From: Brachybacterium alimentarium | GTDB taxonomy: Bacteria > Actinomycetota > Actinomycetes > Actinomycetales > Dermabacteraceae | Assembly: GCF_002332425.1 (NCBI RefSeq) | Contig: NZ_NRGS01000025.1 | Span: 1-64,000, forward strand | Length of the DNA stretch: 64,000 bases | Direction of reading: 5' to 3' | Part shown: one piece after another, positions 1 through 64,000 of the stretch | How positions within the stretch are numbered: the stretch's first letter is position 1 | How the letters are laid out: the number at the start of each line of letters is the position of its first letter | Notes under the pieces: generated by a model | The model's input: only the letters and a program-made list of their open reading frames with translations | Database searches by the model: none | What the model was told of the DNA's origin: nothing | Made by a program: the position numbers and the translations under genes

Positions 1-937
1 CACCGTCAAATGCGATGAGCCACGAACGGTCAGTGCCGAGCTTGACCTGAAGGACGGCGCGGAGCAGCCGCTCGGTCAAATACCAGGCTTCTCTCAGTTG
101 GTGGTGAGGCTGAAAGCCCTGGTGGACGACCGTGCCGCGCGGCCCGGCGATGAGCCGGCCGATTTCGCTACTATCGTTGGGTATCCCCAGGCGGTCCAAC
201 TCGTCGCATAGTCCCTTCTTGTTGAAACCGGTTCCGTGCTTCTCGACCCCTAGGCAGGCGACCTCAAGTGCACCGACTAGGAGCATGAGGCCGGGTGGAG
301 TGAGGGTGTGCTCAAGCGCAGCTAGGTAACACGACAGGGCGGCCGCAGTCGCGTCATCCGGTGCGCACATCTCACTCAAGTTCTCGAGGGCGGGCGTGAC
401 GGTCTCGCGGCGAGTCACGGACTGATCGTGACAACGGACGGCGTCACTCGAGTCGATGATCGCCACCCCGTCGGGGGTGGCGACGGCAATCTGGAACGCG
501 ATAAAGCGGTTGGCGATCCGCTCGTCGAGCACGGTGATCGCGGCGGCCAAGGCCTGACGAGCGCGTCTTAGGCCCTCGGTGACGAATCCTCCGAGGTCAC
601 TCTCTGGCACCGCGCCAAGCTCGACCTCCGTGATCGTGAGAATCGTGTTCGGCCGAGTCCACAGGTCGTGGCGTGAGTAGACGATCCTTAGCGGGTCTGT
701 TGGCTCGAAGCGGGCATCCGTATAGCGGTAAGAGGCCTGTCCGGTCTGTTGATAGATCCTCGCGTCCTGTCCGATTCGGGTCACGTTCTCCAAGTCGAAC
801 AGACTAGGGATCGGGGCGCCGCTGTGGATTAACTGTGCGATCGCCTGCTGCCCCTCTACCGCGGCCGGAACAGCTTCGTCCCGGCCGGTGGGGTCAAAGG
901 GGTCTGTAGGCCACCTGGTCGTGCCGAGTTGGATCAT
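1..937 (-). CDS. HEPN-like hypothetical protein (3' end beyond window)
   Basis: An open frame of 312 codons runs from an ATG at 937 to the window edge without a stop, so the C-terminus is missing. I do not recognise the N-terminal 200 residues. The C-terminal part is helical, and residues 267-272 read RGTVVH inside GPRGTVVHQG. This is an R-X4-H motif of the kind that forms the active site of HEPN ribonucleases, including the ApeA/Abi-type HEPN proteins of phage defence. The gene uses rare TTA, CTA and ATA codons more than the chromosomal genes to the right. It lies beside a broken tnsA, which suggests transposon cargo. That it is coding is fairly sure. HEPN membership is an inference from one motif and its helical surroundings; a non-catalytic HEPN fold is equally possible. 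Confidence 0.6.
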   Translation of the reverse strand, partial: MIQLGTTRWPTDPFDPTGRDEAVPAAVEGQQAIAQLIHSGAPIPSLFDLENVTRIGQDARIYQQTGQASYRYTDARFEPTDPLRIVYSRHDLWTRPNTILTITEVELGAVPESDLGGFVTEGLRRARQALAAAITVLDERIANRFIAFQIAVATPDGVAIIDSSDAVRCHDQSVTRRETVTPALENLSEMCAPDDATAAALSCYLAALEHTLTPPGLMLLVGALEVACLGVEKHGTGFNKKGLCDELDRLGIPNDSSEIGRLIAGPRGTVVHQGFQPHHQLREAWYLTERLLRAVLQVKLGTDRSWLIAFDG

Positions 938-1121
938 GCCTAGATTATGCCCACCGCCACGAACACTTCACCTGCCCCACCCCCCGGAGATGAGTCCTAG
1001 GGAGCGCTGTACTCGGCCTCGCCACCGGAGGATCTCTGGTGACTGGCGTCAGTCACCAGGCGTGAGGCCGTAAGACGCGGTGTCCAGCGGGTTCGTCACA
1101 CCCATGGTCCTCAGCATCCTG
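938..1121. other. Intergenic DNA, no gene seen
   Basis: There is no convincing coding frame, hairpin or repeat here. It separates the HEPN-like gene from the tnsA remnant. In an intact element of this family tnsB, tnsC and tniQ would be expected at this place, so this is the likely site of their deletion. Confidence 0.5.
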
Positions 1122-1403
1122 TCAGAACTCGAAATCGGGACATAGAACACGCTCAGGACACGAAACTGAGATCCGGACACGATCATTGGTCGCGGCCCAG
1201 AACAATCCTCGGTAGCTCCGTTGGCCCCGGTAGGTCGGCGGCACTCGCACGGGTAGTCCCTCGACGATCAGATCGGCACGTGCTTGCTCCCACGTCGTCG
1301 CGACCTCGTCGCCGGCGACGGTGCAGTAGCGGAGGAACACCTCGCGTCCGCCCACACGTCCATCGTGCCCGTCTGACAGGTCGGGGAGAAATCTGACACG
1401 CAC
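1122..1403 (-). pseudogene. tnsA remnant (N-terminal fragment)
   Basis: The 93-residue frame aligns along its length with the first 80 or so residues of the intact TnsA-like protein encoded at 11001-11729. The shared features are a VA-DE/R-EV segment, a Y-GQR-Y-GLFW-AT core and a terminal DF-E/D patch. It stops just after that patch. It therefore lacks the equivalents of Asp108 and Lys124, and the segment around Glu67 is scrambled. The homology to the neighbour is visible directly. That it is non-functional follows from the missing catalytic half. It sits next to a transposon right end (1391-1447), in the same orientation and at about the same distance as the intact tnsA to its own end, so it is the residue of a second related element. 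Confidence 0.75.
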
Positions 1404-1447
1404 TGGCCAAGTAAGTGAGAACTGGCCAAGTTGGGCGAGAACCTACA
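1391..1447 (-). repeat. Right end of a decayed Tn7-like element, with TnsB-type sites
   Basis: Read inward from 1447 the sequence begins TGTAGGTTCTCGC, then GTTCTCACTTACTTGGCCA, then GCGTGTC. The intact element's right end (inward from 11822) has TGTAGGTTCCCG, GTTCCACTTATTTGGCA and GCGTGTC at nearly the same spacing. A direct repeat ACTGGCCAAGT occurs at 1402-1412 and 1421-1431. Repeated short sites behind a TGT terminus are the known layout of TnsB binding sites in Tn7-like elements. Confidence 0.65.
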
Positions 1448-1465
1448 CCACTTGTAGGTTCTCGC
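1435..1465. repeat. Two facing transposon termini separated by 5 bp
   Basis: GCGAGAACCTACA (1435-1447), CCACT (1448-1452) and TGTAGGTTCTCGC (1453-1465) form a perfect 13-bp inverted repeat around 5 bp. Each arm is a transposon terminus ending in ACA or beginning with TGT, and 5 bp is the usual target duplication length of Tn7-like transposition. The arms also match the terminus at 11822, which argues against a simple terminator hairpin. Confidence 0.7.
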
Positions 1466-1590
1466 GCGATCTGTCAGAGGTGCAGTGAGGTGACCTGCGG
1501 TGCATCTTGTGGGCAAGATGCTCAGATTCTCGCCTAGTTGTCAGAATCCTCAGGCGTGCAGTGGGATGAGGCGACCGCAGGCGTCTCGTT
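1453..1590 (+). repeat. Left end of the Tn7-like element
   Basis: It begins TGTAGGTTCTCGC. Behind the terminus two diverged copies of GTGCAGTG followed by GA/TGAGG and C-GCGG are spaced about 75 bp apart (near 1480 and 1557), each preceded by GTCAGA. Between them lies a perfect 7-bp hairpin, CATCTTG (1503-1509) and CAAGATG (1514-1520). The repeats are likely left-end TnsB sites. Confidence 0.55.
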
Positions 1591-1642
1591 GTTGTTGTGT
1601 TTCCTTCGAAGAAGGGGTCCGTAACGAGCCCTTTCCGGCGGG

Positions 1643-2245
1643 TCAAATCCAGCCGTGGGCTTTAGCGTGTTTCGCGGCGGCGTGGCGGGTGGAGACGCCG
1701 AGTTTGGTGATGGCGTCGGAGAGGTAGTTGCGGACGGTCCCCTGAGCGAGGTGCAGGTGTGTTGCGATCTCGGGGACGCTTCTACCGTCCTCTGTGAGGC
1801 GGAGGGCATCGAGTTCTCGTTCGGTGAGAGGGCAGTCGACGCTGATCGCATCAAGAGCGAGGTCAGGGTCGACATACCGTTCACCCTGGTCGATGCGTCC
1901 GACGATGGTGGAGAGCTGTTCCGCGGGAGTGTACTTCGGGACGAATCCACGGACGCCCGCAGCAAGGGCTGACCGAAGAATGCCGGGGCGGGCGTGCCGG
2001 GTGACGATCACGATCCGGCGCTGTGGATTCTCGGCGAGGAGTGCTTTGGCAGTGTCGAGCCCTCCGAGGCCGGGCATCTCCAGGTCGAGGAGGAACACGT
2101 CGGCCTCGGTGCGGGCAGGGTCCGCGAGTACGGTGTCACCGCTGGGAGCTTGGGCAATGACGGTGATGTCACCGTCGAGGTTCAGGAGTGAGGCAAGTGC
2201 TGTGCGAAGCAGCTCTTCGTCGTCGGCGAGGTAGACCCGGATCAT
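1643..2245 (-). CDS. LuxR/NarL-type response regulator
   Basis: The 200-residue protein has a receiver domain (1-115) followed by a LuxR-type helix-turn-helix (about 138-200). The receiver shows the acidic pair Asp8-Asp9, the phospho-acceptor Asp54 in FLLDLEMPG, Thr82 and Lys104. The helix-turn-helix reads PLTERELDALRL, then GTVRNYLSDAITKLG. Size and layout match DesR/LnrK-type regulators. The start overlaps the end of the upstream kinase by 4 bp, so the two are translationally coupled and form a cognate pair. The likely target is the divergent ABC transporter set starting at 3646, as in B. subtilis lnrJK-lnrLMN and similar antibiotic-response modules; this target is inferred from position. 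It lies within the transposon boundaries and is cargo. Confidence 0.88.
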   Translation of the reverse strand: MIRVYLADDEELLRTALASLLNLDGDITVIAQAPSGDTVLADPARTEADVFLLDLEMPGLGGLDTAKALLAENPQRRIVIVTRHARPGILRSALAAGVRGFVPKYTPAEQLSTIVGRIDQGERYVDPDLALDAISVDCPLTERELDALRLTEDGRSVPEIATHLHLAQGTVRNYLSDAITKLGVSTRHAAAKHAKAHGWI

Positions 2246-3375
2246 CGTGCTTCTCCTCTCGCGGCGTAGCGGGCGGTAACGGTGAAGGTATCGCCGTGAT
2301 GCCTCCAGTCGAGAGAGCCTCCGTGTTCGGCGAATCGGGTTTGCAGGCTCACGAGCCCGTTACCGCCATCCGCGGCCGTGCTGCGCTTGGCGCGGACCCC
2401 GTCGTTGGAGATCGTGACCGTGTCGGGGGCGAAGCGGATGCTGACAGTGCTGGCTGCTGAGTGGCGGAGGATGTTGCTGACACCTTCTCGAACAGCGGTC
2501 GCGACCAGCGGTTCCCAGTCACCCAGCATCGTGGGGACGGGATCGATTGTAGTGACGATGCCGGTGGTGGTGAGGAGCTGTTTGACGTTGGCGAGTTCCG
2601 TGGCGAGCGTGACCGTGCGGTAGACGTTCGCGATCTGTCGGGTCTGCGCGGAGACGTCCGCCACCAGTGCTTCGATGTCTGCGAGCTCGTGCCGGGTGGT
2701 ATTGGGCGCACGATCCAGGCTGCGGCGGGCGAGTTCGGCTTTCAACTTGATGGCGACCAGCGTGTGACCTTGTACGTCGTGTAGATCATTTGCGAAGCGA
2801 AGCCGCTCCCGAGTGACGGCGAGCTCGTTCTCGTTTGCGCGGTGGGCGTCCATGCGGGCGAAGACCACCCAGCCGAGTTCGAGGGAGAGGAACACGATGA
2901 CCTCGGCGCAGAGGAAGAGCACGGCTGCGACCTGATCGGTCAGCCATCGCTCGCCATCCAGGCGTCCGCTCACTCCGGCGATGACCGGGGCGAGAACGAT
3001 GGCGGCCGTGGCGAGCGTTGCCCAGGGCCACCATGGCCTGCGGGTAGCGATCGCGTACGCGAGAGGGAGGAACAGGGCGAAGCCCACAGCGGGAGATGCT
3101 CCAATCCACACAGCAACGCCCCATCCGAGCACGCCGATGACCGCGGTGATCTTGAGGAGCCCGAACCGCAGGTGCCGTGGCCAACGGGCACCGTTCACAC
3201 AGGTGAGTAGCCCCGCAGCTGTCGCCGTGGCAAGCGCCCCCAGGTGGAGTCCTGAGGTGAGGGCGGTGGCCGCGGTGCCGATGACTCCGAACAGAGCCGC
3301 CGTGACCACATAGGCCCAGCGGGTGAGACGTCGATAGGCGTCCAGTGAGACGTTCACGTCGAGCTTGTCTGCCAC
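2242..3375 (-). CDS. NarL-family sensor histidine kinase
   Basis: The 377-residue protein has five or six predicted membrane helices in residues 20-175 and no large extracellular loop. A HisKA_3 dimerisation domain follows, with the phosphorylated His199 in FANDLHDVQGHTL. The C-terminal HATPase has an N-box-like REGVSNILRHS and a GNGLVSLQTRFAEHGG lid/G-box. Intramembrane-sensing kinases of this shape are found in DesK- and LnrJ-like systems that sense membrane-active compounds or lipid state. It is followed, with a 4-bp overlap, by its response regulator and faces the ABC transporter genes across a 270-bp shared promoter region. The ligand cannot be told from sequence. Confidence 0.88.
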   Translation of the reverse strand: MADKLDVNVSLDAYRRLTRWAYVVTAALFGVIGTAATALTSGLHLGALATATAAGLLTCVNGARWPRHLRFGLLKITAVIGVLGWGVAVWIGASPAVGFALFLPLAYAIATRRPWWPWATLATAAIVLAPVIAGVSGRLDGERWLTDQVAAVLFLCAEVIVFLSLELGWVVFARMDAHRANENELAVTRERLRFANDLHDVQGHTLVAIKLKAELARRSLDRAPNTTRHELADIEALVADVSAQTRQIANVYRTVTLATELANVKQLLTTTGIVTTIDPVPTMLGDWEPLVATAVREGVSNILRHSAASTVSIRFAPDTVTISNDGVRAKRSTAADGGNGLVSLQTRFAEHGGSLDWRHHGDTFTVTARYAARGEAR

Positions 3376-3645
3376 CTCGCCTCACTTTCCCTTCGATCTT
3401 TTCGAGCCCGGATCCGGCCTCACCGGAACCCGGTTCCCGCCCTGCCATCAACACTCCCACAGCTGGACGAGAGGGCTGTAGTGGGCACGATCATTTCTGG
3501 ACCTGACAACTGTCATATGCCCATCGGGACCAGCGTCAGATCAGGTGGTGACCGGATGCCCTGACGTACTTTCGACAGTTTCTCGACGATGGTAAGTGAC
3601 CTCGAAAAGAGAACGCAGACCTGTTCGATGAAAGGAACACGAGCT
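3376..3645. promoter_or_regulatory. Divergent promoter region between kinase and ABC transporter
   Basis: This 270-bp gap separates two divergent transcription units and must hold both promoters. An inverted repeat TGACA-AC-TGTCA lies at 3504-3515 and is a candidate site for the response regulator. I could not fix -10/-35 boxes with confidence. Confidence 0.3.
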
Positions 3646-3936
3646 ATGAGTAAAGCCCTTAGCGGGATCCTGATCACGATTCTGACCCTGGTGCCCGCGG
3701 GCATCGCGATCGTCGTCACGATCGAGGCGGTCCGCACCGGACGCGTCGCGCTCGGCGGTGACAGCGTCGCCGACAACATCCCCGTTGACTTCTATGGCAC
3801 GTCCTCGTTCCTTCCCGCTGGCGTGCTCGACAACGCCGGATGGGTGATCGCGGCGTGCATTGTCTGGATCATCGCCGCCGCCCTTCTGGCGGGCCTGACT
3901 GTGCTGCGCCGTACGGATGCGCGGCGCACCCGATGA
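3646..3936 (+). CDS. Small two-helix membrane protein of the ABC cluster
   Basis: This is a 96-residue protein with a helix near the N-terminus (ILITILTLVPAGIAIVV), a 35-residue middle segment and a second helix near the C-terminus (WVIAACIVWIIAAALLAG), ending in a basic tail. The ATG at 3646 is chosen because an AAAGGA ribosome-binding site lies about 10 bp upstream. It is the first gene of a plus-strand operon with the ABC ATPase 17 bp downstream and the permease. I do not recognise a named family. A small accessory membrane protein in a resistance-type exporter operon is the simplest reading. Confidence 0.7.
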   Translation: MSKALSGILITILTLVPAGIAIVVTIEAVRTGRVALGGDSVADNIPVDFYGTSSFLPAGVLDNAGWVIAACIVWIIAAALLAGLTVLRRTDARRTR

Positions 3937-3953
3937 CCCGAGAGGAACACAGG

Positions 3954-4868
3954 ATGCCCACCACATCGAATACCGTCGAGGTGCAGAACCTCACCAGCAG
4001 ATACGGATCCTTCACCGCCGTCGAAGACCTCACCTTCCACGTCCGCGCCGGCGAGCTCTACGCACTGCTGGGCACCAACGGGGCGGGCAAGACCACCACC
4101 CTCGAAACCATCGAGGGACATCGCAGCCCGACCGAAGGAGCAATCACAGTGCTCGGCGGCGCACCTACGGATCGCACTGCCGTGCGTCCGCGAGTGGGGA
4201 TGATGCTCCAGGAATCCGGGTTCGCCGGAGATCTCACCGTAGAGGAGACGGTGAACCTCATCGGCCGGCTCTCCGGTCGCACCGACGACACCGCGCGTCT
4301 ACTGGAACGGGTCGACCTCGTCCGGAAACGCGACGTCCACGTCGCACAGCTCTCCGGCGGGGAGAGACGGCGGCTCGACTTCGCCACCGCCGTGTACGGG
4401 GGGCCAGAGCTGGTGTTCCTCGACGAGCCCACCAACGCGCTCGACCCGACCGCGCGTGACGCGCTCTGGGAGGTCGTGAATGAACTCCGAGCGGGTGGGA
4501 CGACGATTCTGCTCACCACGCACTACCTCGAAGAAGCAGAAGCCCACGCCGACCGCATCGGCCTCATGCATCAAGGTCGACTCGCGCACGAGGGCAGCCT
4601 CAGCGACCTCGTCGCCGCATTCCCCGCACACATCACCTTCGAGACCTCCCTGATCAACGACGACATGCCCATCGCTCCCACCCGCATCCGGGGCGAACAG
4701 GTCGTGATCGAAACCAGCGCGCTGCAACATGACCTCTACCGGCTGCTGTCCTGGGCCGACGCCAGCGCAGTCGAACTGCGGAACCTGCGTGCGAACACAT
4801 CCAGCCTCGCCGACGTGTTCCGCACCCTCTCGACCGAAACCGCCGTCACCTCGAAGGAGCCTGCATGA
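3954..4868 (+). CDS. ABC transporter ATP-binding protein
   Basis: This 304-residue ABC-2-type ATPase has Walker A GTNGAGKTT at 40-48, the signature LSGGE followed by RRRLDFA, Walker B ELVFLDEPTNALDP, and a switch histidine in LLTTHYLEEAE. A C-terminal extension of about 90 residues after the nucleotide-binding domain is typical of drug and lantibiotic exporters (CcmA/NatA class). The ATG at 3954 follows an AGAGGAA ribosome-binding site. Its stop overlaps the start of the permease by 4 bp, so the two make one transporter. Control is presumably by the divergent two-component system. Export or sensing of an antimicrobial is an inference. Confidence 0.9.
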   Translation: MPTTSNTVEVQNLTSRYGSFTAVEDLTFHVRAGELYALLGTNGAGKTTTLETIEGHRSPTEGAITVLGGAPTDRTAVRPRVGMMLQESGFAGDLTVEETVNLIGRLSGRTDDTARLLERVDLVRKRDVHVAQLSGGERRRLDFATAVYGGPELVFLDEPTNALDPTARDALWEVVNELRAGGTTILLTTHYLEEAEAHADRIGLMHQGRLAHEGSLSDLVAAFPAHITFETSLINDDMPIAPTRIRGEQVVIETSALQHDLYRLLSWADASAVELRNLRANTSSLADVFRTLSTETAVTSKEPA

Positions 4869-5572
4869 TCGCCATCGCCCGCGCGGAGACCCGGATGCTG
4901 ATCCGCAACCGGCTCGTCGCTGCCTGCGCCATCCTTGTCCCCGTTGTCTTCGCCATCATCCTCATCGCCACGCAGAACAACTTCGGCGGCAGCAGCATCG
5001 TCGCCGCCCTCCAGGTGATCGTGATCGCCGCCCTCGGCGTTTACATCACCGCCACGACAACTCTCGCGGCCCGCAGGCAGAACCTGTTCCTCAAACGCCT
5101 CCGCAGCACCACCGTCACCGATACGAGCATCCTCACCGGGCTCCTGCTCCCGATCGTGGTCATCAACATCATCCAGCTCGCTGTCATCCTCGCCGTGCTC
5201 GGCATCACCGGCACCGCACCGCAGAACATCCCCATGCTCGTCCTCGGTGTCCTCGCCGTCGAAGCCCTGTTCCTCGGGTTCGCGCTCACCACCTCCGGGC
5301 TCACCAACTCGCCCGAGCACGCCCAGGTCACAACCCTCCCGGTATTCTTCCTCACCTTCGCGGCCGCGTTCTGGATCGCGATCACCGGCACCGAAGATCT
5401 CGCCCTCATCAAGCGGCTCATCCCCGGAGGAGCCGCCGCCGAACTCATCATCGAATCCTGGAACGGCATCGACACCGGTGCGGCCGTCTCGCTGCTGCTG
5501 CCAACCCTCGCCTGGGTAGTAGTCGCCTGCGTCCTCGCCACCCAGCTCTTCAAATGGGAACCCAGACGCTGA
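4865..5572 (+). CDS. ABC-2 type transporter permease
   Basis: This 235-residue integral membrane protein has about six helices (for example residues 18-38, 50-75, 95-120, 125-150, 160-178 and 210-228) and a short cytoplasmic N-terminus ending in RMLIRNRL, as usual for ABC-2 permeases. It overlaps the ATPase gene by 4 bp (ATGA) and must be its membrane partner. It is the last gene of the operon. No peptidase or biosynthetic gene is adjacent, which fits export for self-protection rather than production. Confidence 0.87.
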   Translation: MIAIARAETRMLIRNRLVAACAILVPVVFAIILIATQNNFGGSSIVAALQVIVIAALGVYITATTTLAARRQNLFLKRLRSTTVTDTSILTGLLLPIVVINIIQLAVILAVLGITGTAPQNIPMLVLGVLAVEALFLGFALTTSGLTNSPEHAQVTTLPVFFLTFAAAFWIAITGTEDLALIKRLIPGGAAAELIIESWNGIDTGAAVSLLLPTLAWVVVACVLATQLFKWEPRR

Positions 5573-5751
5573 ACTCATGAACGGGAGTGATGCGCGATCA
5601 GGTGTCAGCTGGGGTTAGGCCGCCAGGCTGACGGTCGGATGGGACTGGTGCACGCGCAGGTGACGGTAAGAGCTTGGCCGTCACGTCGAAGCTCGGATTC
5701 CAGACTCTCCCGTTCTCGATGGGGCGATTTGCTCCGGTCAGCTCGTCGGCT
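5573..5751. other. Intergenic DNA between converging cargo and tni operons
   Basis: This 180-bp gap lies between the permease (plus) and the end of the minus-strand transposition operon. I see no gene and no strong terminator. I looked for a further TGTAGGTT terminus here, which would make the element shorter, and found none. Confidence 0.4.
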
Positions 5752-6120
5752 TCAGTGGGCGTGCGACAGGTCGATCATCGAATCGAGGCATTGAGGTGGT
5801 GTCGGGACGTTGTCGGGACCCGCGAGGTGCCAGCGTTCCAGGGTCTGCGCGAAATCGTGGTGGAGGAAAGAATGGCGAGCTCCCGAGGACAAACGTGCAT
5901 CGCTTCTGAACGTCAAACGTTTGCCACGTGGAGTGGGCCGCAGGAGCAGAGTCTCGGCTTGAACGTCTTGGAGCCACTGCTCTCCATCGATCTCGCGGTA
6001 CGGGTAGCCGTGCTCCGCAACACGTTCGCTCACCCAGCCCAGGTTCGGGAGGATCCCGAGGTCGGCCGATTGAAGTGCGATTCGTCGGAGGACCTCCAAC
6101 TCCGACTGTTGCCGGGGCAT
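5752..6120 (-). CDS. Hypothetical protein downstream of tniQ
   Basis: This is a 122-residue, mostly soluble protein with no signal peptide, cysteine pair or motif I can name. Composition and codon phase look coding, and it follows tniQ on the same strand after a 45-bp gap, so it is probably the last gene of the transposition operon or the first cargo gene. An N-terminal helical stretch (LEVLRRIALQSADLG) and a C-terminal HHDFAQTLERWHL helix are visible. It could be an element-specific accessory factor, but nothing in the sequence shows this. Confidence 0.5.
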   Translation of the reverse strand: MPRQQSELEVLRRIALQSADLGILPNLGWVSERVAEHGYPYREIDGEQWLQDVQAETLLLRPTPRGKRLTFRSDARLSSGARHSFLHHDFAQTLERWHLAGPDNVPTPPQCLDSMIDLSHAH

Positions 6121-6165
6121 GGACTGCTCCGGGAGCTTCAGGGAGTGGGATCCCGTGCCTGGTAG

Positions 6166-7914
6166 TCATGGGGGTCGCCACTCCAATGGTCCTTGATCGG
6201 GCTGCGCGGTCAGGTGGTGTAGTTCTTTGGCTGCGCGTTCGATCAGGCTGTCGACCAGTGCGTCATGCGTCCTTGAGGTGGTCCGGGCCTCGAGGGTCGC
6301 GTTGGTGCCGTAGTCGGGGTGGTAGCGGGCGTCGCCTCCCGTGTAGGACTGCCAGAGCAGAACCGCCAGTTGATTACGGTCGACCGTGATCCCGGGCGTC
6401 GCGTCGATTTCGATGCTCTGCACGGCCTGCTCGATGAGTGTCGGCTCGGCGGCCCAGCGGCGTGCGGAGTAGTCGATCGGTGGAGGGGAGTCGGCGAGTC
6501 TGGTCGCGAGGTTCTCGAGTGCTTTCAGGAGTGCCTGCCAGGTGCCGTTGCGGCGCATCCGGGTGACCAGTGCGCTGGGCGTAGTGGCGAACGCGGCGGG
6601 TAGTCCCAGGTCGAGGGCGATCAAGGACCAGGCACGTGTGCTTCCGATCTTGGCGAGCAGCATCGCGGCCGCGGCGCGGGCCGGGATGTCGTGGTCCTGG
6701 ATCCAGGGTGTGAGGGTGCCTGGCCAGAGGACCTGCGGAATCACAGCCAGTGGCACCTGCTCGAGCCAATATTGGACCTGATCGGGCCACCAGGGGATCG
6801 GTTCGGGGTAGCGGGGCATGGAGGAAGCGAGGCGGAAGGTCAGTTGCGCCGTCGGTGACAACACGTCCTCCAGAGACCGCAGGCGAATGGCTGCCAGCAG
6901 AGGATTGTGCGGCCGGCGCCGGGCTCTCGCGTCGGTCACGATAGGCGTGTGCCGGCCATTGGGATCGAGCAGTCCATGACGGTCCGCGATGTCCGCTGCG
7001 GCGTGGGCCGTCGGCTGATCGAGGACCTCGAAGGCCAGCCGCGCCGACGACAATAGGCGATCGCGCCCCGTGGCATCAGGCGCAAGGACCTGCGTGAGGT
7101 CCGAGTCCTCGTCGATCAGCTCGAAGATCGCATCCAGATGATCGCGAGCAGTCACGCCGAACCCCGCCACGTCCACAGGTTCCAGAGAATGTGCAGCGGC
7201 AGCCTCAGCGGAAGTGTGCAGCCTGTCCAACGTGTCAGCCTCCGGAGCGCCCAGCGGGGAGGTAGGCGTCTGACGAAGGTCGTAGCCGCAGCGGTTCCGG
7301 CGTCGTCGGGACGGCGGTTGCTGGCCGGTCAGTTGCGGGCAGATCCAGGGCGGAGTCGCTGCGGTCATCCAGATCGATCTGCTGAACGGCACGGCGCCGC
7401 ACTCAGGACATCGCACGAGCAGCTGTACTCCATGGGTGGGGCAGGCCGCGGGCGCGCGCCGGCGCCATGACTGGAGCCAAGTTCCTCTGCTCTCGGCCAG
7501 GCACTGCGGACAGAACCTGATGGTCGCCGCTGGTAGGCGGCCGATCCGATAGTCCATCGCATACCGCTCGAGCTCGACCTCGAGTGCCTCATGGGGTGAA
7601 AGCGCTTCATCGGCGGCGTAGGGCTGGGTGCCGAGAGCTGCTGCGAGGGCGTCGGCATGCCAGCGGAGGTAGGTCTCCAGCCGGGGGACGGATGCGTTGA
7701 CCTGGGGCAGGCCGAGCGCCGCCAGCGTGACGGCGGATGTCATGCCGTAGCGGTGAGCCACCCGCCACAGCCACGAGACCGGAAGCTCATCCGGCAATGG
7801 AGCGACCGTGATCGGCCAGCGGCTGATGTCGTAACCACCGGCCACACCCCGCAGGGGCGGGGTCGCGGACCGGCGCCGGTCAGGCCGGGAGCTCGGCGAG
7901 GCGTTGGGCCGCAT
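6166..7914 (-). CDS. tniQ: TniQ family targeting protein
   Basis: TniQ/TnsD proteins link the AAA+ protein TnsC to the target DNA in Tn7-like and Tn5053-like elements. Residues 30-60 hold the family N-terminus (SRWPITVAPLPDELPVSWLWRVAHRYG). A zinc-ribbon set follows: Cys135 and Cys138 (CPQC), Cys158 and His161, Cys169 and Cys172 (CPEC), and further cysteines at 192 and 209. The remaining 370 residues are helical and less conserved, giving 582 residues, longer than minimal TniQ (about 300-400) and closer to TnsD. It overlaps the end of tnsC by 35 bp if the start at 7914 is used. A GTG at 7845, just before the conserved region, is an equally plausible start. It presumably chooses the insertion site upstream of dnaK. 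Confidence 0.85.
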   Translation of the reverse strand: MRPNASPSSRPDRRRSATPPLRGVAGGYDISRWPITVAPLPDELPVSWLWRVAHRYGMTSAVTLAALGLPQVNASVPRLETYLRWHADALAAALGTQPYAADEALSPHEALEVELERYAMDYRIGRLPAATIRFCPQCLAESRGTWLQSWRRRAPAACPTHGVQLLVRCPECGAVPFSRSIWMTAATPPWICPQLTGQQPPSRRRRNRCGYDLRQTPTSPLGAPEADTLDRLHTSAEAAAAHSLEPVDVAGFGVTARDHLDAIFELIDEDSDLTQVLAPDATGRDRLLSSARLAFEVLDQPTAHAAADIADRHGLLDPNGRHTPIVTDARARRRPHNPLLAAIRLRSLEDVLSPTAQLTFRLASSMPRYPEPIPWWPDQVQYWLEQVPLAVIPQVLWPGTLTPWIQDHDIPARAAAAMLLAKIGSTRAWSLIALDLGLPAAFATTPSALVTRMRRNGTWQALLKALENLATRLADSPPPIDYSARRWAAEPTLIEQAVQSIEIDATPGITVDRNQLAVLLWQSYTGGDARYHPDYGTNATLEARTTSRTHDALVDSLIERAAKELHHLTAQPDQGPLEWRPP

Positions 7915-8953
7915 TGTCCGTCAACGCCGCAGTGATCACCGCGGGGGTGATGGCCTCGACTCCGGTGGTGATCGCGAGAAAGGCGGCGCGGTCGATCAGG
8001 TTCATCAACGACGCGATCCGCCCCTGGGTGCGCCGATGCAGCTCCCGCGCCTGGCTGGTCAACATGCCCGGCCCCGCGTCAGCCAGGATCAGGTGCCGCT
8101 CCAATGTCACCAGCAGATCCGTCCATGCGCGGGCGCTGTGACCGTCGCCGAAACTGAACGGTGCGACAGGGCACCGCGTGGTGCGCCGACTCGTCTGCGC
8201 ATAGACCGCAGCCTCACCCAGCAGGCCCTCGTCGAAGAACCGCTTCGCCTCCAAGTTCACACCCACGAACAGGAACGTTGCTGGCAGCACGTTGGCGAGG
8301 CCCTTGAGATGGTTGGAGACCTCAAGCCCGTTCCGATGCCGGAAGTCCACGAAGTGCAGATCATCGATGATGATCAGCTTCGTCTCGCACGTGGTCACGC
8401 AATCCATGGCCAATGACGTCAGCTGAGTACGAGTTGACCGTGACGCCCCGGGATGACCGTAGAACTCCAGCAGCTGTTGGTTCAGACCCTTCAGCGTCAC
8501 CCCCGCGTTCAGGGGCACGAACGCCACCGGTAGCCTCTGGCTGCCGTCCGGGGTCTCGGGGGAGTGGCGACGGTACTCGCGGCGGTGGACCTCCCGCGCG
8601 AACCGCGTCGCGATCGTGGTCTTGCCCAGACCCGGCTCGGCATCGATCACCGCCGCCCCGCGCAGCTTGTCCCCATCACGACGATTCGAGGCCATCACCT
8701 GCTCCAGCACATCGAACGCCCGCGCCAACTGCTGCGTCTTGATCGTCGCCGGATTCGCATTCCACACGCACCGCGCCTCGTTGTAGTCCGCCAGCACGTC
8801 CGCGTTCAACGCGCGCATCTCCGCTCGGGTGAGCACCTCGAACCGCGGCCGTGAACCGGCGTTGACGAACGCATCCCAGCCCTGTTTCCGCGAGAGCTGG
8901 TACGGCACCGTGTCATACCGGTCCAGCCACTGCGCCCACGGATTTCCGCTCAC
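7880..8953 (-). CDS. tnsC: TnsC/TniB-type AAA+ transposition ATPase
   Basis: This 357-residue AAA+ ATPase has Walker A AEPGLGKTT at 105-113 and Walker B LIIIDDLH at 193-200, followed by a long helical C-terminus. In the family, TnsC forms filaments on target DNA and passes the target signal from TniQ to the transposase. The GTG start at 8953 overlaps the stop of tnsB (GTGA), and the end overlaps tniQ, so tnsB, tnsC and tniQ are translated as a coupled set. The N-terminal 100 residues (NPWAQWLDRYD onward) are typical of the TniB branch. Confidence 0.9.
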   Translation of the reverse strand: MSGNPWAQWLDRYDTVPYQLSRKQGWDAFVNAGSRPRFEVLTRAEMRALNADVLADYNEARCVWNANPATIKTQQLARAFDVLEQVMASNRRDGDKLRGAAVIDAEPGLGKTTIATRFAREVHRREYRRHSPETPDGSQRLPVAFVPLNAGVTLKGLNQQLLEFYGHPGASRSTRTQLTSLAMDCVTTCETKLIIIDDLHFVDFRHRNGLEVSNHLKGLANVLPATFLFVGVNLEAKRFFDEGLLGEAAVYAQTSRRTTRCPVAPFSFGDGHSARAWTDLLVTLERHLILADAGPGMLTSQARELHRRTQGRIASLMNLIDRAAFLAITTGVEAITPAVITAALTDNAAQRLAELPA

Positions 8954-11004
8954 TCGTCGAACACCTCCAGCCCGTCCGCATCCGGGTGCTGTGCGTAATA
9001 CCGCGCGAACACGTCGTCGAGGTCGTCGGCCAGCTCCGGTGCGCGGGTCTTGCGGTCGCGGGCGGCCAGTAGATCGATGACTCCAGGCGCTGAGGCTGCC
9101 TCGCGCGGCTCGTGCTCGTCACGGAAGGTAGAGACGTCGTGGGCGCGGGTGGCGCTCAGTCGCCGTGCCAACGATTTCTCGCGCCGGGTGGTGACGGCGT
9201 CGTGGCTCCAGGCGTCCAGGAGGTCTTGGACGGCCTGTTTCGGGTCCACGTGGCGCTGGGATCGTAGCGCCAGGCGCTTGGTGTACTCCGCTGCTTCTCG
9301 AGAAAACGGCTGGTCCAGCGCGGGGGCGTGCTCCCACTCCAGCGGCTCGAACTGCTTCGTGTCGGGGTCCTGGAACCAGACCCGGCGCACATCATGGTGA
9401 TCGACGAAGATCGGCCACTTGCCTGCATGGGCACCTTGATGCGGCGACTTGTGGTTTCGGTGCAGGTTCAGTGCGGGACCGTCGTAGCGGCGACCGTTGA
9501 TCTCGACGCCGTAGTGCTGGACCGTGCGCCAGGCGACGTCGAGGAAGGAGAAGGCCAGATCCGCAGAGCTGGGCAGCAGTAGGCCGCCGGACTTGGCCAG
9601 GCCGATCTCGAACATCTCCGCGGGCGAGAATTCCGCGCCCGGCACCTCCGGAACACACAGTCCCTGGTGCGTGCTCTGGTGGTGGACCTGGCCGACCCAT
9701 TCGCGGATAATCTGTTCGAGTTCCGTGACGTAGTAGAACGCCTGGTCCTCGATGTCCTGGCCGCGGTTGTAGACATCGGGGCCCTTGTAGCCGGGCAGAT
9801 GTTGCAGCAGTCCCTCCCGCAGCGACTTGAAGAACCGCTCGATGGTGGGCTTATCGGTGGGTTTGTACGGGATCGCCGGCTGGATCGTGATGCCCAGCCG
9901 GGCACAGGCCGAGGTCACGTGGGAGGAGAGGTAGACCTTCCCGTGGTCGACCACGATCGCCTCGGGTAGGCAAGCCGGCAAGCCGCCCACTCGCTCCTGT
10001 GAGACCCCGTCAGGTTCCTCCGTGCCGACCAGTACGTTGCGCGGGACCCCATGGAAGGGCCACGCGCCGTCATCGTCGCCGTCCGGCTGCGGAGTCACGC
10101 ACTGGTAGAGCACGTTCGCCACGTCGGCAGCTGTGGTCGAGACCGGGGTCAGGCGTAGGCCGAGGATGCAACGGGTGAACAGGTCCTGGGCCACGGTGAG
10201 CTCGACCGGTACCCACCTCAGCGTCACCGGCTCCATCGCGAATACATCCAGCGGCGTCGTATCCAGCACCACGTATTCGCCCGGCCGCGTTGCCCGCAGC
10301 CGCCCGTACGGACCGTGAGGACGAGCAGCGACCGAGCGGCGCTGCTTCGCGCTGCCGAACGCGTGCCGCCCCTTTGAGAGCGCCTTCAGGCGCCGATACG
10401 CCGTCGTGTGAGGTGGGCAGACCACCGCGTCTGAGCCGTGCTCATCCTCGACGCGGTGACGGATCCGGTCGAGCACGACGTTCATCGTCGGCGTGGAAGC
10501 CCCGGTGTATTCATCGAGCACCGCGAGACAGGCCGCGTCCCATCGCGAATCTACTCCCGCGGAGCGCAGCCCCAGCAGCCGACTGTCGGCCAGGCCCGCG
10601 ATACCGGCCTCCCGGTAGCTCGTGAGCCAGCGCTGGACGGTGCGTTTGGACACGCCCAGCTCTGTTGCGGCCGCAGCGACCCGGTCAGCGCGGTCCGTGG
10701 CCAGCCGGGCGTCCGGGTTCTCGATCGCTTGAAGCGCCGCGGCGCGGCGTTCGAGCTGTGCACGTTGCTGCTGGGTGAGGCTTGAGAGCACGACATTACC
10801 GAGCTCCAGGCCGGCATCCTGGTCCGGCTGGACGGTGGATTCTTCGGTGACGACCCGAGCGGAAGCGGCCAGGTGATTGAGCAGGACTCGCCGCCTCGTC
10901 GAGCCACTGCTCAAAGTCGCGGTGCGCGCGCTGAGATCAACGATCTGCCACAGCTCGCCCTCGAACCACACCTGGCTCCCCACGTTCATCTCGATCACGC
11001 TCAT
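8950..11004 (-). CDS. tnsB: TnsB/TniA-type DDE transposase
   Basis: This 684-residue integrase-core transposase cuts and joins the 3' ends of the element. A helix-turn-helix (GVSKRTVQRWLTSYREAG, about 117-134) precedes the DDE core: Asp248 in YVVLDTTPLD, Asp353 in VVDHGKVYLS and Glu389 in KPTIERFFKSL. A Mu-type beta-barrel follows near residues 530-600. The ATG at 11004 is chosen because it overlaps the stop of tnsA (ATGA) and gives a conserved-looking N-terminus; reading upstream to 11082 only adds out-of-context residues. All three catalytic acids are present, so the protein should be active. Confidence 0.92.
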   Translation of the reverse strand: MSVIEMNVGSQVWFEGELWQIVDLSARTATLSSGSTRRRVLLNHLAASARVVTEESTVQPDQDAGLELGNVVLSSLTQQQRAQLERRAAALQAIENPDARLATDRADRVAAAATELGVSKRTVQRWLTSYREAGIAGLADSRLLGLRSAGVDSRWDAACLAVLDEYTGASTPTMNVVLDRIRHRVEDEHGSDAVVCPPHTTAYRRLKALSKGRHAFGSAKQRRSVAARPHGPYGRLRATRPGEYVVLDTTPLDVFAMEPVTLRWVPVELTVAQDLFTRCILGLRLTPVSTTAADVANVLYQCVTPQPDGDDDGAWPFHGVPRNVLVGTEEPDGVSQERVGGLPACLPEAIVVDHGKVYLSSHVTSACARLGITIQPAIPYKPTDKPTIERFFKSLREGLLQHLPGYKGPDVYNRGQDIEDQAFYYVTELEQIIREWVGQVHHQSTHQGLCVPEVPGAEFSPAEMFEIGLAKSGGLLLPSSADLAFSFLDVAWRTVQHYGVEINGRRYDGPALNLHRNHKSPHQGAHAGKWPIFVDHHDVRRVWFQDPDTKQFEPLEWEHAPALDQPFSREAAEYTKRLALRSQRHVDPKQAVQDLLDAWSHDAVTTRREKSLARRLSATRAHDVSTFRDEHEPREAASAPGVIDLLAARDRKTRAPELADDLDDVFARYYAQHPDADGLEVFDE

Positions 11005-11729
11005 GACGACTCCCGGATCGAGGTGATCGGGGCCCCGAGGCCGAGGGGCACGCTGAGGTCGACGGTCCAATGCCCCATCCACAGCAAGGTCATCACCGCA
11101 GCTATCTGCGCCGGGCGGGGACCTTGCCCCAGAGCCGCGCCCAGTGTCACCCCGACCTTGCCCGCTGCCCGGAGTCGGGCAAGGTCGTCAGGGTCGACGT
11201 GCCCCGGGCGTCGGCCGATCGCAAGCGTCCGGATGTTCGCCAAGCGGACCGGATCGGCGCCCGACCACACTTGATAGCGCCAGCCGCGCGTCTCGCATAC
11301 TCGCGCGGTCCAGTCGAAGACGCTGGCCACCTTCGGGCGTCGGGCAAGATCGCCGGGCTTGACGTCGACTACCTCGAGGCTGCGGTCGGCCCGCGTAAGC
11401 AAGAGATCCGGGGCATGCCGCCGGATGACTGTCCCATCGCGGCCCCGCAGCCACATGGGCTGTGCCGCGATCCAGGTCACCGTGGGGTCGAAGTCGGCCA
11501 GCCACAGCCGATCCAGTTCCAGGTGGCTCTCGTAGGGAACGTGCCCACCGGTGGTCGCCGACCAGAACAATCCGGAGTAGTGCCGCTGCCCCGCGTATGA
11601 GCCAACGCGCCGCACCGGCTGGGCGGTACTCAAAGCCGCCGCCACCGCATCGCGGACAGACGTCGTCACCTCGCGACGGTCGTCGGCGACGTAGCGAAGT
11701 TCGGTGTCCAGCAAGGTGGACCGCGCCAT
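11001..11729 (-). CDS. tnsA: TnsA-like endonuclease
   Basis: TnsA cuts the 5' strands of a Tn7-like element so that it moves by cut-and-paste. This 242-residue protein has the restriction-enzyme-like catalytic set: Glu67 in HVPYESHLELDRL, Asp108 in RRHAPDLLL and a VDVKP motif with Lys124. The C-terminal part (about 165-240) would contact TnsB and TnsC. The ATG at 11729 is preferred; upstream codons run through the transposon end and the dnaK operator region and are not coding. It is first in the minus-strand operon and sits 93 bp inside the right terminus. A broken homologue lies at 1122-1403. Confidence 0.85.
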   Translation of the reverse strand: MARSTLLDTELRYVADDRREVTTSVRDAVAAALSTAQPVRRVGSYAGQRHYSGLFWSATTGGHVPYESHLELDRLWLADFDPTVTWIAAQPMWLRGRDGTVIRRHAPDLLLTRADRSLEVVDVKPGDLARRPKVASVFDWTARVCETRGWRYQVWSGADPVRLANIRTLAIGRRPGHVDPDDLARLRAAGKVGVTLGAALGQGPRPAQIAAVMTLLWMGHWTVDLSVPLGLGAPITSIRESS

Positions 11730-11746
11730 GGATCCAGAGTGCACCG

Positions 11747-11822
11747 AGCGACACGTAAGTGGAACGCGCGACACGCGAGTGCCAAATAAGTGGAACAGCG
11801 ACAGATCAAACGGGAACCTACA
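11747..11822 (-). repeat. Right end of the Tn7-like element, TnsB-type sites
   Basis: The terminus is GAACCTACA ending at 11822. Inside it, TAAGTGGAAC occurs twice (11756-11765 and 11787-11796, 31 bp apart), each with a GCGACA block nearby. This resembles the ordered TnsB sites of Tn7 ends. The tnsA promoter must lie in or next to this end, so TnsB binding could repress its own operon, as known for Tn7; that is inference. Confidence 0.65.
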
Positions 11823-11876
11823 GCTGTGTCCTCGCTCACGACTGGCGGGAGAGGGAATGAACCGAGCCGAACCGAA
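11823..11876. other. Junction DNA between transposon and dnaK operator
   Basis: These 54 bp lie between the ACA terminus and the first HAIR box. I see no gene. The five bases after the terminus are GCTGT; the five before the left terminus are CCACT, so no target duplication is visible. Confidence 0.5.
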
Positions 11877-11961
11877 GTTGAGTCGGGTGTACTCAAGTTC
11901 AGTGCTTCTCGGATTGACAACGATCGCGATGGGTTCTCTACTTGAGTCCGTACAGCTCAAG
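11877..11961 (+). promoter_or_regulatory. dnaK promoter with two HAIR (HspR) operators
   Basis: Two copies of the HspR-associated inverted repeat (consensus CTTGAGT-N7-ACTCAAG) are present: GTTGAGT-N7-ACTCAAG at 11877-11897 and CTTGAGT-N7-GCTCAAG at 11941-11961. A TTGACA -35 box lies at 11914-11919, and TCTACT at 11937-11942 with a 17-bp spacer is the best -10, overlapping the second box. HspR bound here would block RNA polymerase. DnaK is known to act as co-repressor in actinobacteria, closing a feedback loop with hspR at the end of the cluster. Confidence 0.9.
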
Positions 11962-12036
11962 TCTTGCCGTCGGCCGCCAGAGGTCGGCAGTGCATGAACT
12001 CGTTGCGGCGTATCCGTCGCAGAAAGGCAGGCACCC

Positions 12037-13902
12037 ATGTCCCGTGTCGTCGGAATCGACCTCGGTACCACCAACTCCGCCGTCGCCGTCCTCGAAGGCG
12101 GCCAGCCCACGGTCATCGCCAACGCCGAGGGCTCCCGCACCACCCCGTCGGTCGTGGCCTTCTCCAAGCAGGGCGAGGTCCTCGTCGGCGAGGTCGCCAA
12201 GCGCCAGGCCGTCACCAACGTCGACCGCACCATCGCCTCCGTGAAGCGCCACATGGGCACTGAGTGGAGCCAGGAGATCGACGAGAAGAAGTACACCGCG
12301 CAGGAGATCTCCGCCCGTACCCTCGGCAAGCTCAAGAAGGACGCCGAGTCCTACCTGGGCGAGGCCGTGACGGACGCGGTCATCACCGTTCCCGCCTACT
12401 TCTCGGACTCCGAGCGTCAGGCCACGAAGGACGCCGGCACCATCGCGGGCCTCAACGTCCTGCGCATCATCAACGAGCCCACCGCGGCGGCCCTGGCCTA
12501 CGGCCTCGAGAAGGGCAAGGACGACGAGCAGATCCTCGTCTTCGACCTCGGCGGCGGCACCTTCGACGTCTCCCTGCTTGAGGTGAGCAAGGACGACGAG
12601 GGCTCCACGATCCAGGTCCAGTCCACCGCGGGCGACAACCGCCTCGGCGGCGACGACTGGGACCAGAAGATCGTCGACTGGCTGATCTCTCAGGTGAAGA
12701 ACAAGGAGGGCGTGGATCTGTCCAAGGACCGCATCGCTCTCCAGCGCCTCAAGGAGGCCGCTGAGCAGGCGAAGAAGGAGCTGAGCTCCTCGACCTCCAC
12801 CTCGATCTCGCTGCAGTACCTGTCGATGACCGAGAACGGCCCCCTGCACCTGGACGAGAAGCTCACCCGTGCCCAGTTCGAGGACATGACCTCGGATCTG
12901 CTCGAGCGCACCAAGGCTCCGTTCCACCAGGTCATCAAGGATGCGGGCGTCTCCGTCTCCGACATCGACCACGTGATCCTCGTGGGCGGCTCGACCCGCA
13001 TGCCCGCGGTCACCGAGGTCGTGAAGTCGCTGACCGGCGGCAAGGAGCCCAACAAGAGCGTCAACCCCGATGAGGTCGTCGCTGTGGGCGCTGCGCTGCA
13101 GGCCGCCGTCATCAAGGGGGAGCGCAAGGACGTCCTGCTCATGGACGTCACCCCGCTCTCCCTCGGCATCGAGACCAAGGGCGGCGTGATGACCAAGCTC
13201 ATCGAGCGCAACGCGGCCATCCCGACCAAGACCTCCGAGGTGTTCTCCACCGCCGAGGACAACCAGCCCTCCGTGGCGATCCAGGTGTTCCAGGGCGAGC
13301 GTCAGTTCACCCGGGACAACAAGATGCTCGGCACCTTCGAGCTGACCGGCATCGCCCCGGCTCCCCGCGGCATCCCGCAGGTCGAGGTCACCTTCGACAT
13401 CGACTCCAACGGCATCGTGCACGTGACCGCGAAGGACCGCGGCACCGGCAACGAGCAGTCCATCCAGATCACCGGCGGCTCCGCCCTGTCTGACGAGGAC
13501 ATCGACCGCATGGTGAAGGACGCCGAGGCCCACGCCGCCGAGGACGAGGAGCGTCGCAAGAACGCCGACGCCCGCAACACCCTCGAGCAGCTCGTCTACC
13601 AGGGCGAGAAGCTGCTCAAGGACAACGCGGAGAAGGTCTCGGACGCGGACAAGACCAAGGCCGAGGACGCCATCAAGGAGTCCAAGGACGAGCTGGCCAA
13701 GGAGGATGCCTCGACCGAGGACCTCGAGGCCAAGCGCGACACCCTGAACGAGGCTCTGCAGGCCGTGGGCACCGCGATCTACTCGCAGGCCGAGGAGGGT
13801 GCCGAGGGCGCCTCCGAGGGCGAGACGGGCGAGGGCTCGTCGTCGGACGATGACGACGTGGTCGACGCCGAGATCGTGGACGAGGACGAGGAGACCAAGT
13901 GA
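12037..13902 (+). CDS. dnaK: Molecular chaperone DnaK (Hsp70)
   Basis: This is a 621-residue Hsp70. The nucleotide-binding domain (1-365) starts with GIDLGTTNS and contains the phosphate loop [10 protein letters not shown] and the adenosine motif [10 protein letters not shown]. The substrate-binding domain and lid follow, with the linker [18 protein letters not shown]. The C-terminus ends in a long acidic, Ser/Gly-rich tail ([26 protein letters not shown]). Length is normal for actinobacteria. The ATG at 12037 is preceded by AAAGGCAGG. Its stop overlaps the grpE start, so the pair is coupled. It is controlled by the two HAIR boxes upstream and works with GrpE and DnaJ in folding. Confidence 0.98.
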
Positions 13903-14576
13903 TGACCGAGGACCAGAGCACTCCTGACGACGCACAGCGCCCCGATGGCGAGCCGAGGTTCTCCTTCACCGACAAGCGCAAGGTGAACCCGGAGGACGGC
14001 AGCGTCCGTCCCTCCGGGGGCACCCCGGCTCCTGAGGGTCAGGGCTCCTCCGAGCCCGTCGACCCGATCGACGCCGAGGCCGCGAAGCTCTATGAGCAGG
14101 CGGAGCAGGGCGAGGCCGGGTCCGCACCGGCCGACGCCGGTCGCGTCGCCGAGCTGGAGGGCAAGGTCACCGAGCTCTCCGAGCAGCTCAAGCGCGAGCA
14201 GGCGGAGTACGTCAACTCGCGTCGGCGCATCGAGGCTGCGGCCGAGGTGAGCAAGGAGGCGGCCGTGGGCCGCGTCCTGAGCGCACTGATCCCGGTCCTG
14301 GACGACGTGGAGCTGGGCCGCCAGCACGGCGACATCGCCGAGGGCACCCCGTTCCACTCGATCTCCCAGAAGCTCGAGGAGATCCTCGGCTCGCACGGGC
14401 TGCAGCGCTTCGGCGCCGTCGGCGAGGAGTTCGATCCGAACCTCCACGAGGCCCTCATGCACGAGGACGCCGAGGATGTCGACACGGCGACGATCTCGCT
14501 GGTCATCCAGCCTGGATACACGATGAACGACCGGGTGCTGCGCCCGGCCCGGGTGGGAACCCGCGGCCCGGCCTGA
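13902..14576 (+). CDS. grpE: Nucleotide exchange factor GrpE
   Basis: The 224-residue protein releases ADP from DnaK. An acidic, disordered N-terminus (1-85) precedes a long coiled coil (about 85-135, AELEGKVTELSEQLKREQAEYVNSRRRIE) and the C-terminal beta-domain (VGEEFDPNLHEALMHED). It ends with NDRVLRPARVGTRGPA, close to the usual actinobacterial end. The ATG at 13902 overlaps the dnaK stop (TGATG). A GTG one codon earlier at 13899 is less likely. It is co-transcribed with dnaK. Confidence 0.97.
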   Translation: MTEDQSTPDDAQRPDGEPRFSFTDKRKVNPEDGSVRPSGGTPAPEGQGSSEPVDPIDAEAAKLYEQAEQGEAGSAPADAGRVAELEGKVTELSEQLKREQAEYVNSRRRIEAAAEVSKEAAVGRVLSALIPVLDDVELGRQHGDIAEGTPFHSISQKLEEILGSHGLQRFGAVGEEFDPNLHEALMHEDAEDVDTATISLVIQPGYTMNDRVLRPARVGTRGPA

Positions 14577-14598
14577 CCCGATCGGGCTCACCCCTGAC

Positions 14599-14639
14599 GG
14601 CGGGGCCTGCCAGCCGGAGACCGGCCGGCAGGCCCCGCC
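14599..14639 (+). terminator. Strong hairpin between grpE and dnaJ
   Basis: GGCGGGGCCTGCC at 14599-14611 pairs perfectly with 14627-14639 over 13 bp. No T-run follows, which is common for hairpin terminators in high-GC actinobacteria. It probably lowers read-through into dnaJ, or protects the dnaK-grpE message from 3' decay. Confidence 0.6.
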
Positions 14640-14694
14640 CGTCCCCTAGACACTCAGAAGAAGAAGACCCTGCCGCTCCCGGAAGGAGACGCAC

Positions 14695-15708
14695 ATGTCC
14701 CAGCAGGACTGGCTCGACAAGGACTTCTACGCGGTCCTCGGCGTCTCGAAGGACGCGAGCGCGCAGGAGATCAAGAAGGCCTACCGCACGAAGGCCCGCA
14801 AGTACCATCCCGACCACCACCCCGACGATGCCCAGGCCGAGGAGCGGTTCAAGGAGATCGGCGAGGCGTACTCGGTGCTCAACGACGACGAGCAGCGCCA
14901 GCAGTACGACGCGATCCGTGCGATGGGCTCCGGCGGGGCGCGCTTCTCCGCGGGCCAGGGCGGCGGCGCCGGCGGCGCGGGCTTCGAGGACATCTTCTCC
15001 TCGATGTTCGGCGGCCAGGGCGGCGGCTTCCCCGGCGGCGGTCGTGCGGCCCCCGGCGGCGGCGCGAACCCCGACCTCGATGACATCATGCGGATGTTCG
15101 GCGGCCAGGGCGGCGGCTTCGGCGGCGGGCCGGCCGGCTTCCAGGGCGGCGGCGCCCCCGCGAAGGGGCAGGACGTCTCCGCCCGTACCCGCATCAGCTT
15201 CCGCGACGCGGCCCTCGGCACCGAGGTGCGCCTGAACGTGGACGGCAAGAACGTGACCACCCGCATCCCCGCCGGCGTGCACGACGGGCAGAAGATTCGT
15301 CTGCGCGGCAAGGGACGCCCCGGGCCGGGCTCCGCCCCCGCCGGCGACCTGCTGCTGAGCCTCGACGTCGAGGAGCACCCCGTGTGGAGCAGCGACGGCG
15401 CGAACCTGCGCCTGACCGTCCCGGTCTCCTTCGACGAGGCGGTGCTGGGCACCACGCTCACCGTGCCGCTGCTCGACGGCGGCACCGTCGGCGTGAAGGT
15501 GGCTCCCGGAACGCCCGGCGGCCGCACCCTGCGGGTGCGCGGCAAGGGCATCGCGACGAAGAAGAAGACCGGGGACCTCCTGGTCACTGTGCAGATCGCC
15601 GTCCCCACGCATGTCGAGGGCGCCGCCCGCAAGGCGGTCGAGGACCTCCGTGAGGCGCTGACCGACGAGGACCCGCGCGCCGGCCTCCGCGAGGCCGCCG
15701 CGCGCTGA
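14695..15708 (+). CDS. dnaJ: DnaJ-type co-chaperone lacking the zinc finger
   Basis: The 337-residue J-protein has an N-terminal J domain with HPD at residues 38-40, a very long Gly/Phe-rich stretch (about 80-155), and two C-terminal substrate-binding domains (about 160-315, with VTTRIPAGVHDGQKIRLRGKG). The four CXXCXGXG repeats of classical DnaJ are absent, so it is a class-B (CbpA-like) J-protein. The ATG at 14695 follows GGAAGGAGA. It lies between grpE and hspR, 118 bp after grpE across a strong hairpin. It stimulates DnaK ATPase. A class-A DnaJ probably exists elsewhere in the genome. Confidence 0.95.
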   Translation: MSQQDWLDKDFYAVLGVSKDASAQEIKKAYRTKARKYHPDHHPDDAQAEERFKEIGEAYSVLNDDEQRQQYDAIRAMGSGGARFSAGQGGGAGGAGFEDIFSSMFGGQGGGFPGGGRAAPGGGANPDLDDIMRMFGGQGGGFGGGPAGFQGGGAPAKGQDVSARTRISFRDAALGTEVRLNVDGKNVTTRIPAGVHDGQKIRLRGKGRPGPGSAPAGDLLLSLDVEEHPVWSSDGANLRLTVPVSFDEAVLGTTLTVPLLDGGTVGVKVAPGTPGGRTLRVRGKGIATKKKTGDLLVTVQIAVPTHVEGAARKAVEDLREALTDEDPRAGLREAAAR

Positions 15709-15714
15709 GCAACC

Positions 15715-15745
15715 GGTGACCGTCCCTCTCCTCGGGACGGTCACC
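15715..15745 (+). terminator. Hairpin terminator after dnaJ
   Basis: GGTGACCGTCCC (15715-15726) pairs perfectly with GGGACGGTCACC (15734-15745) around a 7-nt loop, starting 7 bp after the dnaJ stop. It lies before hspR, so HspR may be made by partial read-through or from its own promoter in 15746-15850. Confidence 0.7.
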
Positions 15746-15850
15746 ACCGCACCCGTCCCACCCCACGGCCGGGGGCCACCTGGCACAGTGGGAGCAGCAG
15801 GAGAAGCGCCACCGATCGTGCTTCTCCGCCGTCCCGGAAGGAGCATTCCC

Positions 15851-16288
15851 TTGGCAGCCCGGCACCGCATCGACGAGCGCGCGCCCGTCTACGTGATCTC
15901 CGTCGCCGCGGAGCTGTCCGGGATGCACCCGCAGACCCTGCGCCAGTACGACCGCATCGGGCTGGTCACTCCTCGCCGCACGCGCGGGCGGGGCAGGCGC
16001 TACAGCGTCGTGGACGTCGCCAGGCTCCGGGAGATCCAGCAGCTCTCGCAGGAGGAGGGCATCAATCTCGCCGGCATCAAGCGCATCCTCGAGCTGCAGG
16101 ACGAGGTCAGGGCCTTGAACGGGCAGCTCGACGGGGTTCGGGAGACCCTCGATTCGCTCAGCCCCGCCCAGCGCCGCGTGTTCTCCGCGGACCGTGACGG
16201 GCAGATCAGCGCGCTGCGTCGTGGCGAGCGCCCTCAGCGTCGGGGCGGGGGAGCGCTCGTGCTGTGGGATCCGCAGCGCCGGCGCTGA
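15851..16288 (+). CDS. hspR: Heat-shock repressor HspR (MerR family)
   Basis: This 145-residue MerR-type regulator has the winged helix-turn-helix VYVISVAAELSGMHPQTLRQYDRIGLVTPRRTRGRGRRYS at about 13-52 and a coiled-coil dimerisation helix (about 85-105). In actinobacteria HspR represses dnaK and clpB through HAIR boxes, with DnaK as co-repressor. I use the TTG at 15851 because GGAAGGAG lies 8-13 bp upstream and the frame before it is a terminator hairpin. The basic C-terminal tail (RRGERPQRRGGGALVLWDPQRRR) is typical of HspR. Confidence 0.93.
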   Translation: MAARHRIDERAPVYVISVAAELSGMHPQTLRQYDRIGLVTPRRTRGRGRRYSVVDVARLREIQQLSQEEGINLAGIKRILELQDEVRALNGQLDGVRETLDSLSPAQRRVFSADRDGQISALRRGERPQRRGGGALVLWDPQRRR

Positions 16289-16319
16289 TCCGGACTGCCT
16301 CCTCTGCTCGGTCGTCCCA

Positions 16320-16388
16320 GCCCGTCCGACGGGCCTCCGACGGGCTCGGTCCATCTGACGCCTGTCCGACGGGCGCCCGGCGGGCGCG
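16320..16388. terminator. Repeated short hairpins between convergent hspR and glycosyltransferase
   Basis: GCCCGT-CCG-ACGGGC lies at 16320-16334 and GCGCCC-GGC-GGGCGC at 16373-16388. GTCCGACGGGC is present twice (16324-16334 and 16364-16374). Placed between convergent genes, these hairpins could end transcription from both sides. Confidence 0.45.
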
Positions 16389-16403
16389 GACCGTCCGGTC
16401 GCC

Positions 16404-17606
16404 TCAGTCCGCCTGCGGTGCCGGAGCGAGGACGCCGGTGGCCCGGTAGATCTCCTGCAGCTGCTGGGCGACCTGCGACAGATCCACGCCCTCGGCCGCG
16501 CGGCGCCCGGCCGAGGTGAGATCCTCGAGCTCGCCGTCCAGCAGGGCGCTCAGCCGAGCGGCGGCGTCTGCGGCGAAACCGGGCCCGTCCCCGGCGACCT
16601 GATGGGTGAGCACCCCGTCCGGCATCCGGTCGCGGTACAGCGGGATCGCCCGCACCAGGGCAGGGGTGCCGCATGCCAGAGCCTCCCACAGCACGATGCC
16701 CTCGGTCTCCTCCTTGGTGAGGAAGCAGAAGGCGTCGGCCCCGCAGTAGGCCTCCCGCAGCTGCACGGGTGTGATGTACCCGGGGAAGAGGGCGTTCGGG
16801 GGCGCCGAGCCGAGGGCGCGCCGCACGTCGGCGGTCAGCAGGCGCTCATCGGTGCGCCCGTACCAGACGAAGGTCACCTCGGGCAGGGCACGCGCCACCT
16901 CCACCCAGTCCAGGATCCCCTTGCGGACCAGCTGCATGCCCACGCTGAGCACGACCTTCGCGCCCGGTTCCAGCCCGAGGGATGTGCGCAGCCGGGCCCG
17001 TGCTCCCGGGTCGGGCTGGAAGAACGTGGTGTCCACACCGTTGGAGAGCACATGGATCGGCGCGGTGATCCCGTACTTCGGCGCCGAGACCAGGTCGCGG
17101 GAGTACTCGCTGGGCGTGACCACCGCGTCGCCGCGCCGGTACAGGAAGGCGATCCAACGGCGGAACGTCGGGGCGAGCGTGTTCGATCCGGGGAACGAAT
17201 CCCGGAAGTCGTCCTCGGTGGAATGCGCCCATACCAGCACCGGCCGTCGCCGCAGTCGCGCCCAGGCGGCGAACAGCGGAGTGTCGGGGAAGGGGGTGTT
17301 CAGGTGCACGATGTCGAAGCGTCGCAGGGGATTGGTGACTACTTCGTGGCCGAGCGAGCGCACCACCTCCTCCTGATGGCGGATGGCGGCGCCGATGCCC
17401 GACTGCGTGGCGAGGCGGGCGAGGCCGCGGGGCAGGAGCACCCGCAGCTGCTGCTCCGCGTGATCACTGTCCTCTGCGATTCCCGCGGTCTTCTGGCCGG
17501 AGGCCCGATGGCCCGTGCGCACACGGCGAGCGAGCTGCTCGATCCGGCGCTGCAGCCGGGCACCGGGACCGTGCGGGCGGGCCACGGCGCGATTCTTCAT
17601 GAGCAT
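16404..17606 (-). CDS. GT4-family glycosyltransferase
   Basis: The 400-residue protein has the two Rossmann domains of GT-B enzymes. An N-terminal acceptor domain contains FDIVHLNTPFPDTPLF and a VLVWAHSTEDDFRDS segment. A donor-binding domain starts at KVVLSVGMQLVRKG and holds the FLTKEETEGIVLWEALACGTPAL motif, which has the E-X7-E pattern of retaining GT4 enzymes. The donor and acceptor are unknown. Its closest context is the second glycosyltransferase and VTT protein in the same operon, suggesting glycolipid or envelope glycan synthesis. The ATG at 17606 has GGAG 8 bp upstream; an ATG at 17600 is an alternative. It is last in the operon, 11 bp after the VTT gene. Confidence 0.85.
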   Translation of the reverse strand: MLMKNRAVARPHGPGARLQRRIEQLARRVRTGHRASGQKTAGIAEDSDHAEQQLRVLLPRGLARLATQSGIGAAIRHQEEVVRSLGHEVVTNPLRRFDIVHLNTPFPDTPLFAAWARLRRRPVLVWAHSTEDDFRDSFPGSNTLAPTFRRWIAFLYRRGDAVVTPSEYSRDLVSAPKYGITAPIHVLSNGVDTTFFQPDPGARARLRTSLGLEPGAKVVLSVGMQLVRKGILDWVEVARALPEVTFVWYGRTDERLLTADVRRALGSAPPNALFPGYITPVQLREAYCGADAFCFLTKEETEGIVLWEALACGTPALVRAIPLYRDRMPDGVLTHQVAGDGPGFAADAAARLSALLDGELEDLTSAGRRAAEGVDLSQVAQQLQEIYRATGVLAPAPQAD

Positions 17607-17617
17607 GGGGTCTCCGT

Positions 17618-18394
17618 TCACCAGGGCAGGTAGCGCAGGACGAGGGCACTGATGCCGAGTCCGTACGCGATCAGCGCCCACGGCTTGCACAGCAGGATGA
17701 TCAGGACATAGGTGCGCCAGCGCATGCGCGTGGTGCCGGCGATGTAGCAGAGCAGATCGTCCGGAGCGACGGGCAGGGTGATCGCGAGGGCGAAGGCTCT
17801 CGTGAAGTGGGCGCTGCGGGTCCAGCCCAGGAATTTCTCGACCGTTCGCTCGGAGAAGATCCGCTCGATGAGTGAAAGCCCCACGTGCCGGGCGATGAGG
17901 AAGTTCAGCAGTGACCCGGCGCACACGGCGACGTAGTTGTAGACGGTGCCCTCCAGGGCGCCGAACAGCACCGGCCCGGCGATCACCAGGAGACCTGCGG
18001 GGACGATCGGGAACACGACCGAGGCGGTCGAGGCGAGCAGGAAGACCACCGGCCCCCACGCTCCGAGCGAGCCGATGAACGCCTGCAGGTTCTCCAGCGA
18101 CTGCAGCACTCCCGTCTGCAGCCCCCACACCACGAGGGTCGCGCTGATCGCGAGGCCCAGCAACGGGGAGAGCCGGGCGGCCAGCCGCACCGGATCCCGG
18201 CGGGAGGGCACGCCGTCGGCCGGAGCAGCCGCGCTCGTCGCGGGGGCGCTGCCGACTGACAGAACGGGATCGGCCGACGACGGCGCGGTGTGCGCTCCAG
18301 CTGGTCCGTGAGCGAGGGCAGCGCCGCGCGTGAGACGTGGAGCGCGCTCGAGGGGCCGCGCGATCACCGGCACGGAGCCGGTGGCGGTGCTCAT
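17618..18394 (-). CDS. VTT/DedA-like (TVP38/TMEM64) membrane protein
   Basis: The 258-residue protein has a 70-residue, low-complexity, cytoplasmic-type N-terminus and then about five or six membrane helices. The VTT/SNARE-associated core is seen as AGPVLFGALEGTVYNYVAVCAGSLLNFLIARHVG and, near the end, LPVAPDDLLCYIAGTTRMRWRTYVLI. Family members move phospholipids or isoprenoid carriers across membranes. The ATG overlaps the stop of the upstream glycosyltransferase (ATGA), and the next glycosyltransferase follows after 11 bp. A role in flipping or trafficking a glycolipid made by the two flanking enzymes is a reasonable inference. Confidence 0.83.
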   Translation of the reverse strand: MSTATGSVPVIARPLERAPRLTRGAALAHGPAGAHTAPSSADPVLSVGSAPATSAAAPADGVPSRRDPVRLAARLSPLLGLAISATLVVWGLQTGVLQSLENLQAFIGSLGAWGPVVFLLASTASVVFPIVPAGLLVIAGPVLFGALEGTVYNYVAVCAGSLLNFLIARHVGLSLIERIFSERTVEKFLGWTRSAHFTRAFALAITLPVAPDDLLCYIAGTTRMRWRTYVLIILLCKPWALIAYGLGISALVLRYLPW

Positions 18395-19662
18395 GCCGCC
18401 ACGGCCTGGCGGGTGATGATCTGCGGACCGCTGCGCTGCAGGGTCGACCCGTAGACGTCGAGCACGGCGCGCCCGAACTCGCTGGCACCGCAGGTCGCCA
18501 CCGCGTGGGAGACGGCCGCGGCGGACATCTCCGCCTGCAGCGACGGATCCTCCAGCAGCGTCTCCAGACGGGCGGCGAACTCCTCGGCGCCCTCGATCTG
18601 CCAGCCGGTGCGCCCCTCGAGCACGACGCTCGCGATGGACGGGTCCCGGTAGCACAGCAGCGGCAGGCCGCAGGCAAGGGCCTCGATGAAGGTGAGCCCC
18701 TGGGTCTCGCTGCGCGAGGCGCTGACGAACACGTCGCCCATGCGATACCAGCGCTGCACCTCGGCGGGATCGACCACGCCTGTGAAGAGGACCCTGTCGG
18801 TGATGCCGAGAGAGACGGCGCGCTTCTCGAGCTCCTCCCGGTACGGACCGTCTCCGACGAGCACGAGCACGGTGTCCTCGCGTCCGGCGGCGGCGACCAT
18901 GTCGAGCACCTCGTCGAGGTTCTTCTCCTTGGCCAGGCGGCACACGGAGATCAGCACCTTCTGCTCAGCAGTGATGCCGAGCCCGTCGCGGAGCGCGACG
19001 GCGTCCTGCCGCTCGGCCTCGGTACGGGCGGGGCGGAACCGCTGCAGATCGAGCCCGGTGGGCACGACGTGGACGGGCTCGGTCACGCCGTAGCCGTCCA
19101 GCAGGGTCGCGACCTTCGCGGTCGGTGCGATGACGGCGTCAGCTCCCGAGAGCACCCGGCGGCTGAAGGTGGAGACCACCTTGCGGCCGACGGTGCGGCT
19201 GGGGGAGTAGTAGTGCGTGTAGTCCTCGTAGATGGTGTGGTACGTGTGCACCAGCGGGACTCCGACGGTGCGGGCGATGCGCCTGGCCCACACGTGGGTG
19301 GAGAACTCGCACTGCGAATGGACGACGTCGGGCTGCCAGCGCACGATGTCGCGCAGGACCCGGCGGCTGCCCGGCATGCCGATCCGGGCCCGGTCGTAGA
19401 ACAGGGCAGCGGAGACGGAACCCATGCGGTACACGCCGGGTTCGCTGCGGGAGCGGATGCCCTGGGACAGGGTGAGCACGCGGACGTCGCAGCCCAGGGC
19501 GATCAGCTCCCGGCGCAGGGTCGCGACCGAGGCGACCACTCCGTTGACGACCGGCTCCCACCAATCGGTGGTCAGCAGCACGCGGAGCGGGCGGTGACCA
19601 CGAGGGGACGAGCCGGAGGTCGCGGGCGGCCATTGGGCGGCGGTCCGTGGGGAAGGGAGCAT
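18391..19662 (-). CDS. GT4 glycosyltransferase, glycolipid-type
   Basis: The 423-residue GT-B enzyme shows LRVLLTTDWWEPVVNGV at the N-terminus, the acceptor-side histidine region LVHTYHTIYEDYTHYY, and the donor domain KVLISVCRLAKEKN, then FVSASRSETQGLTFIEALACGLPLL (E-X7-E). The TYHTIYEDY motif is characteristic of diacylglycerol glucosyl- or mannosyltransferases that make membrane glycolipids. The first 25-30 residues are variable, so an upstream ATG at 19791 (466 residues) cannot be excluded, but its extra N-terminus looks non-coding. It is first in an operon of three with the VTT protein and a second glycosyltransferase. Confidence 0.85.
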   Translation of the reverse strand: MLPSPRTAAQWPPATSGSSPRGHRPLRVLLTTDWWEPVVNGVVASVATLRRELIALGCDVRVLTLSQGIRSRSEPGVYRMGSVSAALFYDRARIGMPGSRRVLRDIVRWQPDVVHSQCEFSTHVWARRIARTVGVPLVHTYHTIYEDYTHYYSPSRTVGRKVVSTFSRRVLSGADAVIAPTAKVATLLDGYGVTEPVHVVPTGLDLQRFRPARTEAERQDAVALRDGLGITAEQKVLISVCRLAKEKNLDEVLDMVAAAGREDTVLVLVGDGPYREELEKRAVSLGITDRVLFTGVVDPAEVQRWYRMGDVFVSASRSETQGLTFIEALACGLPLLCYRDPSIASVVLEGRTGWQIEGAEEFAARLETLLEDPSLQAEMSAAAVSHAVATCGASEFGRAVLDVYGSTLQRSGPQIITRQAVAA

Positions 19663-19869
19663 GCTGAGCGCGTTCACCCCTGAAGGCTCGCAGCTGCGAA
19701 GATCGACGGCGTCCTCCGAGCGGATGAACGACGTCAGACTCAGGTCTGATTCTTGCGCCGACCGCTCGTCGTGGATTTTCGTGGATCGCATGTTCCGAGC
19801 CTACGACCGGCTCTGTGCAGGCACGACGGGGCGCGCCCGAGTCGTCGAGGAGTCTTTCCCCCTTGTGCG

Positions 19870-20376
19870 TCAGCCGTCCACCTGATAATGGCCTGTGAAG
19901 GACGCCGAGGCCAGCTGCTGGGAGAAGATCGCGAACCGGGTTCCTACGTGCGGCGCCTCGGGGTCCGCGTCGAGCGACTCGACCGGGAGGGCGTGCACGG
20001 TGAACACATAGCGGTGGGACGGACCGGCCGGCGGCTCGGGGCCGTCATACCCGGGGTTGCCGAAATCGTTGACGGCCTGGCGCAGCGACGTGTCGTCGCG
20101 GGCGACCCCGAGGGGGAGCGACGTCGTGCCGGCGGGGATGTCCCAGGCGATCCAGTGCCAGAAGCCGGAGCCGGTGGGGGCGTCCGGATCGAACAGGGTG
20201 ACCGCGAAGGAGCGGGTGCCTTCCGGGGCTCCGGACCAGGTGAGATCGGGGGAGAGGTTCTGCCCGCCGAGGTTCTCCACCACCTGCTGGGGAGCCACGA
20301 CGGTGCCGTCGGGCGTGGCCTGCGACGACAGTGTCAGGGGGCTGGAATCGCTCGAATCCTTCGTGTGGTGATCCAT
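19870..20376 (-). CDS. YbhB/YbcL-family PEBP-like protein
   Basis: The 168-residue phosphatidylethanolamine-binding-like protein covers the whole family domain: NLSPDLTWSGAPEGTRSFAVTLFDPDAPTGSGFWHWIAWDIP (anion-pocket DPD and HW), then GYDGPEPPAGPSHRYVFTVHAL. These are the conserved ligand-pocket motifs of bacterial PEBP proteins, whose physiological role is not known. No signal peptide is present, so it is cytoplasmic. It is divergent from the ATP-grasp gene at 20449, with 72 bp between them. Confidence 0.92.
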   Translation of the reverse strand: MDHHTKDSSDSSPLTLSSQATPDGTVVAPQQVVENLGGQNLSPDLTWSGAPEGTRSFAVTLFDPDAPTGSGFWHWIAWDIPAGTTSLPLGVARDDTSLRQAVNDFGNPGYDGPEPPAGPSHRYVFTVHALPVESLDADPEAPHVGTRFAIFSQQLASASFTGHYQVDG

Positions 20377-20448
20377 CCCTCCAGCCTAGGTGGTGCCCGG
20401 CGACGAGTCGAGCCGGTCACCAGGTGCCGCGCCGCTACACTGGCGGCC

Positions 20449-21792
20449 ATGCCTGAGAACGCACTGACCACGCAGGGCGTGGACTTCCTGCCCGTCGTCG
20501 TCGGCGGCGACATCGGCGCCTACTCCCTCGCCCGAGCGTTCCACGAGGCGTACGGCCTGCGGACCGTGGTGGTCTCGCGGCTCGCCGGATGGGTGGTCGG
20601 CACCTCGGCCCTCATCGACAACGTGCGCTGCGAGGACCCCTTCGACGCCGAGAAGCTCGCACCCGTGCTGCAGAGCATCGCCGAGGAGCATCCTGGGCTC
20701 CCCCTGATCCTGCTCGGCTCCGCGGACTCGACGGTGAAGGCCATCATCGAGGTGCGGGACGAGATCGGGCTGGACGAGCGCTACATCGCGCCCTACGTCT
20801 CCCACGACACCTTCGTGGCCGCCACCGAGAAGCAGAACTTCACCCGGCTGTGCCAGGGACTGGGCGTCGACCATCCCGGGACGGTCGTGGTCGACCTGGC
20901 CCAGGAGGTCCCCGACGACCTCGAGATCCCCTTCGAGTTCCCGGTCATCGCCAAGCCCGCCGAGGTCTCGGACTGGAAGCGGGTCCAGTTCCCCGGTCAG
21001 AGCAAGGTCCACACCGTCCCCTCCCGCGAGGAGCTGCTGGAGCTGCTGCGCACGATCCGCGAGTCCGGCTACCGCAGCTCGATCATCGTCCAGGACCGGA
21101 TCCCGGGCGATGACCAGTACATGCGCATCCTCACCGTCTACTGCGACGCGGACTCCCGCGTGCGCTTCGGCTCCTGGGGCCGCACCCTGCTGGAGGAGCA
21201 CGCCCCCGGGGCGATCGGCAACCCGGCCGCGATCATCACCGGCGTGGACCGCGAGATGGTCGACCAGGCCCAGCGCCTGTGCGCAGAGCTCGGGTGGACC
21301 GGCTACGCGAACTTCGACCTCAAGTACGACCGTCGTGACGGCCGCACCAAGTTCTTCGAGCTCAACCCGCGCCTGGGCCGTTCGAACTACTACATCACCG
21401 CAGGCGGGCACAACCCGGTGACCTGGTACGTCGACGAGCACCTCCGGAACGCCCTGCCCACCGAGGGCCCCGGCTCCGGCATCGGCGAGGACGGCATCAT
21501 CCAGGACCAGCCCGAGGTGCTCTACACGGTCGTGCCCACCGCGCTGGTGCGCCGCTACACGACCCAGCCCGAGGCGAGGGCCCAGCTGCGCCGGGTGCTG
21601 AAGGCCCGTCGGGTGCGCAATCCCCTGCACTACCCGGAGGCGGAGACCCAGCCCAAGCGCCGCGGCTACGCCCTCGCCGCCGCCGCCAATTTCGTGCTGA
21701 AGTTCCAGCGCCACTACCGGCCCGAGGGCGGTGACCGCCTCTCGCGGCTCGTGCCCCGACGCGCGAGCCGCACGGAGCAGGACCCCTCGTGA
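20449..21792 (+). CDS. ATP-grasp carboxylate-amine ligase (copy 1)
   Basis: The 447-residue ATP-grasp enzyme joins a carboxylate to an amine using ATP. After an N-terminal Rossmann-like part (VVVGGDIGAYSLARAFHEAYGL), the grasp fold shows the nucleotide-binding lysine in FPVIAKPAEV, the DDQYMRILTVYCD strand, and the metal-binding acid/Asn set near the end (YANFDLKYDRRDG, then FFELNPRLGRSNYY). It is clearly paralogous to the protein encoded at 22760-24055. The ATG at 20449 is used because upstream codons run through the PEBP promoter. Its stop overlaps the start of the racemase gene. Context suggests a ligase that adds D-Asp or D-Glu to a peptidoglycan precursor; a dipeptide ligase is an alternative. 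Confidence 0.85.
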   Translation: MPENALTTQGVDFLPVVVGGDIGAYSLARAFHEAYGLRTVVVSRLAGWVVGTSALIDNVRCEDPFDAEKLAPVLQSIAEEHPGLPLILLGSADSTVKAIIEVRDEIGLDERYIAPYVSHDTFVAATEKQNFTRLCQGLGVDHPGTVVVDLAQEVPDDLEIPFEFPVIAKPAEVSDWKRVQFPGQSKVHTVPSREELLELLRTIRESGYRSSIIVQDRIPGDDQYMRILTVYCDADSRVRFGSWGRTLLEEHAPGAIGNPAAIITGVDREMVDQAQRLCAELGWTGYANFDLKYDRRDGRTKFFELNPRLGRSNYYITAGGHNPVTWYVDEHLRNALPTEGPGSGIGEDGIIQDQPEVLYTVVPTALVRRYTTQPEARAQLRRVLKARRVRNPLHYPEAETQPKRRGYALAAAANFVLKFQRHYRPEGGDRLSRLVPRRASRTEQDPS

Positions 21793-22607
21793 GCGACCCC
21801 GACGGAGCCCCGCCCCAGCGATCACCCCGCGAAGGAACGAGCCTCGAGGCAGGCCGTCTCGAGGGAGGTCGGCTGGACGGCGATGACTGGTCGAGCCCCG
21901 TGGTGGGCGTGCTGGGCGGTCTGGGACCGGCGGCCACCGCCGTGTTCCTCGACGTGCTCATCCGGGCCACCTCCGCCGGGAGCGACCAGGAGCATCTCGA
22001 TCTGCTGGTCTCCCAGCACTCCACCACCCCTGATCGCACCGCCGGGATCCTCGACCCCGACGCCGCCGATCCCGGGCCGGTGATCGCACGGGACGCCCGC
22101 ATGCTCGAGCGCGCCGGCGCGAGCCTGCTGGTGCTGCCCTGCAACACCGCCCACCACTACGCGCTGCAGGTCGAGTCCGCGGTGACGATCCCGCTGCTGA
22201 GCATCGTCAAGACCACTGCCGAGGTGGCCGTGGCGACGGCCGGCGACGCTCCCGTGGCCGTCTTCGCGACCGAGGGCAACATCCACGCCCGGGTCTACCA
22301 GGACGAGATCGAGCGCGCCGGAGGCACCCCCTGGACGCCCGATCAGGCGCTGCAGGACGATGTCAGCCGGCTCATCTACGAGCAGGTCAAGGCCGGTAAG
22401 CCGGTCGACCTGACGCTGTTCGAGTCCTGCCTCGACCGGGCTCTCGCGCAGGGCGCGGGCACTGTGGTGCTGGGCTGCACCGAGCTGTCGGTCGCCTACG
22501 ACCAGCACGACTACCGTGGGGACCCACGCCTGGTCGACTCGCTCACCGAGCTCGCACGGATCACCGTGCGCGAGGGCGGCAAGGAGCTCACCCCAGCCTT
22601 CCGGTGA
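21789..22607 (+). CDS. Aspartate/glutamate racemase family protein
   Basis: This 272-residue PLP-independent racemase has both catalytic cysteines of the family, in LVLPCNTAHHY and VVLGCTELSVAY. The entry motif VGVLGGLGPAATA and the HSTTPDRT substrate loop match the aspartate racemase (RacD/YgeA) branch better than MurI. The first 30 residues are a variable extension; the GTG start at 21789 overlaps the ligase stop by 4 bp. Translation coupled to an ATP-grasp ligase strongly suggests that the racemase makes the D-amino acid that the ligase uses, as in Enterococcus faecium, where the D-aspartate ligase and racemase genes are neighbours. Substrate choice (Asp or Glu) cannot be decided by eye. 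Confidence 0.88.
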   Translation: MSDPDGAPPQRSPREGTSLEAGRLEGGRLDGDDWSSPVVGVLGGLGPAATAVFLDVLIRATSAGSDQEHLDLLVSQHSTTPDRTAGILDPDAADPGPVIARDARMLERAGASLLVLPCNTAHHYALQVESAVTIPLLSIVKTTAEVAVATAGDAPVAVFATEGNIHARVYQDEIERAGGTPWTPDQALQDDVSRLIYEQVKAGKPVDLTLFESCLDRALAQGAGTVVLGCTELSVAYDQHDYRGDPRLVDSLTELARITVREGGKELTPAFR

Positions 22608-22626
22608 GCAGTCTTCCGGTGAGCAG
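22598..22626 (+). repeat. 14-bp direct repeat across the racemase stop codon
   Basis: CTTCCGGTGAGCAG occurs at 22598-22611 and again at 22613-22626. The first copy contains the TGA stop. It looks like a small tandem duplication of the gene end, with no clear function. Confidence 0.6.
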
Positions 22627-22759
22627 ACATCTGAGCAGCCTGCTCCTGGCCGCGAGCCGCTGAGCCCCGATCCTCCTGACGGGCCCCGGCGAACAGGCCT
22701 CCCTCAGTGGATCCCGTGCAGAGGATCTCGCTCAGAGGGTCTCCTCCGGACGGTCTCGC

Positions 22760-24055
22760 TCAGAAGCCGGAGTCCGTGGGCTTGGGGTAGTAGCGCAGGA
22801 ACTTGCGCACATGATTCAGGCCGACGATCCGTGCATACCGACGCGCCCAGCCGCCGTCGGGCCCGTAGGTCCAGGGGTTGCGGACCCCACGGCGCGCGAC
22901 GGTGCGCACCCAGCGCCGCATCTCGGGGTCCCGCACGTAGCGCATCAGCAGCGGCATCGGCACCAGTGAATAGAGGATCTCGTCGACGCGCGTGACCGGC
23001 TCGATCTCGCGATGCTCGATCGCGTCGGCGACCACGAAGCGGGACACGTTCGCGCCGGCGGAGGTGACGTAGAAGTTGTTGCGCCCGATGCGGGGATTCA
23101 CCTCGAAGAACTTCCAGATCCCGTCCCGCGGATCCCGCTTGACGTCGAAGTTCGCGAAACCGCGGTAACCGGTGGCCTCGAGCAGGGCGCGAGCCTGGGG
23201 GAGCGCATCGCCGAACTCGGTCGTGATCATCGCGGCGGGGCGCCCCAGCGCATCCGGGGTGTGCTCACCCAGCAGCACACGCGCCGAGCACAGCAGCGTC
23301 ACCCGTCCCGCGGCGTCGGTATAGGCGGTGAGGGAGCCCTCGGCGGTGTCATCGCCCGGGATCAGTTCCTGGACGATCAGCCGACCGGTGTATCCGGCAT
23401 CGGCGATCGCGCGCACCAGCTCCTCCAGCTCCGCGGGCTCGGAGAGGAACCAGACCTTCTTCTTGCCCGCGAAACGCACGCCGGCCATGTCCGCGGTGCG
23501 GGCGGCCTTCATCACCAGAGGGAACGGGATCTCGGTGCGGGGCGGCTCCCAGCCCTCGCCCCGGGGAGCGCTGAGGTCGATGACCTCGGTGCGCGGCGTG
23601 GCCACACCGTGCTCGGTGCACAGGCGCGCGAACTCGGCCTTGTCCGACAACCGCTCGAGCGTGTCGGCCTCCAGGATCGGCATCACGAAGTGAGGCGCCA
23701 GCCGCTCGCGGTGATCGCTCATCAGCTGGATCAGCGAATCGGCATTGGCCAGCAGCAGCTGCGGGCGACCGCCCTGGCGCTCACCGGCCAGGTCCACCAG
23801 TGCGGTGATCAGGTCCTCGTCGCTCGCGTCCCCGCCCAGCTCACGCATGTCGCAGGTGACCGAGCGGCGCATCGGCTCGACGCCCACCTTGGTGACCACG
23901 GTCGCCACGACGCCGTACTCCTCATGGAAGGCACGGGCGAGGGTGTACACGCCGAGCCCGGTGCCCAGCAGCACCAGGTCGAACTCCGCCGGAGCGGCGG
24001 GAGCGCCGTCGAGGGGACGGCCGGAGAGGGGCGAGAGCGAATCGGGTCGAGGCAT
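22760..24055 (-). CDS. ATP-grasp carboxylate-amine ligase (copy 2)
   Basis: The 431-residue protein shares the domain order and motifs of the ligase encoded at 20449-21792: VLLGTGLGVYTLARAFHEEYGV at the N-terminus, FPLVMKAARTADMAGV with the ATP lysine, LIVQELIPGDDTAEGSLTAY, and FANFDVKRDPRDG, then FFEVNPRIGRNNFY with the metal ligands. It is transcribed toward the racemase gene, 152 bp away. The pair probably adds two successive residues, or differs in acceptor, in one pathway. The N-terminal 20 residues are variable. It is preceded, on the same strand, by the end of the maltose operon and its terminator. Confidence 0.85.
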   Translation of the reverse strand: MPRPDSLSPLSGRPLDGAPAAPAEFDLVLLGTGLGVYTLARAFHEEYGVVATVVTKVGVEPMRRSVTCDMRELGGDASDEDLITALVDLAGERQGGRPQLLLANADSLIQLMSDHRERLAPHFVMPILEADTLERLSDKAEFARLCTEHGVATPRTEVIDLSAPRGEGWEPPRTEIPFPLVMKAARTADMAGVRFAGKKKVWFLSEPAELEELVRAIADAGYTGRLIVQELIPGDDTAEGSLTAYTDAAGRVTLLCSARVLLGEHTPDALGRPAAMITTEFGDALPQARALLEATGYRGFANFDVKRDPRDGIWKFFEVNPRIGRNNFYVTSAGANVSRFVVADAIEHREIEPVTRVDEILYSLVPMPLLMRYVRDPEMRRWVRTVARRGVRNPWTYGPDGGWARRYARIVGLNHVRKFLRYYPKPTDSGF

Positions 24056-24079
24056 GGCGCCGATCCTATCCGCGACAGG

Positions 24080-24120
24080 ACGGTCGGCCGCAGCGCACAG
24101 CGCGCGCCGCGACCGACCGT
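24080..24120 (-). terminator. Hairpin at end of the maltose operon
   Basis: ACGGTCGG (24080-24087) pairs with CCGACCGT (24113-24120), with further GC pairing inside. It lies 18 bp after the alpha-glucosidase stop and before the ATP-grasp gene on the same strand, so it probably ends the malEFG-GH13 transcript. Confidence 0.55.
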
Positions 24121-24137
24121 GATCCGTCCGACTCGGG

Positions 24138-25832
24138 TCAGCCGACCCGTACCCAGGCAGCGCTGTCCGCGGGCAGGGTGCCCGGCGTCGTCTCCGCGGA
24201 GGCGACGAGCACCTCGGCGCCCGCCAGACGGTGCCCGACCGGGAGGGCGACCGCCGCCGAGGTCGTGTTCACCAGCACGGTCAGCGCGCCGCGGGTCACC
24301 CCGAGCACCCCCTCGGGCAGATCCTCCTCGAAGACCACCGGCTGCTCGGGCCTGCCCAGGGTCAGCTCACGCCGCAGGCCGAGCGCGGTGCGGTACATCT
24401 CCAGGGTCGAGCCCTCCACGCCCTGCTGGGCGTCGGCCGCGAGCGGACCGAACTCCGCGGGCTGGGGCAGCCAGCTCTCCCCGGTCGAGGAGAAGCCGAA
24501 CGCCGGGGCGTCCTGCTCCCAGGGCAGCGGCACACGGCAGCCGTCGCGGCCGGGCACCCCGGCGCGCAGGTGCGAGGGATCCTCGCGCAGCTCGTCGGGG
24601 ATGTCGCTGACCTCGGGAAGCCCGAGCTCCTCGCCCTGATACAGATAGGCGGATCCGGGCAGCGAGAGCATCAGCAGCGTCGCGGCGCGGGCACGCCGCA
24701 GACCCAGCTCCGCATCGGGCACCTCGTCGCGGCGCAGGCCCTCGCCGAAGCGGTAGTCCGGGGCGAACCCGTACCGGGAGGCATGGCGGATCACGTCGTG
24801 GTTCGACAGCACCCAGGTGGTGGGGGAGCCGACGGCGTCGGCCAGGGCGAGCGGCTTCTCGATCGCCGCGCGCATCGTCTCGACGCCCCAGCGGGCCTGG
24901 AGGAAGCCGAAATTGAAGGATTGATGTGCCTTCTCGGCGCCGATGTACAGCGGCAGGCGGTGCTCGGGGATCCACGCCTCGAGCACCATCATGCGCTCAC
25001 CCTCGTAGGAGTCGAGGATCGGCCGCCACTCGCGATAGATGTCCAGCACCCCGTCGTTGTCGAAGTAGACCGGCACCTCGCCCTCGGGGATGTCGATCAG
25101 CCCCTCGGCGTTCACGGTGGCGTCCGGAAGCCCCTCGGGTTTGATCATGCCGTGGGCGACGTCCACCCGGAAGCCGTCGGCCCCGCGGTCGAGCCAGAAC
25201 CGCAGCACGTCCTGGAACAGCTCGTGGACGCGCGGGTTCTCCCAGTTCCAGTCCGGCTGGGAGGTGTCGAAGATGTGCAGGTACCACTGGCCGGGGGTGC
25301 CGTCCGCCTCGGTGACGCGGGTCCAGGCCGGGCCGTGGAAGATCGAGGTCCAGTTGTTCGGCGGCAGCTCGCCGTCCGTCCCCGTCCCCTCGGCGAACAT
25401 GTACATGTCGCGCTCGGGGGAGCCGGGAGCTGCGGCCAGCGCCTGCTGGAACAGCACGTGGTCGCAGGAGGAGTGGTTGGGGACGACGTCGACGATGACC
25501 TTCAGGCCCAGCTCATGGGCGCGGGTGATCATCTCGTCGGCGTCGGCCAGGGAACCGAACCGGGGGTCGACATCGGTGTAGTCGGCGACGTCGTAGCCGC
25601 CGTCATGCTGGGGCGAGGTGTAGAAGGGCGAGAGCCAGATGGCGTCCACCCCGAGGTCCCGCAGGTAAGGCAGGCGGGCCGTGACGCCGGGCAGATCACC
25701 CATGCCGTCGCCGTCCGAATCCGCGAAGGAGCGCGGATACACCTGGTACACGACGGCGTCGCGCCACCACTGCTGGGCTTCACGGGTCTCATGCTCCGCG
25801 GCCTGGGGCGTCGCGGGGGTGTGGAGGGTCAT
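24138..25832 (-). CDS. GH13 alpha-glucosidase
   Basis: The 564-residue retaining glycosidase starts its barrel with WWRDAVVYQVYPRSFADSDGDGMGDL. The four GH13 regions are present: DVVPNHSS, GFRVDVAHG with the nucleophile Asp, VLEAW with the acid/base Glu, and LSNHD. This pattern fits oligo-1,6-/alpha-1,4-glucosidases that release glucose from maltose and short maltodextrins in the cytoplasm. No signal peptide is seen. The ATG at 25832 has GGAAGGA 6-12 bp upstream; longer versions lack coding character. It is the last gene of the maltose operon, 100 bp after the other GH13 gene. Confidence 0.92.
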   Translation of the reverse strand: MTLHTPATPQAAEHETREAQQWWRDAVVYQVYPRSFADSDGDGMGDLPGVTARLPYLRDLGVDAIWLSPFYTSPQHDGGYDVADYTDVDPRFGSLADADEMITRAHELGLKVIVDVVPNHSSCDHVLFQQALAAAPGSPERDMYMFAEGTGTDGELPPNNWTSIFHGPAWTRVTEADGTPGQWYLHIFDTSQPDWNWENPRVHELFQDVLRFWLDRGADGFRVDVAHGMIKPEGLPDATVNAEGLIDIPEGEVPVYFDNDGVLDIYREWRPILDSYEGERMMVLEAWIPEHRLPLYIGAEKAHQSFNFGFLQARWGVETMRAAIEKPLALADAVGSPTTWVLSNHDVIRHASRYGFAPDYRFGEGLRRDEVPDAELGLRRARAATLLMLSLPGSAYLYQGEELGLPEVSDIPDELREDPSHLRAGVPGRDGCRVPLPWEQDAPAFGFSSTGESWLPQPAEFGPLAADAQQGVEGSTLEMYRTALGLRRELTLGRPEQPVVFEEDLPEGVLGVTRGALTVLVNTTSAAVALPVGHRLAGAEVLVASAETTPGTLPADSAAWVRVG

Positions 25833-25932
25833 GCGGGTCCTTCCGAGAGTGCGGATCTCATGCTGTACGTCGAGCTGGGTGCTGCCGCGCGGGCGGGAGC
25901 CACGAATGGGCCGCCGGGGAGGAGCGACGGAG

Positions 25933-27942
25933 TCACGCTCCGGAGTCGAGGCGGGTGATGCTGGCTCCGGCATCGGACGCGTCCAGGCGGAGGACTCCAC
26001 GGTCGTGGCGGGCGTTCGCTCCGCCGACCTCGGTGTGCACCGTGGCGCTGGGGGCGCCGGGCAGGCTATCGGTTCCGATCACGATCTCGTCATGGGCGCC
26101 ACGGGCGAGATGCACGAGGACGTCCCCGTCCGGATGGGTCCGGGCGTAGACCAGGGCGTCAGTGCCGGCGTGCAGCCAGCGCAGCCCCCCGCGGCGCAGC
26201 GCGACCAGCTCGCGGCGCAGGCCCAGCAGCAGACGGGTCGCCTCGAGGATGCCGAGATCGATGCGCTCGCCGTCGCCCCGGTCGATCGCCTCCCACGGCA
26301 TCGGGGCGCGCGAATGCTCCCCGTTCTCGCCCTGCGCGCCCAGCTCGTCGCCGGCGAACACGGTGGGCACGCCGGGCAGGGTGGCCAGCGCTGCCACGGC
26401 GGCGAGCTGGCGCTCCCGGCTTCCGACGACGGTCCGGGTGCGGGGTGTGTCATGGCTGGACAGCTGGTTCTGCGAGTGGGCGCGGGATGGCCAGGGCATC
26501 TGGGCGTTGTAGTCGCGCAGGGTGCGCCAGATGGAGGTGCCGGGCAGACGCGGCAGGGTCATCGGCAGCCCCAGCCAGTTCAGGTCGCTCTCGGGATCCG
26601 CGAGCCATGCCCACAGCGGACGGGTGAAGCCCGCGTAGTTCATAGTGCCGTGCCAGCCGTCACCGGCGAGGTCCGCTGTGGCGTCGTGCCCGTGCTCTGC
26701 GACGAGCCAGGCGCTGTGCGCACGGCTCTGTCCTCGGGAGTCCGTGACCTCGCGCATCGTGGCGCGGATCTCGCGAGCCACCTCGTGCGTGAGGTCCACC
26801 GTGCCGTGGCGGCCGGTCATGTTGGCCACGTCGATCCGCCAGCCGTCGGCTGCGAAAGGAGCGGAGAGATATCGGCCGACGACGCTGCCTGCCCCGCGGG
26901 TCAGCCGCGATCGCAGCTCCGCGTTGCGCTGGTCGAGCTTGGGCAGGGTGGGCACGTCCAGCCAGCTGGCGTACTGGTGGGGATGCTCCTCGAAGAGGTA
27001 GAAGCCCGCTTCGATGGACTCAGGATCGGCCTGGGCGGCGCGGAACCATTCATGGGTGTCGCCGGTGTGGTGTGTCGTGAGATCCAGCAGCAGGCGCATC
27101 CCCCGTTCGTGGAGAGCCGTGGAGAGGCGCACGAGGGCGTCGTCGCCGCCGAGCAGAGGATCGACATGGTCGAAGGCCGAGGCGTCGTAGCGGTGCACCG
27201 AGCCCGCCGGGAACACCGGCGTGAGATAGAGGGTGTTCGCGCCGAGTAACGCGATGTGGTCCAGACGCTCCAGGATCCCGTCGAGATCACCGCCGAAGAA
27301 CTGCCGGCCGGTGAGCTCGCCGTGCATCGCGGGCTCGTCCTCCCAAGCCATCGGGACCGCCCAGCAGGGCAAGTCCGCAGGCGCCGGGCGACCGTCCGCG
27401 TCCAGAGGCATCCGGGTGCTGCGGGAGAAGCGGTCGGGGAAGATCTGGTACACGATCGCGTCGTCCACCCAGTCTGGAGCCGGCTCGTGGGCGAGCAGAC
27501 GGAAGTCCGTGGCGTCAGAGACATCCCAGGGCACGAGGCCTGCGGCGGTGAGCCAGGCGTAGGAGGGGACCGCGGCACCCGAGGGGCTCACGGATCCCTG
27601 CGGGGCGAGCACGCAGAATCGGTAGGGCATGACCGGGTTCGTGAGGCTCAGCTCCGCCTCCCACCAGGTGCCTGTGGAGTCCTGGGCGGCGACGTGGAGC
27701 TCGGAGGTGCGGATCTCCCCGTCGCTCACCGTGCGCAGGGCGAGCGCGGAAGCCGGGTAGGCGATGGGAACCCACACGCGCAGCGTCGATCGTGCGTCGA
27801 GGGCGGGGGCGTCGCCGGCCACGAAGCACGGACCCGAGTCGTGATGGGGCTGCTCGATCAGCGGGACACCGGTGGCGTCGACTCCGAGGGCATCGAAGGA
27901 GGTGGAGGGCGGCTCCGCCGACGGCGCGGGGACCTGGTTCAT
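25933..27942 (-). CDS. GH13 maltodextrin glucosidase/neopullulanase-like enzyme
   Basis: The 669-residue protein has an N-terminal beta-sandwich (about 30-150) before the catalytic barrel, which starts WVDDAIVYQIFPDRFSRS, the layout of MalZ and neopullulanase/cyclomaltodextrinase (GH13_20/21). Catalytic residues are the Asp of DGWRIDVANMTG, the Glu of LVAEHGHD and the Asp of LSSHDTPRT. The ATG at 27942 is chosen because GAGGTGA is 7-9 bp upstream; a GTG at 27951 would overlap that site. The gene follows malG after 10 bp. It should open or shorten imported maltodextrins before the second GH13 enzyme acts. Confidence 0.9.
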   Translation of the reverse strand: MNQVPAPSAEPPSTSFDALGVDATGVPLIEQPHHDSGPCFVAGDAPALDARSTLRVWVPIAYPASALALRTVSDGEIRTSELHVAAQDSTGTWWEAELSLTNPVMPYRFCVLAPQGSVSPSGAAVPSYAWLTAAGLVPWDVSDATDFRLLAHEPAPDWVDDAIVYQIFPDRFSRSTRMPLDADGRPAPADLPCWAVPMAWEDEPAMHGELTGRQFFGGDLDGILERLDHIALLGANTLYLTPVFPAGSVHRYDASAFDHVDPLLGGDDALVRLSTALHERGMRLLLDLTTHHTGDTHEWFRAAQADPESIEAGFYLFEEHPHQYASWLDVPTLPKLDQRNAELRSRLTRGAGSVVGRYLSAPFAADGWRIDVANMTGRHGTVDLTHEVAREIRATMREVTDSRGQSRAHSAWLVAEHGHDATADLAGDGWHGTMNYAGFTRPLWAWLADPESDLNWLGLPMTLPRLPGTSIWRTLRDYNAQMPWPSRAHSQNQLSSHDTPRTRTVVGSRERQLAAVAALATLPGVPTVFAGDELGAQGENGEHSRAPMPWEAIDRGDGERIDLGILEATRLLLGLRRELVALRRGGLRWLHAGTDALVYARTHPDGDVLVHLARGAHDEIVIGTDSLPGAPSATVHTEVGGANARHDRGVLRLDASDAGASITRLDSGA

Positions 27943-27952
27943 CGGGATCACC

Positions 27953-28885
27953 TCAACCCTTTACGGCGCCCGCGGTGGCGCCGCCTACGATGTAGCGCTG
28001 GAGGAACTGGTACAGGATGATCACCGGGATCATGATCATCACCGACCCAGCCGCGAAGACGCCCAGATTGTTCGAGCGGTCTCCCTGGAGCAGGCCGTAC
28101 AGACCCACCGCGAGGGTCTTCTTGTCGTCGGCCGTGAGGAAGATCGAGCCCAGCAGGAATTCGCTCAGCACGCCCACCAGGGCCAGCAGCACCGTGGTGG
28201 CGAGGATCGGGGTGAGCGTGGGCAGCAGTATTTTCGTGAACACCTGCCAGTGGGTGCAGCCGTCGATGATGGCCGCCTCGTCCAGCTCCTTGGGCACGGT
28301 GTCGAAGAAGCCCTTGATCAGCCAGACCTGACCGAGCGAGCCTCCCAGGAGCACCACGATGTAGCCGGGCAGGGAGTTCAGCCCCAGGAAGGGGACGACC
28401 TGGCCCAGTCCGGAGAGCATCGTGTAGACGGCGATCATCGCCAGGATCGCGGGGAACATCATGACCAGCAGCAGCGAGAGCAGCCCGATCCGGCGCCCGG
28501 TGAACCGGAAACGACTGAAGGCGTAGGCGGCCAGGGTGGACAGGAATACCTGGACAAGGGCGACGACGCCGCAGACGATGACGGTGTTGAGGTACCACTG
28601 CAGGAAGGGCCCGCGGGCACCGCGGAGCAGCTCCTGATAGTGGGTCAGGCTGAACGCCGTCGGCAGCAGGCCCGAGGAGGACACGGTGCCCAGCGGGTTC
28701 AGTGACGCCGAGACGACGAACAGGATCGGGAAGATCGCGAAGGCCATGGCCGCGACCGCGACGACGTGACGCCAGCCGATCTCCGACATCCAGCGGGCGA
28801 ACGGCATCCGGTGCGGAGCGCTCGACGGCTCCTGTGAGGCCCCGGGCGACAGGGAATGGGCGGGGGTGGGGGTGGAGATGCTCAT
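27953..28885 (-). CDS. malG: Maltose-type ABC transporter permease MalG
   Basis: The 310-residue permease has six membrane helices and the EAA loop EAAIIDGCTHWQVFTKILLPTLTPI, which contacts the ATPase. It ends with the usual MalG C-terminus (IPVIILYQFLQRYIVGGATAGAVKG). It forms a heterodimer with MalF, 14 bp upstream. No ATPase gene is in the cluster, so a shared MsiK-type ATPase elsewhere is expected, as in other actinobacteria; that is inference. An N-terminal 35-residue basic cytoplasmic stretch precedes the first helix. Confidence 0.95.
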   Translation of the reverse strand: MSISTPTPAHSLSPGASQEPSSAPHRMPFARWMSEIGWRHVVAVAAMAFAIFPILFVVSASLNPLGTVSSSGLLPTAFSLTHYQELLRGARGPFLQWYLNTVIVCGVVALVQVFLSTLAAYAFSRFRFTGRRIGLLSLLLVMMFPAILAMIAVYTMLSGLGQVVPFLGLNSLPGYIVVLLGGSLGQVWLIKGFFDTVPKELDEAAIIDGCTHWQVFTKILLPTLTPILATTVLLALVGVLSEFLLGSIFLTADDKKTLAVGLYGLLQGDRSNNLGVFAAGSVMIMIPVIILYQFLQRYIVGGATAGAVKG

Positions 28886-28899
28886 CGTGGGGACCCCTC

Positions 28900-30480
28900 T
28901 CAGTTGACGTCTTCGAGGACAGTGGTGAACCGGAACTGGATCGCTGCGAGCACACCGGTGAGGGCGAACAGCGCGACGGAGACCGCCGAGGCGAAGCCGA
29001 AGTCGGCGCCCGAGCCTCCGAAGGCGATGCGGTAGATCATGGAGATCAGGATGTCGGTGCCTCCGCGGGTGTACTCACCGGGCAGGAACGGTCCGCCTTC
29101 GGTGAGCAGCTGGATCGCGTTGAAGTTGTTGAAGTTGAAGGCGAAGGATGCCACCAGAAGGGGAGCGACGGCGACCAGCAGCAGAGGGGTGACCACCTTG
29201 ATCGTGGTCTGCAGACGGCTCGCGCCGTCCATGCGGGCGGCTTCCATGACGTCGCTCGGGATCGACTGCAGCGCGCCGGTGGAGACGATGAACATGTACG
29301 GGAAACCCATCCACAGGTTCGTCAGCAGCACCGCGGCCTTGGCCAGCGTGGGATCGCCCATCCAGTTCAGATGCAGCCCGAGGGTCTCGTTGATCAGGCC
29401 GAAGTCGCGGTTGTAGAAGTTCGACCACACCAGCAGCGAGATGAACCCGGGCACCGCATAGGGCATGAGCAGCACCGAGCGGTAGAGACGTCGACCCTTG
29501 ACCCGCTCGTCGTTCAGCACCAGTGCGAGCGCGAAGCCGACCACGAAGGTGAGCAGCACGGAGCCGATAGAGAATACCAGGGTCCAGACGAAGGCGGCCC
29601 CAAACTGCTTGGCGATGCCGGCGTTGGTGAACAGGCGCTCGTAGTTGCTGAGTCCCACGCCCTGGAGCCAGGACTGGCTGAAGGCGCGCTCGCCGTCGGC
29701 GTTCACGAAGTACTCGGTGTCGCCGACGGTGCCCACCGAATAGACCTCGCCGCTGCGGGAGTCGGTCAGGGTGTCGCTGGCCTCGTCGTAGCTGAGCACG
29801 GTGCTGCCCTCGAAGGCCTGGTTCGCGCCCTGGATACGGACGGCCTCGGAATCGGTGATCGGGACCGCGAGCTGCTGGATCGTGTCGTACGCGGTGTTGA
29901 CCTCGCGGGCGTCGAGAATCGTGTATCCGTCCGCGTCGGTCACGAAGCCCGAGGTCACCTCGACGTCTCCGGACGGGACCTCCTGGACCGGTGCAGTCTC
30001 GTCCCCCTGGTAGACGGTGCCGGTCCCCGGATCCACGAGGAACAGAGTGAACGGTCCCTCGACCGGGTCGCCCTGGGTCGCGACGGAGAGGTTGTACCAG
30101 GTGGAATCGTCGGACTGCTGCACGGAGTTGGCCACGATCGAGTCGATCGCCTGCTCCTTGGTGCCGCGCGTGCCGTCGCCGAAGTTCGTGAAGGAATAGC
30201 CGATCGTGAGGATGATCGGGGTGATCAGGAAGACCACTAGGAACAAGGTGCCGGGGAAGAGGTACTTGCCCGGCACGAAGCGCTTCGTGGAGTACAGCGC
30301 GAAGATCGCGATCGTCGCGAGGACCACGATGCTCAGCCACATCCACTGCTGCAGCTGGATCATGACCGGGACGGAGAACGCGGCCACGGCGAGCACGGCG
30401 CCGAGGAACAGCACGCGCGCCAGGATCGTCGGGATCGTGGTGGTGCGTTCACGGTGCGCGGGCGCATGGGTGGAGGGCAT
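28900..30480 (-). CDS. malF: Maltose-type ABC transporter permease MalF
   Basis: The 526-residue permease has two or three N-terminal helices, a large extracytoplasmic domain (about 90-270) typical of MalF that touches the binding protein, and then the core transport domain with the EAA loop EAARMDGASRLQTTIKVVTPLL. The long periplasm-type loop distinguishes it from shorter sugar permeases. It starts with ATG at 30480 after GAAAGGCAG and is separated from malE by 248 bp that hold an 8-bp tandem repeat and a hairpin. Confidence 0.94.
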   Translation of the reverse strand: MPSTHAPAHRERTTTIPTILARVLFLGAVLAVAAFSVPVMIQLQQWMWLSIVVLATIAIFALYSTKRFVPGKYLFPGTLFLVVFLITPIILTIGYSFTNFGDGTRGTKEQAIDSIVANSVQQSDDSTWYNLSVATQGDPVEGPFTLFLVDPGTGTVYQGDETAPVQEVPSGDVEVTSGFVTDADGYTILDAREVNTAYDTIQQLAVPITDSEAVRIQGANQAFEGSTVLSYDEASDTLTDSRSGEVYSVGTVGDTEYFVNADGERAFSQSWLQGVGLSNYERLFTNAGIAKQFGAAFVWTLVFSIGSVLLTFVVGFALALVLNDERVKGRRLYRSVLLMPYAVPGFISLLVWSNFYNRDFGLINETLGLHLNWMGDPTLAKAAVLLTNLWMGFPYMFIVSTGALQSIPSDVMEAARMDGASRLQTTIKVVTPLLLVAVAPLLVASFAFNFNNFNAIQLLTEGGPFLPGEYTRGGTDILISMIYRIAFGGSGADFGFASAVSVALFALTGVLAAIQFRFTTVLEDVN

Positions 30481-30503
30481 GGCGACGCTGCCTTTCGGTG
30501 AAG

Positions 30504-30567
30504 CAGGGATTCAGGGATTCAGGGATTCAGGGATTCAGGGATTCAGGGATGCAGGGATGCAGGGATG
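30504..30567 (-). repeat. Eight tandem copies of an 8-bp unit in the malE-malF gap
   Basis: Five copies of CAGGGATT (30504-30543) are followed by three of CAGGGATG (30544-30567), without a break. The array ends 24 bp before the malF start in the transcribed leader. Simple repeats like this vary in copy number by slippage, which could change spacing or structure between malE and malF. Confidence 0.9.
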
Positions 30568-30676
30568 AGGGATACCGGGGCGCGAGACGGCAGATCGGGC
30601 CGAGCGGCGTCCTGGAACCGGGGCCGACGGGGCGCTGACGGCGGGGGTGCACAGAGGACGCCGAGCTCGGCAGGGA

Positions 30677-30716
30677 GCGGGCGGGATGCAGCGTGCCTGC
30701 GCTGCGCCCCGCCCGC
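30677..30716 (-). terminator. Hairpin after malE (attenuator)
   Basis: GCGGGCGGG-ATGCAGCG (30677-30693) pairs with CGCTGC-GCC-CCGCCCGC (30700-30716), a long GC-rich stem 13 bp beyond the malE stop. A hairpin here would stop part of the transcription or protect malE mRNA, giving the excess of binding protein over permeases that such operons need. Confidence 0.6.
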
Positions 30717-30728
30717 GACGGCGAGGGA

Positions 30729-32012
30729 TCAGCCGATCTGGCTGGTGATCTCCTCACCGGCGGAGGTCATCGTGGACTCCGGATCGGCGCCGCCGACGAT
30801 GTTCGCCTGGGCCTGGCCGAGCGGCTCCCAGATCGTGGCCATCTCCGGGAGTGCGGGCATCGGGCCCGCGCCCTCGGCGAGCTCGGCGATCTTCACGATC
30901 TCGGGGAAGTCCGCCGCGAGCTTCTCCTGCAGCGTGAGGTTCACCGGGGGCAGCTCGTTGCGGGGGAACATCTGCTCGACGATGTCGGGAGAGGACGCCA
31001 CCGCAGTCGCGAACTGCTGGGCGATTGCGGGGTTTTTGCCGCCGGCGGCGACGTAGAACGCGTTGACGCCCGCGAACGGCACGGCCGCTTCGAGGCCCTC
31101 GAAGCCGGGGACCGGACCCATGGCGAAGTCGATCTCGGCAGTGCGGATGTCCTCGAGCGCCCACGGGCCGGAGACCAGGTAGGCGGCCTTCCCGTCGGTG
31201 AACAGCGAGATCGCGTTGTCGCCGGTGATCGACGTGGACAGCACGCCCTGGTCGCCGAGCTCCTTGATCTTCTCGCCCGCGGAGATCGAGCCCTCCTGGC
31301 CCACGCCCACGTCGGACGGATCGAAGTCCCCCTCGGTGTCCGTGCCGAAGAGGTACCCGCCGGCGGAGGAGTAGAAAGCCTCCATATGGTAAGCGTCGCC
31401 CTGCTCGCCGACCGGCAGGGACAGTACGTTGTCCGCGCCACCGGCCTCGCCGGCGGCGACCATCTCCTCGACGGTCTTGGGTTCGGGGACGTCGGTGAGC
31501 TCCTTGTTCGCGAACATCACCAGAGTCTCCACCGCGTAGGGCACACCGTACGTCTGACTGTCATAGGTGACGGCCTCCAGCCCGATCGGTGCGATGTCCT
31601 CCGTGGCGTCGCCGGGCAGCTGCACGGGGGAGATCGAGCCGTTCTGAACCAGGTTCCCGATCCAGTCGTGGGCGGCGACGATCATGTCCGGGCCGTTGCC
31701 GGCCTGGTTGGCGGTGATGAAGTTGCCTTGAAGATCATCGGCGACGATTTGCACCGCGACGGAAAGGCCGTTGGCCTCGCCCCAGGTCGCGACGGGCTCC
31801 TCGAGCGAGGCGGCCTTCTCCTCATCGGTCCAGATCACGAGATCGGCGTCGGCGCGGGCGGGCGCCGCACCCTCTTCGGCGCCACCGGCATCGGAGGCCC
31901 CGCCCGCGTCGCTCGAACCAGCTGCGGTCTCGTCCCCGCCGCACGCGGCGAGCAGCGCGGAACCGGCTGCGGCGCCGCTGAGGGCGAGGAAACTCTTTCG
32001 ACGAATCTGCAC
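30729..32012 (-). CDS. malE: Maltose/maltodextrin-binding lipoprotein MalE
   Basis: The 427-residue extracellular solute-binding protein (family 1) starts with a lipoprotein signal: basic QIRRKS, a hydrophobic stretch and the lipobox LLAAC at about residues 20-24, followed by an acidic Gly/Ser linker. The mature domain begins DADLVIWTDEEKAASLEEPVATWGEANGL. Motifs such as PDMIVAAHDWIGNLVQNG and YLVSGPWALEDIRTAEIDFAMGPVPGF are typical of MalE proteins. I use the GTG at 32012, which has GAAGGAG 6 bp upstream; earlier codons overlap the promoter. It captures maltodextrins for MalFG. Confidence 0.93.
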   Translation of the reverse strand: MQIRRKSFLALSGAAAGSALLAACGGDETAAGSSDAGGASDAGGAEEGAAPARADADLVIWTDEEKAASLEEPVATWGEANGLSVAVQIVADDLQGNFITANQAGNGPDMIVAAHDWIGNLVQNGSISPVQLPGDATEDIAPIGLEAVTYDSQTYGVPYAVETLVMFANKELTDVPEPKTVEEMVAAGEAGGADNVLSLPVGEQGDAYHMEAFYSSAGGYLFGTDTEGDFDPSDVGVGQEGSISAGEKIKELGDQGVLSTSITGDNAISLFTDGKAAYLVSGPWALEDIRTAEIDFAMGPVPGFEGLEAAVPFAGVNAFYVAAGGKNPAIAQQFATAVASSPDIVEQMFPRNELPPVNLTLQEKLAADFPEIVKIAELAEGAGPMPALPEMATIWEPLGQAQANIVGGADPESTMTSAGEEITSQIG

Positions 32013-32072
32013 GTCTTCTCCTTCGAATCGTGGAGCGACCGGCTTCCATTGGCGGTGCTCGATGAGGGAGAC

Positions 32073-32120
32073 ACTAGATCGAGTGAGCCTGGTTGTGCAA
32101 GACTGGGCAAGAACTTGCAG
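32073..32120 (-). promoter_or_regulatory. malE promoter overlapped by LacI-type half-sites
   Basis: Reading toward malE, TTGCAC (32100-32095) and TCTAGT (32078-32073) have promoter-like form with a 16-bp spacer. TGCAAG (32096-32101), GGCAAG (32106-32111) and CTTGCAG (32114-32120) surround the -35. The inner pair forms GCAAG-AA-CTTGC. CTTGCA-type half-sites are known for actinobacterial maltose regulators of the LacI family. Confidence 0.6.
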
Positions 32121-32170
32121 GTATCGATCCGGTGACGGGCGGGGATGCGCGCGTCTGGAAGGATGAGGGG

Positions 32171-33181
32171 ATGGCACGACTGATAGACATCGCCCACGCC
32201 GCCGGGGTCAGTGAGGCCACGGTCTCCCGGGTGCTCAACGGCAAAACCGGGGTCAACGACGCCACGCGCGATACGGTCATCCGGGTGGCCAGGGAGTTGG
32301 GACGCGATGTCGCGCCGGAGGTGACGGGGTCGGGACCGCTGGTCGGTGTGCTCGTGCCGGATCTCGACAACCAGGTGTTCGCGGCGTGGACCGAGCGGAT
32401 CGAAGCGGAGCTATTCGAGCGTGGGGCGTCCGCGCTGGTGGGCATGCGCGCCCGCACCGTGGAGCGAGAGCGCGAAATCTTGCATCGCTTCTTGCATGCT
32501 GGGGCAACGGCGATCATCGTCGTCTCCGGTCATCACGCCCAGCAGCGCGGGCCGGTCGACCACTACCGCGAGGTGGTCGGCGCCGGCGTCCCGCTCGTGC
32601 TTGTCAACGGTGTGCGGGACGACCTCGACGCCGCCTTCCTCTCCACCGACGACGAGCACGCCATGCGGCTGACGCTCACCCACCTCCAGGACCTCGGCCA
32701 CCGCCGGATCGGCCTCGCCGTGGGTGATGAGCACACGTGGCCGGTACGCGAGAAGCTCGCCGTCTTCGAGGAGGTGGCGCGGTCGTTCCCTGAGGATGCC
32801 TGGCCGGCAGCGTTCACCGACTTCTCCTACGCCGGGGGCTACGAGGCCGCTCGTGATCTCCTTTCCCGGGGGGCGACAGCGATCGTCTGCGGGTCCGACG
32901 TGATGGCGGCCGGTGCGCTCGAGGGCATCCGCTCCCAAGGGCTGCGCGTCCCGGAGGACGTCTCTGTGGTGGGCTATGACGACGTCTTCTGGGCGGGCCT
33001 GACCGACCCGCCCCTGACCACGGTGCGCCAGGCGGTGGCGTCGATCGCCCGCGCTGCCGTGCGCGCAGCGCTCGGCGGAGGCGAGGATTCGCGGCGCCCG
33101 GCGCGCACGGAGGTCGTGGTGCGGCCCCAGCTGATCGTGCGCGGCTCGACCGCGGTGGCCCCGGGCGGCACGGCGGGCTGA
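32171..33181 (+). CDS. LacI-family regulator of the maltose operon
   Basis: The 336-residue repressor has the LacI helix-turn-helix and hinge helix at 1-55 (MARLIDIAHAAGVSEATVSRVLNGKTG), then a periplasmic-binding-like sensor domain (about 60-330) with VGVLVPDLDNQVF, the D-X-AAGALEGI region and VVGYDDVFWAGLTDPPLTTVRQ. It is divergent from malE, and the sites around 32096-32120 are its likely operators. Maltose or a maltodextrin is the expected inducer, by context. The ATG at 32171 starts exactly at the conserved helix-turn-helix. Confidence 0.9.
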   Translation: MARLIDIAHAAGVSEATVSRVLNGKTGVNDATRDTVIRVARELGRDVAPEVTGSGPLVGVLVPDLDNQVFAAWTERIEAELFERGASALVGMRARTVEREREILHRFLHAGATAIIVVSGHHAQQRGPVDHYREVVGAGVPLVLVNGVRDDLDAAFLSTDDEHAMRLTLTHLQDLGHRRIGLAVGDEHTWPVREKLAVFEEVARSFPEDAWPAAFTDFSYAGGYEAARDLLSRGATAIVCGSDVMAAGALEGIRSQGLRVPEDVSVVGYDDVFWAGLTDPPLTTVRQAVASIARAAVRAALGGGEDSRRPARTEVVVRPQLIVRGSTAVAPGGTAG

Positions 33182-33209
33182 ACCCCGCCCGGCCCGCTAG
33201 CATGGATGG

Positions 33210-34286
33210 GTGAGCGAACCGACCAGCACCCGCACCAGCTATGACACCTCCCAGCGACGCAGCGACGAACTGTGGGAGAAGATCCAGAAGGACCCGTCGG
33301 GGCTGCGCATGCTCACCGGCGATCGCCCCACCGGGGCCCTGCACATCGGCCACTACTTCGGCTCGTTGCGCAACCGGGTGCGCCTGCAGGACGTGGGCAT
33401 CGAGACCTGGGTCCTGGTCGCCGACTACCAGGTGATCACGGACCGTGAGGTCATCGGCGATATCAGGGGGTCGGTGCGTGAGCTGCTGACCGACTATCTC
33501 GCAGTGGGTCTGGACCCCGAGCGCTCCACGTTCTTCGCGCATTCGGCGGTGCCCGCGCTGAACCAGCTCATGCTGCCGTTCCTGTCGCTGGTCACCCAGC
33601 CCGAGCTCGAGCGCAATCCCACCGTCAAGGCGGAGCTCGCCGCGGCCGGGAAGTCCGCCATGGGCGGGCTCCTGCTCACCTACCCGGTTCACCAGGCCGC
33701 GGACATCCTGTTCTGCGGCGGCAACGTGGTACCCGTGGGGCGCGATCAGCTGCCCCACATCGAGCAGACCCGCGTCATCGCCCGGCGCTTCAACGAGCGC
33801 TATGCGGACGGGGAGCAGGTCTTCACCGAGCCCGACGCGCTGCTCTCGGAGGCGCCGACCATCCTGGGCCTGGACGGCGAGCACAAGATGAGCAAGTCGC
33901 GCGGGAACACCGTGATGCTGCGCATGGACGAGACCGAGACGGCCAAGAAGATCAAGAAGGCCAAGACGGACTCCGAGCGCGTGATCACCTACGACCCGGA
34001 GAACCGCCCTGAGGTCGCGAACCTGCTGACCATCGCCGCGCAGTGCCTGGACCGCACCCCCGAGTCGATCGCCGAGGAGATCGGGGACAAGGGCTCCGGC
34101 ACGCTCAAGGTCATGACCGCCGAGGTCCTCAACGAGCACCTCGCCCCGATCCGTGCCCGTCGCCACGAGCTCGAGCAGGACCCCGAGTACCTGTTCTCCG
34201 TGCTCCGCGCCGGGAACGAGCGGGCGAACGAGGTCGCCGACGCCACGCTCGCCCGGGTGCGCGAGGTCATGGGAATGGTCTACTGA
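33210..34286 (+). CDS. trpS: Tryptophanyl-tRNA synthetase
   Basis: This 358-residue class Ic synthetase charges tRNA-Trp. HIGH is at 45-48 (TGALHIGHYFGSLRNR) and KMSKS at 226-230 (EHKMSKSRGNT). WVLVADYQVITDR and the GGNVVPVGRDQLPHIEQTR segment bind tryptophan and adenylate. The GTG start at 33210 gives a 35-residue extension before the Rossmann fold, as common in actinobacterial TrpRS. It follows the lacI gene by 28 bp on the same strand but is probably expressed independently. Confidence 0.97.
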   Translation: MSEPTSTRTSYDTSQRRSDELWEKIQKDPSGLRMLTGDRPTGALHIGHYFGSLRNRVRLQDVGIETWVLVADYQVITDREVIGDIRGSVRELLTDYLAVGLDPERSTFFAHSAVPALNQLMLPFLSLVTQPELERNPTVKAELAAAGKSAMGGLLLTYPVHQAADILFCGGNVVPVGRDQLPHIEQTRVIARRFNERYADGEQVFTEPDALLSEAPTILGLDGEHKMSKSRGNTVMLRMDETETAKKIKKAKTDSERVITYDPENRPEVANLLTIAAQCLDRTPESIAEEIGDKGSGTLKVMTAEVLNEHLAPIRARRHELEQDPEYLFSVLRAGNERANEVADATLARVREVMGMVY

Positions 34287-34352
34287 CCGTCTGAGGGCCG
34301 CCGGGACCGAGGAGTCCTCGGCGCGGCCGCGTCCCGAGTCGATCGGGTGCGC

Positions 34353-35957
34353 TCAGAACCTGCTCGAGCTGCCGGCGCCCGAGAAGCCTCCCGAGGCCGC
34401 CGAATAGCCCGAGGTGCTCCCGCTCGAGCTCGACGGGTTGCGGTGCGACTCCAGATCGCTGTTCGACTCGTGCTGCCAGGCGGAGTACCAGACCAGCGGG
34501 CTGAGGTGCCAGATGTCGGTCGGGTTCCCGGAGATCGCGGCATCCATCGCGTGGCGGCGTCCCCGCACGGAGCGGTACCCACGCTCCTCGTGCTCCAGAT
34601 CGGCGTCCCACGAGGCGTCGCGCATCACCTCCGCCTCGTCGTCGTCCTCGGCGAGGCGCGAGATCCGCAGGCCCTGCAGCGAGGCGACGCTCGCGGACAG
34701 CTCGGTGGTGAGCGTGTCCAAGCGCTCCAGGGCGCTGTCCGGATCGATCTCGTCAGCCTCGAGCTTCGTCGTCAGCTCGCCCATCTCCGCGGAGATGTCG
34801 CTGCTCAGCTCGAGCAGATCAGCGACGGCGGCCGTCTCTTCCGCCGAGATGTCCTCGCCGTCGTCCAGCGCACTGTCGAGGGCGTCGATCGAGTCCTGCA
34901 GAGGCTGCAGCTCCCGGTCCCAGGCCGCGCGCCAGCCGCCGAGGCGATGCAGCAGATCGTTCGTGGCGATGATGTCGTCATCGGTGTCGTCGAGGTACGT
35001 CACGGTGCTCTCGAACTCGCGTGCCTGCTCCCGCTGCCGCCCCTTCAGGCCCCACCCCCACGGACGATCGTTCCCGGCCGGGATCCGGGCGCGCAGCTGC
35101 GTCGCCTCGTCGATCTTCTCGAGATAGGTCCGGTAGTCGCTGAGCGCTGCCTCCGCGTAGGGGGACTCGACGGGCAGGGTGCTCGCCGCCGCGGCGGTCA
35201 GGCGGTGCTTCGCCAGCACGCCCTCGAAGCGGGGCAGCGCGTCGTCGACACGTCGTCGAGCCGCCCGACGCAGCCCGAGGGCAGAAAGCGCGCCCACAGC
35301 GAGGCCTCCCACGACCACGAGTCCGGCGATCAGCACTCCGGGATGCTGCCACCACGGACGGTCCAGCAGATCTGCGTACTTCTCGGCGCCGTCCTCGAGG
35401 GACTCCTCCCATTCCCCGTCGTCCGCCTTGTCGCGCATCGCATCCTGCACGCTCTCGAAACCGCGGTCGTCGAGCTTGACGTCCTCCCCGGCGTAGGTGC
35501 CCAGGAAGCGGTTCTCCGGATCCAGGGCGAGGATCACGGTGCCGTCGGCCCAGTGGTCGTCGTCCGCGGCCAGCAGCTCGGGCGCGGCGTCCCGGGAGTA
35601 GGCGACCGCGGCGTCGTTCAGCGCCGTGTCCTGAGACTGCTCGAAGCCGTAGTCCGTCACGTCCAGAACCAGCACCACCAGGTCCACATCGCGCCGGAAG
35701 TCGACGTCGACGAGCCTGCTCTCGAGGATCTCCGGGTCGACCTCCCCGGAGGTGTCGGTGACGTTCACGGAGTGCGGGGCCTCGGCCCGGGCGGGAGCAC
35801 TCGCGAGGGTCATCTGCCCGAGCAGGACCATCAGCGCCAGCAGGCCGGTGACGACGGCAGCGGCACGACCTCCCGAGCGCTGTTCCCGCTCTCGGGTGAC
35901 CGAGGGTGCGACGGAGGGCAGGGTGCGGAGCTCGGGGGAGACACGAGAGGAAGGCAT
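34353..35957 (-). CDS. TPM/DUF5129-type membrane protein
   Basis: The 534-residue protein has a signal-anchor helix (about 31-52, AAAVVTGLLALMVLLGQMTLA), an extracellular TPM-like domain (about 60-180, with VDFRRDVDLVVLVLDVTDYG and GTVILALDPENRFLGTYAGEDV), one membrane helix (about 205-228), and a long cytoplasmic coiled-coil region (about 240-440). It ends in a Ser/Gly-rich tail finishing GGFSGAGSSSRF. TPM proteins include phosphatases and photosystem repair factors; in actinobacteria the function is unknown. It is monocistronic, between convergent trpS and divergent cysK. Confidence 0.75.
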   Translation of the reverse strand: MPSSRVSPELRTLPSVAPSVTREREQRSGGRAAAVVTGLLALMVLLGQMTLASAPARAEAPHSVNVTDTSGEVDPEILESRLVDVDFRRDVDLVVLVLDVTDYGFEQSQDTALNDAAVAYSRDAAPELLAADDDHWADGTVILALDPENRFLGTYAGEDVKLDDRGFESVQDAMRDKADDGEWEESLEDGAEKYADLLDRPWWQHPGVLIAGLVVVGGLAVGALSALGLRRAARRRVDDALPRFEGVLAKHRLTAAAASTLPVESPYAEAALSDYRTYLEKIDEATQLRARIPAGNDRPWGWGLKGRQREQAREFESTVTYLDDTDDDIIATNDLLHRLGGWRAAWDRELQPLQDSIDALDSALDDGEDISAEETAAVADLLELSSDISAEMGELTTKLEADEIDPDSALERLDTLTTELSASVASLQGLRISRLAEDDDEAEVMRDASWDADLEHEERGYRSVRGRRHAMDAAISGNPTDIWHLSPLVWYSAWQHESNSDLESHRNPSSSSGSTSGYSAASGGFSGAGSSSRF

Positions 35958-36073
35958 GGGGAGACACTATGGGGGGACGGCCGGGAAGGGTCCCGACGAT
36001 GGTCGGTGCGTGCGTGTCGGAACGGAGGATGGGGCATGGTCGTCGGCCGACGGGTCCCAGGATGAACGCCCTC

Positions 36074-36104
36074 TGGACGGCTGTCGCGCCGTCGACGTTA
36101 TGAT
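36074..36104 (+). promoter_or_regulatory. Candidate cysK promoter
   Basis: TATGAT at 36099-36104 is a good -10 box. TGGACG at 36074-36079 is a weak -35, with a rather long 19-bp spacer. It lies about 57 bp before the cysK start. Confidence 0.4.
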
Positions 36105-36160
36105 CGGTCCAAGCAATCGTTGTGGGTCTTCTCAGAGGGGCCCGCCAACCAGGAGGAACC

Positions 36161-37090
36161 ATGCCTGTCTACGAGAATGTCTCCGCGCTGATCGGTCGCA
36201 CCCCGCTGGTCAAGCTCAACCACCTCGGTGACGACGTCAAGGCCACCGTGCTCGCCAAGCTCGAGTTCTACAACCCCGCCAACTCCGTCAAGGACCGCAT
36301 CGGCGCCGCCATGATCGATGCGGCCGAGAACTCCGGCCAGCTGCAGCCCGGCGGCACGATCGTCGAGGCGACGAGCGGCAACACCGGCATCGCGCTCGCG
36401 ATGGTCGGCGGCTCCCGCGGGTACAAGGTCATCCTCACGATGCCCGAGTCGATGTCCAAGGAACGGCGAATGCTGCTGCGCGCCTTCGGTGCCGAGCTGA
36501 TCCTCACGGAGCCCGCCAAGGGCATGCAGGGCGCGGTCGACAGGGCCGAGGAGATCGCCGCCGAGACCGGCGCGGTCCAGGTCAAGCAGTTCGACAATCC
36601 GGCCAACCTCGAGGTGCACCGCCGCACCACCGCTGAGGAGATCTGGACCGACACCGACGGCGACGTGGACGCCGTGGTCTCCGGCATCGGAACCGGCGGC
36701 ACCATCTCCGGCGTGGGACAGGTGCTCAAGGAGCGCAAGGGCGACGTGAAGGTCTTCGCGGTCGAGCCCGAGGAATCCGCGATCCTCAACGGCGGCGCCG
36801 CCGGTCCCCACAAGATCCAGGGCCTCGGCGCGAACTTCGTGCCCAGCATCCTGGACCGCGAGGTCTATGACGAGGTCGTGGACATCGACGCCGAGAGGTC
36901 GATGGACCGTGCCCGCACCGTGGCCCGCACGGAGGGCCTGCTGGTGGGCATCTCCTCCGGCGCCGCGATCGAGGCGGCCGCACGCATCGGCGCTCGCGAG
37001 GAGTTCGCGGGCAAGACCATTGTGGTCATCGTGCCGGACTTCGGAGAGCGCTACCTCTCGACCCCGCTGTTCGCCGAGTACGCGGACTGA
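36161..37090 (+). CDS. cysK: Cysteine synthase A
   Basis: The 309-residue PLP enzyme makes L-cysteine from O-acetylserine and sulfide. The PLP lysine lies in [11 protein letters not shown] (about residue 42), the substrate loop is [11 protein letters not shown], the phosphate-binding loop is [12 protein letters not shown], and the C-terminal serine is in [11 protein letters not shown]. Length is standard. The ATG at 36161 follows AGGAGGAACC. It is followed after 2 bp by serine acetyltransferase, so both steps of cysteine synthesis are co-expressed, and the two proteins may form the cysteine synthase complex: CysE ends in DPAIWI, with the C-terminal Ile that usually enters the CysK active site. 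Confidence 0.97.
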
Positions 37091-37092
37091 CC

Positions 37093-37686
37093 GTGCCGAT
37101 GGTCACCGGCCTGACCGACCGGGTCATGAACGCCGTCGCGACGGTCCGGGAGGACCTCGCGGCGGCGCGCCGCCGCGACCCTGCCGCGACCGATGACCTC
37201 ACGGTCCTGCTCACCTCCCCGGGGCTGCACGCCATCTGGACCCATCGGGTGGCCCACCGACTGTGGGCACGCGGGGCGAAGCTCCCGGCCATGGTGGTCG
37301 CGCAGGGCGCCCGGTCGCTCACCGGGGTGGAGATCCACCCCGGTGCCGCCATCGGCCGCCGCTTCTTCATCGACCACGGCATGGGCGTGGTGATCGGGGA
37401 GACGGCGGAAGTGGGCGATGACGTGATGCTCTACCACGGGGTGACGCTCGGCGGCCGCTCGATGGAGCGCACCAAGCGCCACCCGACGGTCGAGGACAGC
37501 GCCACCATCGGGGCCGGGGCGCGGGTGATCGGCCCGGTGGTCGTCGGTCGAGGAGCGCAGGTCGGCGCGAACGCCGTGGTCGTCAAGGACGTCCCTGAGC
37601 TCGCCACCGCCGTCGGCGTCCCGGCCCAGGTGCGCACGGGAGCCGCACATCCCGAGGTGCAGATAGACCCGGCGATCTGGATCTGA
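37093..37686 (+). CDS. cysE: Serine O-acetyltransferase
   Basis: This 197-residue left-handed beta-helix acetyltransferase makes O-acetylserine. The hexapeptide repeats span about 70-165 ([44 protein letters not shown]). The catalytic histidine is in FIDHGMG. The short N-terminal helical domain makes it an EpsC/CysE short-form enzyme. The C-terminal Ile matches the CysK-binding tail. A GTG at 37093 and an ATG at 37099 are both possible starts; the gap to cysK is 2-8 bp, so it is translationally coupled. Confidence 0.95.
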
Positions 37687-37745
37687 CGCAGCAGTACGGA
37701 GCCGCGCTGAGCCGTTCCGAGCCGTGCCGAGCAGTATCGGGCGGT

Positions 37746-38525
37746 TCAGAACGGATCGAGGAACGAGGTGCCGCCCACCTGGTTGAGCGTGCGCTCCCAG
37801 TCGGGCAGCACCTCGTGCGCGTCCTCCGCGATGATGTGGTCGAAGACCGCGCGCAGCGAGGTCTCCGGCGGAGGGGCGATGTCGATCAGCACCGTGGTGG
37901 CGCCGTGCGCCCTCGCCGTCGGGGCGAGCTGTGCCGCAGGGAACACCGTGCTGCTGGTGCCGACGACCACGAACAGCTCCGCCTGCTGAGCCAGGCGCAC
38001 CGCCTGCGCGAGCGGAGCCTCGGGCAGCGTCTCGTCGAAGAGGACGACGTCCGGCCGAGTGGGCGCGCCGCACTCCGGGCAGGTCGCCGGCACCCCGTGG
38101 TCCTCGGGTCGGTCGCCGTCACCGGGGTCCAGAGGGGCCCGCCACCGGCACTCCGAGGACAGACAGACCGCGAACAGGGCGCTCCCGTGCAGCTCGGCGA
38201 CGACCTCGCTGCCGGCGGCCTGATGCAGGCCGTCGATGTTCTGCGTGATCACCGGGGCGCCGAGCCGGGCGATCGCCCGATGGCCCGGCGTGGGGCCGTG
38301 CTCTGCCGCGATCGCGGCCATCCTGCCCCATACGGACCAGAGCTGGGGAAGCGACTCCGGGAGCAGCTCGGCGTGCATCGCCTGCTCCGTCTCCGGGGCG
38401 AGGGTCCACAGCCCCTCGGGCCCGCGGAAGGTGCCCAGGCCCGTGCGGGCGCTGATCCCCGACCCGGTCAGGAAGACGATCTCCTGATGCTCCGGTCCGG
38501 GGACGAAGCGTCCGGACCTCACCAC
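37746..38525 (-). CDS. Sir2-family NAD-dependent protein deacylase
   Basis: The 259-residue sirtuin removes acyl groups from lysines using NAD. NAD-binding motifs are FLTGSGISARTGLGTFRG (about 18-36) and TQNIDGLHQAAG, with the catalytic histidine in ELHGSAL. A zinc module follows, with cysteines in CLSSEC and CPECG. VVGTSSTVFPAAQL forms the NAD pocket end. The bacterial class-III (CobB-like) pattern of Tyr/Arg for succinyl binding is not clear. The GTG start (38525 or 38522) overlaps the end of the aldo/keto reductase, so the two are coupled. Confidence 0.9.
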   Translation of the reverse strand: MVRSGRFVPGPEHQEIVFLTGSGISARTGLGTFRGPEGLWTLAPETEQAMHAELLPESLPQLWSVWGRMAAIAAEHGPTPGHRAIARLGAPVITQNIDGLHQAAGSEVVAELHGSALFAVCLSSECRWRAPLDPGDGDRPEDHGVPATCPECGAPTRPDVVLFDETLPEAPLAQAVRLAQQAELFVVVGTSSTVFPAAQLAPTARAHGATTVLIDIAPPPETSLRAVFDHIIAEDAHEVLPDWERTLNQVGGTSFLDPF

Positions 38526-39358
38526 TCCTCATGCTCCCGGGAGTCCCAGGCGGCCTGCTCCCCCAGATCGAGGGAGGCCAGCAGCTCACGGTCCGCATCG
38601 TCGAGTGCGATGTGGTCGAGGGTGGCGTTGTCGCGCTGGCGCTCGGGGCTGGAGGACTTCGGGATCACGACGATGCCCTGGTCGATCGCCCAGCGCAGCG
38701 ACACCTGGGAGGGCTGCACGCCGTGCTTCTCCGCGACCTTGCGCAGCGCGAACTGCTCGGCGAGGCCCTCGCGGCCGCCGAGCGGGCCCCAGGCCTCGGT
38801 GACGATCCCGTGCTCCCGGTGGAAGGCCAGCGTGTCACGGCGCTGCAGAGCGGGGGAGAGCTGGATCTGATTGACCTCGGGCCACACGCCGGTGGCCTCG
38901 ACCAGCTCCTCGGTCTGCTCGGGACGGAAGTTCGACACCCCGATGTGCTGGACCCTGCCCTCCTCCTTGAGGTCGATGAGGGTGCGCCAGGTGTCCACGG
39001 CGAGGCCGCGCGAGGGGTTGGGCCAGTGGATGAGCACCAGCGCGGCGCTGTCCAGGCCGAGGCGGCGCAGGGACTCGAGGTAGCCGGTGCGGGCCGCCTC
39101 GCGGCCCTGGTCGCCGCCGGCGATCTTGGTGGTCACGAGCACCTCGTCGGAGTCGACGCCGCTGGCGCGGATCGCCTCTCCGACGGAGGCCTCGTTGCCG
39201 TACTGCGCAGCGGTGTCGATCAGCCGGTAGCCGGAGCGCAGCGCCGCGGCGATGCCCTCGACGGCGCCGGTGCCCTTCATGCTGCTGGTGCCGAATCCGA
39301 TCAGCGGGAGCTCCGCGCCGTCGGAGAGGGTCGTGGTGGGGATGGACAGCGTGGTCAT
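38519..39358 (-). CDS. Aldo/keto reductase
   Basis: The 279-residue NADPH-dependent reductase has the AKR tetrad: Asp in LIDTAAQYGNE, Tyr in the same motif, Lys in VLVTTKIAGG and His in ALVLIHWPNP. The NADP end motif VVIPKSSSPERQRDN is present. Substrate is unknown; AKR5-like 2,5-diketo-gluconate reductase or methylglyoxal reductase activities are typical. It is the first gene of a two-gene operon with sir2, overlapping by a few bases. Confidence 0.93.
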   Translation of the reverse strand: MTTLSIPTTTLSDGAELPLIGFGTSSMKGTGAVEGIAAALRSGYRLIDTAAQYGNEASVGEAIRASGVDSDEVLVTTKIAGGDQGREAARTGYLESLRRLGLDSAALVLIHWPNPSRGLAVDTWRTLIDLKEEGRVQHIGVSNFRPEQTEELVEATGVWPEVNQIQLSPALQRRDTLAFHREHGIVTEAWGPLGGREGLAEQFALRKVAEKHGVQPSQVSLRWAIDQGIVVIPKSSSPERQRDNATLDHIALDDADRELLASLDLGEQAAWDSREHEEW

Positions 39359-39472
39359 GAGGACCTCCTGCAGCGGTGGACGTGGATACCACCAGCGTAG
39401 TCATGACGGCGCTGCGGTGGCGGAGGGTCCTGCTAGCGTGCTCGCATCCGATGACTCGATGAGGAGATCTTG

Positions 39473-40711
39473 ATGACAGAACGCGCGGAGTCGGCCTCGC
39501 CCACCGGCGTGCACGACGAGATCTCTCCTCTGCGTCGGGTGATCGTGCACCGTCCTGGACCCGAGCTCGAACGGCTCACGCCGGACAGCCGGGAGGAGCT
39601 CCTCTTCGATGAAGTGCTCTGGCGAGGCCGGGCCGAGGCGCAGCATCGCGAGTTCACCAGCCTTCTCGAGGCCGACGGGGTCGAGGTCCTCGAGCTCACC
39701 CGTCTGCTCACGGACCTGCTCGATCTGCCCGAGCCGCGTGCTCGGCTGCTCGAGGGAGCGCTCGATCCCACGGTGCTCGGCGACATCGCCGTGCAGGACC
39801 TCTCCGAGGCTCTCGCAGAGCTGTCCGCCTCCGAGGTGGGAAGGGTGCTGATCGCGGGCATCACGGTCGCGGAGCTGCGCGCGCTCGGAGTGCGCCCGCG
39901 CTCGCTGTCCCTGCAGAACGCGCGGGAGGACCATCTGATCCTGGACCCGCTGCCCAACCATCTGTTCACGCGGGACACCTCGGCGTGGATCGGAGACATG
40001 GTCTCGGTCAGTCCGATGCGCCTTCCCGCCCGACGCCGCGAGAGCCTCCATCTCGAGGCGATCTACCGACACCATCCCCTGTTCTCGGGAACCGCGGCGC
40101 CACGGAGGATCCTGGGGCCGGAGGGAGCCGGCGCTGCCACCGTCGAGGGCGGCGACGTGATGATGCTGTCTCCGCGCGTGGTGGCCGTCGGCCTGTCCGA
40201 GCGCACCAGCGCCGTCGGAGTGGAGCGGCTCGCCGCCGATCTCCTGGAGGACGGGACCGTGGAGCGCGTCATCGCGGTCGCTCTGCCCCACCAGCGCTCG
40301 ATGATGCACCTGGACACGGTCACGACGGTGGTCGATGAGGAGTCGATGCTGCGCTACGGGCCGCTGGGGGTGCTGGAGACGTTCGAGATCGAGCGCACCG
40401 GGGACCGCCTGCACTCCCGGGCTCGGCCGGCCGACGAGATGGACCAGGTCCTCGCCCGCGGGATGGGCGTCGACTCCCTGCGGGTGCTCACCGCTCCTCT
40501 GGACGCGTATGCCGCGGCGCGCGAGCAGTGGGACGACTCCTGCAATGTGCTCGCCCTCGCCCCGGGCCGGGTGGTGGCGTACGAGCGGGCCGCGTCCACC
40601 AACGACTACCTGCGGTCACAGGGCGTGGAGGTCCTCGAGTTCTCCGGGGACGAGCTGGGTCGCGGCCGCGGCGGGCCGCGCTGCATGAGCTGTCCTGTCG
40701 CGAGGGGCTGA
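39473..40711 (+). CDS. arcA: Arginine deiminase
   Basis: The 412-residue guanidino-group enzyme hydrolyses arginine to citrulline and ammonia. The family motifs are [44 protein letters not shown] (His-Asp) and the C-terminal catalytic cysteine in [12 protein letters not shown]. The ATG at 39473 has GAGGAG 8 bp upstream; a TTG one codon earlier is less likely. No arcB, arcC or antiporter gene is in this window, so the full ADI pathway is either dispersed or not used for ATP. A role in acid or nitrogen response is possible. Confidence 0.94.
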
Positions 40712-40742
40712 GACCTCCGCAGGACCGAGCGAGGAGGTCAGC
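40707..40742. terminator. Convergent hairpin between arcA and GNAT
   Basis: GACCTCC (40712-40718) pairs with GGAGGTC (40733-40739), with flanking GCTGA/TCAGC. It covers both stop codons of convergent genes and may act in both directions. Confidence 0.4.
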
Positions 40743-41310
40743 GCCGCGTGGGCGGGGGAGGGTCCGCCTCGGTCTGGAGGCTCTGCGCCTGCGCCGGCAG
40801 CGGCTCGGCGAGCGGACGCTCCATCAGCAGCTGCTGCGTGCCGAACTCCTCGAGGCCTTTGCGCACCGTGAAGCCGAGCTTGCGCAGCAGGGCGACGCTG
40901 CGCTTGTTGCGGGTCTGGCTGATCGCGATGACGTGGTCGTCCTCGAGCGCGTGACGTGCCCAGGTGAGCAGGGCGATGCAGGACTCGGCGGCGTACCCCT
41001 GACCGGTCCATTCCGGCAGCAGCGCATAGGAGAGCTGGAGCTCTCCGCGGTCGTAGTCCAGCGTGATCGACCCGATCATCGTGTCGTCCTCGGGATGGGC
41101 CAGAGCCCAACGACCCCAGGTCAGGCCCAGCGGTGAGAGCTCGAGCGCCTGCCGGGAGGCGTAGTCCACGGAGCCCCCCAGGTACTCCCGGGTGACGGGA
41201 TCGGTCAGGAGACGGATCATCGCCTCGCGGTCGGCGTCCCCTGGCGGGCGGATCACCAGGCGAGGCGTGGGGATCCGGACCGGCCAGTCGCTCGTGCCTT
41301 CCTTTGTCAC
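40738..41310 (-). CDS. GNAT-family acetyltransferase (RimJ/RimL-like)
   Basis: The 190-residue acetyltransferase has the PTPRLVIRPPGDADREAM entry of the RimJ/RimL subgroup, an acetyl-CoA binding part PEWTGQGYAAESCIALLTWARHAL, and the end motif AISQTRNKRSVALLRKLGF. Substrate unknown; N-terminal protein or small-molecule acetylation are the known options. It is monocistronic and divergent from the glycine-cleavage operon. Confidence 0.87.
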   Translation of the reverse strand: MTKEGTSDWPVRIPTPRLVIRPPGDADREAMIRLLTDPVTREYLGGSVDYASRQALELSPLGLTWGRWALAHPEDDTMIGSITLDYDRGELQLSYALLPEWTGQGYAAESCIALLTWARHALEDDHVIAISQTRNKRSVALLRKLGFTVRKGLEEFGTQQLLMERPLAEPLPAQAQSLQTEADPPPPTRR

Positions 41311-41416
41311 GGGGCCACCGTACTAGGTACTCCCCTCCCGACAGACGTTCTTCGCGTCGAGAGCCCGGAGCGGACGGAGAGGCCCCGTCCGTGCGGTGAG
41401 TGCGCGGACCGGACGG

Positions 41417-41449
41417 TATGGTGAGGCCCGCGGCACATCGATGTGCCGC
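41417..41449 (+). promoter_or_regulatory. gcvT leader with a perfect 20-bp palindrome
   Basis: GCGGCACATC at 41430-41439 is followed directly by its reverse complement at 41440-41449. A TATGGT -10-like box lies just upstream at 41417-41422, so the palindrome would sit at or right after the transcription start, about 84 bp before gcvT. It could be an operator for a dimeric regulator or an RNA hairpin. Confidence 0.5.
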
Positions 41450-41532
41450 CCCCGTCGGCCCCTGGCAGGTGCCGTGCGACGCGGTTGATGCGGAGAGGGC
41501 GGTGACCCCGCCCCGTGACGAGAAGGAGCACC

Positions 41533-42678
41533 ATGGTCGAGCAGTCCCTGCGCAGCACAGCGCTGGAGGCCGTCCACGAGTCGCTCGGAGCGACCTTCAC
41601 CGATTTCGCGGGCTGGCGGATGCCGGTCCGCTACGACTCGGATCTCGCCGAGCACGCCGCTGTCCGTGAGCGCGCCGGACTCTTCGACCTCAGCCACATG
41701 GGAGAGATCCACCTGCGGGGGCCGGAAGCGGCCGCAGCCCTCGACCATGCGCTGGCCGGCAAGCTCTCCGCCGTCTCCGTGGGGCGTGCGAAGTACTCGC
41801 TGCTGCTGACCGAGGACGCCGGCGTGATCGATGACGTCATCACCTATCGCCTGGCCGACGACCACTTCCTGGTGGTCGCCAACGCCTCCAATGCCGACGC
41901 GGACGCTGAAGCGCTCGCTTCCCGCTCGGCCGGCTTCGACGTCGAGGTGGAGGATTCCTCCGATGGCACGTCCCTGCTCGCCGTGCAGGGACCGCTCAGC
42001 GAGGAGATCCTCCTGCGCCTGCTCGCCGCCGGGAGCGCCGACGAGGGCGAGGGTGTCGTGGGGATCGGTGCCGAGGACATCACCGCCATGAAGAACTACC
42101 GCTTCCTCACGGGCACCTATCGCGGCCAGGACCTCCTGGTGGCCCGTACGGGCTACACCGGGGAGGACGGCTTCGAGCTGTACGTCCCCGACGCCACCGC
42201 CGTCGAGCTGTGGACGCAGCTGACCGAGGTCGGCGGGGAGGACCTCACCCCGTGCGGTCTCGCCTGCCGCGACACCCTCCGCCTCGAAGCGGGAATGCCG
42301 CTGTACGGCCACGAGCTGGGTGCCGACCTGCACCCGTCGCAGTCCGGCCTGGGCCGGCTCCCGGCGCTGACGTCCAAGCAGGATTTCGTGGGCCGCTCCG
42401 CGTTCGAGAGCGCCGAGGTCGACGACCTCCCGGTGCTGGTGGGCCTGGTCGCCGAGGGCCGACGCGCTGCCCGCGCCGGGTCGGTGGTCCGCGGGCCCGA
42501 CGGCTCCGAGGTGGGCTCCGTGAGCTCGGGCGCCCTGTCTCCGACGCTCGGTCACCCCATCGCCATGGCCTTCGTGCGGCCAGAGCTCACCGACGTCGGC
42601 ACCGAGCTCGTGGTCGACGTGCGCGGCAAGGACCTGCCCGTACGGGTCGTCGCGCTGCCGTTCTACTCCCGTTCCTGA
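41533..42678 (+). CDS. gcvT: Glycine cleavage system T protein (aminomethyltransferase)
   Basis: The 381-residue folate-dependent enzyme moves the methylene group from H-protein-bound aminomethyl to tetrahydrofolate. N-terminal [37 protein letters not shown] and the middle [15 protein letters not shown] are the folate-pocket motifs; [12 protein letters not shown] follows. The ATG at 41533 has AAGGAG 7 bp upstream. It begins the gcvT-gcvH-gcvP operon; gcvH is 58 bp downstream. A GTG at 41515 is too far from a ribosome-binding site. Confidence 0.97.
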
Positions 42679-42736
42679 TCCTCCCGAACTGTCTCCGCTC
42701 GATCCCTCTGTCATCCCTCCAGGAAGGACCCATCCC

Positions 42737-43108
42737 ATGACCGCAGAGCTCCTCTACAGCAAGGACCACGAGTGGGTGCGCGTCGAGTCCGACGGCGTGG
42801 CCGTCATCGGCGTCACCGACTACGCGGCCGAGCAGCTCGGTGACGTCGTCTACGTCGATCTGCCCGAGACCGGGGCCGAGCTGAGCGCCGGCTCCGAGAT
42901 GGGCGAGATCGAGTCCACCAAGTCCGTCTCCGATCTGTTCTCCCCGATCGACGGCACCGTCACCGAGATCAATCAGGCCGTCGTCGACTCCCCGGAGCTC
43001 GTGAACTCCGCTCCGTTCGAGGACGGCTGGCTGCTCAGGGCCAGCTTCGAGTCCCTCCCCGAAGACCTGCTCGACGCGGCGGGGTACCAGGCCTTCACCG
43101 CGTCCTGA
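42737..43108 (+). CDS. gcvH: Glycine cleavage system H protein
   Basis: This 123-residue lipoyl carrier shuttles intermediates between P, T and L proteins. The lipoylated lysine is in [15 protein letters not shown]. Start and length are standard, with an AGGAAGGA site before the ATG. The L-protein (lpd) is not nearby, as usual. Confidence 0.98.
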
Positions 43109-43113
43109 CCTCT

Positions 43114-43151
43114 GCCGCGGCGGCTGCGCCCCGCAGCGCGGCCGCCGCGGC
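43114..43151 (+). terminator. GC-rich hairpin between gcvH and gcvP
   Basis: GCCGCGGCGGC (43114-43124) pairs perfectly over 11 bp with GCCGCCGCGGC (43141-43151), 5 bp after the gcvH stop. It probably adjusts the level of gcvP relative to gcvTH. Confidence 0.5.
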
Positions 43152-43202
43152 GGCAGGACCCACGCATCCACCGAGAACCGCGACATCCAGGGGTAATCCT
43201 CC

Positions 43203-46199
43203 ATGACCGTTTCGTCCGAGCACGGCACGCACTCCGCAGATCCCGCGGGCGTCGCCGATCCTCTCGACTCCCTCGCCTCGTCAGCCTCGTTCGTCCGCCG
43301 TCACGTCGGCACCGACTCCGATTCCCAGCGCCACATGCTCGAGGTCCTCGGATACGAGAACCTGGACGAGATGCTGCAGGCCGCGGTGCCCGGCACGATC
43401 CTGCTGGACCGGGAGGCGGACGCCGCGCGGTCCTCCGTGCCCGCCGGCATCGACGAACCCGCCGCGCTCGCCGAGCTGCGGGGCCTCGCGGACCGCAACG
43501 TCGTGCGCCGCTCCCTGATCGGACTCGGTTACCACGGCACGCACACTCCCGCGGTGATCCAGCGCAACGTGCTGGAGAACCCTGCCTGGTACACCGCGTA
43601 CACCCCGTACCAGCCCGAGATCTCCCAGGGCCGGCTCGAGGCGCTGCTGACCTTCCAGACGATGATCTGCGACCTCACCGGGATGGACGTCTCCAACGCC
43701 TCCACCTTGGACGAGGCCACGTCCGCGGCCGAGGCGCTCATGCTCGCCCGCCGCACCGCCAAGCGCAACGGCGACGTGTTCCTCGTGGACGCGGACGCGC
43801 TGCCCTCGACCAAGGACGTGCTGCAGGGCCGTGCCGCCGGGCTCGGCATCGAGCTGCGCGAGGTCGACTTCGCGACCGAGGGCGTTCCCGAGGGACCGTA
43901 CTTCGGGGCGCTCGTCCAGTACCCCGGGGCATCGGGCCGGGTCTGGGACCCGAGCGAGATCATCGCGGAGATCAGGTCGACCAAGGCGGTCGCGATCGTC
44001 GCCGCGGATCTGCTCGCGCTGACCCTGCTCGCCTCCCCGGGATCGCTCGGGGCCGATGTCGCCGTGGGCACCTCGCAGCGCTTCGGCATCCCGCTGGGCT
44101 TCGGCGGTCCCCACGCCGGCTTCGTCGCCGTGCGCAAGGGCCTGGAGCGCCAGCTGCCGGGACGCTTGGTCGGGGTCTCGGTCGATGCCGACGGCAATAC
44201 CGCCTACCGTCTCTCGCTGCAGACCCGCGAGCAGCACATCCGTCGGGAGAAGGCCACCAGCTCGATCACCACGGCGCAGGTGCTGCTGGCGGTGATGGCC
44301 GCGATGTACGCCGTCTACCACGGCCCCGAGGGGCTCACCCGGATCGGGCGCCGGGTCGCGGACCGCACCGCGACCCTGGCCGATCTGCTCGTGCGCAGCG
44401 GATTCGAGCTGACGCACGAGTCGTTCTTCGACACGATCGAGGTGAGGGCCACCGGCCTCGCCCAGGACATCGCGACGGCGGCTGCGGAAGGCGGGTTCCT
44501 CGTCCATGTCGCCGGTGACGACATCGTCCACCTCTCGCTCGACGAGACCATCACGTCGTCCGACCTGGACGCGATCGTGGCGATCTTCGCGCCCTTCGCG
44601 CCGGAGCCGGGCCAGGAGCTCGTCGCGACGGACTCCGGGCGGGGCTGGGAGGAGCTGGTGCGGCAGGACGCGTTCCTGCGCCATCCCGTGTTCTCGTCGT
44701 TCCATTCCGAGACCGCGATGATGCGCTACCTGCGGCGCCTCTCGGACCGTGACTTCGCGCTGGACCGCGGCATGATCCCGCTGGGCTCGTGCACCATGAA
44801 GCTCAACGCGGCCACCGAGATGGCTGGGATCACCTGGGCCGGCTTCAATGCGATCCATCCGTTCGCCCCGCCCGAGGACGTGCCCGGGTACCTCGAGCTC
44901 ATCACCCAACTGGAGACCTGGCTCGCGGATCTCACCGGTTACGACACCGTGTCCCTGCAGCCCAACGCCGGCTCCCAGGGAGAGTTCTCCGGCCTGCTCG
45001 CGATCCGCGCCTATCACGCCTCGCGCGGGGAAGCCGGTCGCGACGTGTGCCTGGTGCCGAGCTCGGCGCATGGCACGAACGCCGCCAGCGCCGTCAACGC
45101 CGGGCTGCGGGTCGTGGTCGTGGGATCCGATGCCGGGGGGAACATCGACCTCGAGGATCTGAAGCAGAAGATCAAGGACCACGGCGACGAGCTCGCGGCC
45201 CTCATGATCACCTACCCCTCCACCCATGGCGTGTACGAGGAGGAGGTGCGCACCGTGTGCCAGCTGGTGCACGACGCGGGCGGCCAGGTCTACGTCGATG
45301 GCGCGAATCTCAACGCGCTGCTCGAGGTGGCGCGCCCGGGTGAGTTCGGCGGCGACGTCTCCCATCTGAACCTGCACAAGACCTTCTGCATTCCGCACGG
45401 CGGCGGCGGCCCGGGCGTCGGCCCGGTCGCGGCGAAGGCCCATCTGGCGCCCTTCCTGCCCGGCCACCCCGAGATGCAGCAGAGCGAGCATCCGGTGACG
45501 GGTCAGGGGGTGCAGATCCATAGCGGGCCCCCGGTCTCGCAGGCTCCCTACGGCTCGGCGTCGATCCTGCCGATCTCCTGGACCTATGTGCGTCTCATGG
45601 GGCCCGAGGGGCTGCGGCACGCGACCGCCTCGGCGGTGCTCGCGGCCAATTACATGGCGCGCCGGCTCTCCGAGGCCTATGAGGTGCTGTACACGGGGGA
45701 GAGCGGGCTCGTGGCCCACGAGTGCATCGTGGACCTGCGACCGCTGACGGCTCGCACCGGCATCACGGTCGACGACGTCGCCAAGCGCCTGATCGACTAC
45801 GGCTTCCACGCCCCGACCATGTCGTTCCCCGTCGCCGGCACCCTGATGATCGAGCCGACGGAATCCGAGGACCTCGCGGAGATCGACCGCTTCGTCGAGG
45901 CGATGCTGATGATCGCGAAGGAGGCCGACGAGGTGGCCGACGGCACCTGGCCGGTCGACGACAACCCGCTGGTGGGCGCCCCGCACACCGCGGCGTCGAT
46001 CGCGACGGGGGAGTGGACCCACCCCTACTCCCGCGAGGTCGCGGTCTACCCGGGGAGCTGGACCGCACCGGAGGACCTCACCACCCACGACAGCGCGCAG
46101 ATGCGGATCCAGTCGAAGTACTGGCCGCCGGTGCGCCGTATCGATCAGGCCTTCGGTGACCGGAACCTGGTGCCCACCTGGCCGTCCGACGAGCCGTGA
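43203..46199 (+). CDS. gcvP: Glycine decarboxylase P protein
   Basis: The 998-residue enzyme combines both halves of the P protein in one chain. The N-terminal half starts [23 protein letters not shown] and includes [15 protein letters not shown]. The C-terminal half binds PLP through Lys726 in [21 protein letters not shown]. It decarboxylates glycine and passes the aminomethyl group to GcvH. About 30 extra N-terminal residues (Ser/Ala/Asp-rich) precede the conserved start; a later start is possible. It is the last gene of the operon. A very long frame on the other strand is an antisense shadow. Confidence 0.98.
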
Positions 46200-46353
46200 G
46201 CGGCGGTCGCCGCAGCCGCGACCGGCGCCGGGAAGGACCCGGTGCGCGAGAGCGGCACGGCTCGTGAGTGTGATCGTCACATGACGGCGGTCCTGTGAAC
46301 TCCTGTGACGCCCCGGTTTCCGACCGGGGCGTCATTGCTCCTAGCCTCGGATC

Positions 46354-47565
46354 ATGACCGAGATCCTCACCACCCATGCCGGCTCCCTCCCTCGCAGTCC
46401 GAAGCTGATCGACGCCAACGCCGCCCGCCCGGTCGGCGCGGACGGGCTGACCCCCGAGCCCACCGACGAGTTCCGCGAGGTCCTGCGGCAGGCGGTCGCC
46501 GACGTCGTCGCCAAGCAGCGCTCGATCGGCATCTCGATCCCCAACGACGGCGAGTACGGGCACCTGATGGGCTCGGCCGTGAACTACGGCTCCTGGTGGT
46601 CGTACATCTTCGATCGCGTCAGCGGCCTGGAGCTCACCGGGGACGACCACTTCTCCAGCGAACCCGTGCGCTCGAGCCCCGGGAACGTGCGCCTGACGAC
46701 GTTCCCGGACCGCCGCGACTGGACGACGTTCGCCGATGCCTATCAGGACCCCACCTCCGGCATCACCGTCGGCACCCAGGTGACGTTCCCGGCGGCCACC
46801 GGCGAGATCGCCTACTCCGAGGCCGGTCGCGAGCTGGGCCAGCAGGACATCGCCAACTTCCGTGCGGCCCTGGACGCCTCCGGGTACGAGCGCGGGTACC
46901 TCGCTGCCCTGTCCCCGGGATCCGGCAGCCGCATCGTCGATGATCACTACGGCGACGAGGACGCCTTCCTCGACGCCTGGGTCGAGGTGATGCGCCCGGA
47001 GTACGAGGCGATCGCCGCCGCCGGCCTCATCGTGCAGATCGATGACCCGTCGATCGCGGAGAACTGGGACCAGATCAACCCCGAGCCCAGCGTCGAGGAC
47101 TACCTCGCCTTCACCCGCAAGCGGGTCGACGCCGTCAACCGCGCCCTGGTGAATGTCCCCACCGAGCAGACCCGCTTCCATCTGTGCTGGGGTTCCTGGC
47201 ACGGACCGCACACCACCGACATCGAGTTCCGCCACATCGCCCCGCTGCTGCTGGAGATCGACGCGAAGTACTACAGCTTCGAGGCCGCCAACGTGCGCCA
47301 CGAGCACGAGTGGACGGTGTGGGAGCAGCTCGAGCTGCCCGAGGACAAGGTCATCGTGCCCGGGATCGTCTCCCACGCGACGAACGTCGTCGAGCACCCG
47401 GAGCTGGTCGCGCAGCGTCTCGAGCGCTTCGCCCGGATCGTGGGACCGGATCGCGTGATCGGCTCGACCGACTGCGGCCTCGGCGGGCGCATCCACCCGC
47501 AGATCGCCTGGGCGAAGCTCGAGTCCCTCGTGCAGGGTGCCGAGATCGCCTCGAAGCGCCTCTGA
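46354..47565 (+). CDS. Short MetE-family (cobalamin-independent methionine synthase-like) protein
   Basis: The 403-residue protein corresponds to the C-terminal, zinc-binding barrel of MetE only. Zinc-type ligands are seen in HLCWGSWHG (His-X-Cys) and STDCGLGG (Cys) with an acid between them. N-terminal LTTHAGSLPRS is the family entry motif. Such short proteins include methylcobalamin:CoM-like and alkyl-thiol transferases; the natural methyl donor is unknown, and true methionine synthesis from methyl-THF is unlikely without the N-terminal domain. It is monocistronic, ending in a strong terminator. Confidence 0.88.
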   Translation: MTEILTTHAGSLPRSPKLIDANAARPVGADGLTPEPTDEFREVLRQAVADVVAKQRSIGISIPNDGEYGHLMGSAVNYGSWWSYIFDRVSGLELTGDDHFSSEPVRSSPGNVRLTTFPDRRDWTTFADAYQDPTSGITVGTQVTFPAATGEIAYSEAGRELGQQDIANFRAALDASGYERGYLAALSPGSGSRIVDDHYGDEDAFLDAWVEVMRPEYEAIAAAGLIVQIDDPSIAENWDQINPEPSVEDYLAFTRKRVDAVNRALVNVPTEQTRFHLCWGSWHGPHTTDIEFRHIAPLLLEIDAKYYSFEAANVRHEHEWTVWEQLELPEDKVIVPGIVSHATNVVEHPELVAQRLERFARIVGPDRVIGSTDCGLGGRIHPQIAWAKLESLVQGAEIASKRL

Positions 47566-47653
47566 GGCGTAGCGCCTTCGAGGACTGCAGGCGGCGGAGA
47601 GCGGCCGCGGCGGAACGGGCGCGAGGCCCTCTCCGAGTGGGCTGCACGATGAC

Positions 47654-47690
47654 GGCACGGTGACTCCACCTGGAGTCACCGTGCCTTTGT
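47654..47690 (+). terminator. Intrinsic terminator after the MetE-like gene
   Basis: GGCACGGTGACTCC (47654-47667) pairs perfectly with 47672-47685 around ACCT, followed by TTTGT. This is the clearest rho-independent terminator in the window. Confidence 0.88.
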
Positions 47691-47788
47691 CATATTCGGC
47701 CACACAGCTCGCTCGCCACCCTCGGCGCGCGGTCGAATAGTCATGTCGTCGACACGGCGGCTCGGATCTTTGCGGAAAGGACTACATC

Positions 47789-48535
47789 ATGGCGCAGCGC
47801 ACCACCCGTCGCCCGCTCATCGGCGTGACCGCGGGGACCCGGGCCATGATGTCCGGCGCCTGGGCGGGCCACGACGCCGTCGTCGTCACCGAGCACTACG
47901 TGCGCGCGATCCGCGACGCCGGCGCCCGGCCCGTGATCATCGCCCCGCAGGATGAATGGACCGATGAGGAGATCGCCGAGCTCGACGGGCTCGTGCTCAC
48001 CGGCGGCACCGACCTGGACCCGGCCACCTGGGGCGAGAGCGCCCTGGTCACCGACATGACCCCGGACCCCGAGCGCGACGCCTTCGAGACCGCGCTCTAT
48101 CGCGGCGCCCGGCGCACCGGGGTCCCCGTCCTCGGCATCTGCCGCGGCCTGCAGATCATCGTGATCGCCGAGGGCGGCGAGCTCCACCGCCACCTTCCCG
48201 TCGACGTCCCGAGCCATCCCGCCACCGGGGAGCGGCCCACACGCGTCGAGGTCGGCATCGAGGCCGCGAGCGACCTCGCCGTCGCGCTCGGCACCCGCGC
48301 CGAGGTCACGGCCTTCCATCACCAGGGAGTGCGGGCCGTCGCCGGGGATCTGCGCGTCGTCGCGCGTCACGACAGCGGGCTGCCGCTGGCGGTCGAGGCG
48401 GCCTCCGGATCGACCGTGCTCGCGGTGCAGTGGCACCCCGAGATCGACGGAGCCGACGGGGCGCAGGTCTTCGAGAGCCTGCTCACGGCGATCGAGCACC
48501 GCGCCGCGACGGCATCCGGCCCGGCATTGGTCTAA
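47789..48535 (+). CDS. Gamma-glutamyl-gamma-aminobutyrate hydrolase family protein
   Basis: This 248-residue class-I glutamine-amidotransferase-like hydrolase (peptidase C26) has the catalytic Cys in VLGICRGLQII, and His and Glu in VQWHPEIDG, with the oxyanion motif VLTGGTDLDP. PuuD-type enzymes hydrolyse gamma-glutamyl-GABA in putrescine breakdown, but no putrescine genes are adjacent, so the substrate is open. The ATG has GGAAAGGA upstream. Confidence 0.9.
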   Translation: MAQRTTRRPLIGVTAGTRAMMSGAWAGHDAVVVTEHYVRAIRDAGARPVIIAPQDEWTDEEIAELDGLVLTGGTDLDPATWGESALVTDMTPDPERDAFETALYRGARRTGVPVLGICRGLQIIVIAEGGELHRHLPVDVPSHPATGERPTRVEVGIEAASDLAVALGTRAEVTAFHHQGVRAVAGDLRVVARHDSGLPLAVEAASGSTVLAVQWHPEIDGADGAQVFESLLTAIEHRAATASGPALV

Positions 48536-48605
48536 GATGGGGCCGACCGCGCGTGCCCTGCGTCGCGCGGAGCAGACGGGTGACGCAGACGGGTGACATG
48601 GAGGA

Positions 48606-48872
48606 ATGACCACGATGACCAACCACGAGGCGGCCCACGCCCACGAGGCGGAGCAGATCGCCGATGCCGCTGAGCGGCAGCCCGGCAATCAGACGTCAAA
48701 CGGCAACAACCTTGTGCTCAGCATCGTGCTGTTCCTCGTGCTGTTCGTCCTGTTCGCCGCCGGGCTCTGGACGATGAGCCTGTTCACCACGGTGACGTTC
48801 GTCGTCGGTCTGGCGATGTGCATGGTCGCGCTGTTCGGCACCTTCGACCTGGTGCCGCGCCTGCTGACCTGA
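48606..48872 (+). CDS. Small membrane protein, hypothetical
   Basis: The 88-residue protein has a 38-residue polar N-terminus (His/Ala/Glu-rich) and two helices (about 36-57, LVLSIVLFLVLFVLFAAGLW, and 60-82, FTTVTFVVGLAMCMVALFG). I do not recognise it. GGAGGAATGACC gives a good ribosome-binding site for the ATG at 48606; a second ATG at 48615 is possible. Followed by a strong terminator. Confidence 0.7.
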   Translation: MTTMTNHEAAHAHEAEQIADAAERQPGNQTSNGNNLVLSIVLFLVLFVLFAAGLWTMSLFTTVTFVVGLAMCMVALFGTFDLVPRLLT

Positions 48873-48890
48873 GCACCCGAGAACTTCGAC

Positions 48891-48924
48891 GAGGGCCCGG
48901 CCACCATCTGGTGGCTGGGCCCTC
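48891..48924. terminator. Strong hairpin between convergent small membrane protein and deoD
   Basis: GAGGGCCCGGCCACC (48891-48905) pairs with 48910-48924 (one mismatch) around a 4-nt loop. Placed between convergent genes, it can serve both. Confidence 0.75.
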
Positions 48925-49024
48925 GCATGTCCGGAGAGCTGCAGGTCCGCAGAGCCGCATATCCGGAGAGCCGCAGGCTCCGGGCGCCGGCTCCGAGAGC
49001 CGACGCCTCAGAAGCCCTGAGGTC

Positions 49025-49750
49025 TCACGCGCTGTGTTGCTGATCCAGCCGGACCAGAGCGTCCAGAGCCACCACGATCATGTCCTCGAAGGTCTCCTGG
49101 CGCTCCTGGGCGCTCGTCTCCTCACCGGTGAGCAGATGGTCCGAGACGGTGCACAGGGCGAGCGCACGGCGCGAGAACTGGGCGGCCAGGGTGTAGAGCG
49201 CAGCAGCCTCCATCTCGACGCCGAGCACCCCGTAGCGGGCCAGGGTCGCCGTGATGGTGGGGTCGGGGCTGTAGAACTGATCGGCGGAGTAGAGCCCGCC
49301 CGGCACGACGGGCAGCAGCTTCTCCTCCGCCACGTCCGCCGCGAGCCGCAGCAGCTCGAAGTCTGCTGCCGGAGCGTAGGAGACGCGCCCGAACCGGGCG
49401 GCGTTCATCGCGGAATCGGTCGAGGCGGAGACGCCGAGCACGACGTCGCGCACGGCGACCTTCTCGGAGAGTGCGCCGCAGGTCCCCACGCGCACGATCG
49501 CCTGGACGTCGAAGTCGTCGAAGAGCTCCTGGGCGTAGATGGCCATCGAGGGCTGGCCCATCCCGGAGCCCTGGGCGGAGACGCGCACGCCGCCGTAGGT
49601 GCCGGTGTAGCCGAGCATCCCGCGCACGTCGTTGTACTGGACGGGATCCTCGAAGAAGGTCTCGGCGATCCAGCGCGCCCGGTAGGGGTCTCCGGGCATG
49701 AGGACGTAGGGAGCGATCTGGCCGGGTGAGGCACCGATGTGTGTCGACAT
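49025..49750 (-). CDS. deoD: Purine-nucleoside phosphorylase (DeoD type)
   Basis: The 241-residue hexameric phosphorylase splits purine nucleosides with phosphate. Start motif [19 protein letters not shown], substrate motif [10 protein letters not shown], and [15 protein letters not shown] with the ribose-binding Glu are all present, with the catalytic Asp in [11 protein letters not shown]. The ATG at 49750 gives the normal length. It is divergent from the MFS transporter, which may or may not be a nucleoside or base carrier. Confidence 0.96.
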
Positions 49751-49864
49751 GGCGCCAGAGTACGACGGGCGCAGGTGCGAGGGAGTCCCGGCGCCGACGT
49801 GTCGAGGGAGGATCGAGGAGGGCCGTGCAGCGGTTGGTTTCACGGTCGGGCTGAGGGACAATAG

Positions 49865-51199
49865 GTGATCGTGAACGTTCACCACTCGCGCGGGTCCGCC
49901 GTGCCCGCCGCAGTGCCCCGCGATGCCCGGCATGCCCGGTGGGCGGTCTCCCTGCTGTTCTTCCTCAACGGCTCCTCGTTCTGCGCGATCCTGCCGCGCT
50001 ATCCGGAACTCGTGGAGAGCATCGGCCTGAGCAACACGGCCTTCGGCCTCGCCGTCGGCATCGGGCCCATCGGCGGCCTGGTGGCAGGGCTCGGCGCGGC
50101 GATCCTCATGCGCCGCTTCGGCTCCGCGCGCGTCAGTGTGGTCGCGCAGATCGCTGCGTCGACCACGCACCTCGCCGTCTACCTCTCCGGGTCCTGGCTC
50201 TGGCTCGCCGTCTCCCTGATGCTGGCCATGGCCGCGGATTCCCTCACCGACATCTCGATGAACGCCCACGGCATGCGGGTCGAACGGCGCTACCGGCGCT
50301 CGATCATGAACAGCTACCACGGGTGGTGGTCCCTCGGAGCGGTCGCGGGCGGGCTGCTGGGCTCGGCCTGCGCTCAGCTCGGCGTGCCGCTGTGGCTGCA
50401 GGGCATCGTCGGCCTGATCGGCTTCGGTGCCCTGGCTGCCTACTGCCTGGGCAGGATGCTGCCGGGACACGATGCCACCGAGCGCACATCCACAGCCTCC
50501 CCGTCGGCCGCCTCCGGTGCTGAGGTCCTCGCGGAGCTGGCACCGACCGGGTTCCGCATCGCCGGGATGAGCCTGCGTGCGCTGGGCCTGGTCAGCGCGC
50601 TGGGCATGATCCTCGTGTTCGCCGGCTCCACAGAGGATGCCGGCAGCACCTGGGGTGCTCTGTTCATGAGGTCGACCTTCGACGCCACGCCCTTCCTCGC
50701 GGGCATGGCCTTCGTGGCCCTGCAGGGCGCACAGACCTTCGGGCGCTTCACCGGGGACTATGTCGTGGATCGCCTGGGGGATCGCCGGACCGCGCGGCTG
50801 GGCGCGCTGGTCGCCGTCCTCGGGATGAGCCTGGCCCTGCTGCTGCCCAGCCCCGGCACAGCGCTGATCGGCTTCGCGGCCGCCGGCTGGGGCGTGGCGA
50901 CGCTGTTCCCTGCGGCCTATCGCGCCGCGGACGACATGCCGGGCGTGCCCCACGGCGTGGGGATCACCGTGGTGGGCTGGTTCGCGCGTCTGGGCTTCTT
51001 CGTGACCCCGCCGGTGGTCGGGGCGTTGTCCGACGCCCTCACGCTGCGGTATGCGCTGTGGATGGTGCCCCTGTACGCGGTGGGCATCTTCGCGTTCTCC
51101 GGTGTGCTGAGCGCGCACTCGCGACGGGCCGACGACGCGGACCCCGTCGGCTCTGCCGGGCCCGCCGACCCCGCGCGCCCCGACGACACGAACGCCTGA
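49865..51199 (+). CDS. MFS transporter
   Basis: The 444-residue major facilitator has 12 predicted helices. The loop 2-3 region [13 protein letters not shown] and the loop 8-9 [17 protein letters not shown] are degenerate forms of the MFS signature. The start [34 protein letters not shown] resembles YbjJ/FucP-like transporters. The substrate is unknown. GTG at 49865 or 49871 may be the start. The C-terminal 25 residues are Ala/Asp/Pro-rich and disordered. Confidence 0.87.
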
Positions 51200-51305
51200 A
51201 CTGCGTCGAGCCAGGCGCCCACCACGTGGCGCTCACTACGTCGAGCCCATGACGTCGAGCCGCAGGCGCCCGGAGCGGAGCGGTCACCGGCCTGTCGTGC
51301 GCCCG

Positions 51306-51941
51306 TCAGAAGCGCGTGATGTCGCCGGCGCCCTCGCGGGCGATGACAAGGTCCCCCTCGGAGAGGTCCACGACCGTGGTCGGCTCGAGGCCCACCTCGC
51401 CGGAATCGATGATCACGTCGACCTGGTCGCCGAGCAGGTCCTGGACCACCCAGCCCTCCGAGGGCGGGTCCTCCTGGCCGGGCAGCAGCAGTGTCGAGGA
51501 GACGATCGGCTCGCCGAGTGCCTCGACCAGTGCGTGGGCGACGCGATGGTCGGGGATGCGCACGCCGACGGTGTGCTTCTTGGGGTGGGCCATCCGCCGG
51601 GGCACCTCCTTGGTGGCCGGCAGGATGAAGGTGTACGGACCGGGGGTCGAGTTCTTCACCAGGCGGAAGGTCGGATTCGAGACGATCACGAACTGGCCCA
51701 GCTGGGCGAAGTCGGCGCAGACCAGCGTGAAGTGGTGGTTCTTGCCCACCTGGCGGATGCGCCGGATCCGCTCGAGGCTCTCCGTCGCTCCCAGGGAGCA
51801 GCCCAGGGCGTAGCAGGAGTCGGTGGGGTAGGCGATGAGGCCGCCGTCCTTGAGCACGGCGACGGCCTGGTCGACGAGACGCTGCTGCGGATCGACCGGA
51901 TGGATGTCGAGGTATCGCGCGGAGGCGGAGGATCTGGCCAT
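51306..51941 (-). CDS. Sua5/YciO/YrdC-family protein
   Basis: The 211-residue protein has the YrdC dsRNA-binding fold: LKDGGLIAYPTDSCYALGCS, KNHHFTLVCADFAQLG, GPYTFILPAT and VGVRIPDH, then IVSSTLLLPGQEDP. This is the YciO branch rather than the threonylcarbamoyl-AMP synthase TsaC/Sua5, judging by KNHHFTLVC in place of KRP-pattern residues; that split is tentative. Probably co-transcribed with the upstream DUF952 gene. Confidence 0.87.
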   Translation of the reverse strand: MARSSASARYLDIHPVDPQQRLVDQAVAVLKDGGLIAYPTDSCYALGCSLGATESLERIRRIRQVGKNHHFTLVCADFAQLGQFVIVSNPTFRLVKNSTPGPYTFILPATKEVPRRMAHPKKHTVGVRIPDHRVAHALVEALGEPIVSSTLLLPGQEDPPSEGWVVQDLLGDQVDVIIDSGEVGLEPTTVVDLSEGDLVIAREGAGDITRF

Positions 51942-51985
51942 GCTCGATGCTACGTCGACGGCTCCGGGAACTCCACGATGCTCAT

Positions 51986-52033
51986 CGGGTACGGGTACGG
52001 GTACGGGTACGGGTACGGGTACGGGTGTGGGTG
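51986..52033 (-). repeat. Hexanucleotide tandem repeat (CGGGTA)
   Basis: Six perfect copies of CGGGTA (51986-52021) are followed by two degenerate copies (CGGGTG, TGGGTG). The array lies in the gap between DUF952 and the Sua5-like gene, 44 bp upstream of the latter. Confidence 0.92.
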
Positions 52034-52037
52034 CGGT

Positions 52038-52067
52038 TCAGGCGACGACGACTCAGGCGACGACGAC
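52038..52067 (-). repeat. 15-bp tandem duplication of the DUF952 gene end
   Basis: TCAGGCGACGACGAC occurs at 52038-52052 and 52053-52067. The second copy holds the DUF952 stop codon; the first is a spare copy directly beyond it. Confidence 0.85.
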
Positions 52068-52418
52068 GAACTCGCGGCCGATCCACTTCGTGCGGCGCAG
52101 GCGCAGCACGCAGCTGACCGGCAGCGGGCCCTTGATGTGCGGGTAGCCGCGGCCCTTGCCCTCGTCGTCGGCCTCGATGTCGACCGCGATGCCGGCCGCC
52201 TCGACGCGCGCGACGTCGATCTCGAGGATCACGAGGTTCGACGGACGATCGGGGTAGACACGTTTGGCGACCATCGAGACCTGCTCGGGCCAGGAAGCGT
52301 GGAGGTAGCCGATCTCGGAGAGGTCCCGGCCGCGGGTGGCCTGGGTGTAGGAACCCGTCCGGACGGCCGCCTCCCAGGCGGGCAGTTCGGTGATGTGCCA
52401 GATCAGGGGCGCGGGCAT
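52053..52418 (-). CDS. DUF952 family protein
   Basis: This 121-residue cytoplasmic protein begins LIWHITELPAWEAAVRTGSYTQATRG and holds GYLHASWPEQV and GRGYPHIKGPLP, the DUF952 hallmarks (an ADP-ribosyltransferase-like small fold of unknown role). The ATG at 52418 gives the family length. Longer starts run into the divergent GNAT gene, 24 bp away. Confidence 0.87.
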   Translation of the reverse strand: MPAPLIWHITELPAWEAAVRTGSYTQATRGRDLSEIGYLHASWPEQVSMVAKRVYPDRPSNLVILEIDVARVEAAGIAVDIEADDEGKGRGYPHIKGPLPVSCVLRLRRTKWIGREFVVVA

Positions 52419-52442
52419 GACCGGCAGTGTACCGTGACCGGC

Positions 52443-52799
52443 ATGGATGAGACCTCCGCCGGGCCGGGCGCGGTACGCCTGGTCCACGACGATGACCGAG
52501 ACCGCTATGTGGCCCTGGACGGCGAGACGGTGGTCGGTGTCCTCTACTACGGCGACGACACCCCCGGTCCACCGGAGCGGCCCGCAGTCCGCGATCTCCG
52601 CTCTACCGTGGTCGCCCCGGATCGCGGCGGCCGCGGCGTGGGCTCGGCACTGGTCCGCTTCGCCCTCGAGGACATTCGCGCCAGAGACTTGTCCGTACGA
52701 CCCACCTGCTGGTTCGTCCGTGGCTGGATCGAACGGCATCCAGAGTTCGCCCCGTTGCTGGGGCGCCCCGACACCTCCGAGGAGGACGAGAAGCCTTGA
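52443..52799 (+). CDS. GNAT N-acetyltransferase (YjdJ-like)
   Basis: The 118-residue small acetyltransferase shows the YjdJ/GNAT core RYVALDGETVVGVLYY, then RSTVVAPDRGGRGVGSALVRFAL (acetyl-CoA loop) and PTCWFVRGWIERHPEFAPLL at the end. The substrate is unknown. Its stop overlaps the TTG start of the phosphatase gene. Confidence 0.87.
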   Translation: MDETSAGPGAVRLVHDDDRDRYVALDGETVVGVLYYGDDTPGPPERPAVRDLRSTVVAPDRGGRGVGSALVRFALEDIRARDLSVRPTCWFVRGWIERHPEFAPLLGRPDTSEEDEKP

Positions 52800-53326
52800 C
52801 CTACCGCATCGTGACCGTCTGCACCGGCAACATCTGCCGATCCCCGATGGCCGAGTACGCCCTGCGCGCTGCCCTCGACGACGCGCACCTCGGGGACCGC
52901 GTGGAGGTGTCGTCCGTGGGCGTCTCCGACGAGGAGGCCGGCAACACCATCGACCGCCGCGCCGGAGCGCTGCTGCGCAGCCACGGCATCGACCCGTCCG
53001 CGCACCGCGCCCGCCAGATGGACCGCGAGGAGATCCTCGGGGCCGACCTCGTGCTCGCCCTGGACCACGACCACGTCGCCCCCGTGCGCCGGATCGCGGG
53101 AGAGGACCTCTCGGAGCGGCTGTTCATGGTGCGCGACTTCGCCCCCGAACCGGTCGAGGACACCGGGATCCGTGACCCCTGGTGGGGCGACGAGAGCGAC
53201 TTCGAGCTCGCGTGGTCCCAGATCGACGAGGCGACCGACGGGATCATCGAGCACATACGGGCTGCGCTCCTCGCAGGCGACACCGATGAGCGCACCGCAG
53301 CGCACGACGCCGAGGACGCACGGTGA
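52796..53326 (+). CDS. Low-molecular-weight protein-tyrosine phosphatase
   Basis: The 176-residue phosphatase has the N-terminal CX5R loop CTGNICRS (about 9-16) and the general-acid Asp in the C-terminal DPWWGDE motif. Between them are SVGVSDEEAGNTIDRRAGALLRSHGI and LVLALDHDHV. The TTG start at 52796 overlaps the previous stop, and its own stop overlaps the amidase start, so three genes are coupled. Targets are unknown. Confidence 0.93.
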   Translation: MTYRIVTVCTGNICRSPMAEYALRAALDDAHLGDRVEVSSVGVSDEEAGNTIDRRAGALLRSHGIDPSAHRARQMDREEILGADLVLALDHDHVAPVRRIAGEDLSERLFMVRDFAPEPVEDTGIRDPWWGDESDFELAWSQIDEATDGIIEHIRAALLAGDTDERTAAHDAEDAR

Positions 53327-54771
53327 CGAACGCTCCCCTCGGCGCCCTGGAGACCGCGGCGGCCCTGCGTCGCGGTGAGATCGACGTTCGCGAACTCGCC
53401 GCTGACTCCCTGGACGCGGCCCGGGGCGTCGGTGCCGAGGTGGGCGCCTTCGCGCACGTGCTGGAGGAGCTCACTCGTGAGCAGGCGCGCATCGCAGCAG
53501 AGGGGATCGAGGACGCCCGGCGCGACGGAACCCTCGACGAGCTCGGGCAGCGGTCCCCTCTGTGGGGAGTGCCGATGCCGATCAAGGACCTCACCCAGGT
53601 CGCCGGGCAGCCCTTCGAGGCCGGGAGCATGGCGCTGCGAGGGAACATCGCGACCGTGACCGACGGCGTCGCGCAGCGCCTCCTCGACGCCGGCACCCTC
53701 ACGATCGGGAAGACCAGCACCCCGGAGTTCGGGATGCCCTGCTACACCGAGCCCGCGACCGGGGCGCCGGCCCGGACGCCCTGGGACCTGCGCCGCACCG
53801 CCGGCGGGTCCAGCGGCGGTGCGGCCGCGGCGGTCGCGAGCGGAGTGGTCCCGATCGCCCATGGCTCCGACGGGGGAGGGTCGGTGCGGATCCCTGCCGC
53901 GTGCTGCGGCATCGTCGGGATCAAGCCCTCGCGCGGAGTGGTCTCGCCGGGCCCCTACTCGACCGAGGGCATGGGGCTGGCCACCGATGGAGTCCTCTCC
54001 CGCAGTGTCCGCGACGCGGCCGCCGGCCTCGACCTGATCGCCGGGCCGCGCGACGGGGACTTCATGCCCCGACCCCGCCCCCCGATGAGCTATCTCGACA
54101 GCGTCGGCCGGGCGCCGGGCCCGCTGAGGATCGGGGTGCTCCTCGAACCGCTCGCCGCGGTGACCGACGTGCATCCGGCGGCACTGCGCGGCGTCGAGCG
54201 TGCGATCGAGCTGCTGCACGGGCTCGGCCATGTGACGACCCCGATCCCCGCACCGTTCACCCCCCAGGAATGGGCGGCGTTCATGCCGCTGTGGAGCGTG
54301 GGAGCCGCCTCGATCCCGCTCGAGGCGCAGCAGGAGGGCGAACTCCTCGAGCTCACCCGCTGGCTGCGCGAGCAGGGTCAGGGGTACAGCGGGGTCGACC
54401 TCGCCCAGGCGCTGTCCGGGGTGCAGGCGATCGCTCGGCGCACCGGCGAGGCGTTCTCCGCGTACGACGTGGTGCTCACCCCGACGCTGTCCGGGCCGCC
54501 TGCCTTCCCCGGTGAGCTCCAGCTGCCCGGCGGCGCTGACGATTTCGACGCCCAGTGCGCGTTCACCCCGTGGACCAGCAGCTGGAACATGATCGGCAAT
54601 GCAGCGATGTCGGTGCCGCTGCACCGCGAGGAGATCGACGGGACCGAGCTGCCCTTCGGCATCCAGCTCGGAGGGACCCGGCCCGGCGAGGAAGCCCTCC
54701 TGCTGGCGCTGGCGGCGCAGCTGGAGGAGCTGGACCCCTGGCCACTGGTGCGGGAGCCGTCTGCCGCATGA
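53323..54771 (+). CDS. Amidase signature enzyme
   Basis: This 482-residue amidase has the Ser-cisSer-Lys triad: Lys in PMPIKDLTQV, and the two serines in RRTAGGSSGGAAAAVASGVVPIAHGSDGGGSVRIPAACCG. The substrate is unknown; it is not GatA, because no gatB/C genes are near and the C-terminal region differs. It starts with GTG at 53323, overlapping the phosphatase stop, and ends overlapping the S4 gene start. Confidence 0.93.
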   Translation: MTNAPLGALETAAALRRGEIDVRELAADSLDAARGVGAEVGAFAHVLEELTREQARIAAEGIEDARRDGTLDELGQRSPLWGVPMPIKDLTQVAGQPFEAGSMALRGNIATVTDGVAQRLLDAGTLTIGKTSTPEFGMPCYTEPATGAPARTPWDLRRTAGGSSGGAAAAVASGVVPIAHGSDGGGSVRIPAACCGIVGIKPSRGVVSPGPYSTEGMGLATDGVLSRSVRDAAAGLDLIAGPRDGDFMPRPRPPMSYLDSVGRAPGPLRIGVLLEPLAAVTDVHPAALRGVERAIELLHGLGHVTTPIPAPFTPQEWAAFMPLWSVGAASIPLEAQQEGELLELTRWLREQGQGYSGVDLAQALSGVQAIARRTGEAFSAYDVVLTPTLSGPPAFPGELQLPGGADDFDAQCAFTPWTSSWNMIGNAAMSVPLHREEIDGTELPFGIQLGGTRPGEEALLLALAAQLEELDPWPLVREPSAA

Positions 54772-55193
54772 CTGCTCAAGGCGGTGCGGCGAACTCCCAG
54801 CCCGAAGCGAGCGGACCCACCTCCGTGCGCCTGGACGTCTGGCTGTGGAGCGCCCGGCTGATGCCCACTCGATCGGCGGCGACGACGGCCTGCCGGGGCG
54901 GGCATGTGCGCCGCAACGGGGAGCCGACCAAGGCTGCTCAGCGCGTCGTGGTGGGTGATGAGCTGAGGCTGCGCTCTCCGGGCAAGGAGCGGATCGTGGT
55001 GATCACGAAGATCCTCACGAAGCGCGTCGGCGCCCCGATCGCCCGGGAGGCCTACGAGGACCACAGCCCCGAGCCCGCGCCGCAGCTGGCCGCGGCGCCG
55101 CCCCGCCGTGACCGTGGAGCGGGACGGCCCACCAAGCGTGAGCGCCGCGCGCTGGACCGTCTGCGGGGGCGCGAGGACAGCGACCGCCGCTGA
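54768..55193 (+). CDS. S4-domain RNA-binding protein (Hsp15-like)
   Basis: The 141-residue protein has an S4 RNA-binding domain (about 20-70, VRLDVWLWSARLMPTRSAATTACRGGHVRRNG) and a basic C-terminal tail, the layout of HslR/Hsp15, which rescues stalled 50S subunits carrying peptidyl-tRNA. The ATG at 54768 overlaps the amidase stop by 4 bp. It is the last of four coupled genes. Confidence 0.9.
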   Translation: MTAQGGAANSQPEASGPTSVRLDVWLWSARLMPTRSAATTACRGGHVRRNGEPTKAAQRVVVGDELRLRSPGKERIVVITKILTKRVGAPIAREAYEDHSPEPAPQLAAAPPRRDRGAGRPTKRERRALDRLRGREDSDRR

Positions 55194-55361
55194 ACCCGTC
55201 TGTCGTCGGGGCCCGGGCCCCGGGGCCCGGAACCAGCGGTCTCGGTGTCGTCTGCGTGGCCAGAGCGTCAGGCGTGTGGGCACGGAGCTGGATCCATCTC
55301 CGTGTCCGGGCCCGTGCGGAGGATCGGAGCGGGCTCAGCCTCGCCGTGCCGGGCCGCGGTG

Positions 55362-56756
55362 TCAGCCGGCGTGGGACAGGAGCTCACGGCGGTTCTGGGT
55401 GAGCCGTGCGAGCAGGTTCGCCTCGATGCCCACCACCTTGGGGTGGGCCCCGTCAGCGAGCAGCCGCTGCCGGATCGAGGCGAGATCCGCGCTCTCGCGG
55501 ATGAATCGCTTCATGACCGGCTTCGCGCCGATCTGTGCGGCCCACCGCTTGCCCTCGCGGCGGCCCTTCCACGTGGCGAGCATGTCGACCTCCTCGTGCG
55601 TGAGCCAGCCCAGGTTCGCGTAGTCGCCCAGCCGTACCCGGGTCAGCCGCGACTCATCCCAGATCAGCACCATGATGAGGATGAGCCACACCAGGGACAG
55701 CAGCGCCTCGCCGCCGAACAGGACGAGCATGAACGGCAGTCCGCCGCCGAGCGTGGCGAAGAGATTCCACAGGCCGTGCAGGAGCATGCCGGGGATCAGG
55801 GCGGGGATGAATACGAGGAACCCCATGCCGGTGCCCCATTTGCGCACCACGAAACCGACGAGGATGCCGGTCGCCGAGGTGTAGATCGCATGGCCGAAGA
55901 TGTTGAGCACGCCGCGCATGACGAACAGGACCACCACGCCGACTCCGCCGCCGTCCTCGAGGCCCCGGGCGTAGTAGAGGATGTTCTCGGTGAAGGCGAA
56001 GCCGCCGCCGATTAGCGCACCGTAGATCAGGCCGTCCAGCGGCCCGTTGAAGTACCGCCGCGCGAGCAGCATGAGCAGCAGCAGCCCGAGTCCCTTGGAC
56101 GTCTCCTCCACCAGCGGAGCGGAGATCACCGGGCCGATGAACTCGACGAGCCCGTTGCTGCCGGTCAGGGAGTACGTCAGCAGAGAGACCCCGGTGTTCA
56201 GCAGGTAGCTGACGAAAGCCGCGACGGCTGCACCCCAGAGGATCGCGATCCCCAGCAGCGGGAAGGGCTGGGGATCCCATCTGTCGGCCAGCAAGATCAC
56301 CAGGGCGATCACGATCAGCGAGATCAGGGCGAGGAAGGCGGTGACCGTCCACCACGCCGGATTGGCGCTCGAGGTGACGATGAAGCTGAGGAAGGTCAGC
56401 CCCAGCACGACGACGAGTCCGAACCCCAGCACGACCGCCGTGAGCCACACCAGCAGGCTCACCGTGGGGGGCTTGGTCGCTTCCTGGGAGACCTCCTGCA
56501 CCCGACGCATCTGGGTGGACCATGCCGACTGCGGCTGGACGCGGTCGGGGCGCTGGAGCTGCGCCGGCGCATAGCGCGAGGCGGTGAGACCGGTCGCCGG
56601 ACGCACCGAGGTGTCGTAGGCGCGTGGATTGCCGTAGTCGACATACCGGGGTTGAGGAGCGAGGGAGGCGGACCGGGCCCCGGCAGGAGCTCCGGGGCGT
56701 GCGCGCCCGTTGGGCATGAGCTGACCGTTCCGCGGCGGGAAAGGGGGCTGGGACAT
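55362..56756 (-). CDS. PrsW-family intramembrane metalloprotease
   Basis: The 464-residue membrane protein has a 110-residue polar N-terminus, then about eight helices. PrsW motifs are seen: the EE pair in PLVEETSKGLG, FTENILYYARG, GHAIYTSATG and LLHGLWN with the metal-binding histidines. A soluble C-terminal domain (about 365-464) with HEEVDMLATWKGRREGKRWAAQIG follows. PrsW-type proteases cleave anti-sigma factors at site 1. No sigma/anti-sigma pair is adjacent. The ATG at 56756 is used; longer versions are antisense to clpB. Confidence 0.9.
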   Translation of the reverse strand: MSQPPFPPRNGQLMPNGRARPGAPAGARSASLAPQPRYVDYGNPRAYDTSVRPATGLTASRYAPAQLQRPDRVQPQSAWSTQMRRVQEVSQEATKPPTVSLLVWLTAVVLGFGLVVVLGLTFLSFIVTSSANPAWWTVTAFLALISLIVIALVILLADRWDPQPFPLLGIAILWGAAVAAFVSYLLNTGVSLLTYSLTGSNGLVEFIGPVISAPLVEETSKGLGLLLLMLLARRYFNGPLDGLIYGALIGGGFAFTENILYYARGLEDGGGVGVVVLFVMRGVLNIFGHAIYTSATGILVGFVVRKWGTGMGFLVFIPALIPGMLLHGLWNLFATLGGGLPFMLVLFGGEALLSLVWLILIMVLIWDESRLTRVRLGDYANLGWLTHEEVDMLATWKGRREGKRWAAQIGAKPVMKRFIRESADLASIRQRLLADGAHPKVVGIEANLLARLTQNRRELLSHAG

Positions 56757-56981
56757 GAGGGCCTCGTTTTCGGCGGCAGGGGAGAGGTCAGGGCCAGAGG
56801 AGCGGAGCGGACCGGAGGCATCATCGCGGCATCCCCCGCACGCGCCGATGTCTCTGTCCGTGGAGATGTTACAGCTGTCACCATCCATCATCGCTGATGC
56901 GGAGACCGCCCCGAGCGCATTGTGGACAGGCGCCGGCGGAGCGCCCGCCGCTGGCTCGAGCAGACCGGCACCGAGGACAAG

Positions 56982-57002
56982 GTTGAGCGGAATAGACTCA
57001 AC
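56982..57002 (+). promoter_or_regulatory. HAIR operator of clpB
   Basis: GTTGAGC-N7-ACTCAAC fits the HspR consensus (CTTGAGT-N7-ACTCAAG) except at the outer positions. It lies 154 bp before the clpB start and places clpB in the HspR regulon with dnaK. Confidence 0.85.
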
Positions 57003-57081
57003 CCAGGGTTCGTTGCAGGCAGTGAGCCGAGCGCGGTACCACCGGGCTCGCGGCACCACCGGACCGTGGTCCCGTAGTGCT

Positions 57082-57113
57082 GAAGAACCGAAGAACCGAA
57101 GAACCGAAGAACC
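57082..57113 (+). repeat. Four tandem copies of GAAGAACC in the clpB leader
   Basis: Four perfect 8-bp units run without a break. The array ends 42 bp before the clpB GTG, within the probable 5' untranslated region. Confidence 0.9.
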
Positions 57114-57155
57114 GTAGAGACCTGAGAGACCAGACAGGCCAGGGAGAGGAGCATC

Positions 57156-59837
57156 GTGGAATTCCAGTTCACCACTCGTTCGCAGGAAGCGGTCACCGCT
57201 GCCGCGGAGAAGGCCGTCGAGCTCGGCAATCCGCAGATCAGCTCGATGCACCTGCTCTGGGTGCTGGCCGCTCAGACTGACGGCATCGGGCGCGCCGTGC
57301 TCACCGAGGTGGGCGCCGATCCGCAGGACGTCGCGCGACGCGCCGAGCAGGCTGTGCTCGGTCTGCCCCAGGTCACCGGCAGTGCGGGCGCCCAGCCCAC
57401 CTTCGTCGGCACCGGCTTCGACGCCCTCGAGGCGGCGCGCCGCGAGGCCGATTCCCAGCACCGGACCTATCTGTCCACCGAGCACCTGATGATCGGCATC
57501 GCGCTCGGCAAGGACGCGGCGTCCCGGCTGCTCTCCGCCGTCGGCGCGACGCCGACCTCCCTTCGCGATGCCGTGACCCGACTGACCCCAGGAGATGAAC
57601 GGATGACCCAGATGGACTCCCAGAACCCCGAAGGATCCTTCCAGAGCCTCGAGAAGTTCGGTGTCGACCTCACCGAACAGGCTCGGGAGGGCCGACTGGA
57701 CCCGGTGATCGGACGCGACGGCGAGATCCGCCGTGTGGTGCAGGTGCTCTCGCGCCGCACCAAGAACAACCCGGTGCTGATCGGCGAGCCCGGCGTCGGC
57801 AAGACCTCCGTCGTGGAAGGGCTGGCCCAGCGCATCGTCGCCGGCGACGTGCCCGACTCGCTGCGCGGCAAGCGCCTGATCTCGCTGGACCTCTCTTCGA
57901 TGGTCGCGGGCTCGAAGTACCGCGGTGAGTTCGAGGAGCGCATGAAGGCGGTGCTCGACGAGATCCGCACCAGCAACGGCCAGATCATCACGTTCATCGA
58001 TGAGCTGCACACCGTGGTCGGCGCAGGAGGCAGCGGCGACGGCTCGATGGACGCCGGCAACATGCTCAAGCCCATGCTGGCCCGTGGCGAGCTGCGCATG
58101 GTCGGTGCGACCACCCTGGACGAGTACCGCGAGAACATCGAGAAGGATCCTGCGCTCGAACGGCGCTTCCAGCAGGTGTTCGTCGGCGAGCCCAGCGTCG
58201 AGGACACCATCACGATCCTGCGCGGGCTCAAGGACAAGTACGAGGCGCACCACAAGGTCTCGATCACCGATGCCGCACTGGTCGCCGCAGCGACGCTCTC
58301 GAGCCGCTACATCTCCGGGCGTCAGCTGCCGGACAAGGCGATCGACCTCGTCGATGAGGCGGCGTCGCGGCAGCGCATGGAGCTGGATTCGTCGCCGGAG
58401 CAGCTGGACATCCTGCGCAGGCAGGTGGACCGGCTCAAGATGGAGGAGCTCGCGCTCGACGGCAGCGACGATCCCGGCAGCATCGCGCAGCTGGAGTCGG
58501 TGCGCTCCCAGCTCGCCGATCGCAGCGAGCAGATGACGACCCTCTCGGCTCGATGGGAGCGGGAGAAGGCCGGACTCAACCTGGTCGGCGACCTCAAGGC
58601 CCAGCTGGAGAAGCTGCGCATGCGGGCCGACCGTGCCCAGCGAGAGGGCGACCTGACGGCAGCCTCCAAGATCCTCTACGGGGACATCCCCGAGCTCAAG
58701 ATGCAGCTGGTGGATGCGGAGGAGAAGGAGGCCGCCGGGAGCCTCGAGGGAGACCGTCCGCTGGTCTCTGACCATGTGGGACCGGACGACATCGCCGATG
58801 TGGTGGGCAGCTGGACCGGCATCCCTGCAGGTCGGCTGCTGCAGGCCGAGAGTCAGAAGCTGCTGGACATGGAAGACCTCCTCGGCGAGCGCCTGATCGG
58901 CCAGCGCCGAGCCGTCGCCGAGGTCTCCGATGCCGTGCGGCGGTCACGCGCCGGGATCGCCGATCCGAATCGTCCCACCGGTTCGTTCCTGTTCCTGGGG
59001 CCGACGGGCGTGGGCAAGACGGAACTGGCCAAGGCGCTCGCGGACTTCCTCTTCGACGACGAGCGCGCCATGGTGCGCATCGACATGTCGGAGTACGGGG
59101 AGAAGCACACGGTCTCCCGTCTGGTCGGTGCCCCTCCGGGCTACGTCGGCTACGACGAGGGCGGTCAGCTGACCGAGGCCGTGCGCCGCAGGCCCTACTC
59201 GGTGGTGCTGCTCGACGAGATCGAGAAGGCCCATCCCGATGTGTTCGACGTCCTCCTCCAGGTGCTCGACGACGGTCGCCTGACCGACGGCCAGGGCCGC
59301 ACCGTGGACTTCCGCTCCTCGATCCTCATCCTCACCTCGAACCTCGGGGCGCATGTCCTGCAGGACCAGTCGCTCGAGGAGAAGGAGAAGCACGAGCGGG
59401 TCATGCAGGTGGTGCGCGCCTCCTTCAAGCCCGAGTTCCTCAACCGGCTCGATGACGTGGTGATGTTCGATGCGCTCTCGCGCGAGCAGCTCTCGCGGAT
59501 CGTGACCCTGCAGATCGCGGAGGTCGCCTCGCGTCTCGAGGATCGGCGCATCCGGCTCGAGGTCGACGAGGCGGCGACCCGATGGCTCGCCGCCGAGGGC
59601 TTCGACCCGATGTACGGAGCGCGTCCGCTGAAGCGCCTGGTCCAGAAGGAGATCGGTGACGGACTGGCCCGGTTGATCCTGAAGGGCGAGGTCCATGACG
59701 GCGAGAGCGTCGCCGTGGGTGTCCAGGAGGACGGCCACGGCCTGTCTCTGGTGGTCCTTCCGGAGGACGGAACGACGCCGGAGCAGTCCGGCTCGTCGAC
59801 GGGCGAGGAGCAGGAGGAGCCGACCGCGGAGGCGTGA
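57156..59837 (+). CDS. clpB: ATP-dependent disaggregase ClpB
   Basis: This 893-residue Hsp100 works with DnaK to rescue aggregated proteins. It has the N-terminal Clp-N domain (1-145), AAA-1 with Walker [10 protein letters not shown] and Walker [10 protein letters not shown], the coiled-coil M-domain (about 410-525; this separates ClpB from ClpA/C), AAA-2 with [12 protein letters not shown] and [15 protein letters not shown], and a C-terminal acidic tail. The GTG at 57156 has AGGGAGAGGAG upstream. It is controlled by a HAIR box. The N-domain appears complete. A second in-frame ATG around 57603 could give the shorter ClpB form known in bacteria. Confidence 0.97.
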
Positions 59838-59958
59838 GTCTCCGCGCACGGTCCCGAGGCGGCCTGAGCCGTCCTGGCCCGCAGCAGCCGATCACCTGAT
59901 CGCCTCGCAGGGTCGGGTCTCCTCGCGAGGCGCTGCTTCCCGTTCGGATCCGGTCTCA

Positions 59959-61125
59959 TCACCGGGCATCCCAGGGGAGCGGCGCCTCGCGGCGTCGCAT
60001 GTCGTACCAGGTCTCCGAATCCAGCACGCTCTCCCGGACGCCTTCGACACGGTCGGCGATCTCGCGGTGGGCGTGCTCGAGGTCCCGCAGCGAGTCAGCG
60101 GCCTCCGGGCTGACAGGCTCGACGGCATCGGCCGCGTGTCCAGCCATGTCCGCGCTGACTCCGGGAAGCTCCGAGATCGGACCGGAGGTGGCCATCTCGC
60201 CGAGCGCCTCCAGGTGCCGATACCCGCCCCGTTCCATCGCCCTGGCCGCCCCGGCGAGATCACCCTCGCCCAGGGCATCGATCACCTCACCACCCGCTTG
60301 GGAGTAGTTGGCGAAGAGGTGGTCGACGCCGTGCACGATGCCTGCCGCCGTCGAGTTCTCCCCGATCAGGAGCGAGGAGGCGTCCAGCGGCACCCGCGCC
60401 AGAGAGACGGCTGGTGTGAACTCGTCATGGCCGCTGTCGATCAGGGCTGCCTCGGCCCCATCCAGCGCCTCACCTGCCATCGTGTGGGCGTCCAGCACCG
60501 CCTGCCCGCCGGCGGTGTAGACGTTTCCGCGCAGCGCTGTACGTCGTGCCAGCTCACCGCGCTCGAGCGACTCCTGCGTGAGGCCGTATTCCTCGCTCTG
60601 GGGCAGTTCGCCGCCGTGGTGCGGAAGCCGCGGTACGAACGGACCGGCGAACGGCGGAATGCTCCACGGCTCGTTGAGCTTCCGCCAGACGCCGGCGATC
60701 TTCTCGTGGTCGATCGGATGACGGAAACCGGGATCCACCTCGGGGAACAGAGTGAACTTCCCGGATCGGGGAGCGGTGGCCGAACCTGTCCCCGTGAAGG
60801 GCGCCCTCAACGGGTCGATCCCGCCCGCCCTCACCGCGAAGCCGGGATCGGCGAACGGGTCGGCCCGGGACGCATCGGACTGCTGAGCGGATTCGTCGTG
60901 CAGCCGGCGCGCGTGCTCGCGCAGGATCCCGCACAGGTCGGCGCCCTGGCGGGCCACGGTCGCGGTCCGTGCCCGGTGGTCGTCAGCGTCCGGCCCCGTC
61001 CAGGTGACCGCCGCTGACGCACCTCGCAGAGCGTCGAACAGTGCGATCAGCCGCTCGACGCGCTCGACGACCTCCGCGGCGAGCTCGTCCATGGTCTCGG
61101 TGTCGCATCCCCAGATGGTGTCCAT
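59959..61125 (-). CDS. WXG100/ESX-like hypothetical protein
   Basis: The 388-residue protein begins with an 80-residue helical hairpin whose turn carries WTGPDAD (CDTETMDELAAEVVERVERLIALFDALRGASAAVTWTGPDADDHRARTATVARQG). This is the pattern of WXG100-like or PPE-type secreted proteins, though a clean WXG is replaced by WTG. The rest (90-388) is helical and acidic with no membrane helix. No EccC/Ess genes are nearby, so secretion is unproven. The ATG at 61125 is used; upstream codons are unlikely. Convergent with clpB. Confidence 0.6.
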   Translation of the reverse strand: MDTIWGCDTETMDELAAEVVERVERLIALFDALRGASAAVTWTGPDADDHRARTATVARQGADLCGILREHARRLHDESAQQSDASRADPFADPGFAVRAGGIDPLRAPFTGTGSATAPRSGKFTLFPEVDPGFRHPIDHEKIAGVWRKLNEPWSIPPFAGPFVPRLPHHGGELPQSEEYGLTQESLERGELARRTALRGNVYTAGGQAVLDAHTMAGEALDGAEAALIDSGHDEFTPAVSLARVPLDASSLLIGENSTAAGIVHGVDHLFANYSQAGGEVIDALGEGDLAGAARAMERGGYRHLEALGEMATSGPISELPGVSADMAGHAADAVEPVSPEAADSLRDLEHAHREIADRVEGVRESVLDSETWYDMRRREAPLPWDAR

Positions 61126-61272
61126 GCACAGAACGTAGCCAGACGTGCCGGGCGCATGCCGAGGAGGCCGGTCGCCTGTGGACGGAGCCGGTCCGGCCCG
61201 CGATGTGGAGGAACGGTCGCCCGGGGCAGGCAGGTGCGGACCCTGCAGCACAGCCCGCCCGACGGACGCAGA

Positions 61273-61304
61273 GCGGCCCCGGGACCTCGAGGTCCCGGGG
61301 CCGC
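61273..61304 (-). terminator. Perfect 32-bp palindrome, leuS terminator
   Basis: GCGGCCCCGGGACCTC (61273-61288) is followed at once by its reverse complement (61289-61304). Read from leuS it lies 20 bp after the stop and should form a strong hairpin terminator. Confidence 0.8.
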
Positions 61305-61323
61305 AGACGCCTCGCGCGAACGC

Positions 61324-64000
<2,677 letters not shown>

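Follow-up and report, generated by a model that had tools for sequence, protein, structure and literature searches.

A Tn7-like transposon lies directly upstream of dnaK in Brachybacterium alimentarium, and this locus raises the question of which chromosomal feature was recognised there and by which protein. The DNA analysed, hereafter the window, is a stretch of 64,000 nucleotides at the beginning of contig NZ_NRGS01000025.1 (assembly GCF_002332425.1). Positions 1453-11822 code for TnsA, TnsB, TnsC and TniQ, all on the minus strand and with overlapping reading frames (Table 1). The first-pass annotation had described these genes, including a long TniQ, between Tn7-type ends upstream of dnaK; genes, profiles and ends agree with this description, and affiliation of the element to the Tn7-like family is secure. 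Pfam profiles matched across the transposition genes were TniB, AAA_22, TniQ and Mu-transpos_C. TnsA stayed under its Pfam cut-off (22.5 vs 26.5 bits) and scored 208 bits against the NCBIfam model TnsA_like_Actin, far over the cut-off of 110 bits; an HMM search of this genome with PF08722 gave no match, the controls likewise being without match. Catalytic residues previously listed for TnsA (E67, D108, K124) and TnsB (D248, D353, E389) proved exact, and TnsC carries the expected Walker A and Walker B stretches. Inverted TGT/ACA ends are present, and agreement of their first 23 positions at 19 was reproduced. Ends of the type GACA/GCCA-n13-CCTACA recur in relatives.

The cargo consists of a two-component system and an ABC transporter, the ATPase of which has a drrA-like model as top NCBIfam match, under the cut-off of that model. 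G+C content is 65.8% in the element vs 70.3% in the 10 kb starting at dnaK. No cas effector model from Pfam, NCBIfam or PADLOC matched the four cargo proteins (1643-5572) or a 312-aa open frame of the neighbouring element (2-937), this frame being without any match to the three collections, and PADLOC matches of TniQ were TniQ models.

Table 1. Features of the element and of its surroundings in the window
Feature	Position	Strand	Evidence or remark
dnaK-side end of neighbouring tandem Tn7-like element, runs off contig	1-1447	-	sequence; partner end at C5:589251
Right end GCCA-n13-CCTACA of neighbouring element	1425-1447	-	directly left of 1453
CCACT between the two elements, 5 bp	1448-1452	.	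sequence
Left terminus TGTAGGTTCTCGCGCGATCTGTC	1453-1475	+	19/23 positions same as right terminus
Cargo: LuxR-type response regulator	1643-2245	-	Pfam Response_reg and GerE
Cargo: HisKA_3 sensor kinase	2242-3375	-	Pfam HisKA_3
Cargo: ABC transporter ATPase, likely start 3954	3840-4868	+	Pfam ABC_tran
Cargo: ABC-2 membrane protein	4865-5572	+	Pfam ABC2_membrane_3, marginally under cut-off
tniQ, 582 aa, proposed HAIR-reading target selector	6166-7914	-	Pfam TniQ (PF06527) 1.7e-16
tnsC, AAA+ regulator	7880-8953	-	Pfam TniB, AAA_22; PDB match VchTnsC 1.6e-6
tnsB, DDE transposase	8950-11004	-	profile and catalytic residues
tnsA, endonuclease	11001-11729	-	NCBIfam NF033179 1e-61; catalytic residues
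Right terminus GACA-n13-CCTACA	11800-11822	-	end motif
GCTGT, target duplication of whole array	11823-11827	.	second copy just before C5:589027 of this genome (G000)
GGGAAT, presumed sigma-H-type -35 box of dnaK	11853-11858	+	sequence
HAIR1, HspR operator, proposed landmark	11878-11896	+	core TTGAGT-n7-ACTCAA, zero mismatch
HAIR2, second HspR operator	11942-11960	+	1 mismatch
dnaK	12037-13902	+	name from sequence; protein 94-97% identical in relatives
HAIR upstream of clpB-like gene (57156-59837)	56983-57001	+	1 mismatch

The element had been called complete. Its four genes and both ends bear this out, but the word needs qualifying because the island runs beyond the left end of the contig. A matching 5-bp duplication is absent around the pair of ends at 1453 and 11822 (CCACT vs GCTGT). 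Copies of the left terminus number three in the whole genome, one at window position 1453, the others about 1 kb from the end of contig C5. Before the outer C5 copy (589027) stands the GCTGT that follows position 11822, and before the inner one (589251) the CCACT that follows the right end of the neighbouring element. In each of the 10 genomes of the genus compared, blocks of the C5 left flank have matches ahead of dnaK, at variable distance. On the simplest reading of these sequences, 1453-11822 would be the dnaK-side member of a tandem array, running from GCTGT and C5:589027 across a contig gap to 11822, GCTGT and dnaK, and the array would hold an inner element duplicated at CCACT.

Matched 5-bp duplications were found in four cases: GCTGT of this array, GATGT on both outer ends of the island of G003, ACAGT flanking the dnaK-side unit of G008 (one base being common to the neighbouring end) and AGGGA of L092, the only convincing case when 29 loci were screened for a left end carrying an identical 5-bp sequence, the available flank often stopping short of the expected place. 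The G008 element (C1:4374347-4405251, L036-L038) is chimeric, with identities to the window proteins of 44% for TnsA, 53% for TnsB, 94% for TnsC and 86% for TniQ, and its TnsC is interrupted near the 3' end by an insertion of about 19 kb. In Kineosphaera limosa, two divergent elements (L087 and L097) share a single contig, and the right end of the distal one is followed by 5 bp and then by another left end, again an array at dnaK.

Related genomes were searched for the same element at the same place and for an empty site, as had been proposed in the first-pass annotation. A dnaK query matched all 38 genomes of the genus, three of them (G015, G031, G032) with short matches only, and the DNA upstream of dnaK was examined in the remaining 35. 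A perfect GAACCTACA end lies 55-56 bp from HAIR1 in seven (G000, G002, G003, G006, G008, G023, G036). In five others (G014, G020, G028, G033, G037), the end 50-62 bp from HAIR1 has 1-2 mismatches and may be decayed; by the same rule, 23 of the 35 have no end at the site. Relatives carrying the same kind of element beside dnaK, as well as relatives without a recognisable end there, do exist. G036 yielded TnsA and a portion of TnsB only, and no transposase gene was seen by tblastn in 20 kb of G002, the TnsB query of that search not being valid. A TniQ profile built on three sequences and run on 396 genomes of the order matched 12, three of them of this genus. Seven genomes beyond the genus have an element directly adjoining dnaK in unchanged orientation, but these loci recur among the named loci described below and are therefore not extra evidence. 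The match in G260 lies on a contig too short for a site call, and that in G365 is weak, with a different gene order and no dnaK within 20 kb.

A TnsC profile run on named genomes gave 69 loci, at which the gene on the TnsA side was labelled by tblastn with DnaK, ClpB and Lon as queries. The target was dnaK at 26 loci, including Ornithinimicrobium, Mycolicibacterium, Georgenia, Cellulomonas, Knoellia and Brachybacterium paraconglomeratum, lon at four (Micropruina, Nocardia flavorosea and two Gordonia) and clpB at three, all from Nesterenkonia. L112 was scored as lon, dnaK lying 3.7 kb further on. The names Lon and ClpB of neighbour genes are our assumption, made by reading the sequences. The dnaK promoter, suggested earlier as a new attachment site, recurs in relatives, and the sites at lon and clpB widen this reading: because relatives sit at these genes too, the shared feature is HAIR, the operator of HspR. 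According to a passage of PMC8223512, HspR represses the dnaK operon via HAIR and controls clpB as well; a passage of PMC9775585, together with the title of its reference 21, places lon in the HAIR/HspR regulon, and the same source, in the part consulted, gives the HAIR consensus as CTTGAGT-n7-ACTCAAG.

In the window, the right end of the element is 55 bp before HAIR1; its position ahead of the dnaK operators had been recognised correctly, the distance having been put at 54 bp. We take GGGAAT to be a sigma-H-type -35 box. Distances were scored at 39 sites (six genomes of the genus and 33 named loci) with the end rule GACA/GCCA-n13-CCTACA, G036 (55 bp) being placed by a separate end call. From element end to HAIR they were not rigid, spanning 52-61 bp, with 55 or 56 bp at 29 of the 39 sites; from end to start codon they ranged from about 87 to 305 bp over the same sites. 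The labels dnaK, lon and clpB were picked after HAIR had been noticed in the flanks, and the promoters of these genes carry HAIR by nature, so that the evidence lies in the distance and not in the presence of the operator. Among 29 control elements away from the three genes (five of them with at most 57 bp of flank), none had, 45-65 bp beyond its end, a HAIR-like sequence with at most 3 mismatches; no end was found in a 30th, L134. In the genome of the window, no element end adjoins the HAIR upstream of the clpB-like gene, and HAIR alone may therefore not suffice. A GTG-n8-CAC motif at the insertion point, seemingly conserved within the genus, was not conserved in other genera and was rejected as a candidate.

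We consider it probable that these elements form a Tn7-like actinobacterial family in which a TnsD-type TniQ reads HAIR while TnsA and TnsB insert about 55 bp upstream. TniQ would recognise the operator in heat-shock promoters and, once bound, would recruit TnsC, and TnsA/TnsB would then insert the element in one orientation. With the insertion point just beyond the promoter, the gene would stay intact, and since HAIR is conserved and present at dnaK, lon and clpB, one recognition function would serve several sites. Repeat insertion at a single site would build tandem arrays. The sigma-H promoter had at first been favoured as landmark, TniQ reading the -35 GGGAA with its spacer, or other promoter bases, and HAIR being carried along. 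GGGAA is found 27-36 bp from the end at the scored non-mycobacterial sites, inside the span protected by TnsD at attTn7, and since -35 box and HAIR stand in fixed register at most sites, the two are indistinguishable there. This candidate was dropped on five mycobacterial loci (L081, L082, L088, L089, L120), in which GGGAA/GGAA is shifted by about 17 bp, to 12-15 bp from the end, and HAIR is still at 54-57 bp; the decoupling is seen in a single clade of TniQ, and the lon elements of the two Gordonia are almost copies of each other. A HAIR-anchored alignment of 34 sites showed only the HAIR block and GGAA as well shared, the latter out of register in mycobacteria. As the sigma-H box moves while the HAIR distance is kept, HAIR is the most likely landmark, with TniQ as its probable reader, and reading of the promoter appears quite improbable.

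We infer that TniQ would be the reader, touching HAIR DNA directly. Its TniQ domain covers residues 34-165 of 582 and leaves a long C-terminal extension, as TnsD-type selectors have; the association of a long TniQ with a fixed site, put forward in the first-pass annotation, holds in relatives. An AlphaFold2 model of the protein (pLDDT 74.5, pTM 0.54) was weakly like CAST TniQs in Foldseek, with best matches at E 0.06-0.19 and none at 0.001, and no MerR-like or HspR-like fold was detected in this moderate model by Foldseek against the PDB. TniQ could also dock on HspR protein bound to HAIR, in which case the host repressor would be the true guide. Docking would equally give a near-constant distance and these three genes, and HAIR would be conserved since HspR needs it, but the long C-terminal part shared with TnsD-type selectors argues for a DNA reader, as does TnsD, which binds its own DNA directly according to the part of PMC2918618 consulted; we regard docking as rather unlikely. 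The site may also not be actively chosen, an old insertion before dnaK having been inherited or swapped by homologous recombination. Elements do recombine, as seen in the G008 unit (TnsA/TnsB 44%/53% vs TnsC/TniQ 94%/86% identity to those of the window), yet 5-bp duplications differ between hosts, sites without recognisable end occur in the same genus, the first 30 bp beside the element are poorly conserved and insertions are also found at lon and clpB, which makes simple inheritance hardly credible. Coming back to HAIR reading by TniQ, a more tentative extension is that TniQ competes with HspR at HAIR or uses it: the regulon (dnaK, lon, clpB) would then define where the element can insert, and release of HspR from HAIR under heat shock might act as a switch for insertion, in either direction.

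A TniQ tree of 59 rows was built by a quick method, long branches being flagged; it omits 12 of the 69 loci (no, split or short TniQ) and seven order loci repeating named ones. TniQs of the lon type stand at three points; three changes of label are required for lon, two of them forced by starred branches. The single clpB-type TniQ is sister to a Brevibacterium pair, one of which is of the dnaK type. These scattered placements suggest that the target gene changed while the landmark was kept. Separate groups are made by 17 rows with large TniQ and by seven short-TniQ rows of the Rhodococcus group; the latter is nested in the HAIR-type part of the tree, and loss or change of site therefore occurs too. 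Another group unites three rows with DnaA boxes beside the element and two from Arthrobacter castelli. TniQ matched 147 plasmid records, only four of these matches, with 25-28% identity, spanning 80% or more of the protein, and plasmids carry TnsC relatives at 65-67% identity.

Scatter of the same family over unrelated sites had been named beforehand as an observation that would speak against a fixed target. The wider TnsC family does lie elsewhere, 36 of the 69 loci adjoining none of dnaK, lon and clpB, but nearly all readable elements at other sites have a TniQ of different size or on a separate tree branch. Eight of the 36 have a short TniQ (L083-L086, L090, L091, L137, L145) and 19 have TniQ frames of mostly about 760-1140 aa (L142 being cut, 279 aa); three lie beside DnaA-box-rich DNA, four have no TnsA side on the contig (L095, L098, L117, L119), L146 shows neither TnsA nor TniQ in the available stretch, and L087 shares its contig with another element that adjoins dnaK. 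The three sister elements beside DnaA-box-like DNA come from Arthrobacter (L113), a record named Sporosarcina (L114) and Psychromicrobium (L121); within 700 bp and with at most one mismatch, 12, 14 and 5 DnaA boxes were counted, vs 0 each in L083, L102 and L122, a hint of a second site, either operator-type or origin-like. Four elements with very large TniQ (L125, L126, L129, L144; frames of about 980-1130 aa) have ends adjoining the apparent 3' end of NlpC/P60 genes, a name with which Pfam agreed for L126 and L144, the two that were run.

In common with Tn7 and its TnsD-attTn7 pathway, the window family has TnsA/B/C with a TniQ-domain selector, TGT...ACA ends, a 5-bp duplication, a fixed orientation and insertion close to a conserved gene, with a set spacing to the recognised sequence. 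However, attTn7 is coding sequence (the 3' end of glmS) without inverted repeats for an oligomer, as described in part of PMC2918618, whereas the putative landmark here is an inverted-repeat promoter operator, with the element inserted ahead of the gene. TnsD protects attTn7 from +23 to +58 relative to the insertion point (same source and extent). By this count, HAIR1 begins at about +53, at the outer edge of the protected interval, and extends further out, so that the selector would need a slightly longer reach than TnsD. The Actinobacteria-dominated Tn7-like clade of Benler et al. 2021 (PMC8649781) is probably the same broad clade; the sections consulted call it experimentally uncharacterised, and the main text mentions neither dnaK nor heat shock. 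The Rhodococcus-group elements resemble that of the window in TnsC (65-67% identity) and type of right end, but differ by a short TniQ (216-314 aa), varied flanks, plasmid relatives and the lack of HAIR at the end; they are possibly Tn7706 as presented in part of PMC12915292. One of them, from Rhodococcus zopfii (L090:14384-16252), carries a DnaK relative of 53% identity on its cargo side.

Att sites reported for Tn7-like elements, as far as the portion of PMC11406308 consulted goes, are glmS, yhiN, comM, parE, tRNA genes, guaC, yciA, ffs and rsmJ, dnaK being absent from that text and lon and clpB from the portion consulted; reuse of a conserved chromosomal site is shared with the elements studied here. 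A literature search, covering sources other than subscription journals and supplements, found no Tn7-like element at dnaK or HAIR among the papers listed, and so far as this search shows, the attachment site represents a new class. The safe sites reviewed in the same portion of PMC11406308 are sequences of genes or RNA genes, while the constraint here appears to be a transcription-factor operator, which would explain how a single selector family works at three unrelated target genes across many genera of actinobacteria. Mobile DNA that tracks a regulon is suggested by this distribution, and heat shock may be linked to transposition. It also points to a tool for protein-guided integration in actinobacteria, at a defined position that would leave the adjoining gene undisrupted.
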